Made by a program: the position numbers and the translations under genes. This document shows positions 1 to 64,000 of a DNA stretch of 64,000 nucleotides, piece after piece (the first letter of the stretch is position 1; each line of letters begins with the position of its first letter). Source of the DNA: an uncultured Flavobacteriaceae bacterium (lineage in GTDB: Bacteria > Bacteroidota > Bacteroidia > Flavobacteriales > Flavobacteriaceae); NCBI GenBank assembly GCA_947501845.1, contig CANMXP010000001.1, positions 434,001 to 498,000 on the forward strand, in the 5' to 3' direction. A model generated the notes under the pieces. It ran no database searches. It had not been told where the DNA came from and was given only the letters and a program-made list of their open reading frames with translations.

Positions 1-481
1 CCAATGCTTTAATTTCATCATGAAAAATAATAGACTCTATACTTTGGTTCGCATAAATCAATAATATATTCGAGTCTTTTTCTTCCGTTAAAACAGATTT
101 TACAATAGAAAACATTGGTGTAATACCACTACCTCCTGCAAATAATACGTATTGTTTTTTTTGCCCACTTACTGGTTCTATATAAAAAGAACCTGCTGGA
201 TTATCTACTACCAACTTGTCCCCTACGTGAAGATGATCGTGAACAAAGTTAGATACCAAACCTTTCTCAACACGCTTTATGGTAATTTTTAAATCTTTAT
301 CGGTATAGGGGTTACTACTAAATGAATAAGCCCTTTTTTGTACCACCTTATCAATGGGGACATGAATGGTTAAAAATTGTCCAGGTTTATACTTTAATTT
401 TTTGAATAAATTTCCATTCTTAAAGCATACGCTTACAGCATCATTGGTTTCTTTAATTATATCTTTTACTAGTAATTTCAT
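1..481 (-). CDS. Ferredoxin-NADP reductase-like flavoprotein (3' end outside window)
   Basis: The reading frame opens with ATG at 481 and runs off the left edge without a stop, so only about 160 N-terminal residues are visible. They read as an FAD-binding barrel with the RAYSFSS flavin motif, followed by GGSGITPMFS, the start of the NAD(P)-binding Rossmann domain. This is the order in ferredoxin-NADP reductases and in the PaaE/Hmp reductase family. A C-terminal [2Fe-2S] ferredoxin domain, common in PaaE-type proteins, could lie outside the window. The gene starts 7 bp after a small di-haem membrane protein, so the pair probably passes electrons from NAD(P)H to membrane haem. The family assignment is firm; the electron acceptor is inferred from context. 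Confidence 0.85.
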   Translation of the reverse strand, partial: MKLLVKDIIKETNDAVSVCFKNGNLFKKLKYKPGQFLTIHVPIDKVVQKRAYSFSSNPYTDKDLKITIKRVEKGLVSNFVHDHLHVGDKLVVDNPAGSFYIEPVSGQKKQYVLFAGGSGITPMFSIVKSVLTEEKDSNILLIYANQSIESIIFHDEIKAL

Positions 482-488
482 ACATTAT

Positions 489-968
489 CTATTTATAATA
501 AAATACCATGGTTATATGAAACACCATCATAATTGTAACTATTATGGAAAGTGCAACATGAGCAATCATCCATCCTTTAAATAATAAATCGCTATTGTTT
601 TTTATAACATCAAGGTTAAAATACCCTAACAAGGTATTTGAAAAGAATATATATGATAGCAGTAACAAATAGCCATAACCTAAAGCCATACTATGTATAT
701 AAAAAAACAATGGACTAACTGTTCCCAACCATTTGTGTATGGTCTGCATAGACATAGCATGTTTTTTTAATCTCTTGATTACACGGGTTAATGTTAATAT
801 CCATTGAAAGGCTATAAACAAGGCCAATGCTAGACCAGACCAGCGTTTATACATTTCTTGCTGCTGAAGATCGTATAACCAATGCCATTCTAATTTTAAA
901 AAGAATTGTAAAAAGAAAGCACTTAGTAAAACCAATCCGATTAAAGTGGATTTGCTATTAATTACCAT
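489..968 (-). CDS. Small di-haem b membrane protein, ferric-reductase-like
   Basis: A 159-residue protein with about four transmembrane segments. Two histidine pairs, H78/H92 and H137/H151, each have 13 residues between them and lie in hydrophobic helices. This H-x13-H pair on two helices is the bis-haem signature of the ferric reductase/NADPH oxidase/MsrQ membrane domain, here in a very short form. It is immediately followed by the FAD/NAD(P)-binding reductase gene, so the two could together form a split transmembrane oxidoreductase. The exact family was not recognised. A cytochrome b561-like role is the main alternative. Confidence 0.6.
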   Translation of the reverse strand: MVINSKSTLIGLVLLSAFFLQFFLKLEWHWLYDLQQQEMYKRWSGLALALFIAFQWILTLTRVIKRLKKHAMSMQTIHKWLGTVSPLFFYIHSMALGYGYLLLLSYIFFSNTLLGYFNLDVIKNNSDLLFKGWMIAHVALSIIVTIMMVFHITMVFYYK

Positions 969-1075
969 AAACTATCAAGGTTTTTTTAGAAAACAAATGC
1001 AACTTGCCCATAACTTTTTTGAGGCCTTAGAAATGAGCAAAGTTGCAATTGAATAATCAAAACTAAATTTTTAAC

Positions 1076-1885
1076 TTATTTTTTTACTACAAGATGTTTC
1101 ATAGTTTCGTAAGATGATAACTTCTTAACACTATCAAGAAAAACTTCAGCTGTTGGCAGATAATTTCCTTCTGCTGGCCATTTATCTCCTACTTCTGGTT
1201 TCTCATTTGCTTCAAAAGCTTTAATTTCATCCAGATACTGTACATATATATCTACAGTCCCTTTAGCATAAGCATTTAAAACTGCTACGGTTTCTTTATA
1301 TGTTAATGAATCTTTAGGATATTGCCATGTTGTTGCTCCCATAACATCTCCTAATTTCCAATCGGACTTTGTTGTTTGAGGGTGTTTATTATGACAGCTT
1401 ACACAGGCTCCAGCGCTAGCCAAATCTGCAAACATAGCTGTATGCAGTTTTTGTTCTTCATCATAAAAAAATTGTGGTTTTTGATCCTTTTTTATCTGTT
1501 CAAACAAATCGGCCTGCTTTCCTTCAAATTTGTTAGCTGCATTAACTGGAAAATCAGAACCCAAATACAAGCCTAAGGGTACAGGGCTCTTTCTTATACT
1601 CGTTGCTACACCTCTAAGAAATAATGCTGGTAGTGGTCCGGCTTCCACATCATCTTTTCTCCAATCTTCATCAAACTTCATTCCTTGGGCTTTACCCTTT
1701 CCTACTATAGCTTTAGTGTATAATGTTCTTGTTACATCATTCTCTTTGGCTACCATTTCTAATACTTCTTCTACCGAAAAGGCATTCTCGGTATTCGCTG
1801 TTTTAGACTTTTCTTCTGGAACACCGCCACAGGCCACCAAAATAGTACATGTAAATAATAATATGGTTTTGTAAATAGTTTTCAT
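1076..1885 (-). CDS. Tll0287-like (DUF3365) mono-haem lipoprotein
   Basis: A 269-residue lipoprotein: a hydrophobic signal ends in the lipobox LVAC (C19). Residues 40-200 resemble the Tll0287-like/DUF3365 sensor-type haem domain, including the GPLPALFLRG segment and one c-type haem motif, CVSCH at 161-165. It should be anchored in the outer membrane or on the periplasmic face of the inner membrane, with haem attached by the CcsBA system encoded nearby. It starts 20 bp after the globin stop and is probably cotranscribed with it. Its function is unknown; redox or NO-related haem binding is an inference from context. Confidence 0.75.
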   Translation of the reverse strand: MKTIYKTILLFTCTILVACGGVPEEKSKTANTENAFSVEEVLEMVAKENDVTRTLYTKAIVGKGKAQGMKFDEDWRKDDVEAGPLPALFLRGVATSIRKSPVPLGLYLGSDFPVNAANKFEGKQADLFEQIKKDQKPQFFYDEEQKLHTAMFADLASAGACVSCHNKHPQTTKSDWKLGDVMGATTWQYPKDSLTYKETVAVLNAYAKGTVDIYVQYLDEIKAFEANEKPEVGDKWPAEGNYLPTAEVFLDSVKKLSSYETMKHLVVKK

Positions 1886-1905
1886 ATTCTTGATTTTTTA
1901 AATTA

Positions 1906-2319
1906 TTAATAAGCAGCATCAATCATGACATTAGACATGGTTCCATATACCGTTGTCCATGCTTCTTTTACATCAGGCGTAAAGTCATCACCTAAACCAA
2001 CTTCAAGTGTTCCTAACAATGCTTCACCTACGGTATCATAATGAAAAGCTTCTACCTTATATTCTACGTGTCTTTTACCTAAATCCTTTAAAATCGGAAT
2101 TAAACTGTCCAAATTACTTAAGCCTGCAACAGCAGCACCAAGCATACTCATCAATTTGTTTCCCTGTACTTTCATAGATTCCTCATTATTAGGGAATAAT
2201 GGCTTTAGTTGTGGGTCCAAATCAAAAAGTTTGTCATAAAATATTTTTGCTGCAGTTGGAGCTATAGGTTTTACCTTTTCAAATGATTCTTGAACTAGGG
2301 TGATGGTTTTTGATTCCAT
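1906..2319 (-). CDS. Single-domain bacterial globin, flavohaemoglobin type
   Basis: A 137-residue globin that matches the haem domain of flavohaemoglobin residue by residue. Y28 (B10), Q52 (E7) and H84 (F8, in GKRHVEY) sit one position from the corresponding Tyr29, Gln53 and His85 of E. coli Hmp. This polar B10/E7 pair is typical of NO dioxygenases. The FAD/NAD(P) reductase domains of Hmp are missing, so the protein is a Vitreoscilla-haemoglobin-type single domain needing a separate reductase. The ferredoxin-reductase-like gene two genes downstream is a candidate. The promoter carries the TAAGTA-N4-TACTTA palindrome shared with narK, nirB and fnr, which suggests control by nitrate, NO or oxygen. 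Confidence 0.88.
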   Translation of the reverse strand: MESKTITLVQESFEKVKPIAPTAAKIFYDKLFDLDPQLKPLFPNNEESMKVQGNKLMSMLGAAVAGLSNLDSLIPILKDLGKRHVEYKVEAFHYDTVGEALLGTLEVGLGDDFTPDVKEAWTTVYGTMSNVMIDAAY

Positions 2320-2347
2320 AAATGTTGTGTATTTGGTTTGTATTTAT

Positions 2348-2372
2348 AAAAAATAAGTATTAGTACTTATTT
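2348..2372 (-). promoter_or_regulatory. Palindromic operator overlapping the globin promoter
   Basis: A perfect inverted repeat with 9-bp arms, AAATAAGTA-TTAG-TACTTATTT (2351-2372). On the minus strand its last TA starts a -7-like box TATTTTTT (2348-2355, one mismatch to TAnnTTTG). The same register recurs before fnr, narK, nirB and the narL-like gene. The binding protein is not known from sequence alone. Confidence 0.7.
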
Positions 2373-2664
2373 GAGGCAAAAATAAATAGGAGTTCCTTAA
2401 TTAATTATGAAATAATACAGTTGAAAATGGTCTTTTACCACATGTTAAAAACTGTCAAAACGCATAAAAATATTTAAGAATGAAGAAAAAACGGGACTTC
2501 AAGTTCCAAGGAAATGTTTAAATATTGATACTTATATTGAGTAAAAAAACTAGATATTAATAACCACTAATATGGTTACTAGCAAATCTCAAAACTTATA
2601 TAAACTTTGTTCTTTTTTAAAGAGTATGACCTAACAGTAGATTTTTAGAATGTTTGGAATAGAA
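2373..2664. other. Intergenic region between globin promoter and fnr 3' end
   Basis: Together with the operator this is a 345-bp gap without a gene. A 6-bp hairpin TAACCA/TGGTTA (2561-2578) lies 87 bp past the fnr stop and is followed on the minus strand by a T run about 15 nt later, so it is a weak candidate terminator for fnr. No other conserved structure was seen. Confidence 0.4.
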
Positions 2665-3423
2665 TTAGGTATCTAAGAAGTAATTATGTTCACTAATTTC
2701 TTTTTTAAGCAGCTGTATATCATTTATACCTATCTTCTTTCCTTTCGCTGTGATGAGCTTTTCTTTTTTAAGTGCAGAAAATGCGCGAATCACCTGTTCT
2801 TCTGTCGTACCAGCGTAATCGGCATATTCTCTTCTACTTAATGGGAGGTTTAAAAACCCTTTTAAATCACCAAATTTTCGATGGATGTATAATAAGGTAT
2901 CAATAACACGCTCGCGAACGGTCATTTGCGAAATAGATTTCACCTTGCTCTCGCTCCTATTGAGTTCGTTGGCATAAAACAGCATCATATCATAAGAAAA
3001 CCTAGAATCTGCAAGTAATGCTTCTTGCAAATCATTTTTTGAAAAATAACACAAAACGGTATCTTGCAATGCAATAGCTCCTATAGAGTAGTATTCTTCC
3101 GTACCAAAACCACGATGACCAATAATTTCGCCTTCTTTAGCAAACCTTACAATTTGTTCTCGGCCATTAATACCTGTCCTGAATACTTTTACGGTACCTT
3201 TTAAAATAAAAAACAGACCGTTTACTGGAGCGCCTTCTATAATAAATTGCTGTCCCTTTTTACATTTAATATCATTCTTTTTTCCTGTAAAATTAGAACG
3301 TTCTAAAGCAGTTAAATTTCTCTTTATCAAACAGTTAACATTCTCACATGAATTGCAAGCTAAACCAAACAATGATTTTGTTCTTTGTTTTACCTCATTT
3401 ATATTTTTATAAGGTGCTTGCAT
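2665..3423 (-). CDS. fnr: FNR-type oxygen-responsive regulator
   Basis: A 252-residue Crp/Fnr-family protein. It has the N-terminal cysteine cluster C23-x2-C26-x4-C31 plus C125, matching the four [4Fe-4S] ligands of E. coli FNR (C20, C23, C29, C122); an extra C54 is present. A cNMP-type effector barrel and a C-terminal winged helix follow. The recognition helix reads TTEEQVIR, keeping E209 and R213 of FNR (same numbering) but replacing S212 with isoleucine, which predicts a changed outer base in the half-site. Candidate targets are the TGAy-N4-ATCA boxes before nap, moeA and nrfH. Its own promoter carries the TAAGTA palindrome. The gene name is by family; the exact effector (O2 or NO) is inferred. 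Confidence 0.85.
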   Translation of the reverse strand: MQAPYKNINEVKQRTKSLFGLACNSCENVNCLIKRNLTALERSNFTGKKNDIKCKKGQQFIIEGAPVNGLFFILKGTVKVFRTGINGREQIVRFAKEGEIIGHRGFGTEEYYSIGAIALQDTVLCYFSKNDLQEALLADSRFSYDMMLFYANELNRSESKVKSISQMTVRERVIDTLLYIHRKFGDLKGFLNLPLSRREYADYAGTTEEQVIRAFSALKKEKLITAKGKKIGINDIQLLKKEISEHNYFLDT

Positions 3424-3460
3424 GATCTAAAAGTATCTTTTTAAGTATAATATGATATCA

Positions 3461-3486
3461 CGAATATAAGTATTAATACGTATATT
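3461..3486 (-). promoter_or_regulatory. Palindromic operator overlapping the fnr promoter
   Basis: A 10-bp-arm inverted repeat with one mismatch, AATATAAGTA-TTAA-TACGTATATT (3463-3486). The minus-strand -7-like box TATATTCG (3461-3468) begins in the last TA of the TAAGTA/TACTTA core, in the same register as at the globin, narK and nirB genes. The repeat centre is 51 bp upstream of the fnr start. Confidence 0.65.
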
Positions 3487-3610
3487 CATAAATAGAGCAT
3501 ATACTTTTAAGAGAAAACTAAAAATCAACATCCAAATTCACAACATAGGAATTTTGAATATTGATTTATGGCATATTCGTAAAATAAAAAACACTCCCTG
3601 CTGGTTACTT

Positions 3611-6600
3611 TTAAGTAATTTCCTGCTTTTTATTTCTAAAAGCTGCTAAAATAGCCACAGCAATCATAAATATAGCCAATACATAAACGAATACAGGAAT
3701 AGGCAAAGGGTCGCCTGCTGCATAGCTATGCAAACCAGAGAGATAATAATTGACTCCAAAAGAAGTCATTATAATAGACCAAAAAGCAAACATACTAGCT
3801 ACATTGAGTACATATATGTTATTCAATTTCGGAATAAAACGTAAATGCAAAACGATGGCATACACAATAATACTAATCAGAGCCCAGGTTTCTTTAGGAT
3901 CCCATGCCCAATAACGTCCCCAAGATTCATTTGCCCAAATACCGCCTAAAAAAGTACCTACAGCTAATACAAACAAGCCAATAGTCATCGCTATTTCATT
4001 AATATAGGTAAGCTCTTTAATTTTAATCTCTATAATGTCTTTTGTCTTTGATGTTTTAAAGATTAACAATAGCAAAGCCATGAGTCCCAGAATTGCAGAA
4101 AGCGCTAAAGGGGCATAACTGCTTACAATAGTCGCAACGTGAATTTTAAGCCAATAGGACTTTAATACAGGCATTAAATTAGTGATTTCTGGACTTAGCC
4201 AATCTAAATAACTTACAAACAATAAGGCACCAGAAAACAAAGTGGCTAAAGGCAATGAAAAATCTGATTTTCTAAATGTAAGCAAGCCACATAGCACCAA
4301 TACCCATGCTACAAAAATGAGCATCTCGTAACCATTACTCCACGGTGCGTGCTGTGCTACATACCAACGTAGTAGAATATTTCCTGTAAAGCATAAGAAA
4401 GAAATCAATGTTAAAATGATAAACGTATTATTTAAAATATCAATCCATTTTTTCTTTGAAAACATCCTAACAATAGCCAAAACCAATAAGACAAAACCAA
4501 GTGTAAAGAACACTTGAAATAGCCAGAAATTAATGTTCGCCTTATTATACCACAATTCTGCTTCAATACGCTCTGGTGTTGGAATGACTTTAGCACCTAA
4601 AACCTCTTGATATTTCTTAATATAGATAAGTTTCTCATGGGCAGCTTCATAGTTTTGTGTAGCAACATCTTTAAAATAAGATGATATAATAGTTTTTACA
4701 AACTGAGCATCTTCATCTGGAAAATCTTTAAAATGATGTGTATAACTAAACCAAGTATTATTTTTATCGTTCTTATTTGGAAAAACCTTTAGATAATTCC
4801 CTATAAAAACATTGTAAAGAATATTAAAACGCTCATCTATTTTTAAAACTTCTTTATCAAATTCATTACGTTCAGATGGTTTCTTTTTATTGGTAGTTTC
4901 AACTTCATTGGTTAAAAGGTAATTTCCTTCACTATTTAATAAATTAGTGAACGCTATAAGCTTATTCTTTCCTTTAGGAATACTGTCAAACAAACTTCCT
5001 GTTTTCTTAAAATCTACTTTTATAATGGGTACACGCTGCCATATTTGAGGCAGCATATGCATTGCTAAAAAGGTCTGATTGGCATCTAACACGACCTTCT
5101 TATCAGCTAAAGGGTATATGAATTTAGATTTTCTAGATATTTTTCTAAGAAATTCTGATGCTAACGTATTTATAGGTTTTATACGTCCGTCTAAATCCTG
5201 TACTAAGAGTCGCCCGAAAAAATCGGCATGGGATTTATCCATTTCTTGTTTTTCAATAGCTTTCTCTACGACAAGAGTCAACGAATCTGTTGGGGTTTGT
5301 GCAAAAACATTCGTTAACCCAAAAAGAATCAGACATACTGCGGCAACAGATTTTTTCTTTAATTGTTTTAATTTTTTATTAATGAATTTAAAACGTGATG
5401 TTTTTCCAAAAAGCGTAAAAAACATACCAATCATCATCAACAAGTACCCTAAGTAAGTCACAAAAGTCCCTAATCTATCATGATTTACAGAAAGAACCGT
5501 TCCTTTTTCATCAGTATCGTAGCTTGCCTGAAAAAAACGATAGCCCTTATAGTCGAGTACATTATTCATAAAAATTCTAAATGGGGTCTTGGTATCATGA
5601 TCTAAAATAGTCACTTCACTGGCATAGGCAGAAGGGCTTGAAGATCCTGGATACCTTTCTAATTGAAAATCGTCCAGTTGAATTGAAAAAGGTGTTTTTA
5701 TAGCGGCTGCTCCATAGGATAATACGACACGAGTTCCATTAATATCCAGATTATGGTGTGTAGGTAAAAAACCTTCTCTATATAAAATATTTGCAGATTT
5801 CTCTTCTCCATCTACAGAAACATTTACAATAAGCGCATCATCTTTAGTTTTATCATTGTCTTTGGGCTTTTCTGAAACGCTTTTCAATTGAAATTTCCCT
5901 TTTTCATGATAAACCAAGGGTACAAAAGATATATCACCATCTCTATATAATGTTCTTAATGTAATAGGCTGCAAGCTATCCTTAGCAATCTTCCCTGCCT
6001 GTTGTGAAGACATGATAAAAAAATCCAGATCGTGAGGTGCTTTAATACTAAAAGCTCCATCTTTTTCTAGAATATTAATAATCCCCTCTTTATTGGAATT
6101 AAACCCAATTTCATGTTGGTGTTTTCCAATTTTTTCAATTTCTCCTTTTTTAAGATATACTGTATTTCTACCGTTACCAACTGTTACAACCATTTCTAAA
6201 AGTGGCTCACCCAAAGTATCGTCATTAACAACCTCTGGAACGGCATCAGCAATAAAATTATTATATGAAATAATAACGGGTTTATCATTGAAACTCGTTT
6301 CTAATGTGAAATCATTATTGCTTATAGGTGAAAATGTGAGTTTCTCTTTTATTGTTTTTGTATTGGTATCATCGGTTATTGTTGCGGTTAAGAAATTAGT
6401 ATCTGAAATAACAATATTAGAGGAAGCCCCTTCTCTAATTCTCATAATACCTCCATAAGAAGCATATCTTGTAATCGCTGCTCCCAAAATAATAACAATA
6501 AATGCCAGATGAAATAATAAAGTCGCCCATTTCTCTTTACGCAGTAGTTTATATTTAAAAATATTAGCTGCAAAAGAAATGGCCAATCCTAGTAGGACTA

Positions 6601-6754
6601 GTTCAAACCACCAGGCATCATAAATAGCAACCCATGCAGTAGCGGTACCAAAATCGTTTTCAACAAACGTGGCAGTAGCCATAGCAATTGCGAAAATTAA
6701 TAGTAGCAACAGTGCTAAACTTGAAGATGAAAAGAATTTGTATAATTTTTGCAT
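3611..6754 (-). CDS. ccsBA: Fused cytochrome c synthase CcsBA (ResB-CcsA)
   Basis: A 1047-residue membrane protein that joins both system II cytochrome c biogenesis subunits. The N-terminal half is ResB/CcsB-like, with transmembrane segments near residues 10-30, 50-65 and 77-95, a large periplasmic domain, and another helix near 430. The C-terminal half is CcsA-like and contains the haem-handling WWD-type motif WGRYWAWDPKE (about 940-955) and flanking conserved histidines, including AQHAPWSNGYE. It attaches haem to CXXCH motifs on the periplasmic side. It lies directly downstream of nrfHA, as expected, because Nap, Nrf and the multihaem lipoproteins here need many c-type haems. The special CXXCK haem of NrfA may require this dedicated copy. 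Confidence 0.92.
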   Translation of the reverse strand: MQKLYKFFSSSSLALLLLLIFAIAMATATFVENDFGTATAWVAIYDAWWFELVLLGLAISFAANIFKYKLLRKEKWATLLFHLAFIVIILGAAITRYASYGGIMRIREGASSNIVISDTNFLTATITDDTNTKTIKEKLTFSPISNNDFTLETSFNDKPVIISYNNFIADAVPEVVNDDTLGEPLLEMVVTVGNGRNTVYLKKGEIEKIGKHQHEIGFNSNKEGIINILEKDGAFSIKAPHDLDFFIMSSQQAGKIAKDSLQPITLRTLYRDGDISFVPLVYHEKGKFQLKSVSEKPKDNDKTKDDALIVNVSVDGEEKSANILYREGFLPTHHNLDINGTRVVLSYGAAAIKTPFSIQLDDFQLERYPGSSSPSAYASEVTILDHDTKTPFRIFMNNVLDYKGYRFFQASYDTDEKGTVLSVNHDRLGTFVTYLGYLLMMIGMFFTLFGKTSRFKFINKKLKQLKKKSVAAVCLILFGLTNVFAQTPTDSLTLVVEKAIEKQEMDKSHADFFGRLLVQDLDGRIKPINTLASEFLRKISRKSKFIYPLADKKVVLDANQTFLAMHMLPQIWQRVPIIKVDFKKTGSLFDSIPKGKNKLIAFTNLLNSEGNYLLTNEVETTNKKKPSERNEFDKEVLKIDERFNILYNVFIGNYLKVFPNKNDKNNTWFSYTHHFKDFPDEDAQFVKTIISSYFKDVATQNYEAAHEKLIYIKKYQEVLGAKVIPTPERIEAELWYNKANINFWLFQVFFTLGFVLLVLAIVRMFSKKKWIDILNNTFIILTLISFLCFTGNILLRWYVAQHAPWSNGYEMLIFVAWVLVLCGLLTFRKSDFSLPLATLFSGALLFVSYLDWLSPEITNLMPVLKSYWLKIHVATIVSSYAPLALSAILGLMALLLLIFKTSKTKDIIEIKIKELTYINEIAMTIGLFVLAVGTFLGGIWANESWGRYWAWDPKETWALISIIVYAIVLHLRFIPKLNNIYVLNVASMFAFWSIIMTSFGVNYYLSGLHSYAAGDPLPIPVFVYVLAIFMIAVAILAAFRNKKQEIT

Positions 6755-6846
6755 GAGTGTGTATTAAAATAAGAAAGATAACATTTGTGGTTTTACCCAT
6801 CAAATGCTATCTTTTAAAAAAACTATAGATATGACAAATAAAAATT

Positions 6847-8346
6847 CTAGTTAGTAGTCATTGATACTTCTTTGGCTCCATAGTTAGCCTCGCGTGCTTT
6901 AGCTTCTTCTAACCATTTTGGAACCAGGTTTTCCTTAAACGCCTCTTTTTCTTGTTTCATTTTTTCGGCATCTAAACCAATATAGGTTTGTGCTTTTTCT
7001 TTAGTTGAAATATCTGGCATTTCTACAGGTTTATTATGTCCAAGTTCGGCTAATAAACGAGCTAATTTTAAACGTCCTTCCTGAATAATTGTAAACGCAC
7101 TTCCCATAACTCTAGCGGTTTCTACAGGTGAATGGAATGAAGCTCCATGTGCAGCAGCAGAATAATCCCAACGCCATTGTGCATGACGAATATCCATTAA
7201 AATATCCTTCATTTGTTCTTCTGTAGCTCCTAAATCCCATGCTTTTTTAGCTTCTATATGGGCTTTTACTATAAAATCTTCTAATTTCAATCTGTTTTCT
7301 GTGGCTTTACGCTGACGTTCATATACGTTTTGCTTTAATTTATCGGCATCTTCTCTATGACAAACCTGACATGCATTAGACACATTGTTTAAAGGCGATT
7401 GTATGTGATGGTCTGTAAATTTTTGTCCGCCTTCACTTTTATAAGGCATATGGCAATCTGCACAGGATACACCTCTATCGGCATGTACGCCAGTTAAATA
7501 CGTTTCATACCCTGGATGCTGTGCTTTAAGCATCGGTGCACGGCTTAATTTATGCGTCCAATCTTTAAATTCAATATCATCATAATACTTTTCCATAGCT
7601 TCAACAGACATCCCATTTTTCCAAGGAAATTTTAAATAAGGCACACCTTCTTTACCAGGTATTTTTTTATCAAAATAATATTCAACATGGCATTGTGCAC
7701 AAACTAGTGAGCGCATTTCTTGATGGGTTGCTTGATTAATATCTTTGCCCATTTCTTCAAAAGCTTCAACCAAAGCAGGTCTAGAAATGGTTAGTTTCAT
7801 TGTTTTTGAATCGTGACAATCTGCACAACCAATAGGGTTAACAACCTCAGCTCCTTTATCTGCCCATTTTCCAGAATAAAATTCGGCAATACCATTTTCA
7901 TTCATTAAACGAGGTACATCTGGACTTTTACAGGTCCAACATGTAGCAGGCATAGGTCCATCGCCTTTTCCTTTAGGTCCACCTGTTCTTAACGTATTTC
8001 TCAAGTCCTCAATAGCGTATTGATGCCCTCTACCCTGATTGTAATCTTTAGAAAACCCATAGCCAGCCCAAAGCACGACCAATCGTGAATCTTCATGCAA
8101 TACATCTCTCATAGCAGACCCACCTTGTTGTGATGCAAAATCAGTTTCTGCAGTTTGCAAAAACGATTGATACTCGGCCGGATAGTTTTTACCCCATTCT
8201 TCATTTCGTGGTTCGTTTTCACCTATTTCAACTTGCGGAACATATTTGTATTTCGCTTCATTTTTTCTGTTAACAATGCTGGATGCTAACAACCCCAATA
8301 GAAACACCACTATTGCGGTAACAATAAATAATACTTTGTTTTTCAT
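6847..8346 (-). CDS. nrfA: Ammonia-forming cytochrome c nitrite reductase NrfA
   Basis: Periplasmic pentahaem enzyme that reduces nitrite to ammonium with six electrons. From the start at 8346 the haem motifs are CWTCK (136-140, the lysine-ligated catalytic haem diagnostic of NrfA), CADCH, CAQCH, CADCH and CQVCH; HHIQSP supplies conserved histidines. I chose the ATG at 8346, 14 codons inside the longest frame, because MKNKVLF gives a normal signal anchor and leaves an 11-nt gap after nrfH; the upstream ATG would overlap nrfH. The length of 499 residues is normal. It is encoded with its quinol-oxidising partner NrfH just upstream and ccsBA downstream. Confidence 0.97.
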   Translation of the reverse strand: MKNKVLFIVTAIVVFLLGLLASSIVNRKNEAKYKYVPQVEIGENEPRNEEWGKNYPAEYQSFLQTAETDFASQQGGSAMRDVLHEDSRLVVLWAGYGFSKDYNQGRGHQYAIEDLRNTLRTGGPKGKGDGPMPATCWTCKSPDVPRLMNENGIAEFYSGKWADKGAEVVNPIGCADCHDSKTMKLTISRPALVEAFEEMGKDINQATHQEMRSLVCAQCHVEYYFDKKIPGKEGVPYLKFPWKNGMSVEAMEKYYDDIEFKDWTHKLSRAPMLKAQHPGYETYLTGVHADRGVSCADCHMPYKSEGGQKFTDHHIQSPLNNVSNACQVCHREDADKLKQNVYERQRKATENRLKLEDFIVKAHIEAKKAWDLGATEEQMKDILMDIRHAQWRWDYSAAAHGASFHSPVETARVMGSAFTIIQEGRLKLARLLAELGHNKPVEMPDISTKEKAQTYIGLDAEKMKQEKEAFKENLVPKWLEEAKAREANYGAKEVSMTTN

Positions 8347-8357
8347 TTTCGTTATAA

Positions 8358-8957
8358 TTATTTGTCTGCTATTTGTTTTTCTAACCAATCCGGAATCACT
8401 GTTTCTTCTGTATCTGTTGGAATTGGCGCTATATTATTTTTTATTGTGGAAATTCCATGTACCGTACCATGTGGCACTTCTTGATGGCAGCTCCAACATT
8501 TTCTTTCTGTTCTGTTTTTTGCATGATCATCTATCCAACCATCATATTTGGTTTGAGTAACCTGCTGTACATGGCAACGGATACAATTATTTTGCACAAC
8601 TTCTTGAGATTCTTCCCGCATAAACATAACCTCAGGCTCCGCTCTTAAGGTAAATACCGAAGCATGAAATAAACCATCTTTTGCCTTAAAATAATATTTA
8701 TTAAATACATTATTATGAGGAACGTGACAATCGTTACAATTTGCCCATTCTCTATGCGAGCTATGCATCCAACTATTATAAACGGGTGTCATAACATGGC
8801 AGTTTACACAGGCTAGAGGATCGTCTGACATATAAGAAACCAACTCAGCTTCTTTTGCCATAAAAAAACCTAATCCCGTAACGACAGCAATTAAAAAAAC
8901 CGCAACAGTTCTCCATCTCGATTTTTTATCTGGTAATATGTTTTTTTTAAGATTCAC
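8358..8957 (-). CDS. nrfH: Tetrahaem quinol dehydrogenase NrfH (NapC/NirT family)
   Basis: A 199-residue membrane-anchored tetrahaem cytochrome with one N-terminal helix (about 15-34) and four CXXCH motifs at 50-54, 74-78, 125-129 and 154-158. M56, just after the first haem motif, fits the unusual methionine ligand of NrfH haem 1. It takes electrons from menaquinol and delivers them to NrfA, forming the NrfHA complex. The gene order nrfH-nrfA is the common one in Bacteroidota and Epsilonproteobacteria. It has a 204-bp leader containing an FNR-like box. Confidence 0.95.
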   Translation of the reverse strand: MNLKKNILPDKKSRWRTVAVFLIAVVTGLGFFMAKEAELVSYMSDDPLACVNCHVMTPVYNSWMHSSHREWANCNDCHVPHNNVFNKYYFKAKDGLFHASVFTLRAEPEVMFMREESQEVVQNNCIRCHVQQVTQTKYDGWIDDHAKNRTERKCWSCHQEVPHGTVHGISTIKNNIAPIPTDTEETVIPDWLEKQIADK

Positions 8958-9099
8958 GTTATTTAATTTCTATCTTGATTAAAGTATCCAATAAACTTCA
9001 TTTTTTGATTATAATGAGCTACTTTAAATAATTTTATTAGCATTATTATGTCTCTCCTAAACTTGGTGTAAATCTCTTATATTTTGAGAATAAATAAGC

Positions 9100-9111
9100 T
9101 GACATAAATCA
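9100..9111 (-). promoter_or_regulatory. FNR-like box upstream of nrfHA
   Basis: TGAC-ATAA-ATCA within CTGACATAAATCATAT, nearly the same sequence as two elements between napD and moeA (15546-15557, 15624-15635). The core is TGAy-N4-ATCA, an FNR-type palindrome. It lies 148 bp from the nrfH start, implying a leader of about 100 nt. No convincing TAnnTTTG -7 box was seen at the expected distance. Confidence 0.55.
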
Positions 9112-9161
9112 TATTTAATGATATATTTAATTTAAATTCTCATAAATATAACACAAAAAAA

Positions 9162-10385
9162 TTACGCTTTCTTATTATATTTTAATTTACCTAATTCTAT
9201 ACCAATGGCTGTTTTAGCTAATATTGTAAACACAAAGGCTCCAAGTGCCCATATACCTAATGTCACGCCTATTTCTATACCTGTTGGCGTGTATTCTGCT
9301 ATTTTTCCATAAGGCCCTGGAATAAAGCCAGGTACTATAAGTCCGAAGCCTTTTTCAATCCAAATGGCAATAAATAATATAAAACAACAGAAAAACAGCA
9401 CTTTAAAGTTATTTCTAAGCTTATGGAAGGTTAGTAAGACCGTTGCTAAAACATTTAAAGGAATGGCTGTCCAAATCCATGGCAATAATGCATCTTTACC
9501 ATCCAGTCCGAAAAAAAGATAATAAGCACTTTCACTGTGGTGTGTTGGGGCATAAAACTCTTTAAACAATTCTGAAATTAACATGATTAAATTTATTTGG
9601 GCGGCCACCGTAACCACCATGGCTATCTTTTTAATGGTCTTATCCTGAATTTTAAACTCGGTAAAGTTTCTAATAATGGCTAAGACCAAAATAATCAATG
9701 CTGGTCCCGCTGCAAACGCAGATGCCAAAAACCGAGGGCCTAGTAAGGCATTGTTCCAAAACGGACGTGCCTGTAATCCTTGATATAAGAATGCCGTTAC
9801 CAGATGTATCGCTACAGCCCAAAACACAGAAAGAATAGCCCCTGGAATGTATACACTAGATTTGGCTTCTTTACCTTGATAATGTCTGAATAAAATATAA
9901 AACGGTATGGTGATATTTAAAAATAAGTACCCATTAAGCACCAATACATCCCATGTTAACATCGAATTCGGAAAATTAAATACACCTATTCCTGGAATCA
10001 TATGCCATAAAACCGATGGACCTCCCATATCTGCAACTACAAAAGCTAAACACATAATAAGGGCAGCCACGGCCAATCCTTCTCCAATTAGCACCGCCTG
10101 TTTAAAATCGATATCCTTTAAAACATAGGTAGGCATCACCAACATAACCGCTGCCGCCGCTACACCTACTAAAAAGGTGAAATTAGAGATATACAGTCCC
10201 CAACTCACTCTGTCGGTCATACCTGTAACACTTAGTCCGTGTTCTAATTGAATAGAATAACAGTACATGCCAACCAACATAACAAAAGTTAAAAGTGCCA
10301 TCCATAAATGATATCTTTTTGAACCATGTGTGATTGTATCTAAACTGTCTTTGACTAAACTTCCAAAAACTTTTAATCGTTTCAT
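9162..10385 (-). CDS. nrfD: NrfD/PsrC-family integral membrane quinol oxidoreductase subunit
   Basis: A 407-residue polytopic protein with about nine or ten transmembrane helices, of the NrfD/PsrC/DmsC type that exchanges electrons between menaquinone and a periplasmic iron-sulfur subunit. Its predicted partner is the four-cluster ferredoxin-like protein encoded just upstream. It is the last gene of the nap transcription unit and precedes nrfHA. With no napC or napGH gene here, this NrfCD-type pair plus the multihaem cytochromes is the likely quinol-to-NapAB route. The symbol is by family; a role with Nrf instead of Nap is possible. Confidence 0.82.
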   Translation of the reverse strand: MKRLKVFGSLVKDSLDTITHGSKRYHLWMALLTFVMLVGMYCYSIQLEHGLSVTGMTDRVSWGLYISNFTFLVGVAAAAVMLVMPTYVLKDIDFKQAVLIGEGLAVAALIMCLAFVVADMGGPSVLWHMIPGIGVFNFPNSMLTWDVLVLNGYLFLNITIPFYILFRHYQGKEAKSSVYIPGAILSVFWAVAIHLVTAFLYQGLQARPFWNNALLGPRFLASAFAAGPALIILVLAIIRNFTEFKIQDKTIKKIAMVVTVAAQINLIMLISELFKEFYAPTHHSESAYYLFFGLDGKDALLPWIWTAIPLNVLATVLLTFHKLRNNFKVLFFCCFILFIAIWIEKGFGLIVPGFIPGPYGKIAEYTPTGIEIGVTLGIWALGAFVFTILAKTAIGIELGKLKYNKKA

Positions 10386-10441
10386 CTGTTTTTATTTATT
10401 TTTTAATTCGGTGAGACCTTTAGCTGCATTTATAAAACAGA

Positions 10442-11569
10442 CTAATCCATGAAATACCAAAACTTAGGCTCTGTTCCTAAATCTTCTTTTAACCTAAATA
10501 CTTTCTTATTTTCTAAAACCCATCTAATGGTACTATTGGGATCTAATAGGTTCCCAAAAATACGCGCTCCTGTAGGGCAAGCTTCAACACAAGCTGGATT
10601 TTTACCTGCTCTGGAACGCTGCACACAAAAGGTACATTTTTCCATAACCCCCTTCTTACGCATACGGTTTCCTAAATAGTGCTGATTATGATTAATCTCT
10701 GCTTCTGGTACTTCTGGTTTACTCCAGTTAAAGCGTCTTCCATCATAAGGACAAGCTGCCATACAATATCTACAGCCTACGCACCAATCGTAATCCACGA
10801 CCACCAAACCATCATCTTCTCGCCATGTGGCTTGTACAGGACACACTTCAACACATGGCGGATTATCACAATGAAAACACTGTGTTCCCATATAAAAGTG
10901 ACCTTCTGCAGGCACCTCATGATAATAGTTATCATCGGCTTCATTGAAATTGAAGCCCTTACCATCCTTCATTTCGTGAATTCTTATGTATTGCATTTGC
11001 GAATCCCTATCTTGATTGTTTTCCTCAACGCAAGCATTTACGCAGTCCATATAACCCTGACACTTAGAGATATTAAAAGCGTACCCAAATAACACATCTT
11101 CTTCTGCATTTTTTGAAGACATACTTAAAGTCTTTCCTGTTCTTAATTGGTATGAGCGCACCAATCGATCTACGGTCGCTTGTTTTTCTTCATCGGTCAT
11201 TAACTTATAGTTTCCTTTAAATTGCTCTTCCCAATCTATTTGTGACTTTTCTCTACTTTCATCACCACTAATCACACTACAAGATGTGCTTACTGCTCCT
11301 GCTCCAATTAACAAACTGGCTGTTAATTTTTTAAACGCTGTACGGCGGTCCATCTTAACATCAAATACTTGCTCGAAGCCATCTTTAGTCCTTTCTTCTC
11401 CTATAGAAGCATTTATGGCTGCAGCTGCAAACTCATCATCAGTCATATGATGGGAATTTGATGAAGTACCACAGCCTCCAGAAGTTTTTCCACAACTACA
11501 AGAACCAGAAGACACTTTCTCCTTTCTGCCAAGATTTAATGAAAACCATTTTTTGTTATTATTACTCAT
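10442..11569 (-). CDS. Four-cluster ferredoxin-like subunit (NrfC/NapG/PsrB type) with internal Tat-like motif
   Basis: A 375-residue protein. Residues 165-335 hold the four cysteine groups of an NrfC/PsrB-type polyferredoxin: C170-C176-C180, C231-C234-C239-C243, C263-C266-C269-C273 and C312-C315-C327-C331. Before them, a twin-arginine-like segment DRRTAFKKL (74-82) leads into a hydrophobic stretch ending in STSC. An odd N-terminal extension (1-70) carries a Cys/Gly-rich patch SCSCGKTSGGCG. It lies 56 bp before the NrfD-like gene and after a tetrahaem lipoprotein, so it probably relays electrons between menaquinol (through NrfD) and the haem proteins. Confidence 0.82.
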   Translation of the reverse strand: MSNNNKKWFSLNLGRKEKVSSGSCSCGKTSGGCGTSSNSHHMTDDEFAAAAINASIGEERTKDGFEQVFDVKMDRRTAFKKLTASLLIGAGAVSTSCSVISGDESREKSQIDWEEQFKGNYKLMTDEEKQATVDRLVRSYQLRTGKTLSMSSKNAEEDVLFGYAFNISKCQGYMDCVNACVEENNQDRDSQMQYIRIHEMKDGKGFNFNEADDNYYHEVPAEGHFYMGTQCFHCDNPPCVEVCPVQATWREDDGLVVVDYDWCVGCRYCMAACPYDGRRFNWSKPEVPEAEINHNQHYLGNRMRKKGVMEKCTFCVQRSRAGKNPACVEACPTGARIFGNLLDPNSTIRWVLENKKVFRLKEDLGTEPKFWYFMD

Positions 11570-11604
11570 ACCTATAATATTATTAATGCCATAAATGGTG
11601 TTAA

Positions 11605-12234
11605 CTATTCTCTTTCTTTTACTTTTTGGGTGTTAAAACGCGCTGGCCACCTGGACTCAAAATGAGGTTTGTGCGGATTATGGCAATTCACACAAGTCAT
11701 AGATGCTCTGGGTGGCGCCCAGCCTCCAATACGTTTACCATGTGCACCGCCTTTCCAATCTTCAAATTGTTTGTTATGGCACTGGCTACACATGTTGTAA
11801 CTATTATTAAAATCGATAGATTTCCCTGTTAAACTGGTTAAATGGTCCATGTTAGTACCATCATGACACGTAATACAATTCATAGTATTGGCATTAGCGT
11901 GATCTAATTTAATATCCCAATGCGCTTTTTTAAGATTTTTACTCTGCATCTGTGACAAAGGCTTTGTATGGCATTCTGTACAGGCGTACGATTTTATTTG
12001 GCTTTTTCGTTCGGGAATTAAAAAAGTATGCCCCCCTTCTGTAATTTCTATTGTTTTTATATCACCTATATAGGCTTCAGAGGATATGGAAGTTCCATGA
12101 TAGTTTTTACTTTCTGCCTCAATTTTGTCGGTAATGCTATGGTATTCATTCTCATGATGCTTACAAGAAAAAAATACAAGTAAGAAAAAAGAAAAACAAA
12201 CTATTTTACTCATAATATCTATATTATTCTTCAT
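11605..12234 (-). CDS. Tetrahaem c-type cytochrome lipoprotein
   Basis: A lipoprotein (lipid Cys about residue 24, in LVFFSC) with four CXXCH motifs at 85-89, 120-124, 149-153 and 181-185, the last followed by NPHKPH. It overlaps the napB 3' end by 11 bp if the first ATG is used; an alternative start at 12213 (MSKIVC) removes the overlap and gives a standard signal. The family was not recognised with certainty; it is only loosely like NrfB or small tetrahaem cytochromes. Placed between napB and the FeS/NrfD pair, it is a likely electron carrier from the quinol module to NapB. Confidence 0.78.
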   Translation of the reverse strand: MKNNIDIMSKIVCFSFFLLVFFSCKHHENEYHSITDKIEAESKNYHGTSISSEAYIGDIKTIEITEGGHTFLIPERKSQIKSYACTECHTKPLSQMQSKNLKKAHWDIKLDHANANTMNCITCHDGTNMDHLTSLTGKSIDFNNSYNMCSQCHNKQFEDWKGGAHGKRIGGWAPPRASMTCVNCHNPHKPHFESRWPARFNTQKVKERE

Positions 12235-12916
12235 TGCCAGCTCTTTTAAATGTTCCTACTGCTGTCATCTCTTTATTGTTAGGTACATGACATTGTCTGC
12301 AGTTAACTCGCTCTGGGTGAGATACTCTAATTTCTTTAGGTGCACTAGGACCCGCATGGCAGGACAAGCAGTTTTCCCGCAATTGAATTTGATGAGGAAT
12401 CATTGGTGGACTTCCCAATAAGGCATTATTAACGCCTGCTTTTGGAGCTACCACACTAGCATAGTTTCCTGTTTTAAACAACGTTTGTGTATTTTGTTCT
12501 ACATGGCATTGCTTACAGTTTACCAATTCTGGATGTGGTGTTACTGGTGCATAGGCCTGAAATTTACCCGTAAATCCACCATTTTCATGACATTTCAAAC
12601 AACTTTGCCCTCCCATATTTTGATGTTCATCTACGGGATGTGGAATACTGGGAGGTGCGCCGTGATAGGCTCTGTTCTTATAGTAAGTAGTTAATGATCT
12701 TTGATGGTTTTCATCTATTGGCATACCTTCATAATCTAAGGCATGTTCTGAACGCTTAAAAACGCCCGACTCCGAAGGGATTGCATGAACATTGCTACTA
12801 GCTTCAATTGGGATATAGGCTTCTTCCAACCCTAATTGGTAACTGTAATTCCAAATAGCTATAAATGCTATGAATAGGATTACAAATAACGATATGATAC
12901 CTAGTCTTTTTCTCAT
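12224..12916 (-). CDS. napB: NapB-like cytochrome c with duplicated di-haem unit (tetrahaem)
   Basis: A 230-residue N-terminally anchored cytochrome directly after napA. NapB normally binds two haems. This protein has four CXXCH motifs (106-110, 134-138, 183-187, 206-210) arranged as two copies of one pattern: GAPPSIPHP...CLKCH...PHPELVNCKQCHV (86-139) and GSPPMIPHQ...CLSCH...SHPERVNCRQCHV (168-212). The G-x-PP-x-IPH opening and the CxQCHV ending are NapB hallmarks, so the gene looks like an internal duplication. It should donate electrons to NapA. The hydrophobic N-terminus (5-22) may be an uncleaved anchor. Confidence 0.85.
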   Translation of the reverse strand: MRKRLGIISLFVILFIAFIAIWNYSYQLGLEEAYIPIEASSNVHAIPSESGVFKRSEHALDYEGMPIDENHQRSLTTYYKNRAYHGAPPSIPHPVDEHQNMGGQSCLKCHENGGFTGKFQAYAPVTPHPELVNCKQCHVEQNTQTLFKTGNYASVVAPKAGVNNALLGSPPMIPHQIQLRENCLSCHAGPSAPKEIRVSHPERVNCRQCHVPNNKEMTAVGTFKRAGNEE

Positions 12917-12918
12917 TG

Positions 12919-15246
12919 CTATGCTTTTTCGACTTTAACAGCACATTTTTTATAATCTGGTTCTTTAGAAATAGGACAAAAGGCATCTAATGTAACGTCA
13001 TTAATTAGCATATTTTCATCAAAGAAAGGCACAAACACTTGCCCTCTGGTAGGCAATCCTCTTTCGTTTATTGAAGCTGGTAATATACACGAACCTCTCC
13101 TTGAGCTTACTTTTATTTTTTCTCCATTTCTAATACCTAAATTTTTAGCATCATCTGGATGAAATTCCACATAGGCAGCTGGCATCGCTTTGTGTAATAC
13201 TGGAATTCTACGCGTCATAGATCCTGTGTGCCAATGTTCTATAACACGCCCCGTATTTAGCCAAAATGGATATTCTGCATCTGGAATTTCTGGTGCTGGC
13301 TCATAAGGACGCTGCCAAATAATTGCTTTCCCATCTGGTTTTCCGTAAAAGTGGAAGTCTTTATCATTACTACAAGCTGGATCGTATTTTGCATTAAATC
13401 GCCATTGTGTGGATTTTCCATCTACATAAGGCCAAATAGCTCCAGATTCTTTTTTAAGAACCTCTAAAGGTGCCATGCCATGTTTTGCACCTTCATGGAA
13501 CTGTGTGTATTCTTTATAAATTTCTTCGACGTGGTTTTCTTCACTATATGGGAATAAATCACCATACCCCATACGTTTTGCTACTTCAATGGTCATCCAA
13601 GCATCAGGTGTCGTCTCGCCTGGTCCTTCTACCATTTTATTCCAGTGTTGCGTTCTACGTTCTGAGTTTCCGTATAGCCCACTTTTCTCTATATGCCAAG
13701 AGGCTGGCAGAATAACATCAGCGACATCAGATGTTGGTGTTGGAAACACATCAGAAACCACGACAAAGCAAGATTCTTTTTCCATCCCTGGACGATAGCG
13801 ACTCGTTTTTGGTAATGATACCAATGGATTAGTGACTTGTGTCCAAATAAATTTAATATCACCTCTATCTACAGCTCTAAACATTTCCGTAGCATGATAT
13901 GTGGGCTTCGATGGAATTCTTTCATAAGGCACTTTCCATATTTTAGCAGCTAGACGTCGGTGTTTTTCATTCATAACAACCCCTTTTGGTAGTTTATGAG
14001 TAAATGTACCGACCTCTCTTGCTGTACCGCAGGCGGAAGGCTGACCTGTTAATGAAAATGGGCCATTTCCTGGTTGTGAAATTTTACCTGTTAATAAATG
14101 GATGTTATATACCAAATTGTTCATCCAGGTACCTCTGGTGTGCTGGTTCATTCCCATACACCAATAGGAAACTACTTTTTTGTTAGGGTCTCCATAAATA
14201 GCAGCTAAATACTTAATGTCTTTCACTGATACTTTAGAGTATTTTGCGACCTTCTCAGGCGTATAATTTTCTAAGAATTTTTTATAAGATTCAAAATCAA
14301 TTTTGGTTGGCTTGTCTTTAAATTTATATTTATCCTCTAAGCCATAGCCCATATTTGTTAATCCTTTACTAAAATTCACATGATTTTCCACAAAGGATTT
14401 ATTTACCCAACCATTTTTAATAATCTCATAACATATAGCGTTAGCAACAGCTAAATCTGTTTGGGGTTCAAATAAAATTGATTTATTGGATGCTGTACTT
14501 GAACGTGTTGTTCTGGTGGCAAAATCTATAATTTTAGCACCTCTCCTATTCTTTTGCTCTAACATTCTTGAGAACAATACGGGATGCATTTCTGCCATAT
14601 TATTTCCCCATGTAATGAAGTAATCTGCATGATCAATATCTTCATAACAACCCATAGGCTCGTCGGCGCCAAAAGTGGTTAAAAAACCTGCCACTGCACT
14701 AGCCATACATAAGCGCGCATTACAATCTAAATTATTGGTTCCAATAGCACCTTTCATGAATTTAGACGCGACGTAACCTTCAGGGATTGTAGACTGGCCA
14801 GAGGTATACATCGCTACAGAATCTTTACCATGTTTTTCAATGGTTTCTTTCATTTTATTGGCAACAATATCCAAAGCTTCGTTAATAGGCGTTTGGACAT
14901 ACCTTCCGTTCTTCTTAACTAAAGCATGTGTTAGCCTGTCTTTGGCTTGTGTACACATGATTTGATGATATCCTTTTACACAAAGCAATCCTTTGTTTAC
15001 AGAGCAATTAGGGTCTCCTTTTACGGCTACTGCTTTACCTTGGTCAACTCCCACTAGGATACCACATCCTACACCGCAAAAACGACATGGTCCTTTTTTC
15101 CAATCCAGATTACCTCCTTTTGGTAGATTGGCATCTTGTTCTGAAGCAAATATAATTCCTGGAAACATTGATGCTGCCGCCGTCATAGCTGCCGCCGCTG
15201 CCATCTTTTTTAAAAAATTTCTTCTGCTAGTTAAAGAATGTTGCAT
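12919..15246 (-). CDS. napA: Periplasmic nitrate reductase catalytic subunit NapA
   Basis: A 775-residue molybdopterin oxidoreductase with a Tat signal (SRRNFLKK, residues 7-14), a [4Fe-4S] site C54-C57-C61-C89, and the molybdenum ligand region NARLC with C180. It contains bis-MGD and reduces periplasmic nitrate to nitrite. The Tat signal, napD upstream and napB downstream separate it from the cytoplasmic NasC-type enzyme at 47.3-50.8 kb. A moderately sized Mo-domain insert and C-terminal aspartate-decarboxylase-like fold complete the usual length. It is cotranscribed in the order napD-napA-napB. Confidence 0.96.
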   Translation of the reverse strand: MQHSLTSRRNFLKKMAAAAAMTAAASMFPGIIFASEQDANLPKGGNLDWKKGPCRFCGVGCGILVGVDQGKAVAVKGDPNCSVNKGLLCVKGYHQIMCTQAKDRLTHALVKKNGRYVQTPINEALDIVANKMKETIEKHGKDSVAMYTSGQSTIPEGYVASKFMKGAIGTNNLDCNARLCMASAVAGFLTTFGADEPMGCYEDIDHADYFITWGNNMAEMHPVLFSRMLEQKNRRGAKIIDFATRTTRSSTASNKSILFEPQTDLAVANAICYEIIKNGWVNKSFVENHVNFSKGLTNMGYGLEDKYKFKDKPTKIDFESYKKFLENYTPEKVAKYSKVSVKDIKYLAAIYGDPNKKVVSYWCMGMNQHTRGTWMNNLVYNIHLLTGKISQPGNGPFSLTGQPSACGTAREVGTFTHKLPKGVVMNEKHRRLAAKIWKVPYERIPSKPTYHATEMFRAVDRGDIKFIWTQVTNPLVSLPKTSRYRPGMEKESCFVVVSDVFPTPTSDVADVILPASWHIEKSGLYGNSERRTQHWNKMVEGPGETTPDAWMTIEVAKRMGYGDLFPYSEENHVEEIYKEYTQFHEGAKHGMAPLEVLKKESGAIWPYVDGKSTQWRFNAKYDPACSNDKDFHFYGKPDGKAIIWQRPYEPAPEIPDAEYPFWLNTGRVIEHWHTGSMTRRIPVLHKAMPAAYVEFHPDDAKNLGIRNGEKIKVSSRRGSCILPASINERGLPTRGQVFVPFFDENMLINDVTLDAFCPISKEPDYKKCAVKVEKA

Positions 15247-15247
15247 A

Positions 15248-15487
15248 TTATTTGTTTTTTGGTGTATTAAAGCCAGAAACCATTGCCAATAGTTTTAAAC
15301 TCGCAATAGATTCGATGGATGCTTTTACTTTTTCGTCGTCAGTTTTATTTTCTGTATCGGTTACCACTATAAGTAGTTCCTCATTTTCAGCAGGAATAAC
15401 ATCACAATGGTCAATCTTGGACAAAGCTTTTATAAGTGTTTCTTTTTGACCTTCTTCGGGGTGCGCTAAGTAACTTTTTATAGGCAT
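15248..15487 (-). CDS. napD: NapD-type chaperone for NapA signal peptide
   Basis: A 79-residue cytosolic protein starting MPIKSYLAHP, with a small alpha/beta ferredoxin-like pattern and a C-terminal LAMVSGFNTP segment. Size, order (one base pair before napA) and pattern fit NapD, which binds the NapA twin-arginine signal and controls export and cofactor insertion. It is the first gene of the nap operon, whose promoter region lies between it and moeA. Sequence similarity in this family is low, so the call rests partly on position. Confidence 0.78.
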   Translation of the reverse strand: MPIKSYLAHPEEGQKETLIKALSKIDHCDVIPAENEELLIVVTDTENKTDDEKVKASIESIASLKLLAMVSGFNTPKNK

Positions 15488-15509
15488 AAAAAATACGTTT
15501 GTTTTATAA

Positions 15510-15527
15510 TAGGATAAAAATATCCTA
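15510..15527 (-). promoter_or_regulatory. Inverted repeat at the predicted napD promoter
   Basis: A perfect 7-bp-arm repeat TAGGATA-AAAA-TATCCTA. It covers the -7-like box TATTTTTA (15515-15522, minus strand) placed about 40 bp from the FNR-like box. Its size and N4 spacer resemble the TAAGTA palindromes, but the bases differ. It could be an operator blocking or modulating nap expression. Confidence 0.5.
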
Positions 15528-15545
15528 ATTAAAAAAGATAAAAAC

Positions 15546-15557
15546 TGACAAATATCA
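15546..15557 (-). promoter_or_regulatory. FNR-like box of the nap operon
   Basis: TGAC-AAAT-ATCA inside CTGACAAATATCATAT. Its centre is about 40-41 bp from the transcription start implied by the -7-like box TATTTTTA at 15515-15522, the usual class II activator position. It is paired with the moeA-facing box 78 bp away. Confidence 0.65.
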
Positions 15558-15600
15558 TATGAATAAGACCATGAGTTAATTTAAAATAAGTCTAAATAAG

Positions 15601-15614
15601 CTGCCTTTTGGCAG
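15601..15614. repeat. Short perfect inverted repeat between the two FNR-like boxes
   Basis: CTGCC-TTTT-GGCAG. It is midway between two divergent promoters with no gene end nearby, so it is not an ordinary terminator. It may be an operator or simply a chance hairpin. Confidence 0.35.
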
Positions 15615-15623
15615 TTAAAAAAC

Positions 15624-15667
15624 TGATAAAAATCATATTCAATTAAAAACAAGAATCGCTATATTTG
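15624..15667 (+). promoter_or_regulatory. FNR-like box and -7 element of the moeA operon
   Basis: The box TGAT-AAAA-ATCA is at 15624-15635 and a perfect Bacteroidota -7 element TATATTTG is at 15660-15667. A start about 4 nt past the -7 box (near 15671) puts the box centre at about -41.5, the class II activator position of FNR proteins. It implies that cofactor synthesis is switched on together with the divergently transcribed nap operon. Confidence 0.72.
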
Positions 15668-15690
15668 CACAGACATAACGATTTTATTAC

Positions 15691-16872
15691 ATGATATCTA
15701 TAAGTGACGCTATAAATGCTGTTAAAAACAATATTAATCCTCTTTTCAAGGAAACGGTAAAACCTTTAGAAAGATGTGGTAGTTATTATCTATCTAAGGA
15801 TGTTGCCTCCCCTATAAACATGCCCCCTTTTAGGCAATCGGCTATGGATGGTTATGCTTTGTCCTTACATAATGATGTATCGTACACATTAATAGATGAG
15901 GTAAAAGCAGGTGACGATCACCAGCCCATTTTAAAACCAGGCGAGGCGATTAGAATATTTACAGGGGCACCCGTTCCTGATACAGCTAATGCGGTGATGA
16001 TGCAAGAAAAAGTGGTGGTTAATGGCTCTAAGATAACTATTGAGGGGCATATTTCTGAAGGTCATAATATTCGTCCAATGGGGGAACAGGTTAAAACAGG
16101 TGAATTGGCCTTAAAAAAAGGAACAAAATTAACGCCTGCCGCCATAGGTTACTTAACGTCGTTAGGTATCACTGAAGCTCATATTTACAAAAAACCTTCG
16201 ATAGCTTTAATTACTACGGGCAACGAACTTGTTGAAGCTGGCGAACCGTTACCGCATGGAAAGATATATGAGAGCAACTCTAAGATGCTTTTAAATGCTT
16301 TGTACAATCTTAAGTTTTATGATGTGACCATTCACAAAATAGAAGATGATTATACACAAACCAAAAACAAACTTGAAACGGTTATTAAAAACAACGATCT
16401 AGTTATTGCAACTGGTGGTATTTCGGTTGGTGATTACGATTTTGTTGGTAAAGCCCTTAAAGAATTGCAAGTAAAAGAAGTATTCTATAAAGTAAAGCAA
16501 AAACCAGGAAAGCCTTTATTCTTTGGAAAAAAAGAAGATACTGCCATATTTGCTTTACCAGGTAACCCTGCTGCGGCCCTATCTTGCTTTTATGCTTATG
16601 TGTATATCGCATTACAAAAAATGATGGATCATGATACTGTTGAGTTACCACGAATTAAAGCGAAGTCTATTTCTAAGTTTGAGAAAAGAGGTGATAGACC
16701 TCAGTTTTTAAAAGCGATATATAATAAAGGTGAGGTTGAAATATTAGAAGGACAAAATTCATCCATGTTACAAACATTTGCACTATCGAATGCTTTGGTT
16801 TTTGTTCCTGGAGATGTTTCTAAAATAGAGAAGGACAATTTAATTGAAGTTATTTTACTACCTAATACTTAA
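15691..16872 (+). CDS. moeA: Molybdopterin molybdenumtransferase MoeA
   Basis: A 393-residue protein that inserts molybdate into adenylylated molybdopterin. Visible landmarks are PPFRQSAMDGYA near the N-terminus, GKIYESNSKML, TGGISVGDYDFVGKAL and LPGNPAAALSCF, all typical of MoeA/gephyrin E-domain proteins, plus the C-terminal domain IV. It is the first gene of the plus-strand cofactor operon, transcribed away from napD under an FNR-like box. The start is 20-25 nt after the predicted transcription start. Confidence 0.95.
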   Translation: MISISDAINAVKNNINPLFKETVKPLERCGSYYLSKDVASPINMPPFRQSAMDGYALSLHNDVSYTLIDEVKAGDDHQPILKPGEAIRIFTGAPVPDTANAVMMQEKVVVNGSKITIEGHISEGHNIRPMGEQVKTGELALKKGTKLTPAAIGYLTSLGITEAHIYKKPSIALITTGNELVEAGEPLPHGKIYESNSKMLLNALYNLKFYDVTIHKIEDDYTQTKNKLETVIKNNDLVIATGGISVGDYDFVGKALKELQVKEVFYKVKQKPGKPLFFGKKEDTAIFALPGNPAAALSCFYAYVYIALQKMMDHDTVELPRIKAKSISKFEKRGDRPQFLKAIYNKGEVEILEGQNSSMLQTFALSNALVFVPGDVSKIEKDNLIEVILLPNT

Positions 16873-16878
16873 AAGCAT

Positions 16879-18012
16879 ATGATTATTGATATTGTAGGAG
16901 CAGGAATAGGTGGATTGACAACAGCCATAGCCCTTGAAAAAAAAGGATTTAAAACGAGAATTTTCGAGCAAGCTGAAAGTATAAAACCAGTTGGAGCAGG
17001 TATTATTTTAGCCAACAATGCCATGCAGGTTTATAAAAATTTAGGACTAAATGATATTATTAAAAGTAATGGACAGTCAATTTCATCACTAAATATTACA
17101 ACATCAAACCTAAAACCTTTATCTAAAGTTGATTTAAACTATTTTGAACAAAAATATAAAGTAAAAAATATAGCAATTCATAGAGGGATTTTACAAAAAA
17201 TATTAGTCGACCAGTTAAAATCTTCTGAAATCATTTTAAACCACAAGTTAAAAAGCGTCATTAAAAATGAAAATGAATTTGTACTGCGTTTTGAAAATGG
17301 AAAAACCTATAAGTCGTCAGTTGTAATTGGGGCAGATGGCATAAATTCTGTTGTTAGGCAGCAATTATTTCCTAAAAATAGCATTCGGCATGCGTACCAA
17401 ACTTGCTGGAGAGGTATTGCAAATTATAATTTACCACAAAACTTAAAAAATGAGCTAAATGAAGCATGGGGGAAAAAGGAACGTTTTGGTTTTGTACAAA
17501 TTTCCGAAGACAAAGTATATTGGTATGCCCTAAAACCTTACAAGGAAAACAAAAATGAATGGGCCTTTAATAATATAAAAGAAGGGTTGTATGAATTCCA
17601 CCCTATTATCAAAGATATAATTTGTTCTACACCAATGCAGCATATCAATGAAGCTGAAATTTCAGATTTGAAGCCGACAAAAATATGGCATGATAAAAAT
17701 GTTTGCTTAATTGGTGATGCTGCACATGCTGCAACGCCAAATATGGGCCAAGGAGCTTGTCAGGCCATTGAAGATGCTTTTGTACTTTCTGAATGCTTGG
17801 CCAAACATGAAGTAAATAAAGCATTTAAACAATTTCAAAAAATAAGATTGCCAAAAGCGCATTATATAGTTAATTCCAGTTGGACTATAGGCAAAATTGC
17901 TCACTATTCTAATCCCATCTTAGTTAAATTAAGAAACACAATATTACAATTAACCCCATCTTCTTTGAATAAAAAGCAAAATAAGAGAACCTTTCAATTA
18001 AGAAGTATATGA
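16879..18012 (+). CDS. FAD-dependent monooxygenase (UbiH/PHBH family)
   Basis: A 377-residue flavoprotein with the N-terminal dinucleotide fold GAGIGGLTTA, an internal GADGINSVVR (DG motif), and GDAAHAATPNMGQGACQAIEDA, the classic FAD-binding GD motif of aromatic hydroxylases. It starts 6 bp after moeA and overlaps the ModE-like gene by 4 bp, so it belongs to the operon. No molybdopterin role is known for this family. The substrate cannot be read from sequence. It may be a passenger or act on a quinone or pterin-like molecule. Confidence 0.88.
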   Translation: MIIDIVGAGIGGLTTAIALEKKGFKTRIFEQAESIKPVGAGIILANNAMQVYKNLGLNDIIKSNGQSISSLNITTSNLKPLSKVDLNYFEQKYKVKNIAIHRGILQKILVDQLKSSEIILNHKLKSVIKNENEFVLRFENGKTYKSSVVIGADGINSVVRQQLFPKNSIRHAYQTCWRGIANYNLPQNLKNELNEAWGKKERFGFVQISEDKVYWYALKPYKENKNEWAFNNIKEGLYEFHPIIKDIICSTPMQHINEAEISDLKPTKIWHDKNVCLIGDAAHAATPNMGQGACQAIEDAFVLSECLAKHEVNKAFKQFQKIRLPKAHYIVNSSWTIGKIAHYSNPILVKLRNTILQLTPSSLNKKQNKRTFQLRSI

Positions 18013-18347
18013 GTTATAGAATAAAAAGTAGAATTTGGATAGAATCTGATAACAACGTATTATTAGGTGAAGGACGTGTGCATTTATTGAAAGCTATACA
18101 AGAAACAGGCTCGCTTTCAAAAGCCGCAAAGTCACTTAACATATCTTATAAAAAAGCATGGCAGCTTTTAGACTCTGTAAATAAATCTGCTAAAAAGCCT
18201 GTAACCATTAATAATATTGGTGGTAAAGGTGGTGGCGGTGCTGAACTTACCGATTATGGCAAATTATTAGTCAAAGCCTTTGATGAAATTAATAAAAATT
18301 GTTGGGCCTTTTTGGACAAGCAATTGGAGAAAATTGAATTATTATAA
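18009..18347 (+). CDS. ModE-type winged-helix regulator without molybdate-binding domain
   Basis: A 112-residue protein matching the ModE N-terminal DNA-binding domain: LLKAIQETGSLSKAAKSLNISYKKAW is the helix-turn-helix and GGKGGGGAELTDYGKLLV the wing. The C-terminal TOBE/MOP molybdate-binding domains of full ModE are missing, as in many short ModE-like regulators. It overlaps the monooxygenase gene by 4 bp. It probably adjusts this operon or another Mo-dependent target. Its effector is unclear. An inverted-repeat-bounded element begins at its stop codon. Confidence 0.82.
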   Translation: MSYRIKSRIWIESDNNVLLGEGRVHLLKAIQETGSLSKAAKSLNISYKKAWQLLDSVNKSAKKPVTINNIGGKGGGGAELTDYGKLLVKAFDEINKNCWAFLDKQLEKIELL

Positions 18348-18781
18348 AAGTGACTAAAATACAAAGTACTTAAAATCTAAAAAGCCAAGATTATGGATAA
18401 TAAAGAATTTGCTAAAAAACTTGAATATAGAACACGGCAATTTGGAATATCAATTATCAAACTATCAAGCTTATTACCAAATACTATAGAAGGGAAAGTC
18501 ATAAGAAATCAAATTACTAAATCAGGTACTAGTATTGGAGCAAATTATAGAGAAGCAAATCGGTCGAGAAGTAAAAAAGATTTTAAAAACAAAATTAAAA
18601 TATCTGAAAGTGAAGCAAGCGAAACAGAATATTGGTTGGAAATTATTCATGATTTAAAATGGACTGAGTTAGATTCATTAAATCCTATAGAGAAAGAAGC
18701 AAAAGAACTTTTAGCACTTTTTACTTCCATTTCAAACAAACTTTAAACTACTTATAACTTTAAATATTTTAGAGCACTTTT
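18346..18781. repeat. Inverted-repeat-bounded cassette 1 around a four-helix-bundle ORF
   Basis: The left arm AAAAGTGACTAAAATA (18346-18361) is complementary, with one small mismatch/indel, to the right arm TATTTTAGAGCACTTTT (18765-18781). The enclosed 400 bp contain just the four-helix-bundle gene. The transcript would fold into a long stem with the ORF in the loop, the arrangement of intervening sequences in 23S rRNA genes. It starts exactly at the ModE-like stop codon. Confidence 0.6.
18393..18746 (+). CDS. Four-helix-bundle protein, S23/IVS family (copy 1)
   Basis: A 117-residue all-helical protein with the pattern of the S23-ribosomal/IVS-encoded four-helix-bundle family, including the central GTSIGANYREANRSRSKKDF segment and TEYWLEII. 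These proteins are encoded inside intervening sequences of 23S rRNA or as isolated ORFs; their function is unknown. Here it lies inside an inverted-repeat-bounded insertion in the molybdenum-cofactor operon, between modE-like and tauE-like genes. A paralogue lies at 22521-22886. Confidence 0.85.
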   Translation: MDNKEFAKKLEYRTRQFGISIIKLSSLLPNTIEGKVIRNQITKSGTSIGANYREANRSRSKKDFKNKIKISESEASETEYWLEIIHDLKWTELDSLNPIEKEAKELLALFTSISNKL

Positions 18782-18801
18782 TTAGACAATCTTAATTAAC
18801 A

Positions 18802-19542
18802 ATGCTACAAACAGAGAACATATATATCTTTCTAATCATACTACCAGTAGTATCCTTTCTGTATTCTAGTGTGGGGCATGGAGGAGCCAGTGGTTATTTG
18901 GCCCTTATGGCTTTGTTTTCCTTTACTCCAGAAAGTATGAAGCCTACTGCCCTATTGCTAAACCTATTTGTTGCTGGGATTTCGTTTTACTATTATTATA
19001 AGGAAGGCTTCTTTAACAAGGAGTTGTTTATATCGTTTGCAATGGCTTCTATACCGTTCGCTTTTATAGGTGGCATGATTGAAATAGATGCTTCGATATA
19101 CAAAAAGATATTAGCCGTTCTATTGATTTTTGCCATATTGAAAATGCTAAACGTTTTTGGTAAAGAAAGTCAATCCATCAGACAAATAAAGCTCTGGCAA
19201 GGACTCATAATTGGTAGCATTATTGGCTTTTTCTCAGGACTCATTGGCATTGGTGGTGGTATTATATTAACTCCTGTTATTTTGTTATTACACTGGGGAA
19301 AAATGAAAGAAGCTGCAGCAGTTTCTGCCTTATTTATTTGGGTAAATTCAGCATCAGGACTCATTGGACAATTAAGTAGCGGTGTACGACTTGAAAGCGC
19401 CTCTTTTTTATTAGTTGCTATTGCATTAATTGGAGGTGTTTTAGGTGGGTATTATGGCAGTAAAAAAATCAACAATAAGAATTTACAATATATTTTGGCC
19501 TTTGTCTTAATGATTGCCTGTGTTAAATTAATTTTCACCTAA
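18802..19542 (+). CDS. TauE/SafE-family membrane permease
   Basis: A 246-residue protein with about eight hydrophobic segments in two halves, each with the family pattern (YSSVGHGGASGYLALM in the first, FFSGLIGIGGGIILTPVI in the second). Members export sulfite, sulfoacetate or other small anions. It is one base upstream of mobA in the cofactor operon, so an oxyanion or sulfur-compound role connected with molybdenum enzymes is plausible but unproven. No modABC molybdate transporter was seen in the window. Confidence 0.85.
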   Translation: MLQTENIYIFLIILPVVSFLYSSVGHGGASGYLALMALFSFTPESMKPTALLLNLFVAGISFYYYYKEGFFNKELFISFAMASIPFAFIGGMIEIDASIYKKILAVLLIFAILKMLNVFGKESQSIRQIKLWQGLIIGSIIGFFSGLIGIGGGIILTPVILLLHWGKMKEAAAVSALFIWVNSASGLIGQLSSGVRLESASFLLVAIALIGGVLGGYYGSKKINNKNLQYILAFVLMIACVKLIFT

Positions 19543-20127
19543 ATGATAGACAAAAAAAACATAACAGGTATTATTCTGGCAGGAGGCAAAAGCTCCCGTA
19601 TGGGAACAGACAAGGGTTTTTTAACATTAAACAATAAACCTTTTGTTCAATATAGTATAGATGCTATAAAGCCACTGGTATCTGAAATTATCATTGTATC
19701 CGATAATCCAGATTACGACATTTTAGGCTATAAAAGAGTCTCAGACACTATAAAAGATGCAGGACCAGTTGCTGGAATCTGTTCTGGACTTAAGGTTTCT
19801 AATACAGATTATAATCTCATTTTAAGCTGTGATATTCCGCTAATTAAAACTGAGATATTAAAAAAACTAATTATAGGTGCTAATAACGCCTTTGATATTG
19901 TTCAAATAGAAAGCAATGGTAAAACGATGCCTTTAATAGCGCTTTATAAAAAGCAATGTTATGGTCTATTTAGTAATTTATTAAAAAAAGACGAGAGACG
20001 TTTACGTGTAGCTGTCAGCCAATGCCATATTAAAAACATTCCATTGGGCATTAATGATTATAACACTACCATGAACGTAAATACAAAAGAAGAATTAAAA
20101 CAATTAGAAGATGCTCATAACGATTAA
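19543..20127 (+). CDS. mobA: Molybdenum cofactor guanylyltransferase MobA
   Basis: A 194-residue nucleotidyltransferase with the GTP-binding start IILAGGKSSRMGTDKGFL and the later SCDIPL metal-binding motif. It converts Mo-molybdopterin to the guanine dinucleotide, needed for the bis-MGD enzymes NapA, NasC and the YdeP-like protein here. It overlaps moaD by 17 bp. Confidence 0.93.
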   Translation: MIDKKNITGIILAGGKSSRMGTDKGFLTLNNKPFVQYSIDAIKPLVSEIIIVSDNPDYDILGYKRVSDTIKDAGPVAGICSGLKVSNTDYNLILSCDIPLIKTEILKKLIIGANNAFDIVQIESNGKTMPLIALYKKQCYGLFSNLLKKDERRLRVAVSQCHIKNIPLGINDYNTTMNVNTKEELKQLEDAHND

Positions 20128-20344
20128 ATATTTTGGTCAAATAGCAGAAGTGACTCAAAAAGAAGAGGAGTCTTTAGAGTTCTCGGGGGCTCTGATTTCA
20201 GAGCTTTTAGAACAACTTTATAAAAAGTATGCCCTATTAGGCAATAAAGATTTTAAAGTTGCACAAAATCAGGAATTAGTGACTTTTGAGACTCCTGTTT
20301 CTGGAAATGAGATTGCGCTTTTACCACCTTTTGCAGGGGGATAA
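20111..20344 (+). CDS. moaD: Molybdopterin synthase sulfur carrier MoaD
   Basis: A 77-residue ubiquitin-like protein ending in LLPPFAGG; the terminal Gly-Gly is adenylylated by MoeB and thiocarboxylated before sulfur transfer to precursor Z by MoaE. It overlaps the mobA 3' end, giving tight translational coupling. The moeB and moaE genes follow after an inserted lipoprotein gene. Confidence 0.94.
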   Translation: MLITIKYFGQIAEVTQKEEESLEFSGALISELLEQLYKKYALLGNKDFKVAQNQELVTFETPVSGNEIALLPPFAGG

Positions 20345-20356
20345 ATATGAAATGAA

Positions 20357-20923
20357 ATGAAAAAATACTATTTCGTCATCTTAGTCATTGTCTTCAGTTG
20401 CGACACTAAAAAAAGCAAAACTAAAGAATACTCTAATTCGATAGATTCTATTGAAATGATTAGCAAAAAAGCTAAATCACAAGATTCTTTACTTATAATA
20501 AATGAGGAAAACCTTGACTGGACTCACCACAATTATTTTGAGTTTAAAAAATACAAAGAATATAAAATTAATGATACTATAAATATAGACTTAAATGGAA
20601 ACGGAGTATTTGAAAAAGTATTCTTTGACAATACAGATTGCCCCAAAATTATTTTTCAAGAAGATAATAAAGAATTATTTTCATTAGGATGTGGAAATAA
20701 ACCTAATAATGGATTTCATAGTGAAATTGGCTGGGTAGACCTTTGGTGCGTTGTTGCTGATAAAAAAGTTTGGGAAGTACTTTTTACTGAGAACGGTGAT
20801 ATAGACAAAGACACTATAATAGATTTAGATAGACCAAGCATATACATTGGAAAAGAAGAAGCTGGCGGAGGCATAATTACTTTTAAAAAAAACAAGCCTT
20901 ATTGGGTTCATCAATCTGATTAA
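20357..20923 (+). CDS. Hypothetical lipoprotein inserted in the cofactor operon
   Basis: A 188-residue protein with a short signal and lipobox VIVFSC (Cys about 15), followed by a lysine/serine-rich linker and a domain with tryptophans and a repeated Asp/Gly-rich segment (INIDLNGNGVFEKVFF), reminiscent of a calcium-binding or FG-GAP-like loop. No family was recognised. It separates moaD from moeB. Lower coding-like bias was not obvious. A role in molybdate or metal binding at the cell surface would be speculation. Confidence 0.7.
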   Translation: MKKYYFVILVIVFSCDTKKSKTKEYSNSIDSIEMISKKAKSQDSLLIINEENLDWTHHNYFEFKKYKEYKINDTINIDLNGNGVFEKVFFDNTDCPKIIFQEDNKELFSLGCGNKPNNGFHSEIGWVDLWCVVADKKVWEVLFTENGDIDKDTIIDLDRPSIYIGKEEAGGGIITFKKNKPYWVHQSD

Positions 20924-20939
20924 AATATAAGTATTTAAT

Positions 20940-22034
20940 ATGAGATACAACAGACATATTATCCTATCCGAAATCGGACAAGAAGGTCAAGACAAGATTT
21001 CAAAAGCTAAAGTATTGGTTATTGGTGCTGGTGGCCTAGGCTGCCCTGTTTTGCAATACCTTACTGCTGCTGGTATTGGTACACTTGGTATTATAGATTT
21101 TGATGTGGTAGAACTATCAAATTTGCAACGCCAAGTATTATTTGGCGCATCTTCATTAGGAGAAAATAAAGTAATTGCAGCAAAAAAACGCTTAGAAGAT
21201 TTAAACGATTGTATTTCAATTGTAGCATACCCTGAAAAACTAACACATAAAAACGCTATCGACCTATTCAACCAATATGATATCATCGTTGATGGCTCCG
21301 ATAATTTTGCAACGCGCTACTTGGTCAATGATGCTTCTGTAATAACCAACAAACCACTGGTTTTTGGGGCTATTTATAAGTTTGAAGGACAGGTCACTGT
21401 ATTTAATTACAATAACGGTCCCAGTTATCGTTGTTTATTTCCAACACAACCAGCAAAAGGAGCGGTACCCAATTGTTCCGAAATTGGAGTTCTAGGGGTT
21501 TTGCCTGGTATTATTGGAAATATGCAAGCCAATGAAGTTTTAAAAATTATATTAGGTATTGGCAAAACACTTTCTGGGGAACTACTTTGTTACAATGCTT
21601 TAAATAGCCAAACCATCAAACTAAACATCAACAGGTCGGAGACAGAAATTGAAACCATTTTAAGTAAAAAAGAGCATTTTCATACCTATCATGTAGAAGA
21701 ACTTTGTGAAGTGGACAACAACACTATTTCAATAAAAGAAGTTACCAACCAAGGTAATATTCAAGTTATTGATGTCCGTGAATCCCATGAAACCCCAAAA
21801 ATTGGAAGTTTAGAGGTTACATCTATTCCGTTAAGCACATTAGAATCTCAATTAGAAAAGATTGATTCAGAAAAGAAAAAAGTAATTTTTTGCCAATCTG
21901 GAATTCGAAGCAAACGAGCCGTCTCCATATTAAATGCATTTAAAATAACTAATTGTTATAGCATCATTGAAGGCGCTCCAGAAATAGAATCATATTTAAA
22001 AAAACAACATAAAACATTATCAAATGGCAGATAA
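20940..22034 (+). CDS. moeB: Molybdopterin-synthase adenylyltransferase MoeB with rhodanese domain
   Basis: A 364-residue ThiF/HesA-type protein. The N-terminal domain has GAGGLGCPVLQYLTAAG and the FDVVELSNLQRQ motif for adenylylation of the MoaD C-terminus, then NCSEIGVLGVLPG with a conserved cysteine. The C-terminal third (about 270-355) is a rhodanese domain with the active-site loop FCQSGIRS. This MoeB-rhodanese (MoeZ-type) fusion can both activate MoaD and supply sulfur. It overlaps moaE by 11 bp. Confidence 0.93.
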   Translation: MRYNRHIILSEIGQEGQDKISKAKVLVIGAGGLGCPVLQYLTAAGIGTLGIIDFDVVELSNLQRQVLFGASSLGENKVIAAKKRLEDLNDCISIVAYPEKLTHKNAIDLFNQYDIIVDGSDNFATRYLVNDASVITNKPLVFGAIYKFEGQVTVFNYNNGPSYRCLFPTQPAKGAVPNCSEIGVLGVLPGIIGNMQANEVLKIILGIGKTLSGELLCYNALNSQTIKLNINRSETEIETILSKKEHFHTYHVEELCEVDNNTISIKEVTNQGNIQVIDVRESHETPKIGSLEVTSIPLSTLESQLEKIDSEKKKVIFCQSGIRSKRAVSILNAFKITNCYSIIEGAPEIESYLKKQHKTLSNGR

Positions 22035-22467
22035 AAAAATAAAAAATGTATTTAGACAAGGCGCTATTTCTTCAGGATTTATAGGAGAATCAATACATAA
22101 ACATCAAACCAAAACAAGTATTGGCGCTCATAATATTTTCTTAGGACAAGTAAGAGCAGATGTTATTGATGATAAAACGGTAACGGCCATAGAGTATACA
22201 GCTTATGAGGATATGGCTAATGCTAAATTTCATGACATCAGAGAAGCTGCTTTTGAAAAATTCGAATTAACCTGTATGCACATTTATCATAGTTTAGGAA
22301 CCGTAAAAGCTGGAGAAATCTGTTTATTTGTATTTGTATCCTCTCCAAGACGTAAAGTCGTTTTTGAAGCTTTAGAGTTTATTGTAGAAGCCATAAAAGC
22401 TGATGTACCTGTGTTTGGGAAAGAAATTTTTGAGGATGAATCTCATCAATGGAAGAAAAACACCTAA
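22024..22467 (+). CDS. moaE: Molybdopterin synthase catalytic subunit MoaE
   Basis: A 147-residue protein with GAHNIFLGQVR, the FVSSPRRKVVFEA segment and KADVPVFGKEIFED, where the conserved lysines accept sulfur from MoaD thiocarboxylate. It overlaps the moeB end by 11 bp and is followed by an inverted-repeat-bounded four-helix-bundle insertion before moaCB. Confidence 0.94.
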   Translation: MADKKIKNVFRQGAISSGFIGESIHKHQTKTSIGAHNIFLGQVRADVIDDKTVTAIEYTAYEDMANAKFHDIREAAFEKFELTCMHIYHSLGTVKAGEICLFVFVSSPRRKVVFEALEFIVEAIKADVPVFGKEIFEDESHQWKKNT

Positions 22468-22476
22468 AATTTGGTT

Positions 22477-22892
22477 AATTGTTTAATTGTATAACTGTTT
22501 AATTATAAATAGAAATAAATATGGCGTATACATTTTCATTCGAAAAACTAAATGTCTGGGTTGACTCAAAAGAATTAGTAAAGTTAATTTACTTAACTAC
22601 TAAAAAGTTCCCATCTGAAGAAAAATTTGGATTAATAAACCAATTAAGAAGAGCATCAGTATCTATAGCTTCGAATATAGCAGAAGGCACTTCAAGAAAT
22701 ACAAACAAGGACAAAGCGCATTTCACCACTATTGCCTTCAGTTCACTAATGGAAGTTTTAAACCAAATTATTATTTCAAAAGAATTAGATTTTATTGACG
22801 AAAACAATTATTTAACTATCAGAGCAGAAATTGAAAAAATTTCCAACAAGCTTAATGCATTACGAAAATCACAACTCAACAATTAAACAATT
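22477..22892. repeat. Inverted-repeat-bounded cassette 2 around a four-helix-bundle ORF
   Basis: The left arm AATTGTTTAATTGT (22477-22490) and right arm ACAATTAAACAATT (22879-22892) are a perfect 14-bp inverted repeat, extendable by GTT with one bulge. They enclose only the second four-helix-bundle ORF, whose stop codon lies inside the right arm. The arm sequence differs from cassette 1, so the shared feature is the stem-with-ORF architecture rather than one repeat family. Confidence 0.65.
22521..22886 (+). CDS. Four-helix-bundle protein, S23/IVS family (copy 2)
   Basis: A 121-residue helical protein with the family core [17 protein letters not shown] and [16 protein letters not shown]. It is only distantly related to copy 1 at 18393-18746, so this is not a recent tandem duplication. 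It sits between moaE and moaCB inside an inverted-repeat-bounded segment. Its function is unknown. Confidence 0.85.
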
Positions 22893-22909
22893 CAACGAAT
22901 CAACATAAC

Positions 22910-23821
22910 ATGGTCGATATCACACATAAAAACACCACATTAAGAACCGCAATTGCTCAGGCTATTGTTAAGGTTAGTAAGCCAGAAACTATTACAGCCA
23001 TTCAGAATGACACGGTTCCGAAAGGTAATGTATTTGCTATGAGTAAAGCTGCTGGACTATTAGGCGTAAAACGCACCCCTGATATTTTACCAGATTGTCA
23101 CCCCTTACCTATCGAATTTACAGGAGTTGAATATGAAATAAACGGGTTGGAAATCACCGTTTTATTTACTGTTAAAACTATATATAAAACGGGCGTTGAA
23201 GTTGAAGCTATGCATGGAGCGAGCGTTGTCGCATTAAATATGTACGACATGTTAAAACCTATTGACAAAGGCATCGAAATACATGCTATAAAATTGCTCA
23301 ATAAAAAGGGCGGAAAGTCTGATTTTAGAGACCGTTTTAGAAAAGATTTAAAAGCGGCTGTCATTGTTTGTTCCGATACCATTTCCGCAGGACATAAAGA
23401 AGATAAAGCAGGCAAAGCCATTATAAAAAAATTAGAGGATAGCGATGTGAAAATTGAAGATTATATCATTATTCCTGACGAAAAAGAAATCATTCAGGAA
23501 AAAGCTAAAAGCTATCAGGAGCAAGGTCTTGATTTAATTATTTATACTGGTGGAACGGGGCTTTCGGTTAGAGATATTACTCCAGAAGCTCTAATACCTC
23601 TTTTAGATAGAAGAATTCCTGGAATTGAAGAGGCTATTCGCAACTACGGACAGGACAGGACACCTTTCTCTATGCTATCCAGAAGTGTTGCTGGAACTAT
23701 GGATAACACATTGATATTGGCTTTACCAGGTTCTACCAATGGCGCTAAAGAATCTATGGATGCTATATTTCCATCGGTACTACATATTTTTAGAATATTA
23801 AAAGGTGCAAGACACGATTAA
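22910..23821 (+). CDS. moaCB: Bifunctional MoaC-MoaB fusion
   Basis: A 303-residue fusion. Residues 1-150 are MoaC (cyclic pyranopterin monophosphate synthase) with [21 protein letters not shown] and [19 protein letters not shown]. Residues 155-303 are MoaB/MogA (molybdopterin adenylyltransferase) with [29 protein letters not shown] and [12 protein letters not shown]. The fusion joins the step after MoaA with the adenylylation step before MoeA. It is a known arrangement in Bacteroidota. Confidence 0.93.
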
Positions 23822-23873
23822 AAAGAATTTTAGACCTACAAGGGTCTAGTCAAAAATCAACTAAGTTTCACTA

Positions 23874-24881
23874 ATGACTAAACATAAAAGCATATTAAAG
23901 GACACCCATGGTAGAGACCACGCGTATTTACGGATCTCTTTAATAGAGCGATGCAATTTACGTTGTACCTATTGTATGCCCGAAGAAGGCGTTAAATTAT
24001 CCCCTAAAAGTCATTTAATGACTTATGAGGAAATTTACGATATAGCAAAAACCTTTGTAGATCATGGTGTTACCAAGATTCGATTAACTGGCGGTGAGCC
24101 TTTAATTAGAAAAGATATCCCTATTATTTTAGAAAAATTGGCATCACTTCCTGTAGAACTCTCTATAACATCTAATGCAGTCATCATCGATAAGTTTATC
24201 GAAGTTTTAAAAGCAAATGGCGTTAATAAAATTAATGTAAGTTTAGACTCTTTGGACGAAGGCAAGTTTAAACACATTACCAGAAGGCACGAATTTAAAA
24301 AAGTTTATGACAACATTTTGCTATTGGTAAAAGAAGGCTTTAAAGTAAAGGTAAATGCTGTTTTAATGAAAGGCTTTAATGATAATGAAATTATAGACTT
24401 TATCAATTTCACTAAAGACCTGCCCATTTCTATTCGTTTTATAGAGTTCATGCCTTTTGATGGCAATAAATGGGATATGAGCAAAATGGTATCCTATGCT
24501 GAAGTAATGAATTATGTAAATGATACATTTGCTGAAGATAAAGTAGAAAGGTTACAAGACGCACCAAACGACACTTCAAAAAACTATAAAATAAAAGGTT
24601 ACAAAGGATCTTTTGCTATTATTAGCTCTGTTACCAATCCGTTTTGTGATTCTTGTAACAGACTTCGTTTAACTGCTAATGGCCAGCTAAAAAACTGCTT
24701 ATTCTCTTCAACAGAATCCGATTTACTGACCATCCTTCGAGAAGGAAACCCCATAGAACCCATTATTCAAAAAGCAGTACAGGCCAAATTTAAAGTTCGC
24801 GGAGGTATGGATACTTTAAAAAAACTACAAGAACCTAAATTACACAATAACAATAGAAGCATGATTACTATAGGCGGATAA
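23874..24881 (+). CDS. moaA: GTP 3',8-cyclase MoaA (radical SAM)
   Basis: A 335-residue enzyme. The N-terminal cluster CNLRCTYCMPEEG is the radical-SAM [4Fe-4S] motif, and NPFCDSCNRLRLT plus NCLFS forms the second, substrate-binding cluster. The protein ends in the catalytic Gly-Gly tail (ITIGG). It makes 3',8-cyclo-H2-GTP, the first committed step. It is the last gene of the operon and is followed by a weak terminator-like hairpin. Confidence 0.96.
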   Translation: MTKHKSILKDTHGRDHAYLRISLIERCNLRCTYCMPEEGVKLSPKSHLMTYEEIYDIAKTFVDHGVTKIRLTGGEPLIRKDIPIILEKLASLPVELSITSNAVIIDKFIEVLKANGVNKINVSLDSLDEGKFKHITRRHEFKKVYDNILLLVKEGFKVKVNAVLMKGFNDNEIIDFINFTKDLPISIRFIEFMPFDGNKWDMSKMVSYAEVMNYVNDTFAEDKVERLQDAPNDTSKNYKIKGYKGSFAIISSVTNPFCDSCNRLRLTANGQLKNCLFSSTESDLLTILREGNPIEPIIQKAVQAKFKVRGGMDTLKKLQEPKLHNNNRSMITIGG

Positions 24882-24886
24882 AAAAA

Positions 24887-24912
24887 AGCAGCCCCATATT
24901 GAGTACTGCCTT
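24887..24912. terminator. Possible bidirectional terminator between moaA and GT2
   Basis: An A run, then AAGCAG (24887-24892 region) facing CTGCCTTT (24906-24912) across a 14-nt loop; the stem is short and has a bulge. It lies between two convergent genes. The support is modest. Confidence 0.4.
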
Positions 24913-24936
24913 TAAATCAAACAAAATAATATGAGG

Positions 24937-25761
24937 TTAAGCTGCTATTTCTATATTCGAACCATTAATCACATTAACGTTATCTAAGGTTATTACTTTA
25001 CCAGTTTCAAGCGTAGAAGTAAACACTGATAGAATAGTATAAGAAAACCAAATACTCATTAACATATAAGGAATTTGTAAAGCGTCTTTCATTCCTAATT
25101 TAGAGTCATCAACATGTACCCATCTATCTAAAGGTTGCTCGTACATTCTGTTCATAATATCTTTTGAACCAAAGTATTTTTTAAGTCTTAAAAATATCTC
25201 AACATCAAATAACCATCTTGTTAAAAATGCCTGATTATATGCCACTGGAATAATATTGCGCCTAAAAACTTTGGCACCACACTGTGTATCTTCGATTGGC
25301 AAACCTAAAATTAAGAATACGATCATTTTAACCATTTTTGAAAATATATTTCTAAACACATTTCTTTCAATTTGCCCTTCTCCTTTTCCCCTTGAACCAT
25401 AAACCAATGATAAATTATCATTCTTATGTAACGTATCTACCAACTTTTTTAAGTCGTTAAAGTCGGTAGATAAATCTGCATCAATAAATCCAATATAATC
25501 TACATCTTGTCTATTGAATAAATAACGCGCACCAGACCTAACTGCTGCTGCTTTACCTGCATTCTTTTTTACATCTACAATACTTACTCTAGTTTGAGTT
25601 TGCTTTTGAATATCTTGCAATACCTGTAATGTATTGTCTTTACTTCCATCATTTACAAAACATAAATGATATTGACTGTGTGATTTAATAAATGTAACAA
25701 AAGCATTAACGTCTAATCTTTTCTCTTCGTTGTAGCACGGTATAATAATTCCTGTTTTCAT
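24937..25761 (-). CDS. Family 2 glycosyltransferase, polyprenyl-phosphate sugar synthase type
   Basis: A 274-residue GT-A enzyme with PCYNEEKRLD, FVNDGSKDNT, the metal-binding GFIDADLSTD and the DTQCGAKVFRR segment common to dolichyl/polyprenyl-phosphate glucosyl- or mannosyltransferases. A short hydrophobic stretch near 155-170 and a C-terminal one could contact the membrane. It probably charges a lipid carrier with a sugar used by the GT-C-like protein encoded divergently. Its promoter has a LytTR-type site with a perfect -7 box TACTTTTG. Confidence 0.85.
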   Translation of the reverse strand: MKTGIIIPCYNEEKRLDVNAFVTFIKSHSQYHLCFVNDGSKDNTLQVLQDIQKQTQTRVSIVDVKKNAGKAAAVRSGARYLFNRQDVDYIGFIDADLSTDFNDLKKLVDTLHKNDNLSLVYGSRGKGEGQIERNVFRNIFSKMVKMIVFLILGLPIEDTQCGAKVFRRNIIPVAYNQAFLTRWLFDVEIFLRLKKYFGSKDIMNRMYEQPLDRWVHVDDSKLGMKDALQIPYMLMSIWFSYTILSVFTSTLETGKVITLDNVNVINGSNIEIAA

Positions 25762-25786
25762 GATAAATTTGTTTTGATTTCTTAGT

Positions 25787-25876
25787 CAAAAGTAGCTGCG
25801 ATTGACGTCTTTTCGGGGTGTAATTCGTTGGTTGGAAACGTTGTATAGACGAATGAAAATGTTACTTCGATAAATA
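25787..25876 (-). promoter_or_regulatory. 21-bp-phased direct-repeat site A with -7 box (GT2 promoter)
   Basis: Three half-sites spaced 21 bp: ATTCGTTGGTTG (25823), TATAGACGAATG (25844) and CTTCGATAAATA (25865). On the minus strand a perfect -7 element TACTTTTG is at 25787-25794, 50 bp from the strong half. The spacing fits LytTR regulators, which bind two 9-bp repeats about 12 bp apart. It may also serve the divergent gene at 25937. Confidence 0.65.
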
Positions 25877-25936
25877 CCACTCGCCGATACAAAACTTTGT
25901 TATATCTTTAATTCGTAGAAAAGAGCTTACATTTTA

Positions 25937-28900
25937 ATGAAAGAAAAGTCTAATAAATATTTAATCGCTGCTTTACTCTTGGGATTGGCATTTCACGGGA
26001 CTTCTATATTCTTTACTTTAGAAACGACCTATGATGCATTAATACATTTATTTTTTGCAGACCATTATGCCAACAGTTGGTTTGAACCTTGGAATTACAA
26101 GTGGTATACAGGGTTCACCGTCATGAGCTACCCTCCATTAGTACATCAGGCTATTGCAGCATTTTCTTTTATAGGCGGATTAAAATTTGGATTATTTACG
26201 TTAGCCATCATCAGTATTATATTATTTATCACTGGGGTTTACCGATTTGCTTTATTAATGACTTCAAATAAAACTGCTGCTGGTTATGCCGCAATTTTAG
26301 CTGTACTATCTTCTTCATTTGTTGAGACCTTACATGTTTTTGGACAATTACCTAGTATTATTGGTATCTCTATTTTAATGCATGCACTACCAGAAATATA
26401 CCTATGGATAAAAACGGGTAGGTACCGCTATTTATTAACCGCTTTATCACTAATAGCCGTTACGGTAACATCGCACCATGTTACTCCTATATTTGGCATG
26501 GTATTCTTCATTTTCCCTTTAATAGGTATGGTTATTATGGATACTTCAAGGGAACAATCTGAATCAACAAAAGCCATTACATTAAAAATATTTTTAAGAA
26601 GCTTCCTCAAACTTTTTAAACGGATTGTAAGTTTTGGAATGCTTTCGTTAGTCATTATTATTGGATGCATTCTACCTTATTGGATAAATTCTAAAAACAA
26701 CCCCATTACCCAAGTACCTATTCCACATGGGTCTCGCGATAATTTTCTAGAAATCACTTCTTCTGGTTTGGTTTTCTTTTTAATTCCTTGGGGAATATTA
26801 CTCATACTTCTCCCTTATATTTTTTACAGATATTATAGTAAGCGTTATTTGTTTTTTGGCTTATCCATAACCATATTATTTGTTTTAGGAACTGGTGGCA
26901 CAACATTTATCCCGAAGTTAGTATTAGGTGATACTGCCTTTAATATTTTAACATTAGACCGATTTACACTTTGGGCTTCTATCATGTCCTTACCGCTTTT
27001 CGGTGAGTTTGCGTATCGTTTTGCAGAGGGTGATTTAAAGACCATGATCCAGACAAGGTTTGGTGCCATTTATCACCGTATTATTGGTGCTATACTGGCT
27101 GGACTATTTATTTTTATGACCATTTTCACCATGAGTTTGGGGTATTTTAGGCCTTCACAACCTCAACAAATAAAAATGCTCCCTATTGTCAATTTTCTTA
27201 ATCAAGACCAACATGACCAGTGGCGTTATATGACTTTAGGTTTTGGTGATCAAATGGCATGGTTATCTGCTCAAACAAATGCGATGAGTGTAGACGGCAA
27301 TTATCATTCAGCCAGACGATTACCAGAACTTACCACAAGACCTATTGAGCGTTTAGAGAATTCTAAATTTAAAGGCATTGAAGGTATTGGATCTTTGCAG
27401 CAGTTTTTAACCACACCAGAAAAGTATCACCTCAAGTATATTTTTTCTAATGATAAGTTTTATGACCCTATCTTGTATTTCTGTGGGTGGCAACGTTTAA
27501 GGCAGTTAGAAAATGGCATTCAAGTATGGGAAAAGCTAAACATCCCTCCTGTGCCTTCTATTTTGCCAAAAGATGATGTGGCTATATGGCAAAAAATCCT
27601 TTGGGGCATTGTACCTTTTTTAACGGTTATCATAGCATTTGTACTAAACATTCAATTGCTATGGATTCGTGCTTTAAAAACTAAGGTTAGACCTATTCCA
27701 GAATACTTAAATTTTAAGAATGATTATAATTATTTTTCAAAAGGGTTACTTAAAGCAACACATATTTGGTCTATCTTTTTAGCAATTGTTGTCTGTTTTG
27801 GCATTTATAAATTTTATATTAAAAACGATGTACACCATTCGCCAGAAAATACAATTATAGCATATTACGATGCGCTTGATTTTAAAGAATTTGAAAAAGC
27901 GCATGGCCTTATTAATCCAGAAAGCAATATATCCATTGCCCAATATATGTTGGAGATTTCGGTGACTGATGGGTTATTAAGCTCTTATGCTAAATTAGAT
28001 GCTATAGAAACCATAATAACTCATAAAACGGACAGCCTAGCTACGGTTAAAGTTCATACGAATTGGATAACGCCATTAGAGAAAATCAATAAAACAGATT
28101 ATAAATCATTAGTTAAGTTAAATGGTAAGTGGTTTATACAACCAGACGATATTGATTTAGATTTACCTCCAGACCAGTTGTACTCAGATAATGTTACCAA
28201 CTATTTTAATCAAGGTCGCAGACGTATTACCACAGAACAAACCCACCATGAAGATGTTTTAAAACAGCCCGTTTTAGAAGTTCTTTCAGCTAAATTGATA
28301 AAATATAATAACAGTTATGCATTAATTGGTGAGATTCAGAATATCGACAATGTTCCTGCCGATGTTGTTTTAAAAGGTACGCTTTACAATGATGCGAACA
28401 AAGAATTGGCAACCTTTAATGCTAAATATCATGTGAAACATAAATTAATGCCAAAGGAAGTAAGTTCTTTTAAAATTAATTTTGAAGGCATAGCCTGGTC
28501 GAAAACCCAAGATTCCATTCCCAAAACTTTTAATCCTGACGAATTCACACCTATCGAGCTTAATGAACAACCTACTAAATTCAATTTGCAAGTTGCTGGT
28601 AATGTTTCGGGATCAGATTTATATAAAAAAGCAACTCTAAGTGATTTGGATATTTCACAAGACATCATTAGTGGAAAATTATTTAATTCTGGACTGGAAG
28701 AAATTACCATTCCTCAATTATTATTTACTTATTATGATGCGAATAAAAATATGATTTGGGTAGATCATTTGTTTTTAGAAACAGGCATCAAACAACAACG
28801 ACAACAAGCTTTTGAACATTCATTTTCAAAAAATAACAACATACTCTTAATAAGTGATGATATGAAAAATTGTTTTGTTAATGGTTTACCGAATGAGGAC

Positions 28901-29026
28901 ATTTCAAATAAAATAGTTCCGAATAGAATTAAAAACCATACGCATTCAAAACTACAATCCATAGCGCATCTAAATTATAAGTTTATAAAAATTGAAATAA
29001 ACAGTTACATCGGAAACCCCAATTAA
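25937..29026 (+). CDS. Large polytopic membrane protein, GT-C glycosyltransferase-like, with soluble C-terminus
   Basis: A 1029-residue protein. Residues 1-400 contain about ten transmembrane helices, with an early loop bearing TYDALIHLFF and conserved acidic/aromatic residues (WFEPWNYKWYTGF) as in lipid-linked-sugar GT-C enzymes. A soluble domain follows (about 405-540), then helices near 555-575 and 610-630, and a long C-terminal part (640-1029) whose start resembles an NTF2-like fold and whose end is beta-rich. It is the first gene of a three-gene coupled set (TAATG overlap with the next). The specific family was not recognised; polysaccharide assembly is inferred from neighbours. Confidence 0.6.
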   Translation: MKEKSNKYLIAALLLGLAFHGTSIFFTLETTYDALIHLFFADHYANSWFEPWNYKWYTGFTVMSYPPLVHQAIAAFSFIGGLKFGLFTLAIISIILFITGVYRFALLMTSNKTAAGYAAILAVLSSSFVETLHVFGQLPSIIGISILMHALPEIYLWIKTGRYRYLLTALSLIAVTVTSHHVTPIFGMVFFIFPLIGMVIMDTSREQSESTKAITLKIFLRSFLKLFKRIVSFGMLSLVIIIGCILPYWINSKNNPITQVPIPHGSRDNFLEITSSGLVFFLIPWGILLILLPYIFYRYYSKRYLFFGLSITILFVLGTGGTTFIPKLVLGDTAFNILTLDRFTLWASIMSLPLFGEFAYRFAEGDLKTMIQTRFGAIYHRIIGAILAGLFIFMTIFTMSLGYFRPSQPQQIKMLPIVNFLNQDQHDQWRYMTLGFGDQMAWLSAQTNAMSVDGNYHSARRLPELTTRPIERLENSKFKGIEGIGSLQQFLTTPEKYHLKYIFSNDKFYDPILYFCGWQRLRQLENGIQVWEKLNIPPVPSILPKDDVAIWQKILWGIVPFLTVIIAFVLNIQLLWIRALKTKVRPIPEYLNFKNDYNYFSKGLLKATHIWSIFLAIVVCFGIYKFYIKNDVHHSPENTIIAYYDALDFKEFEKAHGLINPESNISIAQYMLEISVTDGLLSSYAKLDAIETIITHKTDSLATVKVHTNWITPLEKINKTDYKSLVKLNGKWFIQPDDIDLDLPPDQLYSDNVTNYFNQGRRRITTEQTHHEDVLKQPVLEVLSAKLIKYNNSYALIGEIQNIDNVPADVVLKGTLYNDANKELATFNAKYHVKHKLMPKEVSSFKINFEGIAWSKTQDSIPKTFNPDEFTPIELNEQPTKFNLQVAGNVSGSDLYKKATLSDLDISQDIISGKLFNSGLEEITIPQLLFTYYDANKNMIWVDHLFLETGIKQQRQQAFEHSFSKNNNILLISDDMKNCFVNGLPNEDISNKIVPNRIKNHTHSKLQSIAHLNYKFIKIEINSYIGNPN

Positions 29027-30237
29027 TGAGATTGAAATCTACATATCTACTTACACTAGCAATGCTATTATTATCATTCACAGTTTCTATAGAAACCGTA
29101 AAAATTAATGATACATTTAGATTGCTAACGCCTCAAACCGAGTTTGAAGCAGGTCATGATATTGTTTTGAAGTTTTCTGCCATGAACAGCTCCAAACCAA
29201 ATTTATATTTAAGCAACAGCTATGGTTCTATAATTATTAAGCCCGTTCGTAGTAGAAGCTTATTAAGTTACCAACTCCCTAAATCATTTAGTAATAAAGC
29301 GGGAGTTGTTAACTGGAAACTATTAAATAGTACCCTCGCTGGTAAATTAAATATACATCCAAAACAAGATGTAGCATCTATGGAAACCTATTTAGGTCCT
29401 CCAAGTATAGAAGCAGGAGAAACCGATTATACGATGCTTGTTGTTATTCCCACCGATATTTATGATAATCCCTTAAAAGATAGTACTCAGGTTTCAATAA
29501 AACATCAATTTTCAGCAAACGAAAGACAAGATAGTATTTATATGAAAAATAACATCAGTTACAAAAACATATACTCCAAAACTAAAACAGGAAGAATACT
29601 TATTAGCTCGGAATCTTTAAATAAAAACTCAAAAGAATATGATGTTAACATCTTACCAGCTATTCCAACCGATTTTACCATAACATATAATCGTAACCAT
29701 GAGTATACCGATGGCAATCAAATAACAAACTTTTCAACCTCTATAATAAAGGACAAGTATGATAATATTGTTAGTGATGGTACCTATGTAGATTTTTTAA
29801 TAACCAATGCTTCTAACTATCAGCTTAAAACGTCTGGTAGTACAGTAAATGGTATCGCAACAGCTAAAATGATCCATCCAGACCACCAGGACAATTGGAC
29901 AGTTAAAGCCTTCATTGAAGGATTATCAGAAAGCAACAGTATATCAATAACTTACAATCAGTCTGTTGAAGATTTTGAGGTTGCTTTTTCCGAAAGAAAC
30001 AGAATAGTATCCATTGGTCCTTTAAAAAGTTTCATGGGACAAATGATTCCTGATGGTTTAGAAGTAAAACTACATATTTACCAAAACCATATAAAAATTA
30101 AAACACTTTATAAAGATTCATTTTCTGGCTATGCTAACTTTAATATGAATCCTGATAATTTCCCAGATAATATATATACTTTTAAAATAGAAGCTGCAGG
30201 TATAAAAAAAACGTACCAAAATATAAAACTATGGTAA
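29026..30237 (+). CDS. Secreted beta-sandwich (Ig-like) hypothetical protein
   Basis: A 403-residue exported protein with a signal peptide (about 1-22) and a body of repeated beta-rich segments that look like two or three Ig-like or invasin-type modules, e.g. PPSIEAGETDYTMLVVIPTD and a DKYDNIVSDGTYVDF segment typical of Big-type domains. Its start overlaps the stop of the GT-C-like gene and its end overlaps the GH5-like gene by 7 bp, implying translational coupling. It could bind or present the polysaccharide made by this locus. No enzymatic motif was seen. Confidence 0.65.
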   Translation: MRLKSTYLLTLAMLLLSFTVSIETVKINDTFRLLTPQTEFEAGHDIVLKFSAMNSSKPNLYLSNSYGSIIIKPVRSRSLLSYQLPKSFSNKAGVVNWKLLNSTLAGKLNIHPKQDVASMETYLGPPSIEAGETDYTMLVVIPTDIYDNPLKDSTQVSIKHQFSANERQDSIYMKNNISYKNIYSKTKTGRILISSESLNKNSKEYDVNILPAIPTDFTITYNRNHEYTDGNQITNFSTSIIKDKYDNIVSDGTYVDFLITNASNYQLKTSGSTVNGIATAKMIHPDHQDNWTVKAFIEGLSESNSISITYNQSVEDFEVAFSERNRIVSIGPLKSFMGQMIPDGLEVKLHIYQNHIKIKTLYKDSFSGYANFNMNPDNFPDNIYTFKIEAAGIKKTYQNIKLW

Positions 30238-31748
30238 GTATCAACAGGCACATACTGCGTATTATTTTAATGCTTTCTTATATAGCAGTTATCGCTTTGG
30301 TAATCTTTGGGGTTAGTAGTTTATATAGCTATCTTAACACTGGTGCCGATAGAAGTTCTATGTTGCATACAGAAATTAAAAAAGTGGATCAGTATCTACC
30401 TAAAATAGTATGGGCTCCTTTAAATAATGAAGGGCGACCTATGGATGAACAGACCCTAAACACTATTGAAAATGATTATTTGGATGCTTGGTATGTAAAA
30501 CACATGGCTTACAAAACCAATAAGACCAATGGTATTGATGATTATTATACTGAAAGTGCCCGTGAAAATATTTTCAATATCATAGAACACAATACCACCA
30601 AAAACATCACTATTGAAGGAACAACTTTAGAACATCACCCTATCCTAGAGTTCTTTAGTGAAGATGGTCAACTTGTAGTGATAACCGATAAGGACGTTAT
30701 TGAATACAAACGCCTTTATGAAAATGAAAACATTGTTTTAGAAACCAAAGAAAAATCGACTTACAAAATTATTTTACTATTAGAAGATGGGTTTTGGCGT
30801 ATTAGGCATATCATAAAAAAAGAGACTCAGAATTATAGTGAAGATACTGTTGCCGTTTCCAATAAAACAATAACAATAAAAGGTATTAATTACTATCCGC
30901 AAGCTACGCCCTGGAATATGTTTGGTAATGCATTTAATACGGATATTATTTCAAAAGATTTAAAGCTTATTAAAGAAGCTGGACTCAATAGTATTCGAAT
31001 TTTTGTGCCTTATGTTGATTTCGGAAAAGCAAATGTGGACGCTAAAAAAACAGAAAAGCTTATCCAAGTACTAGATCTCGCTGAAGCACAAGAATTAAAA
31101 GTGGTAGTAACATTATTTGATTTTTATGGTGATTATTCGGTATTGGACTGGACTTTAAATCAACGTCATGCAGAAACCATCGTCACTGCCCTAAAAAAAC
31201 ACAATGCCTTGTTAGCATGGGATATTAAAAACGAACCTAATTTAGATTTTGAATCTCGCGGACAACAACAGGTGCTTGCCTGGTTAGACTACATGGCAGA
31301 TTTAGTAAAATCTATTGATAGAAAACACCCAGTTACCATTGGTTGGTCTGATGCAAAAAGTGCCATACTTCTAAAGGATAAATTAGACCTAATTACTTTC
31401 CACTATTATGAAGATTTAAATGATTTAGAAAAGACCTATGAAAATTTAAAACTAGAAATACCTAAGAAACCTATTATAATCACCGAATTTGGAATGTCTT
31501 CTTATAAAGGCTTTTGGAATCCTTTTGGTAATTCCGAAAGCAAACAAGCATCATATCACAAACAAGCGCAAAGTATTTTCAGCAAAAATGAGATGTCATT
31601 TATGTCTTGGACACTTTATGATTTTACTAAAATACCAAAGGAAGTCGTTGGACGGCTTCCTTGGCACAAACGGGTTCAAGAACATTTCGGGTTTATAAAC
31701 CAAAAGGGAGAGACTAAGCCCGCTTTCGAATATATATCTAAGCAATAA
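30231..31748 (+). CDS. Membrane-anchored glycoside hydrolase, family 5-like
   Basis: A 505-residue protein with one N-terminal transmembrane helix (about 10-35), a spacer domain, and a TIM-barrel glycosidase from about 205. The acid/base is E335 in WDIKNEPN and the nucleophile E419 in IITEFGMS, the GH5/clan GH-A pair. It is the third gene of a coupled set. Hydrolases in exopolysaccharide clusters often trim or release the polymer at the membrane, which fits the anchor. Its 3' end overlaps the convergent GT4 gene by 11 bp. Confidence 0.82.
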   Translation: MVSINRHILRIILMLSYIAVIALVIFGVSSLYSYLNTGADRSSMLHTEIKKVDQYLPKIVWAPLNNEGRPMDEQTLNTIENDYLDAWYVKHMAYKTNKTNGIDDYYTESARENIFNIIEHNTTKNITIEGTTLEHHPILEFFSEDGQLVVITDKDVIEYKRLYENENIVLETKEKSTYKIILLLEDGFWRIRHIIKKETQNYSEDTVAVSNKTITIKGINYYPQATPWNMFGNAFNTDIISKDLKLIKEAGLNSIRIFVPYVDFGKANVDAKKTEKLIQVLDLAEAQELKVVVTLFDFYGDYSVLDWTLNQRHAETIVTALKKHNALLAWDIKNEPNLDFESRGQQQVLAWLDYMADLVKSIDRKHPVTIGWSDAKSAILLKDKLDLITFHYYEDLNDLEKTYENLKLEIPKKPIIITEFGMSSYKGFWNPFGNSESKQASYHKQAQSIFSKNEMSFMSWTLYDFTKIPKEVVGRLPWHKRVQEHFGFINQKGETKPAFEYISKQ

Positions 31749-32952
31749 CTTGTTCTTTTTGCAATGTTTCTCTTTTCTTTTGTAGGATGATAGACTGAAA
31801 TACATTAATGTACATATTGGTTATTCTAGACATTGGGTACGCTGTAGCGGCTCTATAATTAGCTCTTTCCAATTCTACTCTATAAGCATTATTTTCAAGG
31901 ATTTTCTGAATAGCCAAGGCCAAACTACTTACACTTGTTGGTTCGAAAAACTCACCTCTGTAACCTTCGTCTTTAACCAATAAAGCTAAATCTCCTAAAT
32001 CTGGCATCACAACTGCTTTACCATAACTTCCTGCTTGATGCAAAACACCAGAGCTTCCTGTTGTAGACGTATAAGGAAATACCACAAGCGCACTCTCTTT
32101 GAACAATTTTGGTACGTCCTGTTCTTCAACATAACCCGTAAAAGTTAATCCTTCTACATGGCTGTAAGCCTTTTTTACCGACTCTAAATACCCTGGTGTA
32201 TTAGGATTATCTGTTCCAGCTATAACGACTTCTAAATTTAGATTTGAATACGCTTTGATATGCTCTACAGCTTCAATTAATGTTTCTACTTTTTTATAGG
32301 TTCCAAATTTCCCAAAAGCCATCACTTTAAATGGTTTTAAAGGAACATTAAAACTTGGTTCTTCAAGAATTTCAAATGTACCATGCGGTATCAGTTTTAC
32401 ATTTTTAGCATTATACTTTGCTTCTAAAACATCTACATATTTCTGCATGGTAACCGCAACAACATCTGCTTTAAGTATTAATTTGGTTAAAGTAGATCCT
32501 ATAAATCCATATACCTTTTGCATAATTTTATTAGATGTAAAACCTGCACTACCTAGATCTACTTCCTCCAAAATATTGTGTAACAAAGCTATTGTTGGGA
32601 TTCTTTTTAGTCTGCACACCAAGGGTAGCATTAAACCCAAAGCTGCCGCTATTTTTTTATCGCCAAACTTCATAAACTGTAAATTAAACAGCACAGAATC
32701 TGGTTTTGTTTGGTTAATCGCCTTAGTTACACTAAAAATGTTAGTATAGCTATTAAAGGTCCAACATTCCTTTATTGTTACTTTACATCCAGCTTCTGTA
32801 AATTCAATATCTTTTTTGCCTTCAGTGGTGTCTGTTAACAATACAAGTTCTGTTATATTTTCTCTTTGTCTAAAGTGTTTTACTAAATGATATGCATATT
32901 CATTTAAAGTGACTTTACTTGGCGGATATGCTGTTACTATTGCTAATTTCAT
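31738..32952 (-). CDS. Family 4 glycosyltransferase
   Basis: A 404-residue GT-B enzyme. The C-terminal half has the donor-binding region YTSTTGSSGVLHQAGSYGKA and the GEFFEPTSVSSL segment of the GT4 family. The N-terminal half carries the acceptor-side TAYPPSKVTLNEYAYHL loop. It is a cytosolic peripheral enzyme that likely adds a sugar during polymer assembly. Its promoter carries direct-repeat site B. Confidence 0.85.
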   Translation of the reverse strand: MKLAIVTAYPPSKVTLNEYAYHLVKHFRQRENITELVLLTDTTEGKKDIEFTEAGCKVTIKECWTFNSYTNIFSVTKAINQTKPDSVLFNLQFMKFGDKKIAAALGLMLPLVCRLKRIPTIALLHNILEEVDLGSAGFTSNKIMQKVYGFIGSTLTKLILKADVVAVTMQKYVDVLEAKYNAKNVKLIPHGTFEILEEPSFNVPLKPFKVMAFGKFGTYKKVETLIEAVEHIKAYSNLNLEVVIAGTDNPNTPGYLESVKKAYSHVEGLTFTGYVEEQDVPKLFKESALVVFPYTSTTGSSGVLHQAGSYGKAVVMPDLGDLALLVKDEGYRGEFFEPTSVSSLALAIQKILENNAYRVELERANYRAATAYPMSRITNMYINVFQSIILQKKRETLQKEQVIA

Positions 32953-32977
32953 GATAAATTGTTTTTTAGTTATAGTG

Positions 32978-33047
32978 TAAAATTGCAGCTTTTATATCCT
33001 AAAAAGATGTGGTTATAGATAGGCTGACACTTACTGTAGACGAATGG
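32978..33047 (-). promoter_or_regulatory. 21-bp-phased direct-repeat site B with -7-like box (GT4 promoter)
   Basis: Left half TATAGATAGG (33014) and right half TGTAGACGAATGG (33035-33047), 21 bp apart. A weak -7-like box CAATTTTA (32978-32985, minus strand) is at exactly the same 50-bp distance as in site A, and both right halves are 83 bp from the start codon. Confidence 0.6.
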
Positions 33048-33260
33048 TAACTTGCTTTAGATTAACCTGTTTTGGCATCCTTACAAGAGCAGTGGGCCTG
33101 CTAAAAATTATAAGTTTAATGTATATAAAATTCATTCCTTCGTAGAAATGACAAGCAGTTTTGAGTTATCAATACAGAAGGAGATTGATAATCTGGCAAG
33201 AAATTAATGCAATACTTTGTCCAAAACAGACAAATTCACTTTGCTTTGAACGACAAGTAG
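33048..33260. other. Intergenic sequence downstream of the flippase gene
   Basis: Part of a 308-bp gap. It contains a 5-bp hairpin AGCAG/CTGCT (33088-33102) that may end the flippase transcript at some distance; no ORF longer than about 20 codons and no other clear structure was seen. Confidence 0.35.
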
Positions 33261-34505
33261 CTATAGGGTCCTTTTATTATCTAACCTGAAGAATATAAAT
33301 TGTATGATTAGCAATAAAATCATAGCTAAAATCTGCATATATACAACTTGTTCTAAACTATTGTGATAAAAGATTACCAATACCATTTGAAGCATTCCAA
33401 ATACACCAGATATAATAACTGGTATGTATTTATCTAAAGACAAATAGTAGTATGCAAATATGTTAGAAATGGCAAACATACTTGTGGCAATGGCATATTT
33501 CCATAAAAGTGGTGCCATGGCTATATAATGCTCACCAAATAATAGCTTAATAATTGTTTCTGGAAAACTTAAACATGCTAAAACGATAATCATTGAAATA
33601 GCTGCTATATACCCTATGTACTTAAGCAATATAGATGTTGTTTCCTTACCCTCTTTTTTAAGTTGTACTACAGTTGGCAACAATAACATGACAAACATCC
33701 AGGCTATAAAATAGACAATACGTCCTATTAAAGCTAAGGAAGCATATAAACCTGCTTCGTAAGATTCAAAGTAATGTTTTACCAAAAGGATATCACTGTT
33801 ATTGATAATAATTTGAGTTAATTCATAAAATGCTGTCAATATAAAAAAGTGTCTCACTTGCTTTGCCTGTAAAATAGGCATTAATGATTTCGATTTAAAG
33901 TTGATTGACTTAGTTTTAAAGGGTATTAAACCAAATATAAAAGAGATTAAAATACCTATGGCTATAATGACCGAAGATTGTATGTTTAATAAAAAGATGA
34001 AACCCAAAGTGAATAGCAAACGACTCAACATTTCAGATTGATAAGTAATCGACAATGCCTTGAATGCCTTTTTTCCTTGAAACACACCTCTATTCACACT
34101 CATTAAAAAGTATAATGGTACACCACAACCAAATATTACAAACATACTTGATGAAGAAGTATTAAATAATTGCTGTAATTGGGTAGCAAATCCAACAATT
34201 AATACTCCCATGATGATACCAATGGCTAAGGCATTTTTGTAAATTTTTGAAATAAAGCTTTTGAATAATTGGTTTTCAAATAGTACCGAAAACTTTGCCG
34301 TCACTAGCTGAAATGTCATCGCTACAAAAGACAGCACCAATAAAAAAGTTATTAATACAGCTGCATCTGCAAATTCTGCTGGCCCCAACAAACGACCAAG
34401 AATTAGATTGTACAAATAATTCCCACCATTTACAGCCAGAACACTAATCATAAACAACTGCTCTGGAGAGATTCTTTTTTTGATTTTATTTACTATCGTA
34501 ATCAT
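33261..34505 (-). CDS. Polysaccharide flippase, Wzx/MOP superfamily
   Basis: A 414-residue protein with about 12 transmembrane helices, an N-terminal NGGNYLYNLILGRLLGPAEF segment and later AGLYASLALIGR, both typical of O-antigen/exopolysaccharide flippases of the MOP superfamily. It moves lipid-linked oligosaccharide across the inner membrane. It overlaps the STAS gene upstream by 20 bp and is the third gene of a STAS-STAS-flippase unit under site C. Confidence 0.85.
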   Translation of the reverse strand: MITIVNKIKKRISPEQLFMISVLAVNGGNYLYNLILGRLLGPAEFADAAVLITFLLVLSFVAMTFQLVTAKFSVLFENQLFKSFISKIYKNALAIGIIMGVLIVGFATQLQQLFNTSSSSMFVIFGCGVPLYFLMSVNRGVFQGKKAFKALSITYQSEMLSRLLFTLGFIFLLNIQSSVIIAIGILISFIFGLIPFKTKSINFKSKSLMPILQAKQVRHFFILTAFYELTQIIINNSDILLVKHYFESYEAGLYASLALIGRIVYFIAWMFVMLLLPTVVQLKKEGKETTSILLKYIGYIAAISMIIVLACLSFPETIIKLLFGEHYIAMAPLLWKYAIATSMFAISNIFAYYYLSLDKYIPVIISGVFGMLQMVLVIFYHNSLEQVVYMQILAMILLLIIQFIFFRLDNKRTL

Positions 34506-34794
34506 TTCTAAATATGTTAGTTAAATCATGCTTCCTAAACTCTTTATTAACACAACTATTATCTTTACCCAAAACAAATAATACCTTACTACGTCTTTTT
34601 GCCTTGGCTGCAATAAATTGCATGACATTTAAAGCTGCGCAATCTATATGTTTTACTTGTTTAAGACATATCACGATCTCATAATACCTATCTAATAAAT
34701 TGTTAAAATAATTAGCAACTTGATTGGCATGTACATTTGTAAAATCACCGTGTATTTCAAAAATGCCTCTGTTATTTATTATTTCGAAGTTCAT
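34486..34794 (-). CDS. STAS-domain protein lacking the phosphorylatable residue
   Basis: A 102-residue single STAS domain of the anti-anti-sigma type. At the loop where SpoIIAA-like proteins have D-S-S-G, it reads HIDCAALNVM, with cysteine in the position of the regulatory serine, so classical phosphorylation by a kinase is unlikely. It overlaps the flippase start by 20 bp and follows a second STAS gene by 32 bp. It probably acts as a protein-interaction partner in exopolysaccharide control. Confidence 0.75.
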   Translation of the reverse strand: MNFEIINNRGIFEIHGDFTNVHANQVANYFNNLLDRYYEIVICLKQVKHIDCAALNVMQFIAAKAKRRSKVLFVLGKDNSCVNKEFRKHDLTNIFRNDYDSK

Positions 34795-34826
34795 AATATT
34801 TAGATTTGGGTTTATACTAAAATGAA

Positions 34827-35105
34827 TTATGCTGCATCTGTAAACATGAAGTCTTCATATATTTCTTTACAACCAGTACCAATTATATAAAATGGTCTAT
34901 TATAAATTAGAGCATTGCTATAAAGTGCTCTTAAAGCATGCATACCATTAGTATCAATTTCTGTAACGTTTTCAATATCTATAGTTAGAGTTCCATACGT
35001 ATTTAAAATAGCTTCTAAATGATTTTGAAAATTCATTGCTGTAGAAGCGTTAATAGTTCCTTCTACTAAAAAAGTTCTGTTTTGTTCTGTAATTTTAAGT
35101 GCCAT
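34827..35105 (-). CDS. STAS-domain protein with phosphorylatable threonine
   Basis: A 92-residue STAS domain whose key loop is TEIDTNGMHALRAL; the threonine after the aspartate is at the SpoIIAA Ser58 position and could be phosphorylated. No anti-sigma kinase or PP2C phosphatase lies in the window, so its partners are elsewhere. It is the first gene of the STAS-STAS-flippase unit, directly behind LytTR-type site C. Confidence 0.78.
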   Translation of the reverse strand: MALKITEQNRTFLVEGTINASTAMNFQNHLEAILNTYGTLTIDIENVTEIDTNGMHALRALYSNALIYNRPFYIIGTGCKEIYEDFMFTDAA

Positions 35106-35145
35106 AATTTCTATTTTTTAATTAATATTATTTTGATTTCTGATG

Positions 35146-35214
35146 TAAAGATGCTACGTAATCCTTAAAATTATCGACCAAGTTCGGTGAGTTGCAGTTT
35201 GCTGTAGGTGAATG
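35146..35214 (-). promoter_or_regulatory. 21-bp-phased direct-repeat site C with -7-like box (STAS operon)
   Basis: Left half GTTCGGTGAGTT (35182) and right half TGTAGGTGAATG (35203-35214), 21 bp apart with 8 of 12 bases equal. The -7-like box CATCTTTA (35146-35153, minus strand) is 50 bp from the right half, as in sites A, B and E. The divergent TPR gene starts 43 bp on the other side. Confidence 0.6.
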
Positions 35215-35256
35215 ATTGAAATCTATTGCTTAACTTGCAAGTACTAAAAATCGCTC

Positions 35257-37332
35257 ATGAATTTTAAGCCTTATCTAATCTCAATACTCCTACTCTTTTG
35301 CGTATTTGGCGGATCGCAGAACATGCAAGAAGGTTTTACCTATCTGGAAACTGGTCAATATGAAGCTGCCGAAACATATTTTAAAACTGTTTTGAAAGAC
35401 CATCCTGAGAATAAAACCGCCAAATTATGTTACGGACGTGCTGTAGGTTTAAATGGAAATTCTGAAGAAGCAGTTACCATATTTACCGACTTACTAAAGA
35501 CCTATCCTAACGATTTTGAAATTAAACTGAATTATGCAGAATCGTTGCTCTGGAATAAAAACTACAATAAAGCTAAAAGCTATTATAAAAATCTTATCAA
35601 AGAAAATAAGCTTAGTTTCCCTGCTCTTTTAGGCTATGCCAATACGCTATCCAATCTTAAAATATATGAAACCGCTTTAGTATATGTTAATAAAGCTTTG
35701 GAAGTATCTCCTAACAATCAAAACGCTTTAATCTCTAAAAAATATATCTATTTAGGCTATGCTTATCAAAACCAACAGCAACAAAACTATATGGAAGCTG
35801 AACGGCTTTTAAAAGAAAACTTAGCCTTATTTAAAAATGACAAAGAAACTTTAGTCAACTTAGCTAATCTCTATTTAATCATGGCAACTTACGATAAGGC
35901 TGAAAAGACGTACAAAACTTTAGGTAACTATGATACTCATAAAACAACCTCATTAAACGGACTTGCTCTTGTAAACCATTTAAAAGGTAAAGACAAAATT
36001 GCTTTAAAAATTAGTGAAGAAGCTTTTAATACTATACCAAATTTAAAAGACAGCACTACTATAAAACAAACTAAAGAACGGCATATTCAAGCCCTAATTT
36101 GGAATAAGAAATACAAAAAAGCCCATACACTAATAGATAAATTGGTAGAAAGTATACCAAACTCTAATTGGGTTCTGGCCTTAAGAGCTACTTTAAACAC
36201 CTATAAAAGTGATTTTAAAAAAGGGCTCGTTGATTACAATCGCATTTTAGAAAACGATAGCACATCATTTGATGGCAATCTGGGAAAAGCTAACACTTTA
36301 AAAGCTTTAGGACAGTATGAGGAGGCGTATCATTCCGCTAACAATACACTTCGTTTTTACGAAAAACAAAAGGATGCTACCCAGTTTATAAAAAACCTAA
36401 ACATGCGTTTTACACCTTTTTTAGAAACCAAAGGAACTTACTCTTTTGATAATGGGGATAATGAAGCCTATGCTTTTAATATGAATTTAGAACTCCCAAC
36501 CTCAACAAAATTTAAATGGTTAGCGAGTTACGGATATCGAACCACCAAAAATACAGTCACAAATAACAAAGCAACATCTAATAATGCATCATTGGGACTG
36601 GCTTATCAATTTTTACCCAACATAACTTTTAAAGGAACTGCTGGTGTTACTGCTGCTAAAGCCCAAACTGATGATTACACACAATTACTAACAGATCTGT
36701 CGTTTAACATCAAAACCTTTAAATTACAGGTTTTAGATATTGGCTATAAAAGGGAGATTCAAAGTTTTAATGCCGATTTATTAGACCGTGAAATCGTTAT
36801 GAATCATTTTTATGCCAATTATAACCTCAGTACCAATTTTAATCTGGGTTGGTTTACGCAGTACTACTACACCTCACAAAACGACGATAATACCAGAAAT
36901 CTATTATTTACCTCATTATACTACAACATATTGAGCAGACCAGCTTTGAAAGCTGGTTTTAACTACCAATACATCACTTTTAAAAACCAGGTGCCAACCA
37001 TTTATTTTAGTCCAGAGCGATTTAATGCGACCGAAATTTTTATTAACCTAATAAAAGATGAAGTCATAACAGAATCCAAGGAATGGTTCTATGAGCTAAC
37101 GGCTGCTACTGGTTATCAATTTATTGAAAGTAATACAAAACAAAGTACTTACCGTATACAGGGAAAATTGGGCTATAGATTTTGTAAGCAGACTTTATTA
37201 AATGTTTACGGCACCCGAAGTAATATCGCTTCTACTACAGCTGCTGGATTTACGTTTACGGAAATTGGTGTGAGGTTTAGATGGTATTTTATGAAAAAAG
37301 CCTATTGGTACACAAAAAAAGGCAAAAGTTAA
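35257..37332 (+). CDS. TPR protein with C-terminal outer-membrane beta barrel (YaiO/BcsC-like)
   Basis: A 691-residue exported protein. After a signal peptide (1-20), TPR-type helical repeats run to about residue 390 (e.g. YLETGQYEAAETYFKTVL). The C-terminal 300 residues are alternating-hydrophobicity strands with aromatic girdles, and the protein ends near the WYFMKKAYW segment, consistent with a YaiO-like barrel. The TPR-plus-barrel layout is that of polysaccharide exporters such as PgaA, BcsC and AlgKE. It is likely the outer-membrane exit for the polymer of this locus. Confidence 0.78.
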   Translation: MNFKPYLISILLLFCVFGGSQNMQEGFTYLETGQYEAAETYFKTVLKDHPENKTAKLCYGRAVGLNGNSEEAVTIFTDLLKTYPNDFEIKLNYAESLLWNKNYNKAKSYYKNLIKENKLSFPALLGYANTLSNLKIYETALVYVNKALEVSPNNQNALISKKYIYLGYAYQNQQQQNYMEAERLLKENLALFKNDKETLVNLANLYLIMATYDKAEKTYKTLGNYDTHKTTSLNGLALVNHLKGKDKIALKISEEAFNTIPNLKDSTTIKQTKERHIQALIWNKKYKKAHTLIDKLVESIPNSNWVLALRATLNTYKSDFKKGLVDYNRILENDSTSFDGNLGKANTLKALGQYEEAYHSANNTLRFYEKQKDATQFIKNLNMRFTPFLETKGTYSFDNGDNEAYAFNMNLELPTSTKFKWLASYGYRTTKNTVTNNKATSNNASLGLAYQFLPNITFKGTAGVTAAKAQTDDYTQLLTDLSFNIKTFKLQVLDIGYKREIQSFNADLLDREIVMNHFYANYNLSTNFNLGWFTQYYYTSQNDDNTRNLLFTSLYYNILSRPALKAGFNYQYITFKNQVPTIYFSPERFNATEIFINLIKDEVITESKEWFYELTAATGYQFIESNTKQSTYRIQGKLGYRFCKQTLLNVYGTRSNIASTTAAGFTFTEIGVRFRWYFMKKAYWYTKKGKS

Positions 37333-37348
37333 TATCTTTTGCCCTTTT
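37321..37348 (+). terminator. Intrinsic terminator of the TPR/barrel gene
   Basis: A perfect 8-bp stem GGCAAAAG/CTTTTGCC with a 7-nt loop, preceded by an A run and followed by CTTTTC. It overlaps the last codons and stop of the gene. Confidence 0.75.
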
Positions 37349-37507
37349 CAAAATGAAATAGTCACTATTAATTATATGATTCACATACTGTCTACGTTAT
37401 TGATAAAAGATATGCAAATGTAGAGATGATTGTTTTTTCTATACCCCCTGTTTTCAGTGAAAATACCAGAAGTTATTTATTGTACTTCCATTAGCTGAAT
37501 AGATACG

Positions 37508-38176
37508 TTATGACTTGTATAAAAGACGTATGCTAACCAAATGAGAAAACAAAACAATAGGAACTATTAGGGTTGGCAGCCATACAAAAGGAAAATAAGT
37601 AACGCCAATATTAGGCTGCTCGAATGCTAGTTTTTGAAAAGGGGTCTGAGCGCTTAAAGCTGCTATTGTTAGAATGTTTATAAGCAGAACTAAACAGATA
37701 ACATTCCAAAACAAAAGTCCTTTATAGCTCACCCATTTTTTAATAAAAACCAGATAATACATAATGGGTGCCGAAAGCCCCGAAATAATATCGTAATTAT
37801 ACCCTCCAAAGGTCATAAGTTCGGGTATTAGGCCTTCCATAAAAACATAAAAAAGGATAATTTCAACAGGAATTCTAACAATATGCAATAAAGTGAGCCA
37901 TTTTAAATCTAGCGCATTAGAAAATTCACGCCCTTTTTTAGTTAAAAAAATGAGTAAAACAAAAAGAATTCCAGGACCAAGCAAAAAAACAAATCTTGGT
38001 GGAAAAACTTCTGTATTTCTATAAAAACCCAATAAACCAAGCAAGCTTACAACAACCATCCAAATAATAATGCCAAAAAGAACCTTTTTACTCGTAAATG
38101 CTTTGTAAAAAAACCATAGCGTGACCAACGTCGTGATAACGAAACCTATAGTTACTAGATTGGATATTTCTGTCAT
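37508..38176 (-). CDS. Hypothetical seven-helix membrane protein
   Basis: A 222-residue, very hydrophobic protein with about seven transmembrane segments and a central loop GLIPELMTFGGYNYDI. No catalytic motif was recognised. It follows a Crp-type regulator on the same strand after 74 bp and may be cotranscribed with it. It has no direct-repeat or palindromic operator like those of its neighbours, so it is probably outside both regulons. Confidence 0.65.
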   Translation of the reverse strand: MTEISNLVTIGFVITTLVTLWFFYKAFTSKKVLFGIIIWMVVVSLLGLLGFYRNTEVFPPRFVFLLGPGILFVLLIFLTKKGREFSNALDLKWLTLLHIVRIPVEIILFYVFMEGLIPELMTFGGYNYDIISGLSAPIMYYLVFIKKWVSYKGLLFWNVICLVLLINILTIAALSAQTPFQKLAFEQPNIGVTYFPFVWLPTLIVPIVLFSHLVSIRLLYKS

Positions 38177-38250
38177 AAATTAATTTTTATAACACAAACT
38201 TCCATAGAAATCAATAAATATTACTTGACAAAAGGCAAGAAATATGCCTT

Positions 38251-38829
38251 TTATATTTTTCTTCTTAACCTGCTTAACGTACTATCTGTAATTCCTAAAT
38301 ATGAGGCTATAAACTTTAAAGGCGCATGTTTCAAGATCTGCGGCTTAGTTGTTAATAATTCCTGATAACGTTGCTCGGCTGTTCTATTAATCATCCCATA
38401 ATTTCGTTTTTGTGATGCCATAAACTCTTTGACCAAAATAGCGCGTCCAAAATCTCGAAAAGTTGGTTTTAGGTGAAAAAGCGTGTTGAGTTCCTTGTAA
38501 GAGATCCTAAATCCTTCACAATCTATTATGGCCTGAATATTAGCCTCTGAGTGCACTCCATTAAAAAAGGATGTGATTTCGAGAACGATATTATTCTCAA
38601 GAAAAAAATCGGTCGTAATTTCATTACCTTCTAAATCAAAAAGAAAAGTACGCATAAGGCCTTTCTCTAGATAAACATAGTCGTCGCTTATATGGTTCTC
38701 TTGTAAAAGAAAATCTCCCTTCTTTAGTTGAATAGGATGAAAACTAGTGGCTATTTCTTCTGCTTCTATTGGCTTAATAGGAACAATACTTAGGATAAAA
38801 TTTATTAATGAATTTCTGTCTTGATCCAA
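38251..38829 (-). CDS. Crp/Fnr-family regulator without iron-sulfur cysteines
   Basis: A 192-residue protein with a cNMP-binding-type beta barrel (KKGDFLLQENHISDDYVYLEKGLMRTF) and a C-terminal helix-turn-helix (PLKFIASYLGITDSTLSRLRR). It lacks the N-terminal cysteine cluster of the FNR protein at 2.7-3.4 kb. Short Crp-like proteins of this kind are abundant in Bacteroidota, and their ligands are mostly unknown. It probably regulates the downstream membrane protein or unlinked genes. Confidence 0.85.
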   Translation of the reverse strand: MDQDRNSLINFILSIVPIKPIEAEEIATSFHPIQLKKGDFLLQENHISDDYVYLEKGLMRTFLFDLEGNEITTDFFLENNIVLEITSFFNGVHSEANIQAIIDCEGFRISYKELNTLFHLKPTFRDFGRAILVKEFMASQKRNYGMINRTAEQRYQELLTTKPQILKHAPLKFIASYLGITDSTLSRLRRKI

Positions 38830-38852
38830 TTGATAATATTATTAATAGTTGC

Positions 38853-39020
38853 TTAGGAGCCTTGTTTGTTATTCTCTTTAATTGAAACCAAAGTATACTT
38901 ATCGTAAGCCAATTTATCAAAAACAAAAGATTGCCCAGTATGAAGCCAACGTTTATAAATTAGTTTGCCATTAGCATAAACATATAACTCCCCATCCTTT
39001 ATTTCTTTTGTAAATACCAT
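38853..39020 (-). CDS. Small hypothetical protein (55 residues)
   Basis: The minus-strand frame from ATG at 39020 to TAA at 38853 encodes 55 residues, beginning MVFTKEIKDGELYVYANGKL. It has balanced charge, regular aromatic spacing and no signal peptide, and fills most of a 283-bp gap. The composition looks coding-like, with a beta-rich pattern. It may be a genuine small gene or the remnant of a larger one. Confidence 0.55.
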   Translation of the reverse strand: MVFTKEIKDGELYVYANGKLIYKRWLHTGQSFVFDKLAYDKYTLVSIKENNKQGS

Positions 39021-39054
39021 ATGATAATTAAAACTAAATTACTATATAAAACCA

Positions 39055-39089
39055 AAAAAGGCAAAAAACATCATGTCTTTCACCTTTTT
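39055..39089 (-). terminator. Terminator of the T9SS protein gene
   Basis: AAAAAGG (39055-39061) pairs with CCTTTTT (39083-39089); on the minus strand the second arm is followed by T residues. It lies 24 bp past the stop codon of the T9SS-secreted protein. Confidence 0.55.
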
Positions 39090-39112
39090 AATGAAGTTAG
39101 AGTAGTAATTAA

Positions 39113-41692
39113 TTACTTTACAAGTAATTTTATGGTTTTATAAGTCGTCGTTTTACTTTTTAAATTACAGAAATACAATCCAGAACTTAAATCCATGCCA
39201 TCCAGTTTTATTTTGTTATCTCCCTTATTGGCTTCATGTGCCAATACTTTTACCGCAACTCCCAATTGATTGTAAACTAACAAATCAACTTTTTCTGAAT
39301 TCTGACTTGTAAAATGAATCGTTGTACTTGCTCCCATAGGGTTTGGAGAAGCGAATGTTTTATACAACTCATCACCATGCAATGGTTCTACTGAAAGTGT
39401 ACTACTTGTTGAAAAGCGCAATTGTTGCAAGGTCATTTCCTTAGTCTCAATCTCACCTGTTTCAGCTAGCATGGTAAACACAATAGAAGTTATATCATGG
39501 GTTTCAAAATCTCGACCATTAATAGACGTAAATTCAGAAAACGGAATACTATAATCTTGTAATTCGTTAATTAAAACTATACTGGTTTTATATTGTTCTT
39601 CCCAGTTACTTACATGTTCCTTAACCAATCTAATAATTAAAGTTCCTGTGCCTTTGGCTTTAAACTGAAAGCTAGTATAAGCCGATAAATCTATAGGATT
39701 AAACTTTGGTGTCAAGGCTCTATAAGCTGCTATATATTCACTTGTATTAGCTACCAACTTGATATTACGTTCTATTGGAAATTCATCTTCATTAAATACC
39801 TCTTCGTTAGGTTCTACAGTATAAGTGTTTACAACGGTACTTGGCGCGGCATCATCGTATCCCCAAGGACCATCGGACATAAATAAATCATCAGGTGTTT
39901 GTATGCCATCTCCAATTCTAAATCCGATATCAAACAAGTTTCCTGCATCCACTTCTACATTCGTAATATAATTACCATATAAATCTATGGTTGACGAAAC
40001 ATACGCTACAGTATTGGTTTCTGTGGCTCGCAATCCACCATCAAACTTAACGGCTTCACTCCTATTGGTGTTTACAATTTGTAATTCCAATTTTCCGTGA
40101 TGATACTTGCCTTTTCTAACAAAAACCGTTGGGGGTGTTGAATTGTTATAACTGGTCACTGGTTTTTGAACATCTAATAATCTTACAACTTCTTCACCAA
40201 GACGTAATAAATCATCTAAAGAATTAGACCATATTTGGAAATTATAAAATGACACGTTGCTTTCATATTTATCTAAATTCCAATGACTTTCAATTCCGAA
40301 GTTAGTATTATCATTTATCGATTTTGCAGACAAACTCAATACAAATTCCAAAGAGCCATCTATATTTCTAATTAAAGCTTTTATAAATTTTTGCTCTTTT
40401 ATTTCTATGGTTGATACTGAAATTAACTCCGCACCTAATAACCTATCACAAATATATTTAGTGTGTTCGTAAACCCCTTTATCGGTTTTAAGAACAAGAA
40501 TTGATGCTACAGCTTCGTCTGCTTTCATATAATCTACCGAATAAATGTCCGTGGCATTCGTGATGTTTAACAAATCTGTTGGAGACGACTCTATAACATG
40601 ATCTTCATTTAAAATTTCTAGTGGGACGAAATCTGATAATTGTAATCCTTTTTTACTCGTTTTTTTACCATATTTAGCTGATTTTGTAAATCGTTTTGCT
40701 GACACTTTATCAAATTTGTAATTGTTTTTAGCACGATCAAAGTTTCTTTTATTAATCTGCTCAGACAATCTGTTGTTACTTTCTAAACCTCCTGAATTAG
40801 CAGTAGATGTTGGTGCTTCTATAACAGGACAAGCAGCATAACCAGAACATGAAGGGTCTTCACAGTCTATTAAACCGTCACCATCATCATCAATACCATT
40901 GGTACAATCTTCTTGTGGTACTGGTGCTGTTGGGCAACGCGCTCCATCATTTTGAGAACTCGAAGGCCCAAAAGCAAATAGGTTAGAATCCATATTGTTC
41001 GTTCCTTCTAAATCCTGAACATTTTTTATGACATAAATCGTTCCTGTTTGATTTGCCGATACATAAAAACGTCCAGATGCATCAAAATAAACAGCACCAT
41101 ACGTATAGTTTAAACCAGATAAGATTGGGACTTCTCCTAAACTTTCTATGGAACCGCTATCTGCATTTATACGATATAAAATATTGGTTTTCTTTTCTAC
41201 GGTGTATAATTTACCATCTACAGCATTAAATGCCCAATCGTGGATGCTTAAACTTTTTGATAAATTTTTTGTTGCAATATAACCTCCATAGTTATCGGAA
41301 TCTGGATTTAAATCTATAGCATAATATGGTGTTCCTCCTGCTTTTAAATAATAGATTCCTTCGGCACTAATATCTCCAACATACCTTCCGTTGGTAGGCA
41401 ACTCGTCTATATAAAACGTAAGGGTTGAGAAATCTTTCCCTATCCTTACAATAGATTTTGACGGGTAGCTTAACGACCCCCAAATAAACCCATCTGTTGG
41501 GTTATATGCTGCTGCGTTAATAGTGCCTTCTGTTACATCTGTTGCAACTGTATATGAATTGCCCGAGGCCAAATCTATAGCATATACATCATTGTACTGA
41601 AACAAGTAGGCATTATAATCGCAATTAAACGGGATGTCTTGCGTGTACACATTTACATAAACGAACACAAGTAATAGTAATATTTTCTTCAT
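39113..41692 (-). CDS. T9SS-secreted multidomain protein (PQQ/SMP-like N-term, type A sorting domain)
   Basis: About 859 residues from the start at 41692, chosen because MKKILLLLVFVYVN is a standard signal and because a perfect -7 box TAGCTTTG (41713-41720) would otherwise overlap the coding start. Residues 20-270 have repeated propeller-like segments resembling SMP-30/NHL surface proteins. The motif NGIDDDGDGLIDCEDPSC (near 275-290) is the MopE/calcium-type linker. The C-terminus has the T9SS type A sorting signature (FASPNPMGASTTIHFTS ... GLYFCNLKS). The protein is probably displayed on or released from the cell surface, fitting an adhesin or matrix role. Its promoter has site D. Confidence 0.82.
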   Translation of the reverse strand: MKKILLLLVFVYVNVYTQDIPFNCDYNAYLFQYNDVYAIDLASGNSYTVATDVTEGTINAAAYNPTDGFIWGSLSYPSKSIVRIGKDFSTLTFYIDELPTNGRYVGDISAEGIYYLKAGGTPYYAIDLNPDSDNYGGYIATKNLSKSLSIHDWAFNAVDGKLYTVEKKTNILYRINADSGSIESLGEVPILSGLNYTYGAVYFDASGRFYVSANQTGTIYVIKNVQDLEGTNNMDSNLFAFGPSSSQNDGARCPTAPVPQEDCTNGIDDDGDGLIDCEDPSCSGYAACPVIEAPTSTANSGGLESNNRLSEQINKRNFDRAKNNYKFDKVSAKRFTKSAKYGKKTSKKGLQLSDFVPLEILNEDHVIESSPTDLLNITNATDIYSVDYMKADEAVASILVLKTDKGVYEHTKYICDRLLGAELISVSTIEIKEQKFIKALIRNIDGSLEFVLSLSAKSINDNTNFGIESHWNLDKYESNVSFYNFQIWSNSLDDLLRLGEEVVRLLDVQKPVTSYNNSTPPTVFVRKGKYHHGKLELQIVNTNRSEAVKFDGGLRATETNTVAYVSSTIDLYGNYITNVEVDAGNLFDIGFRIGDGIQTPDDLFMSDGPWGYDDAAPSTVVNTYTVEPNEEVFNEDEFPIERNIKLVANTSEYIAAYRALTPKFNPIDLSAYTSFQFKAKGTGTLIIRLVKEHVSNWEEQYKTSIVLINELQDYSIPFSEFTSINGRDFETHDITSIVFTMLAETGEIETKEMTLQQLRFSTSSTLSVEPLHGDELYKTFASPNPMGASTTIHFTSQNSEKVDLLVYNQLGVAVKVLAHEANKGDNKIKLDGMDLSSGLYFCNLKSKTTTYKTIKLLVK

Positions 41693-41712
41693 GATATTTA
41701 GATTTAATACCA

Positions 41713-41780
41713 CAAAGCTATATGATCATAAGTGTTTAATTTTTAATTTTCGGTAGACGAAAATTAAGTGTAGATGAATG
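41713..41780 (-). promoter_or_regulatory. 21-bp-phased direct-repeat site D with -7 box (T9SS gene)
   Basis: Left half TTTCGGTAGA (41748) and right half TGTAGATGAATG (41769-41780), 21 bp apart. A perfect -7 element TAGCTTTG (41713-41720, minus strand) is 49 bp from the right half. A further AAATTAAGGTTAAATGA at 41787 resembles the right half but is out of phase. Confidence 0.68.
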
Positions 41781-41935
41781 GGAGTAAATTAAGGTTAAAT
41801 GATTTTGGGATAAATTAAATGAACTAGTACTATTATCTAAACAAAATTCAGAAGTCATGTCGAACGACTTGTGTTCAGCTTAGTCTAAATAAAGAAGAAA
41901 CCACTACAGAAGAATAATCTATTATTACCTAAAAC

Positions 41936-42649
41936 TCACAACAAGTTCAACCGTTTCATCAACTCAGGTCTGTTAGAGCGACTTACGGGAATAACATCTT
42001 TTTTTATTAGGACACTGTTATCTTCAATGTCAATGATTTTTTTAATATTGATTATGTAGGATCGATGAACTTTAAGGAATAATGAATCCGGTAGTTTTTC
42101 CTCAATCTTTTTTAGAGTTGAATGCACTGTATAATTTTTCTCTTCAGTTTTTACATTGATATAATCGCCTTTGGCTTCAATAAGATAAATACTGGGGATG
42201 TCTAGCTTTATTAAACGTCTGTCTATATTTATATACAAATCGTTACCTGAAGTTGTTTCTACAGCATCTGTTGGCGTTGAGTTTTCGACCATTTTAGACG
42301 TGGTAGCTTCTGCTTTTTGTATCGCTTTTTCAAAACGTGGTAAAGTAATTGGCTTTACTAAATAATCTACAATACAATCGTACTCAAATGCTTCAATAGC
42401 AAAATTAACATCCGAAGTCGTTAAAACTATTTTAGGTGGATTTTTAAGTGTTTGAATAAAATCAAAACCTGTAAAATCTGGCATATGTATATCTAGAAAA
42501 ATGAGTTCTACATCATTCTGATTTAAGTATTTAATGGCTTCAATGGCATTGGGGAACTCTTCGAGAACATTTAAACTTGAAATATTAGAACATAACTGAG
42601 AGATAATTGCCCTAGCTGTAGCTTCGTCATCAATAATAATACAATTCAT
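41936..42649 (-). CDS. LytTR-family response regulator
   Basis: A 237-residue protein. Residues 1-120 are a receiver with the phosphorylation site D53 in FLDIHMPD; about 140-235 is a LytTR DNA-binding domain with EAKGDYINVKT, FLKVHRSYIIN and VIPVSRSNRPEL. It is the last gene of a five-gene signalling operon. LytTR proteins bind direct repeats near 21-22 bp, matching the element before five transcription units in this window, including its own operon. It is therefore the obvious candidate regulator of that set. Confidence 0.9.
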   Translation of the reverse strand: MNCIIIDDEATARAIISQLCSNISSLNVLEEFPNAIEAIKYLNQNDVELIFLDIHMPDFTGFDFIQTLKNPPKIVLTTSDVNFAIEAFEYDCIVDYLVKPITLPRFEKAIQKAEATTSKMVENSTPTDAVETTSGNDLYINIDRRLIKLDIPSIYLIEAKGDYINVKTEEKNYTVHSTLKKIEEKLPDSLFLKVHRSYIINIKKIIDIEDNSVLIKKDVIPVSRSNRPELMKRLNLL

Positions 42650-42658
42650 AAAAAATGA

Positions 42659-42979
42659 TTATAAGGTATTTATGAAATCTGTTATGAGTTGTAAAATAAT
42701 ATCGAAATCTTTTCTGCCTTCGGTACTACCTGCTTTTAAATTATTTTCATAATCGACAGCTACCCAATAACTTTTTTCAAGTCCTAAAATACTAATTTTA
42801 TGTTTAAGTTTGTGTACATTTTCTGAAGCTTTATTAAAATCATCAGAATTTATGTTCGCATAATATATTTTTTTTTCTTCTGGAAATTCGGCTTTAATAA
42901 TAGCTACAAGCTTCTTTTCAAAGGCCTTATCCCCTCCAGACATACTATGGATATAAGATAAATTTGGCTGCTCCATCAT
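42659..42979 (-). CDS. HPt phosphotransfer protein
   Basis: A 106-residue all-helical protein with VHKLKHKISILGL containing the candidate phosphoacceptor H56, the HPt pattern. It is separated from the PAS-kinase gene by 1 bp and from the LytTR regulator by 9 bp. It most likely carries phosphate from the receiver of a relay to the LytTR protein, or buffers between the two receivers of the operon. The residue after the lysine differs from the usual glycine, so the relay chemistry should be viewed as probable, not certain. Confidence 0.82.
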   Translation of the reverse strand: MMEQPNLSYIHSMSGGDKAFEKKLVAIIKAEFPEEKKIYYANINSDDFNKASENVHKLKHKISILGLEKSYWVAVDYENNLKAGSTEGRKDFDIILQLITDFINTL

Positions 42980-42980
42980 G

Positions 42981-44195
42981 CTATTTTTTTAATGTAAAAA
43001 AGAACGTCGTACCTTTTCCAGGTTCACTTTCCAACCAAATGTCGCCATCGTGTAAATCGACAATCTTTTTAACAATAGAAAGCCCTATACCTGTAGAGTT
43101 TTTACTCTCGTTTAACGTATGGAAAATTTTAAATATTTTTTTGTGATACTGTTTATCTATTCCCATACCATTATCTTTTACAGAAAACTGATAATGATTT
43201 TTTAGCGCTTTACATTCAATCTCAATAAGCCCCTTATCTTTATCTATAAACTTAATGGCATTACTTATTAAATTTTGAAATAACTGCTGCAATTTTGTTT
43301 TATAGCCTTTTACCGTTGGTAATGGGTTTAAAATGTTAATGGAGATATGCTCTGGAACGTAAAGTATTTTTATTAAATCTTTAATCACACCTCCTAAATC
43401 AACATCTATTTTCTCATTCTCTTCAGAACCTATACTCGAGTAACTTAACACATCCGATATGAGTTGCTCCATCTTTTCCAGCGTAGTCTCTATAAGGGTG
43501 AAATTTTGCAGACTAGCAGTATCCAGTTTTCCTTCATTATCTTCCTTAATCCAGCTAACAAGGGCATTAATACTCCTTAATGGTGATTTTAAATCGTGAG
43601 ATACAATGTGTGCATATTCCTGTAATTCATCATTACTTTTAGCTAGCTTTCTTTTTTGTTCTTCTATTAAGGAGGCTGTTCGTTTTGCATCAGTAATATC
43701 TCTTATAATACCTTGTGCAGCTATAGGCATCTTCTTTTTATCATATATAACGCTCGCATTTATGTGTACCCATTTGATACTTTTGCTTTTAGTAATAATT
43801 CTAGCTGTATAATCTGTAAATGCTCCCTTTTTTCTTAACTCCTTGAACGATTTAAACGCATAATTAGCATCTGGTTTATAAATAAGATTTATTACATTTA
43901 ATTTTTCCTTACTTATATCATAACCAAATAGATCGATGGCTGCATCATTCATTTTTAAGGCATTACCTTCTAGGTCCATTATTAAATAAGCATCATTAAT
44001 ATTTTCAAAAACACCTTGTAATTGCGATGTTTTTTCTTCTAGAAGCAGCTCCAATTTTTCATTGGCTTCCTTTAATTTTTGAGCCGTATTATATAGCTCT
44101 AACGATTTTTCTTCCAGTATTTTTTCTGCTGCTTTCCTAGCGGATTTTTCTCTTTTAAGAGCACGTTGAAGTATGTCAATGTTATCTTGACTCAT
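42981..44195 (-). CDS. Soluble PAS histidine kinase with H-NOX-associated coiled coil
   Basis: A 404-residue cytosolic kinase. Residues 1-58 are a highly charged coiled coil (LQRALKREKSARKAAEK...), like those that follow H-NOX in NO-signalling proteins. A PAS domain follows (about 60-170). The phosphoacceptor is H200 in HIVSHDLKSPLRS, and the ATPase domain includes NLISNAIKF and GIGLSIVKKIV. It overlaps the H-NOX gene by 1 bp. No transmembrane helix is present, so sensing is likely through the H-NOX partner and the PAS domain. Confidence 0.87.
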   Translation of the reverse strand: MSQDNIDILQRALKREKSARKAAEKILEEKSLELYNTAQKLKEANEKLELLLEEKTSQLQGVFENINDAYLIMDLEGNALKMNDAAIDLFGYDISKEKLNVINLIYKPDANYAFKSFKELRKKGAFTDYTARIITKSKSIKWVHINASVIYDKKKMPIAAQGIIRDITDAKRTASLIEEQKRKLAKSNDELQEYAHIVSHDLKSPLRSINALVSWIKEDNEGKLDTASLQNFTLIETTLEKMEQLISDVLSYSSIGSEENEKIDVDLGGVIKDLIKILYVPEHISINILNPLPTVKGYKTKLQQLFQNLISNAIKFIDKDKGLIEIECKALKNHYQFSVKDNGMGIDKQYHKKIFKIFHTLNESKNSTGIGLSIVKKIVDLHDGDIWLESEPGKGTTFFFTLKK

Positions 44196-44734
44196 TAATT
44201 TTTGTTAATGATAAACTTAACTTCTGTTCCATCATCCTTAATCTTCTCTAAAACGATTGAAGCTGTAGAATTAAAATGTTCAAACGTTTTGTTCATTAAA
44301 CCCAAACCAAAATGATGCATAGCTCTACTGGATTTATAAACCATGATTAGCGAATTATCTGTTTTTTCTTCTACTACAAAAGTTGGCAATTCAGCATCAG
44401 GATAAATTTTTCTAACTTCTACATGGATATGATTTTCAATAGATGCCAGCATATCTATAGGGTCTTTATACATCCCCATAAGATCTGGGTAACTTGCTTT
44501 TAAAACACTAAAGAAATGTTCTGCATAAACAAGTAACAGATCATCAATAGAAATATTGGTGTTGGCGCTTAAGCTTTTAAGAAGCTGCAACATTTCAGAA
44601 AATTTGTAAGTCCCAACCGATGTATAAACACCTTCTGATTCTAATTCTGATTGTGAAATTATAGTATCAACCATCTCCAGACCAAACTTATCTTCTACTA
44701 GATCTAAAAACTCTGTAAAAACAATTCCTTTCAT
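44195..44734 (-). CDS. H-NOX haem nitric-oxide sensor
   Basis: A 179-residue stand-alone H-NOX domain starting MKGIVFTEFLDLVEDKFG. The proximal ligand is H102 (in ENHIHVEV) and the propionate-binding triad is Y133-x-S135-x-R137 (YKSSR), the same layout as in Thermoanaerobacter H-NOX (H102, Y131, S133, R135). A distal-pocket tyrosine typical of O2-binding members was not identified, consistent with an NO sensor. It overlaps the kinase gene by 1 bp. H-NOX proteins elsewhere inhibit a partner kinase when NO binds and control biofilm. Confidence 0.9.
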   Translation of the reverse strand: MKGIVFTEFLDLVEDKFGLEMVDTIISQSELESEGVYTSVGTYKFSEMLQLLKSLSANTNISIDDLLLVYAEHFFSVLKASYPDLMGMYKDPIDMLASIENHIHVEVRKIYPDAELPTFVVEEKTDNSLIMVYKSSRAMHHFGLGLMNKTFEHFNSTASIVLEKIKDDGTEVKFIINKN

Positions 44735-44738
44735 GTAT

Positions 44739-45155
44739 TTAAATTTTTATTAATTCGTTAATACTCCAATAGGCCAACAAGTTTTTTATTTTCGTCACAT
44801 AATCTTCATATTTTAAAGGCTTTAAAACATAGCCAGCAATTCCAAGTTTATAACATTCCAACAAATCTTTTTGGTTATTAGACGTTGTTAATATGATTGC
44901 AGGAATATGTTGTAAGTTTTTATCCTTTTTTAAAATGGACAAAAATTCCATACCATTAATTTTTGGCATGTTTAAATCTAATAAAATTATGTCAGGTAAT
45001 TCGTCTTTTTTCTTTAAAATATTTAAAGCTTCATCTCCATTATGAGCCTCTACGATATTATACTTGGACTCTAAAGACGCTACAACTCTATTGAATTTCA
45101 TAATTTCAATCATATCATCCTCGATAAGAAGAACTTTTAAATTATTTTTCATCAT
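44739..45155 (-). CDS. Single-domain receiver (CheY-like)
   Basis: A 138-residue receiver with D60 in LLDLNMP and the ALK-type TTSNNQKDLLECYKLGIAGYVLKP end. It has no output domain. As the first gene of the operon, before H-NOX, it probably works as the intermediate receiver of the relay or acts by protein contact. Site E lies in front of it. Confidence 0.87.
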   Translation of the reverse strand: MMKNNLKVLLIEDDMIEIMKFNRVVASLESKYNIVEAHNGDEALNILKKKDELPDIILLDLNMPKINGMEFLSILKKDKNLQHIPAIILTTSNNQKDLLECYKLGIAGYVLKPLKYEDYVTKIKNLLAYWSINELIKI

Positions 45156-45172
45156 ATAAGTTTAAGTAGATG

Positions 45173-45263
45173 TAAAAATAATGCAATAGAGAGGATATGA
45201 CTATTTTGCTTCGCTAGAGTGAATTTAAGTGTAGGTGAATAGCAATTAAGTGTCGACGAATGG
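45173..45263 (-). promoter_or_regulatory. 21-bp-phased triple direct-repeat site E (signalling operon)
   Basis: Three half-sites at 21-bp steps: CTTCGCTAGAG (45209), TGTAGGTGAATAG (45230) and TGTCGACGAATGG (45251). A -7-like box TATTTTTA (45173-45180, minus strand) lies 50 bp from the middle half. It is the richest copy of the element and precedes the operon that encodes the candidate LytTR regulator, suggesting autoregulation. Confidence 0.65.
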
Positions 45264-45350
45264 TTTTACAATTTTAAAGTTAATACTTTTTTTAAATAAG
45301 AACTGGTGTAATTTTTTAGCAAACACTAGAGAATACTTACTTTTGAAATT

Positions 45351-45809
45351 ATGATTGACAACTTCGAAAATGAATTCTTTGGAATAGGTATCCAGAATGG
45401 AAAAACGCCAGAAAACCTTGGTGTACTTTGGAGATCGGCTCAAAACCTTGGGGCGAGTTTTATTTTTACTATTGGGAACAGATATGCAAAACAAGCCTGC
45501 GATACACATAACGCCGTAAAGTCTATGCCCTATTTTCATTATGAGAATTTCGACGAATTTTTTAAAAACCTACCTAAAGGCGCTCGAATTGTAGGTGTAG
45601 AATTAACCGACAAAGCAGAAGATTTAGAAAGCTTTCATCACCCAAGACGTTGTGTTTATTTATTGGGAGCAGAAGATCACGGATTATCTAATCAAGCTAT
45701 CCAAAAAAGTCATTTCCTTGTTAAATTTAAATCGCAATTGAGCTTAAATGTATCCGTTGCAGGAAGTATAGTGATGTATGATAGAGGATTGAGTAAGCCC
45801 AGAGCTTAG
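45351..45809 (+). CDS. SpoU/TrmH-family RNA 2'-O-methyltransferase
   Basis: A 152-residue SPOUT methyltransferase with the motif 1 region GKTPENLGVLWRSAQNLGA, the motif 2 LGAEDHGLSNQ and the motif 3 SLNVSVAGSIVMYDR that form the knotted SAM site. The small size without N-terminal domain fits a TrmL-like tRNA wobble enzyme or a generic TrmH homologue. It is divergent from the signalling operon and likely unrelated to it. Confidence 0.87.
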   Translation: MIDNFENEFFGIGIQNGKTPENLGVLWRSAQNLGASFIFTIGNRYAKQACDTHNAVKSMPYFHYENFDEFFKNLPKGARIVGVELTDKAEDLESFHHPRRCVYLLGAEDHGLSNQAIQKSHFLVKFKSQLSLNVSVAGSIVMYDRGLSKPRA

Positions 45810-45821
45810 TTAAACCCAAGT

Positions 45822-47255
45822 TTACTTTACCAATACTTTCTTTTCAAAATGCCCCTTAGGTGCTTCACAAAGTGAACATTCATAAGTTTCAGGAAGACTT
45901 TCAAAGCTTGTATTCGGAGTTATACTTTGAGTAATATCGCCGTAAATTTCATTATAAACCGTTAGGCAGTCTTTACATTGATAAACTTCTTCTTCTATCT
46001 TCTCTGAGGTAGCTTCAATAGTTTTTTCCTCTTCACGTTCTGTCCCTAATTGCTCAAAATACAACTGACTTAACTCCATTAAAAGCCCTGGTAATTCAAC
46101 CTTATCAACATCTTGAACATGCATAATGTATTCTCGCGTATTCGGATCGAAATTTTTAGCGTATAACAAATTATAGGTGTCTCTTATTTTGAAATCCCCA
46201 ATGGCTTCTGGTTGCTTATTTTTCTCTATAACAATAGAGGTGAAATTATAAGTATCACTCTCATAGCTCGTAATACCAAAAGTTAACCCATAGGTACTAA
46301 TATCATTTTGATCAAAATTGGTAACGAGGTATTTTTTTAAACTTAAGGCATCTTTATCATTTACGGGAACATGCCAGTTCATCTCTAACATAGAATGGCG
46401 CACATTGATACCAAATTTACCCAAAAGCTTTTCCCATTGTAATTTCGACTTGGATGGAATTCCTTTAACAATAAAGGATTTCCATGGTGTAATTGAAATT
46501 TTGCCAATTTTATTTTCAGCACATAAATCGCACATAGCTTTTAAAAAGGCTAAATCGTATCTATTATTTCTCCAATATAAGCCTAACCAATAACTATCTG
46601 TACCAATACGGTTCATCCCTTCGTAATACGGAAATGGGTAAAAAGGAACTTCTAAAGGCTTATCTACCGTTCTGTTATTAGTATCAACGGCATCACTTAC
46701 TAATTCGAAAAGTGTTTCAATAGTTTCTGGTTCTTCTTGTAAAACATTTTCAATGGCAAGTTCGATTTTATCCATATCCCAGCTATAAATGAGTGCTGGG
46801 TACATATGTGTAGTATCCCAACCAGGAAGCCTAACATATAAATACCAATAATCTTCGTGTCCCGAAGCTATAAAATTCACATTTCCTGTAAATAACGGAA
46901 CCAAACGTTGCTTGGGGTCGGTGACATTTATTCTTAGACTTAGTTTATGTTTAAATTGCTCTAGAACATATAAATACTTATCACTAGTAAGCCATGAAGT
47001 GCTTGATAGTATATCTGCCGAAACATAAGACGATGCTATATTTTCTATACCATCACTCTTAGGCTTAATAAACTTGATTTTATCGAATGTATCAAACTTA
47101 CTTTTATCTATTTCTTCTGGAAATATAATGTCTTGACGAGAACCAAAAGAGATCGCATCTAAACCCAAGCCTTCTGCTGCCTCACAAATATATTTTAGTT
47201 CACCTGGTGACACTACACCTCCGTTAATTCTTAATCTATATGGTTCTTCCATCAT
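45822..47255 (-). CDS. Nitrite/sulfite-reductase-like protein with C-terminal rubredoxin domain
   Basis: A 477-residue protein. The first 400 residues have the ferredoxin-like half-domain pattern of NirA/SiR proteins (RINGGVVSPGELKYICEAAEGLGLDA, GKISITPWKSFIVKGI), but no clear siroheme/[4Fe-4S] cysteine set was found. The C-terminal part (about 425-470) is a rubredoxin with CKDC and CSLC separated by a GD-containing loop. It overlaps the nasC-type gene by 4 bp, so it probably feeds electrons from a rubredoxin to the assimilatory nitrate reductase. The catalytic role of the N-terminal region is unclear. Confidence 0.75.
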   Translation of the reverse strand: MMEEPYRLRINGGVVSPGELKYICEAAEGLGLDAISFGSRQDIIFPEEIDKSKFDTFDKIKFIKPKSDGIENIASSYVSADILSSTSWLTSDKYLYVLEQFKHKLSLRINVTDPKQRLVPLFTGNVNFIASGHEDYWYLYVRLPGWDTTHMYPALIYSWDMDKIELAIENVLQEEPETIETLFELVSDAVDTNNRTVDKPLEVPFYPFPYYEGMNRIGTDSYWLGLYWRNNRYDLAFLKAMCDLCAENKIGKISITPWKSFIVKGIPSKSKLQWEKLLGKFGINVRHSMLEMNWHVPVNDKDALSLKKYLVTNFDQNDISTYGLTFGITSYESDTYNFTSIVIEKNKQPEAIGDFKIRDTYNLLYAKNFDPNTREYIMHVQDVDKVELPGLLMELSQLYFEQLGTEREEEKTIEATSEKIEEEVYQCKDCLTVYNEIYGDITQSITPNTSFESLPETYECSLCEAPKGHFEKKVLVK

Positions 47256-50200
47256 GCTAATACTTTTGCGTTATGAAGTATTTCTCTAACTTCAGTTTTA
47301 CAACTTCCGCAACCTAATCCAGCTCCAGTCTTGTTACACAGTTCTGTAAAATCTGTACAACCCTTTGCAATGGCTTCTTCTATATTACCCGAGCCCACCT
47401 GACTACATGAGCATACCAATTTGCCTAACACTGGAGTATCATTCGATGCGCCTCTAAGTAGCGTATTTCGTTTATCTGCCATTTCAATTTTACTCTCGAT
47501 CATGGTTTTAAACTCGGCAAATTCATTTTTATCACCCATTAAAACAGCGCCGATCAATAAATCATCTTTAACAATACATTTTTTGTAATAGCGCTTTTTT
47601 ATATCGGTAAAAATAATCTCTTCGTAACTATCATCATTATCAGGAACGATTATATCCCCTATACTACAAAGGTTCAAGTCATTAAACTTAAGGATATTCA
47701 TTAATACCGAACCATTATATGAACAACTAATATCTCCTGCAATGAAGTTTGCCAATATAGCTGCCTGCTCTTCTGCTGCCGACGTAATTCCGAATAGCTG
47801 ATTATTAAATTCGGCTATTTCTCCAATAGCAAAAATATCTGGATGCGAGGACTGTAAATGCTGGTTTACTTTTACACCTCTAATACAATCAATACCATTT
47901 TCTCTAGCTATATCTACATTAGGTATCGTACCAATAGCATATACTATGGCATTCGCTGTAATAAGCTTTCCACTTTTTAAAGTAATGTTTAATTCTCCAG
48001 TATCTTCATCATCAAAAACAGTACTTACTTCATTATCGAAATAAATTTGAATGCCACGCTCTTGAACATCTAGGGCCAATAATTTACTAGAAACCTTATC
48101 TAATTGACGCTCCATTAAGCGAGAAGCTCGCTGAACAATAGTAATCTTGGCATTCTTATGCTTCATAGCAGCTGCCAACTCCAAGCCTAGCAATCCACCT
48201 CCAACAATAACAACGTGCTGCTCTTCTGGTGGTAAATTTGTAGCATCCAAATAAGCTTTAAATCGATCTGCATCAATTTTATTACGCATGGTAAAACGCC
48301 CTGGTAAATCTATTTGAACGCCCTTAGGTATAAAAGCACGACTACCAGTTGCCAAAATCAACTTATCAAACGTATGTTTTTCATTGTGGCTGTCTGTTAC
48401 AACCTTATTTTCTTTATCTATGTTTGAAATAGATGTTTCAGAATGCACATGAATATTTAACTTATCAAGCTCTAATTTTTTAATTTTGAGAAGTTGCTCC
48501 CAAGTTAATTCCTCGGTAACATATTCGGGTAATAATACTCTGTTATAAAACAAATTAGGTTCCTTTGAAAATACGTGAATTTCATCAGCTTCATTAAACT
48601 CACGATAATTTTGAACAAACCTGAATGCCGCTGCACCAGCCCCTACAATAATTATTTTTTCAATAGGTTTTTTATATTTTGAAACCGAAACACAGGTGAA
48701 TTTAAAATCTGGTTCCTTTGATGTTGGATCAATATGTGTATTGGTCAAGTTGTTAGTTCTGTTCAAATCACTTTGAAGCTGCTTGCCCCAGTGCATTGGT
48801 AAAAACACCACTCCTTTTTTTATGGTATCGGTAATTTTAGCTCGTACTCTAACAACCCCATTTTCGCTTTTAATTTCAGCAATGCTACCATCTTTTAACT
48901 TGCACAAATAAGCATCAACTGGATTGATCTCTAAAACTGGTGTCGGATAATGTGTTTTTAACCTAGACACTTTTCCTGTTTTGGTCATTGTATGCCATTG
49001 ATCCCGAACGCGCCCTGTTGTTAAAATTAAAGGAAAGTCCTCATTAGGCTGCACCGAAGTGTTTTTAATGGTACTCGGTAAGTTAAATTGCGCCTTTTGA
49101 TTGGGAGTGTAAAACTTTTTATCTTCAAAAAGCCTAGGTGTTCCTTGATGTCTGTGCTCTGGTACTGGCCATTGAAATGTCCCTTCACTTTTTAATCTAT
49201 CATAGTTTAAAAACGACACATCAATATTGGTCCCTTTGGTCATGGATGCATACTCATCATAAATTTCACTGGCATTATTATAATTAAACCCTCTAAAACC
49301 CATGCGTTGCGCAAAATCACAAAAAATTTCAACATCTGGTCTCGCCTCTCCTGGCGGATCAATTTCTTTTGGTAGGTATGAAATACGTCTTTCAGAATTT
49401 GTCATAGTACCCTCTTTCTCCAACCATCCTGCTGCAGGCAATACTAAATCTGCATAAGCTACAGTATCAGATTTATGTGAAATATCCTGAACCACCACAA
49501 ATTTAGCGTTCTTCATGGCGCGTTCAATTTGATGTGTATTTGGCATACTCACTAAAGGGTTTGTACAAACAATCCAAACCGCTTTTAATTTGCCACTTTC
49601 CAGGGCATCGAACATTTCGGTAGCTGTATAACCTGGTTTGTCAGATATTTTATCGACACCCCAAAATTGGGCAACTTCCCGCCTATGCTCCTCATTCATT
49701 AAATCTTTATGAACAGCCAATAAATTAGCCATACCTCCTACTTCTCGCCCTCCCATAGCATTGGGTTGCCCCGTAAGTGAAAAAGGCCCAGAACCAGGCT
49801 TGCCTATCTGGCCTGTTATAAGTGAAAGGTTTAATAGTGATACATTCTTATCGGTTCCTACAACACTTTGATTAAGTCCCATAGCCCACATGCTAATAAA
49901 ACCTTTAGAAAGCCCTATAATATCTGCTGCTTTTTTAATATCTTTTTCTGGTACACCACAAAGTTTTGAAGCTTGTTTTATAGATGTTGAAAAGATCAGG
50001 TCTTTGTAAGCAGCATAACCTTCTGTATGATTTTTGATGAATTTTTCGTCAATTAAACCGCGCTCAAATAAACGCCTTCCAATAGCATTATAAAGAATGA
50101 TATCTGTTCCAGGCAGCAATTGCAAGTGTAGATCTGCAAAATTAGCAGAATCTGTTTTACGAGGATCGATAACTATAATCTGAACATCCGGATTTTCCTC

Positions 50201-50773
50201 TTTACGCTTTTCTATACGTCTAAAAAGAATGGGATGGCACCACGCTGGATTTGCTCCTGTAATTAAAAAACAATCTGCTAACTCTATATCTTCATAAGAG
50301 ATAGGCACACTATCTTCGCCAAATGTTTTTTTATAACCAACTACCGCAGAACTCATACATAAACGCGAGTTGGTATCTATGTTATTGGTTCCTAAAAACC
50401 CTTTTGTTAGCTTATTGGCTATATAATATTCTTCGGTAAGACTTTGTCCAGATACATAAAAACCGACACTATCGGGTCCATATTTTTTTATGATAGATTT
50501 AAAAACACTACTAGCCCTATCTAAAGCATCATCCCAACTTACACGCTCTCGGGGATGAGATTTGCTCCATCGCATTTCTGGATATAGAATTCTGTCTGAT
50601 GTATCATTGACCACATAATGCAAATTCATGCCTTTAGAACAAAGCATACCTTTATTAACTGGATGCTCCTTATCACCTTCGACAAAAACTTTATTATTGA
50701 TGTCCTTTTTAACAATGATACCACATCCTACGCCACAATAAGAGCATGTTGTTTTTACTTCATTCTTAATCAT
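47252..50773 (-). CDS. nasC: Assimilatory nitrate reductase fused to FAD reductase and BFD [2Fe-2S] domain
   Basis: A 1173-residue cytosolic protein without a Tat signal. Residues 1-690 are a bis-MGD nitrate reductase with [4Fe-4S] ligands C10-C13-C17-C45 and the Mo-ligand region NSRLCMSSAV. Residues about 695-1100 are a NirB/NasB-like FAD-NAD(P) oxidoreductase (IIVGAGAAAFRF, IVGGGLLGLELA). The C-terminal 60 residues are a BFD-type [2Fe-2S] domain (VCSCSQVGSGNIEEAI ... GCGSCKTE). One chain therefore combines the usual NasC and NasB subunits. It overlaps the rubredoxin-fused gene downstream. Its substrate is nitrate, supplied by NarK. Confidence 0.92.
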   Translation of the reverse strand: MIKNEVKTTCSYCGVGCGIIVKKDINNKVFVEGDKEHPVNKGMLCSKGMNLHYVVNDTSDRILYPEMRWSKSHPRERVSWDDALDRASSVFKSIIKKYGPDSVGFYVSGQSLTEEYYIANKLTKGFLGTNNIDTNSRLCMSSAVVGYKKTFGEDSVPISYEDIELADCFLITGANPAWCHPILFRRIEKRKEENPDVQIIVIDPRKTDSANFADLHLQLLPGTDIILYNAIGRRLFERGLIDEKFIKNHTEGYAAYKDLIFSTSIKQASKLCGVPEKDIKKAADIIGLSKGFISMWAMGLNQSVVGTDKNVSLLNLSLITGQIGKPGSGPFSLTGQPNAMGGREVGGMANLLAVHKDLMNEEHRREVAQFWGVDKISDKPGYTATEMFDALESGKLKAVWIVCTNPLVSMPNTHQIERAMKNAKFVVVQDISHKSDTVAYADLVLPAAGWLEKEGTMTNSERRISYLPKEIDPPGEARPDVEIFCDFAQRMGFRGFNYNNASEIYDEYASMTKGTNIDVSFLNYDRLKSEGTFQWPVPEHRHQGTPRLFEDKKFYTPNQKAQFNLPSTIKNTSVQPNEDFPLILTTGRVRDQWHTMTKTGKVSRLKTHYPTPVLEINPVDAYLCKLKDGSIAEIKSENGVVRVRAKITDTIKKGVVFLPMHWGKQLQSDLNRTNNLTNTHIDPTSKEPDFKFTCVSVSKYKKPIEKIIIVGAGAAAFRFVQNYREFNEADEIHVFSKEPNLFYNRVLLPEYVTEELTWEQLLKIKKLELDKLNIHVHSETSISNIDKENKVVTDSHNEKHTFDKLILATGSRAFIPKGVQIDLPGRFTMRNKIDADRFKAYLDATNLPPEEQHVVIVGGGLLGLELAAAMKHKNAKITIVQRASRLMERQLDKVSSKLLALDVQERGIQIYFDNEVSTVFDDEDTGELNITLKSGKLITANAIVYAIGTIPNVDIARENGIDCIRGVKVNQHLQSSHPDIFAIGEIAEFNNQLFGITSAAEEQAAILANFIAGDISCSYNGSVLMNILKFNDLNLCSIGDIIVPDNDDSYEEIIFTDIKKRYYKKCIVKDDLLIGAVLMGDKNEFAEFKTMIESKIEMADKRNTLLRGASNDTPVLGKLVCSCSQVGSGNIEEAIAKGCTDFTELCNKTGAGLGCGSCKTEVREILHNAKVLA

Positions 50774-50820
50774 TTACAACTGTGTTTTACACGAATTAAA
50801 GCATTATTTTTATTGAAAAC

Positions 50821-50861
50821 AAGGCTTGCCTTAATTATTGGCAATACCCTAAAAAAGCCTT
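50821..50861 (-). promoter_or_regulatory. Leader stem-loop upstream of the nasC-type gene
   Basis: AAGGCTT (50821-50827) pairs with AAGCCTT (50855-50861), and inside it TTGCC (50826-50830) could alternatively pair with GGCAA (50840-50844). The transcript leader lies 48 nt before the start codon. Mutually exclusive pairings are compatible with attenuation, but no T run follows, so this is uncertain. Confidence 0.4.
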
Positions 50862-50930
50862 TTTAAATCATTAAATTGATAAAAATAGGTATACTAAATA
50901 CATAATTTAATTTCTCTTAAAATCTTTGAT

Positions 50931-50989
50931 TTGTTATTCCTGCGCTACTGAAGAAACAGACCAGTATTTTTATATTGCAGGAATAACAA
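50931..50989. repeat. Nested inverted repeat between narK and nasC genes
   Basis: A perfect 13-bp outer repeat TTGTTATTCCTGC (50931-50943) / GCAGGAATAACAA (50977-50989), with an inner TACTG (50946-50950) / CAGTA (50962-50966). The structure would form a long hairpin in either strand. It lacks an ORF and resembles a small interspersed palindromic element. Confidence 0.6.
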
Positions 50990-51001
50990 TCACAAAGAAA
51001 A

Positions 51002-51023
51002 CCTCGAAAACATGTTTTCGAGG
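51002..51023 (-). terminator. Intrinsic terminator of narK
   Basis: A perfect 10-bp stem CCTCGAAAAC-AT-GTTTTCGAGG, followed on the minus strand by TTTTCTTT. It begins 8 bp beyond the narK stop codon and separates narK from the nas operon. Confidence 0.85.
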
Positions 51024-51030
51024 AATATTT

Positions 51031-52467
51031 TTAACTCTCAACCTTTATAGTTTTTAATCCCTTAAGTTCAGGGTTATCAATAGTTACTTTTGTCATATTT
51101 TCTTTTTCATCAGCTTGAGAAAACTTAATCGACAATGCCACAACACCTGTTACAATTACAACTAAACCGATCATAAAATAACCTTGTGAAACGGCTGCGG
51201 ATGATGCTGCCGACTGTGCTGCTTTTATGGCTTCTTCTCCTAAGCCTTGATTTGTAGCAATGGCAGATTTTTCTGCTAAAGCAGACTTAGATTTTAGTAA
51301 AAATGCGGCTAAAAAAGCCCCTACATTACCACCAGCTCCCACAATACCAGATACCGAACCTATCGCTTTTTTATTGATAAAAGGAACTACAGAAAACGTT
51401 GCTCCTTCTGCCATTTGAACCGATAAACTGAATAATATCAAGAACACAATACCAACAATGATACTTGTTGTTAATGAAAAAGTGACGAGCATAATACCTT
51501 GAAGTGTTAATATGAATGATAAGAACAATACCCGGCCTCTCAATCCTTTTAGCTTTCCAAATTTATCACCAAAAAAACCACCTAAAGTACGTGCAAAAAT
51601 ATTCATCAATGCAAATGATAAAACAATATTACCCGCCGTAAGTCTTTCTAACTGAAAGGTGTTTTGAAGATAATCATCCATAGTACCGTAAACCGTAAGC
51701 TCGATACCAAAACTAGCAGCATATACGATAAAAAGAATCCAAATTCTATAATCTTTTAATACAGCCAGAAAACCAACTTCATCCTTTTTCTTGGCTATCT
51801 CTACTCCAGAAGCTTTTAAGTCTTTAAGGTTTCCTTGTGGTGTATCTTGCGTAAAAAAATAATATACAATACCCATTATAAAACAGATAATACCTGCGAC
51901 TACCATAGAATATCTCCACGCTTCTGCTTCTGCCACACCAAAACTCACAACTGCTGCTGCAATTAAAGGCATCCCTAGGCGGTTAGCACCACCACCAAGA
52001 TTACCCCAACCAGCAGATGTTGCATTGGCGGTTCCAACAATATTGGATGCAAACATTAAAGAAGTGTGCACCTGTGTTATTACAAATGACGCACCTATAA
52101 ACCCAATAAACAATCGACATATTAAAAACTGAAGCGGTGTTTGTACCAACCCAAGTAAAATTACAGGGATAGCACCTAAAATTAGTAGAAAGGTATAACA
52201 CAATCTTGGTCCGTATTTATCACATAATTTACCAATAAGTAAACGTGCAAACACCGTTCCTGAAACTGCTAAAATGATAGAGTTCCATTTTTGATCTGGG
52301 GTAAGCCCTAAATCTTTAACGACATCTGGCATAAAAGGTACGATACCAAACCATGAGAAAAAACACATAAAGAATGATACTGAAGTAATCCAGAATGTGC
52401 GTATAGATACATCTTTAAAATTGAAAAGTGCTAATTTCGTTGCTTTTTGAGCTTGTGCATTAACCAT
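51031..52467 (-). CDS. narK: Nitrate/nitrite transporter NarK (MFS)
   Basis: A 478-residue permease with about 12 transmembrane helices and the nitrate-signature regions, including NATSAGWGNLGGGANRLG and a second motif near SVVPFINKKAIGSVSGIVGAGGNVGAF. It belongs to the NNP family and imports nitrate or exchanges nitrate and nitrite. It stands alone as a transcription unit between the nas genes and the NarX/L-like genes, with its own terminator and a promoter carrying the TAAGTA palindrome and a perfect -7 box. Confidence 0.94.
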   Translation of the reverse strand: MVNAQAQKATKLALFNFKDVSIRTFWITSVSFFMCFFSWFGIVPFMPDVVKDLGLTPDQKWNSIILAVSGTVFARLLIGKLCDKYGPRLCYTFLLILGAIPVILLGLVQTPLQFLICRLFIGFIGASFVITQVHTSLMFASNIVGTANATSAGWGNLGGGANRLGMPLIAAAVVSFGVAEAEAWRYSMVVAGIICFIMGIVYYFFTQDTPQGNLKDLKASGVEIAKKKDEVGFLAVLKDYRIWILFIVYAASFGIELTVYGTMDDYLQNTFQLERLTAGNIVLSFALMNIFARTLGGFFGDKFGKLKGLRGRVLFLSFILTLQGIMLVTFSLTTSIIVGIVFLILFSLSVQMAEGATFSVVPFINKKAIGSVSGIVGAGGNVGAFLAAFLLKSKSALAEKSAIATNQGLGEEAIKAAQSAASSAAVSQGYFMIGLVVIVTGVVALSIKFSQADEKENMTKVTIDNPELKGLKTIKVES

Positions 52468-52489
52468 AACTACGTATTTTAATTTGACA

Positions 52490-52511
52490 CAAAACTAAGT
52501 ATTTTTACTTA
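52490..52511 (-). promoter_or_regulatory. Palindromic operator overlapping the narK promoter
   Basis: TAAGTA-TTTT-TACTTA (52496-52511) with a perfect minus-strand -7 element TAGTTTTG (52490-52497) sharing its first TA with the palindrome. The flanking ACACAAAAC is also conserved at nirB. A further TAAGTA at 52515-52520 is not part of the symmetric site. Confidence 0.75.
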
Positions 52512-52755
52512 ATTTAAGTAATAAAAAATACGTAACTCTTAATAAATATCAGATTGATAATTAAGTATTATTGATTTTGAGGATTTGATAAAATAGGGGG
52601 TAAAATCTATGAGATTTTTATGATTATGCCTTAACTATATTTTATGAACCTGTAGATTACAATTCAAAAAAATACGTATATATAATTCAACGAAATAAAC
52701 TTTTAAGGATTTGGCAAAATCATCTTTTAAATTCCAATAAAAACAAATTGGCAAA

Positions 52756-53409
52756 TCAAATAAGTTGATATTCTTTAGCTTTATTACTAAGCTCCATAAT
52801 ATTTTTCACATCTAACTTTTTCATCAAGTTAAAACGATGCACTTCGGCAGTACGCTTACTAATTTGGAGTTCTTCAGCTATAACTTTATTATTTTTAAGT
52901 TGTAAAACCAAACTAAGTATTTGTTTTTCCCTTTTGGTAAGATGAAAAGGGTCTGTAACAGATTCTTTCTTGGGAGTAGTTGTCGCATTTCCATTTACGA
53001 AATTATTCATAATAATGGCAGATACATCGCCTGTAAAGTACTTACCTCCTGAAGCTACTTTGGTTAGGGCCTTTAAAAATTCATCTTTACTAGCTCCTTT
53101 AAGTAAATAGCCATCGGCTCCTGCCTGAATGGCTTGAACAACATATTCTTCTGAGTCGTGCATAGACAATACTAAAGTCTTCACATTTTTATGTTTCTTA
53201 GAAACCTCAGTGACCACCTCTATACCATTAAGTTCTGGCATTCTTATATCTACAATTAACAAGTCTGGTTTCGTACGTTCTAAAACTTCTAAAGCTTCCT
53301 TTCCATTGGATGCTTCGTCTATAACGACTATATCCTTCTGGTCTTCTAAAAGCGCCTTAATACCATCTCTTACCAGCTCATGGTCATCTGCTAAAACTAT
53401 GTTTATCAT
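52756..53409 (-). CDS. NarL/DegU-family response regulator
   Basis: A 217-residue two-domain regulator: receiver with D54 in LIVDIRMPE and a LuxR-type helix-turn-helix (LTKREKQILSLVLQLKNNKVIAEEL). It is adjacent to the NarX-like kinase, with only RidA in between, and probably is its partner in nitrate or nitrite sensing. Its own promoter has the TAAGTA palindrome. It is a candidate binder of that element, as is FNR. Confidence 0.9.
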   Translation of the reverse strand: MINIVLADDHELVRDGIKALLEDQKDIVVIDEASNGKEALEVLERTKPDLLIVDIRMPELNGIEVVTEVSKKHKNVKTLVLSMHDSEEYVVQAIQAGADGYLLKGASKDEFLKALTKVASGGKYFTGDVSAIIMNNFVNGNATTTPKKESVTDPFHLTKREKQILSLVLQLKNNKVIAEELQISKRTAEVHRFNLMKKLDVKNIMELSNKAKEYQLI

Positions 53410-53443
53410 ACCCTAATATACTTGAATTTAAGTACAAAAATAA

Positions 53444-53465
53444 CAATTTTAAGTAATATTACTTA
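53444..53465 (-). promoter_or_regulatory. Palindromic operator upstream of the narL-like gene
   Basis: TAAGTA-ATAT-TACTTA (53450-53465), overlapping the last codons of the RidA gene, with a minus-strand -7-like box TAAAATTG (53444-53451) in the register seen at the other four sites. A second element TACTT-N6-AAGTA (53419-53434) lies closer to the start. Confidence 0.65.
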
Positions 53466-53860
53466 TTTTCAGACTTTAAAGCAGTTACTTGAATTTCAAT
53501 TTTCATTTTCTCATCTGCAAGCGATGCCGAAAACATGGTCGCTGCTGGCCTAATTTCACCAAAGTATTTCTTTAATACTGGCCAACAAAATTCAAATTCG
53601 TTAGCATTAGGTAAAATATAAGTCACCCTTACCACATCCGACAAATTAGCATCTGCTTGTTCCAGTGTATTCTTTATATTAATAAGGCATTGTTCCGTTT
53701 GTTCTGCAACGTCATCACTAATGGTCATGGTATCATAATTATAACCTGTAGTTCCAGATACAAATACCCAGTTATCTTGTACAACCGCTCTGGAATAACC
53801 AATATTTGTTTCAAAAGGAGAACCTGAACTTATTAATTTTCTTTTCATATGTATATGCAA
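53459..53860 (-). CDS. RidA-family protein
   Basis: A 133-residue YjgF/RidA fold with SGTTGYNYDTMTI and the RVTYILPNANEFE region leading to the IRPAATMFSASLA motif. RidA proteins hydrolyse reactive enamines/imines. It lies between the NarX-like kinase and the NarL-like regulator in the nirBD transcription unit; the link to nitrogen metabolism is by context only. Confidence 0.85.
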   Translation of the reverse strand: MHIHMKRKLISSGSPFETNIGYSRAVVQDNWVFVSGTTGYNYDTMTISDDVAEQTEQCLINIKNTLEQADANLSDVVRVTYILPNANEFEFCWPVLKKYFGEIRPAATMFSASLADEKMKIEIQVTALKSENK

Positions 53861-53951
53861 TGTCTTGAGCGCAGTTAAGACCTATTTATATTAAACAACA
53901 AATTAAAAAACCTCTCGACTGCGCTCGAGGGACTGAATAAAAAAATTCAAA

Positions 53952-55766
53952 CTAAGATAACGGAATGTTTAAGGTGACCCTTGTTCCTTTACCCTTTTCA
54001 GAGTTAAGAAATAATCGACCGTCTATATATTTTATACGCTCTTTCATAAAGGTCATCCCCATACCCCCTTCTCCTGTTTTTATATTTTTAACCTTATTGG
54101 GGTCGAAACCCTTGCCATCATCATCAATAACAATACTTAGTATACGTTTACTATGCGATAACGACACTAAAATGTGTGTAGAATCTGCATATTTTATAGC
54201 ATTATTTATGGCTTCTTGTACAATTCTGTAAATATTAATTTCTGCAAGGGAATCTAATCGCTCAGCAAAATCTGTTTTATTATAAAGCACGATATCTTTT
54301 CCCGTAAGCTTTGAGAGCTCTTGAGTAAGTTTAGTAATAGCTGGAACAATACCATAATCTGCTAATTCTGGAGGTGTTAAATTAAACGTGGCTGTCCTTA
54401 CCCCTTTTATGATATTAGATGTTAACTCTTTTAAATGCTTAATCTTTACAGCTGTTTTATCAATATCGCTTATATCTATACTCTCCAAATTATATTTCAA
54501 TCCCGTAAGCATTTGCCCTATGCCATCGTGTACATCCTTAGCAATACGGTTTTGCTCCTTTTCCTGATTTTCTATGATCTTACTGGAAATGGTTTTTTGC
54601 TGGTTCATCTTCTCTTCAAAACTAGCTTTGGTCAATCTTTCTATTTCAATTTGACCAGCTTTTTTCGAGGTAATTTCTGATGCTATAATCAACAATTCTG
54701 ATTTATCGTCTGTAGGACTAAAAGGTATGATTGACATTTCCAACCATACTTCGGTATGCTCTTTTGTTGTTGCCTTAACTTCGCCTTGCCAGCCTGTTTT
54801 CTTGTGCTTAGAAACAATATCATCTATAATGATTTGCTCATTTTCATGAATTGACAACACTTGGGAAAAAATGGCACTGGTATTGAATTTGCTAAACTTA
54901 AATAAACGAGAAAATTTATTACCCATATGCGTAACAACCCCATTGGGAGTAATACGAGCAAATAATAAAGTCTCATCCATAGCATGGCTTAAAGCTCGCA
55001 ATTCTTTTATAGATTTTTCTTTAGCTTCACTTAGCACATCTGCATCAAAAGCCATTTTTTTGGCGCGTTTCTCGGCTTCCAACAATTCAGACAAGCTATT
55101 TTTAACGGTTTTAGCTGCTGGCCAAAAAATAAAGAGAAATTCTCCCAATAAAAGCAACAGGGTTACGGCCATTAGGAACGTTTCCAAGTTACGCAACCAC
55201 CCTACTTTTTCTTCAGCTTCTAAATCGAATTGGTTAACAATTTGATCCATTTTCAATAAAAATACACCTTCATTTTGCTGAATAGACTTTAATTCATCTG
55301 TAAATGCTAAAGTTGGGACTGTAGAATCAGTTTCAATCTTTTTTATAATTGAAAAGGACGCCTTGTTTAAGGCATTGAAGGACATATTAATATCCTTAAA
55401 CATACCTAAAATGACATCGCTGTTATTTCCTGGTAGATCAAGGCTATCACTTCCTTCTTGTAGTGCATAATGAGACGACTCCCATAATTGAAAAGTCTTT
55501 TTTAAGTCTTTTTTTAATCTTAACCGCGCTTCTAAGTTATTTTCTATAGATATTAATAAAACTTCTTTGGTTAACTTCTGACTTAGCATACGCTGTCTAC
55601 CAGCTACATTAATAACCGTAGAGTCACTTTGTTGGGCATTTAAATGTTTTCTAATAAGAATCTGACTAATAATAACTGAAAGTGCAATGGCACTTAACGC
55701 AATAATATACAAACGGCTTAGTTTATCAAACGTACGTTGATCTAAAGAATTACCGTTTTTACTCAT
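53952..55766 (-). CDS. NarX-like nitrate/nitrite sensor histidine kinase
   Basis: A 604-residue membrane kinase. Helices at about 17-37 and 194-214 bracket a periplasmic domain of about 155 residues carrying INVAGRQRMLSQKLTKE (52-68), the type-IV-pili methyl-accepting/NarX P-box-like region that binds nitrate and nitrite in NarX. A PAS domain (about 255-370) and a coiled coil precede a HisKA_3 dimerisation domain with H413 (AKDVHDGIGQML) and a HATPase with DDDGKGFDPN. The kinase pairs with the NarL-like regulator. Confidence 0.87.
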   Translation of the reverse strand: MSKNGNSLDQRTFDKLSRLYIIALSAIALSVIISQILIRKHLNAQQSDSTVINVAGRQRMLSQKLTKEVLLISIENNLEARLRLKKDLKKTFQLWESSHYALQEGSDSLDLPGNNSDVILGMFKDINMSFNALNKASFSIIKKIETDSTVPTLAFTDELKSIQQNEGVFLLKMDQIVNQFDLEAEEKVGWLRNLETFLMAVTLLLLLGEFLFIFWPAAKTVKNSLSELLEAEKRAKKMAFDADVLSEAKEKSIKELRALSHAMDETLLFARITPNGVVTHMGNKFSRLFKFSKFNTSAIFSQVLSIHENEQIIIDDIVSKHKKTGWQGEVKATTKEHTEVWLEMSIIPFSPTDDKSELLIIASEITSKKAGQIEIERLTKASFEEKMNQQKTISSKIIENQEKEQNRIAKDVHDGIGQMLTGLKYNLESIDISDIDKTAVKIKHLKELTSNIIKGVRTATFNLTPPELADYGIVPAITKLTQELSKLTGKDIVLYNKTDFAERLDSLAEINIYRIVQEAINNAIKYADSTHILVSLSHSKRILSIVIDDDGKGFDPNKVKNIKTGEGGMGMTFMKERIKYIDGRLFLNSEKGKGTRVTLNIPLS

Positions 55767-55777
55767 GTCAGTTAGAA

Positions 55778-56362
55778 TTAATCTATCGCCTGCTTTACTA
55801 AAGATAAACTTTTGTCCGAAAAGTTAAGTTTTAAGGCTGCTTCATGTCCTTTATCAGACATTTTAACCCAGGTTTTTTTTAGGATATCGATAACCTTTTC
55901 ATCATCGTGCTTAGCAGCAAACTCTTCAAAATAATAATCCAAGAAAACCAAACATACCGTATCTTCTAAAACTTGAGATTCCTCATTTTTTTTGATTAGT
56001 TTCTTGTTTATTAACAAAGACACCCTTTCTATAAATTGGGTATCGTATCCCACCTGATTAAGAATTTCGGTAGTATACTCTACATGCATTTTTTTTAAGG
56101 TTTCTCGCCATTTTAAATAACCAACGCGATTCATTGGGTATTCATCTCTTGCGATCTTCCAGCGACAAATGTGCTGTGCACGTGCGGCTATTTGAAGGGC
56201 TCTTGAAGCATTCGGATTAAACTGCAGCAACTTTCGAGACATACGTTGAGAGTAAAGCAATTCCTTTGGGTAATCTAAACCAAATACATGGTAAGTATTT
56301 ATATCTTCTGAGTTTTTTTTATCTATTAATGCTATGGTAGTTTCAAATCTTGTTGGCTTCAT
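55778..56362 (-). CDS. DUF4202-family protein
   Basis: A 194-residue helical protein with the DUF4202 pattern: a paired-helix core AARAQHICRWKIARDEYP and VGYLKWRETLKKMH, and later VCLVFLDYYFEEFAAKH. The conserved histidines and aspartates could bind a metal, as in HD-type proteins. It is encoded between nirD and the sensor kinase, as DUF4202 genes often are near nitrite assimilation. No function is established. Confidence 0.82.
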   Translation of the reverse strand: MKPTRFETTIALIDKKNSEDINTYHVFGLDYPKELLYSQRMSRKLLQFNPNASRALQIAARAQHICRWKIARDEYPMNRVGYLKWRETLKKMHVEYTTEILNQVGYDTQFIERVSLLINKKLIKKNEESQVLEDTVCLVFLDYYFEEFAAKHDDEKVIDILKKTWVKMSDKGHEAALKLNFSDKSLSLVKQAID

Positions 56363-56430
56363 TTTGTCAATTAATTGTTTAGAACGGTCGTTAACTTTTG
56401 CTTTTAGGGCGAAAAGTTAAGATTAGTTCA

Positions 56431-56808
56431 TCAATCTGCAAAGCCAATATACACATTTCCGTCTTCAATTTTAACAGGATAGGTTGCTATTTTTAAATCT
56501 TCTCCTGCCAGATTAGAACCATCTTCTAAAGAAAAGTTCTTTTTATGCATAGGGCATGCTACTTTAGGGATATCATCTTTATCTCCTATCATACCAAGCG
56601 ACAACACCATTTCCATTTTATGTGGACACAAATTTTGTGTGGCATACCATTTAGAAGTTCTGGTAAAATTATAAACTGCTATTTGTTTCGTTTTATATTT
56701 AATACAGGCACCACTATTTTCTGGGAAATCGGATACTTCTCCAACTCTAAACCATGTACTTACACTGTCTTCTGAAACCGATTGGTATTGTTCTAATATG
56801 TTTTGCAT
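56431..56808 (-). CDS. nirD: Nitrite reductase small subunit NirD (Rieske-like)
   Basis: A 125-residue protein with a Rieske-like fold, keeping the ligand pattern LCPHKMEM ... ACPMHKKNF (C-x-H and C-x2-H). Many NirD proteins have lost the cluster ligands, so whether this one holds [2Fe-2S] needs testing; the residues here look intact. It works with NirB to reduce nitrite to ammonium using NAD(P)H. It is separated from nirB by 182 bp containing a repeat element. Confidence 0.9.
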   Translation of the reverse strand: MQNILEQYQSVSEDSVSTWFRVGEVSDFPENSGACIKYKTKQIAVYNFTRTSKWYATQNLCPHKMEMVLSLGMIGDKDDIPKVACPMHKKNFSLEDGSNLAGEDLKIATYPVKIEDGNVYIGFAD

Positions 56809-56845
56809 GTTATAAAATATTATTTAAATCAAATTATTTTTATTT

Positions 56846-56969
56846 TGGCGTTCCCTTTCAGGTCGGGCTTTACGCTATATCTTTTTTACCTGTTCTCAAT
56901 ACATTTTGCTCATACTTCACAAAACATTCGAACTGTCATAAAAAAGGATGCCGCTTCAATCCCTAACAC
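56846..56969. repeat. Interspersed repeat-like hairpin element between nirB and nirD
   Basis: The segment beginning GGCGTTCCCTTTCAGG and ending CGCTTCAATCCCTAACAC contains a long hairpin with TATCTTTTTT and AAAAAAGGATG arms. From memory, similar GGTCGGGCT...CGCTTCAATCCCTAAC blocks recur in Flavobacteriaceae intergenic regions. It interrupts nirB and nirD, which are otherwise one unit. A GC-poor hairpin AGGCT...AGCCT with a plus-strand T run abuts it at 56970-56990. Confidence 0.5.
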
Positions 56970-56990
56970 AGGCTTATCCGTCGAGCCTTT

Positions 56991-59510
56991 TTAATTCCAA
57001 GCTTTAGGCATTTTTTGGTCGCGCATAGGTACAAAAACCAGATTATCATCTGTATCATCAGAATTAACGAAATGTTTAAAACGCTTCATCATTTCTGGAC
57101 TCTCAATCGCTTGTTTCCACTCGCACTCATAACTATTGACCAAACCTTGCATTTCTAATTCCAATTCTTCTGCAATCCCAAGAGAATCTTCAATAACAAC
57201 CTGTTTTAAATACTCTATCCCACCTTCTAGCTTATCTAACCAAGGAGCTGTTCTTACTAACGGACCTGCTGTACGTATGTAAAACATCAAGAACCTATCT
57301 AAGTATTTAATGGCTGTTTCATCATCTAATTGTTCTGCAAATAACACGGCATGTTTTGGTGTAGCACCTCCGTTTCCACATACATATAAATTCCATCCGC
57401 CATCTACAGCAATCAATCCAAAATCTTTCCCTCTTGCTTCGGCACATTCTCGAATACAACCAGATACACCGCCTTTTAATTTGTGTGGTGAACGCAATCC
57501 TCTATAACGATTTTCAATTTCAATGGCAAAGGTCACACTTTCATGCATACCATAACGACACCAAGTAGAACCTACACAACTTTTAACAGTACGAAGTGAT
57601 TTACCATAAGCATGACCACTTTCAAACCCAGCATCGATAAGCTCTTTCCAAATAAGAGGTAATTGATGTAGTTCTGCTCCGAATAAATCGATACGCTGGC
57701 CACCAGTTACTTTTGTATATAAATCATATTTTTTAGCGACCTGACCAATAACAATTAACTTATCCGGAGTAATTTCTCCACCGGCAATTCTTGGTACTAC
57801 AGAATAGGTTCCGTTACGTTGAATGTTTGCCAAAAACCGATCGTTTGTATCTTGAATACCAACCTGGCGGTTAGGTGTTTCCATAGTAATACTTGCAAAT
57901 ATTGAAGCTACTAAAGGTTTACAAATCTCACAGCCATGACCTTCTCCAAATAGATTCAAGGTTTCTTGGTAATCCTTTACCTTATTTATTTTTATTAAAT
58001 CGTAAAGTTCTTGTCTGTTAAAGTCGAAATGCTCACAAATGGTTTCTTTAACTTCTTTCCCCAGTGATTTAAGAGATTCATTAACCAAATCAACAACCAT
58101 AGGTTTACAACCACCGCAACCTGTTGTTGCTTTTGTTTTAGCAATCACATCACCTAAATTGTTACAACCACCTTCTGTAATCGAAGTGCATATATCGCCT
58201 TTAGTAACACTTTCACAAGAACATACTTGTGCAGCATCAGGAATATCCATCACACTACCAAATCCGCCTTCACCTTCGCCTCTGGCACCAACAATCAATT
58301 CTTCTGCATCTTCTGGAATTGGCAAACCATTCAAATAAATCTGGTGCAGCATATTATAATCAGATGCATCACCTACCAGAATACCTCCTAATAGCTCTTT
58401 ACCATCATGACTAACATTTATACGCTTATATAAATTTTTCGTTTTATTCTCATAAACTATAGAGTATCCTTTTTCAACTGGCATAAACGGCTCTCCGTAA
58501 CTTGCTACATCCACACCAATTAATTTTAATTTGGTAGACATATCAATATCCTCTACCATAGTTACATCGGTATTTCCCAAAATTTGATTTACAGCGACAT
58601 CGGCCATGTCATAACCTGGTGCTACCAAACCATAAATCATGTTATTGTAAAGCGCTACTTCTCCAATAGCATATATTTCTGGGTCTGATGTTTGCATTTT
58701 GTTATTTACCACAATACCACCACGAGTTCCCATTTCGAGGTCACAGGTTTTACCTAACTCATCACGAGGTCTGATTCCTGCTGAAATCACTAACATTTCA
58801 ACATCTATCTTGTCGTACTCACCAAATTCCATACCTGTAATGGCATCATCTCCCAAAATCTTATTTGTGGCTTTAGAAAGATGTACATTAATACCAATAG
58901 ACTCTATTTTCTCTTGTAATACTTTACTAGATCTTCTGTCTAATTGTCTCGGCATTAATTTAGGTGCAAATTCCACTACATGTGGTTCCAATCCCATATC
59001 CATAACTGCTTTCGCAGCTTCCAATCCTAGAAGTCCGCCACCAAGAACAGCTGCTTTTACAGTCTCTGTTTTACCTTTTTGAATGGCTTCCGCATAAGCA
59101 AGCATCGCCTCTAGATCTTCTATAGTTCTATAAACAAATACACCTTTTTTCTCAATACCATTAATGTTGGGTACAAAAGGCACAGATCCAGTAGCCAATA
59201 CCAGATAATCGTATTTATAATTTACATCTTTTGCAGTGGTAATTTTCTTTGATGAACGGTGTATATCCGTAATACGCTCATTTGTAATCAATTCAATACC
59301 CTGTTCTTCATACCATGTTCTAGGCGCCATCTCTAGGGCTTTAGCATCTTGATTATCAAAGAATTCACTTAAATGAACGCGATCATATGCAGGTCTTGGC
59401 TCTTCTCCAAAAATGGTGATTTTGAAATCTTTTGTGTTTTCCTGAGCTACAAATTTTTCACAAAATTTATAACCTACCATACCATTACCGATTACAATGA
59501 TTTTTTTCAT
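56991..59510 (-). CDS. nirB: NAD(P)H nitrite reductase large subunit NirB
   Basis: An 839-residue cytosolic enzyme: FAD and NAD(P) domains at 1-400 (IVIGNGMVGYKFCEKF, VLGGGLLGLEAAKA), BFD-type [2Fe-2S] region (QVCSCESVTKGDICTSI ... GCGGCKP) and a second CEICKP segment, then siroheme/[4Fe-4S] domains with SCVGSTWCRYG and SGCIRECAEARGKDFG. It reduces nitrite to ammonium in the cytoplasm for assimilation. It is the first gene of the nirB-nirD-DUF4202-narX-like-ridA group and has the TAAGTA palindrome in its promoter. Confidence 0.95.
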   Translation of the reverse strand: MKKIIVIGNGMVGYKFCEKFVAQENTKDFKITIFGEEPRPAYDRVHLSEFFDNQDAKALEMAPRTWYEEQGIELITNERITDIHRSSKKITTAKDVNYKYDYLVLATGSVPFVPNINGIEKKGVFVYRTIEDLEAMLAYAEAIQKGKTETVKAAVLGGGLLGLEAAKAVMDMGLEPHVVEFAPKLMPRQLDRRSSKVLQEKIESIGINVHLSKATNKILGDDAITGMEFGEYDKIDVEMLVISAGIRPRDELGKTCDLEMGTRGGIVVNNKMQTSDPEIYAIGEVALYNNMIYGLVAPGYDMADVAVNQILGNTDVTMVEDIDMSTKLKLIGVDVASYGEPFMPVEKGYSIVYENKTKNLYKRINVSHDGKELLGGILVGDASDYNMLHQIYLNGLPIPEDAEELIVGARGEGEGGFGSVMDIPDAAQVCSCESVTKGDICTSITEGGCNNLGDVIAKTKATTGCGGCKPMVVDLVNESLKSLGKEVKETICEHFDFNRQELYDLIKINKVKDYQETLNLFGEGHGCEICKPLVASIFASITMETPNRQVGIQDTNDRFLANIQRNGTYSVVPRIAGGEITPDKLIVIGQVAKKYDLYTKVTGGQRIDLFGAELHQLPLIWKELIDAGFESGHAYGKSLRTVKSCVGSTWCRYGMHESVTFAIEIENRYRGLRSPHKLKGGVSGCIRECAEARGKDFGLIAVDGGWNLYVCGNGGATPKHAVLFAEQLDDETAIKYLDRFLMFYIRTAGPLVRTAPWLDKLEGGIEYLKQVVIEDSLGIAEELELEMQGLVNSYECEWKQAIESPEMMKRFKHFVNSDDTDDNLVFVPMRDQKMPKAWN

Positions 59511-59528
59511 ATTTACGTATTTAAGTCA

Positions 59529-59550
59529 CAAAACTAAGTAATTATACTTA
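59529..59550 (-). promoter_or_regulatory. Palindromic operator overlapping the nirB promoter
   Basis: TAAGTA-ATTA-TACTTA (59535-59550) with a perfect minus-strand -7 element TAGTTTTG (59529-59536), sharing TA with the palindrome. The neighbouring CACAAAAC and the trailing AATTT match the narK promoter closely. Confidence 0.75.
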
Positions 59551-59667
59551 ATTTTTAATACATAAATGAAGTGAATTATCTGTTAATTATGAATTATTAA
59601 AGATTTCTCAAATTCAGAGCTGGATAATTATTTATAAGGCAAAAAACCTGTATTAGAATTACACATA

Positions 59668-61965
59668 CTATTTATTAGCAGCTACCGTAATAATAATACT
59701 TTTAGATGCAGGTGTTTTGGCCGTATGGGCATAATTATCTATAGGTACCAATACATTAGCTTCTGGAAAATAAGTGGCACAGCAGTTCTTAGGAATATCG
59801 TAACCGACAACCTTAAAATTGTTAGCTTTTCTAATTTTACCATTGAATTCTGAAGTTAAATTTACGACTTGATGTTCTTCAAGATTCCTTGCTTTCATAT
59901 CTTCCTTATTCATGAAAATAATTCTTCTTTCGTTAAAGATACCACGATACCTGTCATTAAGACCATAAATAGTCGTATTGAATTGATCGTGACTACGTAT
60001 GGTCATCATAATTAGTTCTGAATCCTTAAGTTTCCACTCTGGTAATTTATTTAAAGAAAAATTTGCCTTGCCAGTCTTTGTTTTAAATTTTCGTACTCTA
60101 GCTCCATTAGGCAGATAAAAACCAGATGGTGTTTTAAGTCTTTGGTTATAATCTTGAAATCCATCAACCACTTCCTGAATATCATCACGAACTAGGTTGT
60201 AATCATCTTTATACTGTAGCCAATTAATTTTAGAGCGCTCTTTTAAAGTAGCATGTGCTATATTACAAACAACAGCAACTTCACTTAACAATTTATCCGA
60301 GCAAGGTTCTAAAATACCTTTGGTAGACGATACAACTCCCATAGAGTTTTCTACACTTTGGGTTTGAACCCCTGTTTTTTGATAATCTTTTTCTGCACGG
60401 CCTAAACATGGCAATATCAAAGCTTCTTTACCTGTAACCAAATGCGAGCGGTTTAGTTTCGTACTAACATGTACTGTTAAATTACAATGCGCCATGCCTT
60501 GAGCTGAATAGTTCGTATCCGGAACTGCAGAAATAAAATTACCTCCTAAACCAAAAAACACCTTGGCTTTTTTCTCATTCATGGCTGTTATGGCATCAAT
60601 TACCGAATACCCGTGCTTTGTCGTAGGTTTAAAACCGTATTTACTTTCAATTTTATCTAAAAAGGCTTGTGGAGCTGCTTCCCAAATCCCAACCGTTCTA
60701 TCGCCTTGTACGTTTGAATGTCCGCGGACTGGACACGTACCCGCACCTTCTTTTCCTATACTTCCTTTTAATAATAATAAATTCACTAGTTCGCGAATAT
60801 TATCAACCGCATTTTCATGCTGCGTTAATCCCATGGCCCAACAAACAATGATCTTTTTCTTGTTTAAAACTAAATCAAAAACGGCATCAAAAGTCGGTTT
60901 AGAAACGCCCGATAATGCCAGGCATTCTTCAAAACTGAATCGCTTTAAATCTGAAATAAAAGCATCGTAGCCATGTGTATGTTCTTCAATAAAGTCTTTA
61001 TCAAATACATGGCCTTCTAACGTTTCTTTTTCCAATAATTTTATCAATATGGCCTTAATAAAAGCGACATCACCATTAATGGTAATAGGCACAAATACAT
61101 CGGTTAGTTTTGTACCGCCAGTTAATAATTTAATTGGACTTTGTGGATTTGTGAATTTAATGAGTCCCGCTTCTGGCAAAGGGTTTATGGCTATAATTTT
61201 TCCACCATTCTTTTTACATTTTTCTAAAGCCGTTAGCATTCTTGGATGGTTGGTACCTGGATTTTGACCAATTACCATAACCAGTTCTGCCTTATATAAA
61301 TCATCTAAAGTTACAGAACCTTTCCCTATACCTAAAGTTTCTGAGAGTGCGCTACCACTTGCTTCATGACACATATTAGAGCAGTCTGGAAGATTGGCAG
61401 TACCAAATTCACGAACAAATAATTGATACAAAAAAGCTGCTTCGTTTGTTGTTCTTCCCGATGTATAAAAAACCGCTTCGTCTGGGTCATTTAAAGCATT
61501 TAAATGGTCTCCAACTTTTTTAAAGGCAGCTTCCCATGATATAGGCTGGTAATGTGACGCGCCTTCTGCCAAAAACATAGGTTCTGATAGGCGCCCAGAT
61601 TTACCAATTTCAAAATCGGATAATTTAGCAAGTTCTTCAACGGAATGGTCTGCAAAAAACGCGTGGTCAATTGTTTTCTTTTGCATCTCTTCAGACATGG
61701 CTTTCATTCCATTTTCGCAATATTCTCCCAAAGAGGAACGCTCATCGTCTGGATCTGGCCATGCACAACCTGGACAATCAAAACCACCTTTTTGGTTTAT
61801 TTTAGTAGAAATCTTAATAGCATCAATAGGTTTTATATACTTTGAAGCATGATTAACTGCCGACTTCAATGCTTTAAAACCTCCGCTATTTTTGGCTGGT
61901 TGCGTGACTTTTAAGTTTTTAAATTCTTCTGGTGTATTTGCTTTATCTAATGGAGATGCACTCAT
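59668..61965 (-). CDS. YdeP/FdhF-like molybdopterin oxidoreductase
   Basis: A 765-residue bis-MGD enzyme of the YdeP type. Residues 60-80 contain GGFDCPGCAWPDP, a cluster/cofactor-binding region, and near 195 DCSNMCHEASGSALS holds a candidate Mo-ligand cysteine. Later it has GRTTNEAAFLYQ and GTCPVRGHSNVQGDRTVG, also typical of this branch. Known relatives support acid resistance, and their true substrate is unknown. Labelling it formate dehydrogenase would go beyond the sequence. It stands alone, with no fdhD sulfurtransferase visible here. Confidence 0.88.
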   Translation of the reverse strand: MSASPLDKANTPEEFKNLKVTQPAKNSGGFKALKSAVNHASKYIKPIDAIKISTKINQKGGFDCPGCAWPDPDDERSSLGEYCENGMKAMSEEMQKKTIDHAFFADHSVEELAKLSDFEIGKSGRLSEPMFLAEGASHYQPISWEAAFKKVGDHLNALNDPDEAVFYTSGRTTNEAAFLYQLFVREFGTANLPDCSNMCHEASGSALSETLGIGKGSVTLDDLYKAELVMVIGQNPGTNHPRMLTALEKCKKNGGKIIAINPLPEAGLIKFTNPQSPIKLLTGGTKLTDVFVPITINGDVAFIKAILIKLLEKETLEGHVFDKDFIEEHTHGYDAFISDLKRFSFEECLALSGVSKPTFDAVFDLVLNKKKIIVCWAMGLTQHENAVDNIRELVNLLLLKGSIGKEGAGTCPVRGHSNVQGDRTVGIWEAAPQAFLDKIESKYGFKPTTKHGYSVIDAITAMNEKKAKVFFGLGGNFISAVPDTNYSAQGMAHCNLTVHVSTKLNRSHLVTGKEALILPCLGRAEKDYQKTGVQTQSVENSMGVVSSTKGILEPCSDKLLSEVAVVCNIAHATLKERSKINWLQYKDDYNLVRDDIQEVVDGFQDYNQRLKTPSGFYLPNGARVRKFKTKTGKANFSLNKLPEWKLKDSELIMMTIRSHDQFNTTIYGLNDRYRGIFNERRIIFMNKEDMKARNLEEHQVVNLTSEFNGKIRKANNFKVVGYDIPKNCCATYFPEANVLVPIDNYAHTAKTPASKSIIITVAANK

Positions 61966-62112
61966 AAAACTATGCTATGTTCAATTTTTTATTATTGGTA
62001 AAATTAAGTTTTTTTAAAATAGCCATTCTAACTACCCTATGAAATAATTACTTCCGAACGGTTTTAATAAATTTTTAAATACGGATATTGGAAAATAATG
62101 TGGATATGTTAT

Positions 62113-62724
62113 TTAAAATTCATTTTTACGAAAATTTTCATAATCCTCTTTATAGTCTAAATCGACATTTTCTAATTTTGGTTTAAAGACTTTTACCAAA
62201 GAAGCATATTTTTTGAGAAGCATTTTAGCCCCTTTATCATCTTCTAGCTTTAATAACTCCGATAAATATACCTTGTCGAAAATAACGGGAACTCCAGAAA
62301 TACCATTTGCATATGAAGTTGCTACAATTTGATTGGTTTTGAGTGTGAAATTTTGAATTAAGGTATTTAGAAAATCGGCATCCATGAATGGCTGATCTGC
62401 TAAACAAATAAGAACAGCATCAACCTCAGGTTTTAAGTTTAAAATATGTTCTGCTGCACAGGCTATAGATTTCCCTAAACCTAACTCCCAATCCTTATTT
62501 TTAATAATAGAAACAGGAAATTTACTTATTTCGTCACTTATTGTAGTGTAATTGGCTCCCAACACTACAAAAACGTCTTTAGAATCAGTTTTTAATGCTG
62601 TTTCTACGGCATGCCCTAAAAGTGTTGTATGTCCCCAAGCTAATAATTGCTTAGCAGTTCCCATGCGTTTTGAAGCGCCTGCAGCTAAAATCACTATTGA
62701 AATATTTGAAACGTGTTTAGACAC
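62113..62724 (-). CDS. MocA-like nucleotidyltransferase (molybdenum cofactor cytidylyltransferase)
   Basis: A 203-residue protein with VILAAGASKRMGTAKQLLAWG and AVLICLADQPFMDADFL, the MocA/CTP:molybdopterin cytidylyltransferase pattern. It makes the MCD form of the cofactor used by xanthine-dehydrogenase-type enzymes, such as the one cut by the right edge. MobA at 19.5 kb makes the MGD form, so both cofactor branches are present. Confidence 0.85.
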   Translation of the reverse strand: MSKHVSNISIVILAAGASKRMGTAKQLLAWGHTTLLGHAVETALKTDSKDVFVVLGANYTTISDEISKFPVSIIKNKDWELGLGKSIACAAEHILNLKPEVDAVLICLADQPFMDADFLNTLIQNFTLKTNQIVATSYANGISGVPVIFDKVYLSELLKLEDDKGAKMLLKKYASLVKVFKPKLENVDLDYKEDYENFRKNEF

Positions 62725-62735
62725 TTTAAAAATAT

Positions 62736-63755
62736 TTAAGAATGGATTTTGCCCGTCTTTTTACTCAACGATATTGGATCTTGTTTTCTGCCCACGGACA
62801 ATATTTCTGACACTATGGATACCGCAATTTCCTGTGGCGTCTCAGAACCAATATTAATACCTGCTGGTCCATGAATTATGTCTAAAAAGCTATGTGATAC
62901 ATCAGGGCAATATTCTATAAATTGAGACAACAAATCGTCTCTTCGTTTTGATGGTCCCAATAAACCTATATATACAGGATTCGTGTCTTTTAGCTGTACT
63001 AAATACCTTAAATCATTAGCAAAATTATGAGTCATCAAAACGACAGCAGTCTGGCCATCAATGGATGCAGTTTCCATATGCTCTGCAGAAACAGCTTGAA
63101 AACTAGTCGCTCCTGGAAAATTTGCAATGGATTTCGACTCCGATGGTCCCGAAATAATAGCCACTTCCCATCCTGTTAAAGCGGCATATTTACACAATTG
63201 CACGGCATCATGCTCTGCCCCTATAATTACAAGTTTAAAACATGGGGGCATATTTTGTTTAAAAAGTAACGGTGCTCTATTAGCTTTTATATTTTGCGTA
63301 TGGTTTTGTAATGAAAAAAATGCGTCTTTAATTTTAACCCAAGATCCTATGCCAGAAGCAAAACCTTCTTTTTTATCAAAATAGGACCAAATCTCAAATG
63401 AACTTCGTGCTTCCAATGCATTGGAAAAAGCTTCTTTAAAAGCATTGTTAGGTTTAAATATTTCTATTAGAATATATAAAATACCTTCGCAACCCAACCT
63501 ATATTGACCATCATAGGTCATTATCTTAGATTCCCCTGTTTTAAAAACAGATTCAGACTGTAGTAAAATCTCCTTTTCTACGCACCCCCCACTTACAGCT
63601 CCAATCATTTTGCCATCTTCTAAAATGAGCATGCGCACCCCAGGCTTTCTATAAGAGGAACCATCAAGCGCTACTACAGATGCTAAAACCGATTGGATTC
63701 CTTTTTCATCAGCTATTTTAGCTTGATTAACAATGTCTTTAAATTCATGTGTCAT
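62736..63755 (-). CDS. XdhC/CoxI-family maturation protein
   Basis: A 339-residue protein with the N-terminal VALDGSSYRKPGVRMLILEDG region and GAVSGGCVEKEI motif of XdhC/CoxI, and a C-terminal Rossmann domain with LVIIGAEHDAVQL and YIGLLGPSKRRDDL. It binds Mo cofactor and protects or sulfurates it before insertion into xanthine-dehydrogenase-type enzymes. It lies 9 bp downstream of the large subunit gene and 11 bp before the MocA-like gene. Confidence 0.88.
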   Translation of the reverse strand: MTHEFKDIVNQAKIADEKGIQSVLASVVALDGSSYRKPGVRMLILEDGKMIGAVSGGCVEKEILLQSESVFKTGESKIMTYDGQYRLGCEGILYILIEIFKPNNAFKEAFSNALEARSSFEIWSYFDKKEGFASGIGSWVKIKDAFFSLQNHTQNIKANRAPLLFKQNMPPCFKLVIIGAEHDAVQLCKYAALTGWEVAIISGPSESKSIANFPGATSFQAVSAEHMETASIDGQTAVVLMTHNFANDLRYLVQLKDTNPVYIGLLGPSKRRDDLLSQFIEYCPDVSHSFLDIIHGPAGINIGSETPQEIAVSIVSEILSVGRKQDPISLSKKTGKIHS

Positions 63756-63764
63756 AAATGAAGC

Positions 63765-64000
63765 TTACCCTACCACTTTTTCTAAATCCATATTACTAAT
63801 ATATGGTTGCTTAGTCAATCTTTTTCCTGTGGCTTTATAAATAGCATTAGCTACTGCCGCACCTACAGGCGGTAATGTTGGTTCTCCCAGACCAGTTGGT
63901 GCGATATTATTTTTAACAAAATGAACATCTACCTGCGGTGTTTGTCCCATTCTTATTAGTTGATAGCTATTGAAATTATTAGATTGAGGAACCCCATCTT
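63765..64000 (-). CDS. Xanthine dehydrogenase/isoquinoline oxidoreductase-type Mo subunit (C-terminal part)
   Basis: The frame enters from the right edge and ends at 63765. The visible 78 residues include GVPQSNNFNSYQL, VDVHFVKNNIAPTGLGEPTLPPVGAAVANAIYKATGKR, the typical C-terminal region with the catalytic GEP(T/S)xPP motif of IorB/XDH molybdenum subunits. It should use the MCD cofactor matured by the two downstream genes. The substrate cannot be told from this fragment. Confidence 0.85.
   Translation of the reverse strand, partial: DGVPQSNNFNSYQLIRMGQTPQVDVHFVKNNIAPTGLGEPTLPPVGAAVANAIYKATGKRLTKQPYISNMDLEKVVG

Follow-up and report, generated by a model that had tools for sequence, protein, structure and literature searches.

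A predicted NO-gated phosphorelay with LytTR output beside a polysaccharide locus in Flavobacteriaceae

What is known of how nitric oxide (NO) controls the biofilm matrix comes mainly from Proteobacteria, where the route is via c-di-GMP. What, then, does an H-NOX sensor control when its operon ends in a LytTR regulator and lies beside a polysaccharide locus, as in the 64,000-nucleotide stretch of DNA from an uncultured Flavobacteriaceae bacterium analysed here (the window)? We propose, with a probability of roughly 0.7, that this operon encodes an NO-gated, autoregulated phosphorelay that activates a local exopolysaccharide regulon. The support is at the level of sequence: gene order, conserved phospho-acceptors, DNA sites, shared promoter geometry and linkage.

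A five-gene operon conserved in the family

Five open reading frames (ORFs) of the minus strand follow one another in the same direction from 45155 to 41936, with intergenic gaps of at most 9 bp. The first encodes a stand-alone receiver (REC, 44739..45155, 138 aa; Pfam Response_reg, 1e-23) with phospho-acceptor D60. It is followed by the H-NOX sensor (44195..44734, 179 aa; Pfam HNOB, 4.5e-40), a kinase with an N-terminal coil, PAS, HisKA (H200) and HATPase_c (HK, 42981..44195, 404 aa), a small HPt protein with phosphotransfer residue H56 and a weak Pfam match (42659..42979, 106 aa), and a LytTR response regulator with phospho-acceptor D53 (LYT, 41936..42649, 237 aa; Response_reg plus LytTR, 3.3e-21). 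The tightly packed H-NOX/kinase/HPt/LytTR operon of the original prediction is thus real, as judged from ORFs, gaps and Pfam domains. No GGDEF, EAL or HD-GYP domain was found by Pfam among the five proteins. A search for the same gene order elsewhere, which had been suggested together with the prediction, found REC-HNOX-HK-HPt-LYT, with one or more kinases, in 89 of 100 Flavobacteriaceae loci, and some of the other 11 stop at a contig edge. The relay genes and the same DNA sites recur across many genera of the family.

The H-NOX protein and its ligand

The window H-NOX scores 137.7 bits against HNOB (PF07700), well above the curated cut-off of 25.5. Across 101 orthologues, H104 is conserved in 100, Y133 and S135 in all 101, and R137 in 96. 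The predicted YxSxR triad is therefore Y133-S135-R137. H102, originally named as the haem ligand, is another conserved histidine; the proximal histidine is H104 in window numbering, which we take from its register against sGC. The best PDB match is the Kordia algicida H-NOX (6BDD, 1.7e-100 in a PDB sequence search), which shares the Ala-Gly hinge letters of the window protein (A71/G145). By analogy with 6BDD, the window H-NOX probably binds haem and NO.

Nitrate-reduction genes nearby had been proposed to generate this NO, a claim that found no support. The genes in question resemble an assimilatory set of the NasC/NirB type, scoring under the curated model cut-offs, and there is no match to NirK in the genome of the window. 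Nor is NirK associated with H-NOX, being present in 15 of 105 H-NOX genomes versus 38 of 194 genomes without H-NOX (Fisher p 0.27, which ignores kinship). On these NirK results and the assimilatory look of the genes, nitrate reduction was rejected as the NO source for want of support. The same observations, together with the redox-sensing H-NOX discussed in PMC8738867, would fit an H-NOX that serves O2, CO or redox sensing, in an operon that is not an NO system in vivo. We consider this improbable, given that the crystallised Kordia algicida H-NOX is a close relative (PMC7356049) and that 55 of 100 operons of this type include FIST, the fold of NosP.

A predicted four-step relay

The phospho-acceptors are invariant in the aligned orthologues: H200 of HK in 100 of 100, D60 of REC in 101 of 101, H56 of HPt in 96 of 96 and D53 of LYT in 93 of 93. 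The H-NOX-type coil noted on the kinase also held up, as the N-terminal coil motif is present in 91 of 99 kinases of H-NOX operons; elsewhere it was seen in 1 of 57 second kinases and in none of 6 kinases of operons lacking H-NOX. The window HPt falls below the Pfam Hpt cut-off (7e-4, 20.2 bits versus 24.6), and Hpt matches at E<=0.01 were obtained for 43 of 60 scanned members of its family. In a Foldseek search with its AlphaFold model (pLDDT 95.4), HPt proteins rank first, with a probability of 1.00 and an E-value no better than 0.048. By its modelled helical-bundle fold and conserved phosphorylatable histidine, the protein is an HPt.

HK, receiver, HPt and output regulator, the components of a four-step phosphorelay, are thus encoded together with intact acceptors, and the presence of a stand-alone REC and an HPt suggests transfer from HK via REC and HPt to LytTR. 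A branched system, in which HPt or LytTR receives phosphate from HK along one route and REC forms a separate output or a phosphate sink, is unlikely but has several observations in its favour. By Pfam scan the window kinase has no receiver domain of its own, so direct transfer from HK to LytTR is possible; phosphate sinks of the CheY type exist, and REC could serve as one. In one H-NOX-less locus (L365) LYT comes straight after the kinase, no HPt separating the two. Of seven such loci read, most of them too short to reach HPt, just one (L368) was seen to have it, and no REC was seen in 6 of the 13 genomes that have LYT and lack H-NOX. Against branching, a conserved HPt with an invariant histidine is best explained by an intermediate receiver, and all components stand together in the 89 loci mentioned above. 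In addition, the LYT of one genome (G227) lies at a distance in the 4.2-Mb range from the H-NOX operon but adjoins a REC copy of its own, this second REC being preceded by a site. Counting against our overall reading, G227 has the genes without a site or a LYT in their vicinity.

We favour the four-step relay, to which different sensors appear to be attached. In 55 of 100 family loci the operon holds an insertion of FIST and a second kinase (FIST in 46 of 80 named loci, a set overlapping the 100); the window operon has no FIST. The two kinases of one operon are a median 49% alike in the last 225 aa and 24% in the N-terminus (56 pairs). The relatives' FIST proteins match both FIST_N and FIST_C; the name NosP was rejected for them, since three proteins gave 56.9-67.3 bits against an equivalog cut-off of 450. 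Some relatives retain REC, kinase and LytTR without H-NOX, REC being present in 7 of the 13 genomes having LYT but no H-NOX. As judged from these gene arrangements, H-NOX is a plug-in to the relay.

A tandem 21-bp site with a shared promoter geometry

The promoter of the operon carries a tandem 21-bp site, a direct repeat of two half-sites (about 45224-45264, minus strand). As originally predicted, this copy is the strongest, and it is by far the best match in the 5.37-Mb genome (E 2.7e-12) for a profile trained on such operon promoters, the window's own included. The repeat is conserved: scored against a consensus built from the sites of the window itself, 65 of 99 operon promoters show at least 22 of 28 matches, versus 0 of 1980 Markov-sampled sequences, and other repeat periods from 15 to 29 are seen in at most 7 of the 99. 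A scan of the window's own genome for single half-sites, allowing 3 mismatches, gave 95 hits versus 87 for the reversed-pattern control, no clear excess, and lone half-sites elsewhere were therefore disregarded.

Sites also stand upstream of genes of the polysaccharide locus. Scanning 18 relatives and the window with a profile trained on operon promoters alone (score threshold 15), we found them before the gene of a T9SS-secreted protein in 11 of 15 cases, before STAS protein 1 in 11 of 14, and before two glycosyltransferases in 10 of 15 (GT1) and 7 of 17 (GT2). The starts of TPRp, P1029, H-NOX, HK, HPt, LYT, FIST, GH2 and P403 had none (0/147), nor had Markov sequences (0/3800); other ORFs had 7 in 368, five of them before alternative polysaccharide genes of two genomes. 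In 36 of 51 target promoters a TAnnTTTG-like box (5 of 6 letters) lies at +42 to +45, usually 43-44 bp from the site; shuffling gave a mean of 1.7 such promoters and a maximum of 9.

The 21-bp repeat is likely a LytTR binding site, a reading that rests on linkage and on the repeat geometry. Because LytTR binding is itself deduced, the sites could instead be those of a different regulator that acts on the polysaccharide locus, with the LytTR operon just one more of its targets. This we regard as decidedly improbable. A tandem 21-bp geometry fits LytTR domains, and in the scanned H-NOX genomes the strongest site lies mostly in the LytTR operon's own promoter. The site model (E<=0.01) has a match in 23 of 23 H-NOX genomes, 18 of which supplied training sites and 5 did not, versus 1 of 24 controls, 22 of which tested LYT-negative. 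LYT and P1029, the marker of the polysaccharide locus, also co-occur (73/3/39/184 in 299 genomes, ignoring kinship).

The polysaccharide locus as likely target

The neighbourhood of a polysaccharide locus was upheld, and the sites before its units together with its linkage make it the likely target of the putative LytTR relay. All target genes and sites are on the minus strand. Nearest to the operon, the predicted target gene for a T9SS-secreted protein (DUF6923 plus T9SS sorting domain, 39113..41713; the window is among the 11 of 15 with a site) is preceded by a site at 41743..41781, composed of a strong half (41764-41781) and a weak half. The box TAGCTTTG lies 43 bp downstream and overlaps GTG 41713, which the ORF caller took as the start; ATG 41692 is likelier. 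Next comes a plus-strand TPR protein (35257..37332) resembling export porins of the PgaA/BcsC type, below curated cut-offs. A site at 35177..35215, scoring 14.7 against the threshold of 15, precedes STAS protein 1 (34827..35105), STAS protein 2 (34486..34794) and a Wzx-like flippase (33261..34505; Polysacc_synt_3). The predicted target GT1 (family 1, 31738..32952), also counted among the 10 of 15, has a site at 33009..33047 with its strong half at 33030-33047. On the plus strand follow a GH2/TIM-barrel-like protein (30231..31748), P403, a locus protein without assigned function (29026..30237), and P1029 (25937..29026), probably a polytopic membrane protein whose C-terminal part is predicted to be of beta type. 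GT2 (family 2, 24937..25761), another predicted target, has a weak site at 25818..25856 (half 25839-25856, score 12.5; 5.8 for the site, below threshold) with the box TACTTTTG at 44 bp. In the window the -7-like box is clear only before the T9SS gene and GT2. Three of the four non-operon sites of the window are weak genome-wide (E 0.006, 0.11 and 0.17), and the GT2 site is outside the ten matches. A PDB sequence search with P1029 gave no match, and its AlphaFold model, considered as a means to identify the polymer, was dropped (mean pLDDT 51, 14 alignment rows); its low confidence led to its exclusion from the fold search. The polysaccharide that the relay would control is probably a surface polysaccharide of a marine Flavobacteriaceae bacterium.

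Among 299 genomes, 69 have both P1029 and H-NOX, 7 P1029 only, 36 H-NOX only and 187 neither (counts that ignore kinship). In 57 of the 69 the two lie at most 35 kb apart, in 1 they are far apart and in 11 on separate contigs; of the 58 genomes that have both on one contig, 57 thus keep the locus no more than 35 kb from H-NOX. In some genomes without a P1029-type locus the site stands before other polysaccharide genes. Of the 36 H-NOX regions without P1029, 22 were read, and several have the operon site alone, none, or sites before unrelated genes. In two genomes (G071 and G087) the sites precede transposase- and isochorismatase-like genes, named from sequence reading; we take them as chance or unexplained.

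Proposed mechanism and significance

In the mechanism that we propose, NO would bind the H-NOX haem, and H-NOX would then inhibit the PAS kinase via the N-terminal coil of the latter. Otherwise phosphate would pass from H200 of the kinase to D60 of REC, H56 of HPt and D53 of LytTR. Phosphorylated LytTR would bind the tandem 21-bp sites, which lie immediately in front of the promoter, and so activate its own operon, the gene of the T9SS-secreted protein and the adjacent STAS/flippase/glycosyltransferase units. Since NO-bound H-NOX would inhibit the kinase and phosphorylated LytTR would activate the targets, NO would act negatively, with less matrix made in its presence. The same relay would, in many relatives, also take input from FIST and its accompanying second kinase.

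More tentatively, at somewhat short of even odds, much of the Flavobacteriaceae may share one modular matrix switch without a c-di-GMP step. Its kinase-REC-HPt-LytTR core would take lineage-specific haem NO sensors (H-NOX, FIST or both) and control, by a shared promoter grammar, any adjoining exopolysaccharide locus, with sensor and cargo exchangeable. For a large marine family, our prediction traces the whole path from NO to the transcription of polysaccharide genes, defined promoters included, and the family offers a natural series in the sensors arranged around the relay: none, H-NOX, H-NOX plus FIST, and divergent H-NOX.

Comparison with known systems

The locus of Kordia algicida OT-1 (REC-HNOX-HK-FIST-HK-HPt-LYT with a promoter site) is of the same operon type as that of the window, and a likely output is thereby supplied for the crystallised Kordia algicida H-NOX. 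Hespen et al. 2018 reportedly dealt with ligand binding and kinase control by Kordia algicida H-NOX/HnoK, the relay, LytTR output and targets being outside its scope. The Bacillus Spo0 phosphorelay, as generally known, likewise joins a kinase, a single-domain receiver, a phosphotransferase and a DNA-binding response regulator; it uses Spo0B, whereas the window relay would use HPt and a LytTR output. In titles and abstract beginnings of the literature searched, we found no published report of H-NOX with a LytTR output or of the 21-bp promoter motif. Two papers came up for H-NOX and LytTR together: PMC6769237, where LytTR is named for AgrA, and PMC8396549.

The Vibrio cholerae NosP (FIST)/VpsS system has in common with the FIST-bearing relatives a FIST haem sensor and a kinase feeding an HPt protein (PMC6769237); in contrast, the window operon has no FIST, and the three relatives' FIST proteins lie far below the NosP cut-off (57-67 bits versus 450). 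As described in PMC8738867 and PMC6769237, the H-NOX/HnoK networks of Shewanella and Vibrio share with the window operon an H-NOX beside a cytosolic kinase and a matrix or biofilm output, and that of Vibrio also shares HPt-type transfer. The HPt/LytTR output, called unusual in the original prediction, differs from the c-di-GMP outputs described there: Shewanella and Vibrio end in c-di-GMP or quorum sensing, the window operon in LytTR, a transcription factor whose likely polysaccharide targets lie next to it.

The operon and its conservation

ORF calling recovered five minus-strand genes at window 41936-45155, exactly where they had been predicted, and Pfam bore out the identities proposed for the receiver (REC), the haem sensor (H-NOX), the PAS/HisKA kinase (HK) and the LytTR regulator (LYT). 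The phosphotransfer protein (HPt) of the window gives a weak Pfam match; 43 of 60 members of its family match Hpt at E≤0.01, its His is invariant among aligned orthologues and the predicted fold also backs the identity. The haem His had been placed at H102, a residue that does exist, but the alignment of the H-NOX family puts the haem-ligand position at H104. This assignment uses the register of sGC, in which the ligand, H105, precedes the conserved YP by seven residues. The window H-NOX is closest to Flavivirga (94% to F. algicola), in a comparison that may omit records of its own genome. For the Kordia algicida H-NOX structures 6bdd and 6bde, the PDB gives as molecule name that of an aldolase with no relation to H-NOX.

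Of 299 genomes sampled from the family, 105 encode H-NOX. Among the 100 operon loci examined (of 107 H-NOX matches, the window's own excluded), the order REC-HNOX-HK(s)-HPt-LYT is retained in 89; in the remaining 11 at least one gene is missing from the stretch, in some cases at a contig edge. HPt is found in 95 and LYT in 92 of these loci. A second LYT-like gene follows LYT in L105 (G131), L099 (G024) and L104 (G087), with 70, 47 and 40% identity to the window LYT, respectively. Tamlana nanhaiensis has two H-NOX loci on the same contig (L310 and L311, 79% identity), possibly a duplicated operon.

In 55 of the 100 loci the first kinase is followed by a protein of 365-396 amino acids and a second kinase. 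All 55 proteins match the FIST protein of genome G248 (blastp, at least 28% identity), and all three that were scanned contain both FIST domains. Within one genus, the pair is present in the operon of G248 and absent from those of the window and G019; the latter two genomes encode FIST elsewhere, with 43% identity (in the window genome at G000:C24:32814-33863, compared with the operon FIST of G248). The 80 named loci, which overlap with the unnamed set, comprise 46 of the FIST form and 26 of the five-gene form, and a promoter site was found in 73 of 79. Kordia algicida OT-1, given as the source of crystal structure 6BDD in PMC7356049, has the FIST form with a promoter site.

The putative relay residues H200 of HK, D60 of REC, H56 of HPt and D53 of LYT are kept in all orthologues aligned. 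Kinases that share an operon resemble each other in the catalytic part (median 49%) and diverge at the N-terminus (24%; 56 pairs), the pattern to be expected of two sensors that signal into a single relay. The H-NOX kinase is marked by an N-terminal coil motif, derived from the H-NOX kinases themselves, which occurs in 91 of 99 of these, in 1 of 57 second kinases and in none of a small sample of six kinases from H-NOX-less operons.

A tandem 21-bp promoter site

The operon promoter carries two half-sites with a spacing of 21 bp, the stronger being CCATTCGTCGACACTTAA. Scored with a consensus derived from the window, 65 of 99 operon promoters pass the site test compared with 0 of 1980 Markov-sampled sequences, and at most 7 of 99 pass with any other period. 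A profile built from 43 operon-promoter sites gave ten matches at E≤10 in the window's own genome, scoring having covered 150 of the 2358 candidates of a first look; the top four all fall in one 12.2-kb part of the window, and the first alone is strong by itself. Matches at E≤0.01 were found in 23 of 23 H-NOX genomes, 18 of which had supplied training sites and five had not; most of the further matches lie downstream of the operon and share its orientation. Among 24 control genomes (22 tested LYT-negative; G352 and G460 H-NOX-negative only), one had a weak match (E 0.004); G157, which had also been the sole H-NOX-less genome searched alongside the 23, had none.

Predicted targets in polysaccharide loci

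In the window and 18 relatives, the usual neighbourhood downstream of LYT is T9S, TPR porin, one or two STAS genes with a flippase, GT1, GH2/P403/P1029 and GT2. Sites (threshold 15) in this set precede T9S in 11 of 15, STAS1 in 11 of 14, GT1 in 10 of 15 and GT2, a set that includes some other glycosyltransferases, in 7 of 17; these counts are not circular, unlike that for REC (18/19), since the profile was trained on operon promoters. The flippase start has a site in 2 of 17, both in genomes without a STAS call. Nine control gene starts gave 0/147 and other ORFs 7/368, five of the seven being alternative polysaccharide genes of G246 and G034, which have no T9S-to-GT2 neighbourhood. Genes for a cNMP-binding-domain protein (38251-38829) and a 222-aa protein (37508-38176) separate T9S from the TPR porin in the window; of the neighbourhoods listed, that of Flavivirga algicola (L243) alone has both there.

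Of 51 target promoters chosen by a half-site score of at least 14, 36 have a TAnnTTTG-like -7 box (matching 5 of 6 letters) at 42-45 bp downstream of the half-site (mononucleotide shuffles: mean 1.7, maximum 9). The distance was noticed first in the operon promoters, 32 of 72 of which have the box (shuffle mean 2.9, maximum 9); the targets then served as the test. Within the window, T9S and GT2 are preceded by a clear box, and STAS1 and GT1 are not. We infer that this shared geometry would fit an activator beside the promoter.

P1029, which marks the polysaccharide locus, was found in 76 of 299 genomes, in one of them as a partial match; 69 of the 76 also have H-NOX. The two lie no more than 35 kb apart in 57 of the 58 genomes having them on one contig, and on separate contigs in 11 more. 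In 22 regions of P1029-less H-NOX genomes, sites precede genes for UDP-sugar dehydrogenases (G034, G237), Wzc-like proteins (GNVR below its cut-off) and phosphoribosyltransferases (G034, G246, G109), and secreted DUF4842 or DUF4114 proteins (G109, G237); the other regions show the operon site only, none, or sites before genes of unclear relation.

The putative relay with altered sensors

Of the 299 genomes, 112 have a LYT orthologue (at least 57% identity), and 99 of the 112 also have H-NOX. The other 13 have REC (E≤1e-20) in seven and not in six, several of the six being incomplete assemblies. In seven small H-NOX-less loci REC is followed directly by a kinase, and five have sites scoring 26 to 43. 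HPt was seen in one (L368), most loci ending too early for it to appear; L365 has no HPt between the kinase and the LYT behind it, and L368 and L369 have LYT on the opposite strand. G227 carries LYT at a great distance from its H-NOX operon, immediately behind a second REC with a site upstream; the H-NOX operon itself (L191) has neither site nor LYT. Outside the family, G448, from another family of the same class, has REC, an H-NOX of 82% identity and a site scoring 36.5. Within the family, in the large genus g127, a divergent H-NOX (26-30% identity) takes the usual H-NOX position behind REC (67-70% identity) in seven loci of six genomes (L339, L341, L342, L343, L348, L349 and L351); sites score 32 to 49 in four, and the proximal His is kept in 6 of 6 checked. 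This sensor may have been replaced or be fast-evolving, with REC retained. Taken together, these cases suggest that the sensor varies more than REC and LYT do.

Nitrate genes and comparison with known NO-responsive kinases

Window 45822-61965 holds a nitrate gene set of assimilatory look: a rubredoxin/NIR half-domain protein, a NasC-like plus NirB-like fusion (47252-50773), an MFS transporter, a NirB-like protein, and a PilJ-type kinase (53952-55766) and LuxR-type regulator (52756-53409) that are perhaps a nitrate sensor pair.

PMC8738867 describes FIST genes close to one group of H-NOX, and kinase or c-di-GMP partners; it uses neither the word LytTR nor HPt. Our literature search found no description of the output of this operon. 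In Kordia algicida, NO-bound H-NOX reportedly inhibits its kinase. In Vibrio cholerae, according to PMC6769237, VpsS is inhibited by NO-NosP. If the flavobacterial pair behaves likewise, NO would lower LytTR~P and matrix expression.
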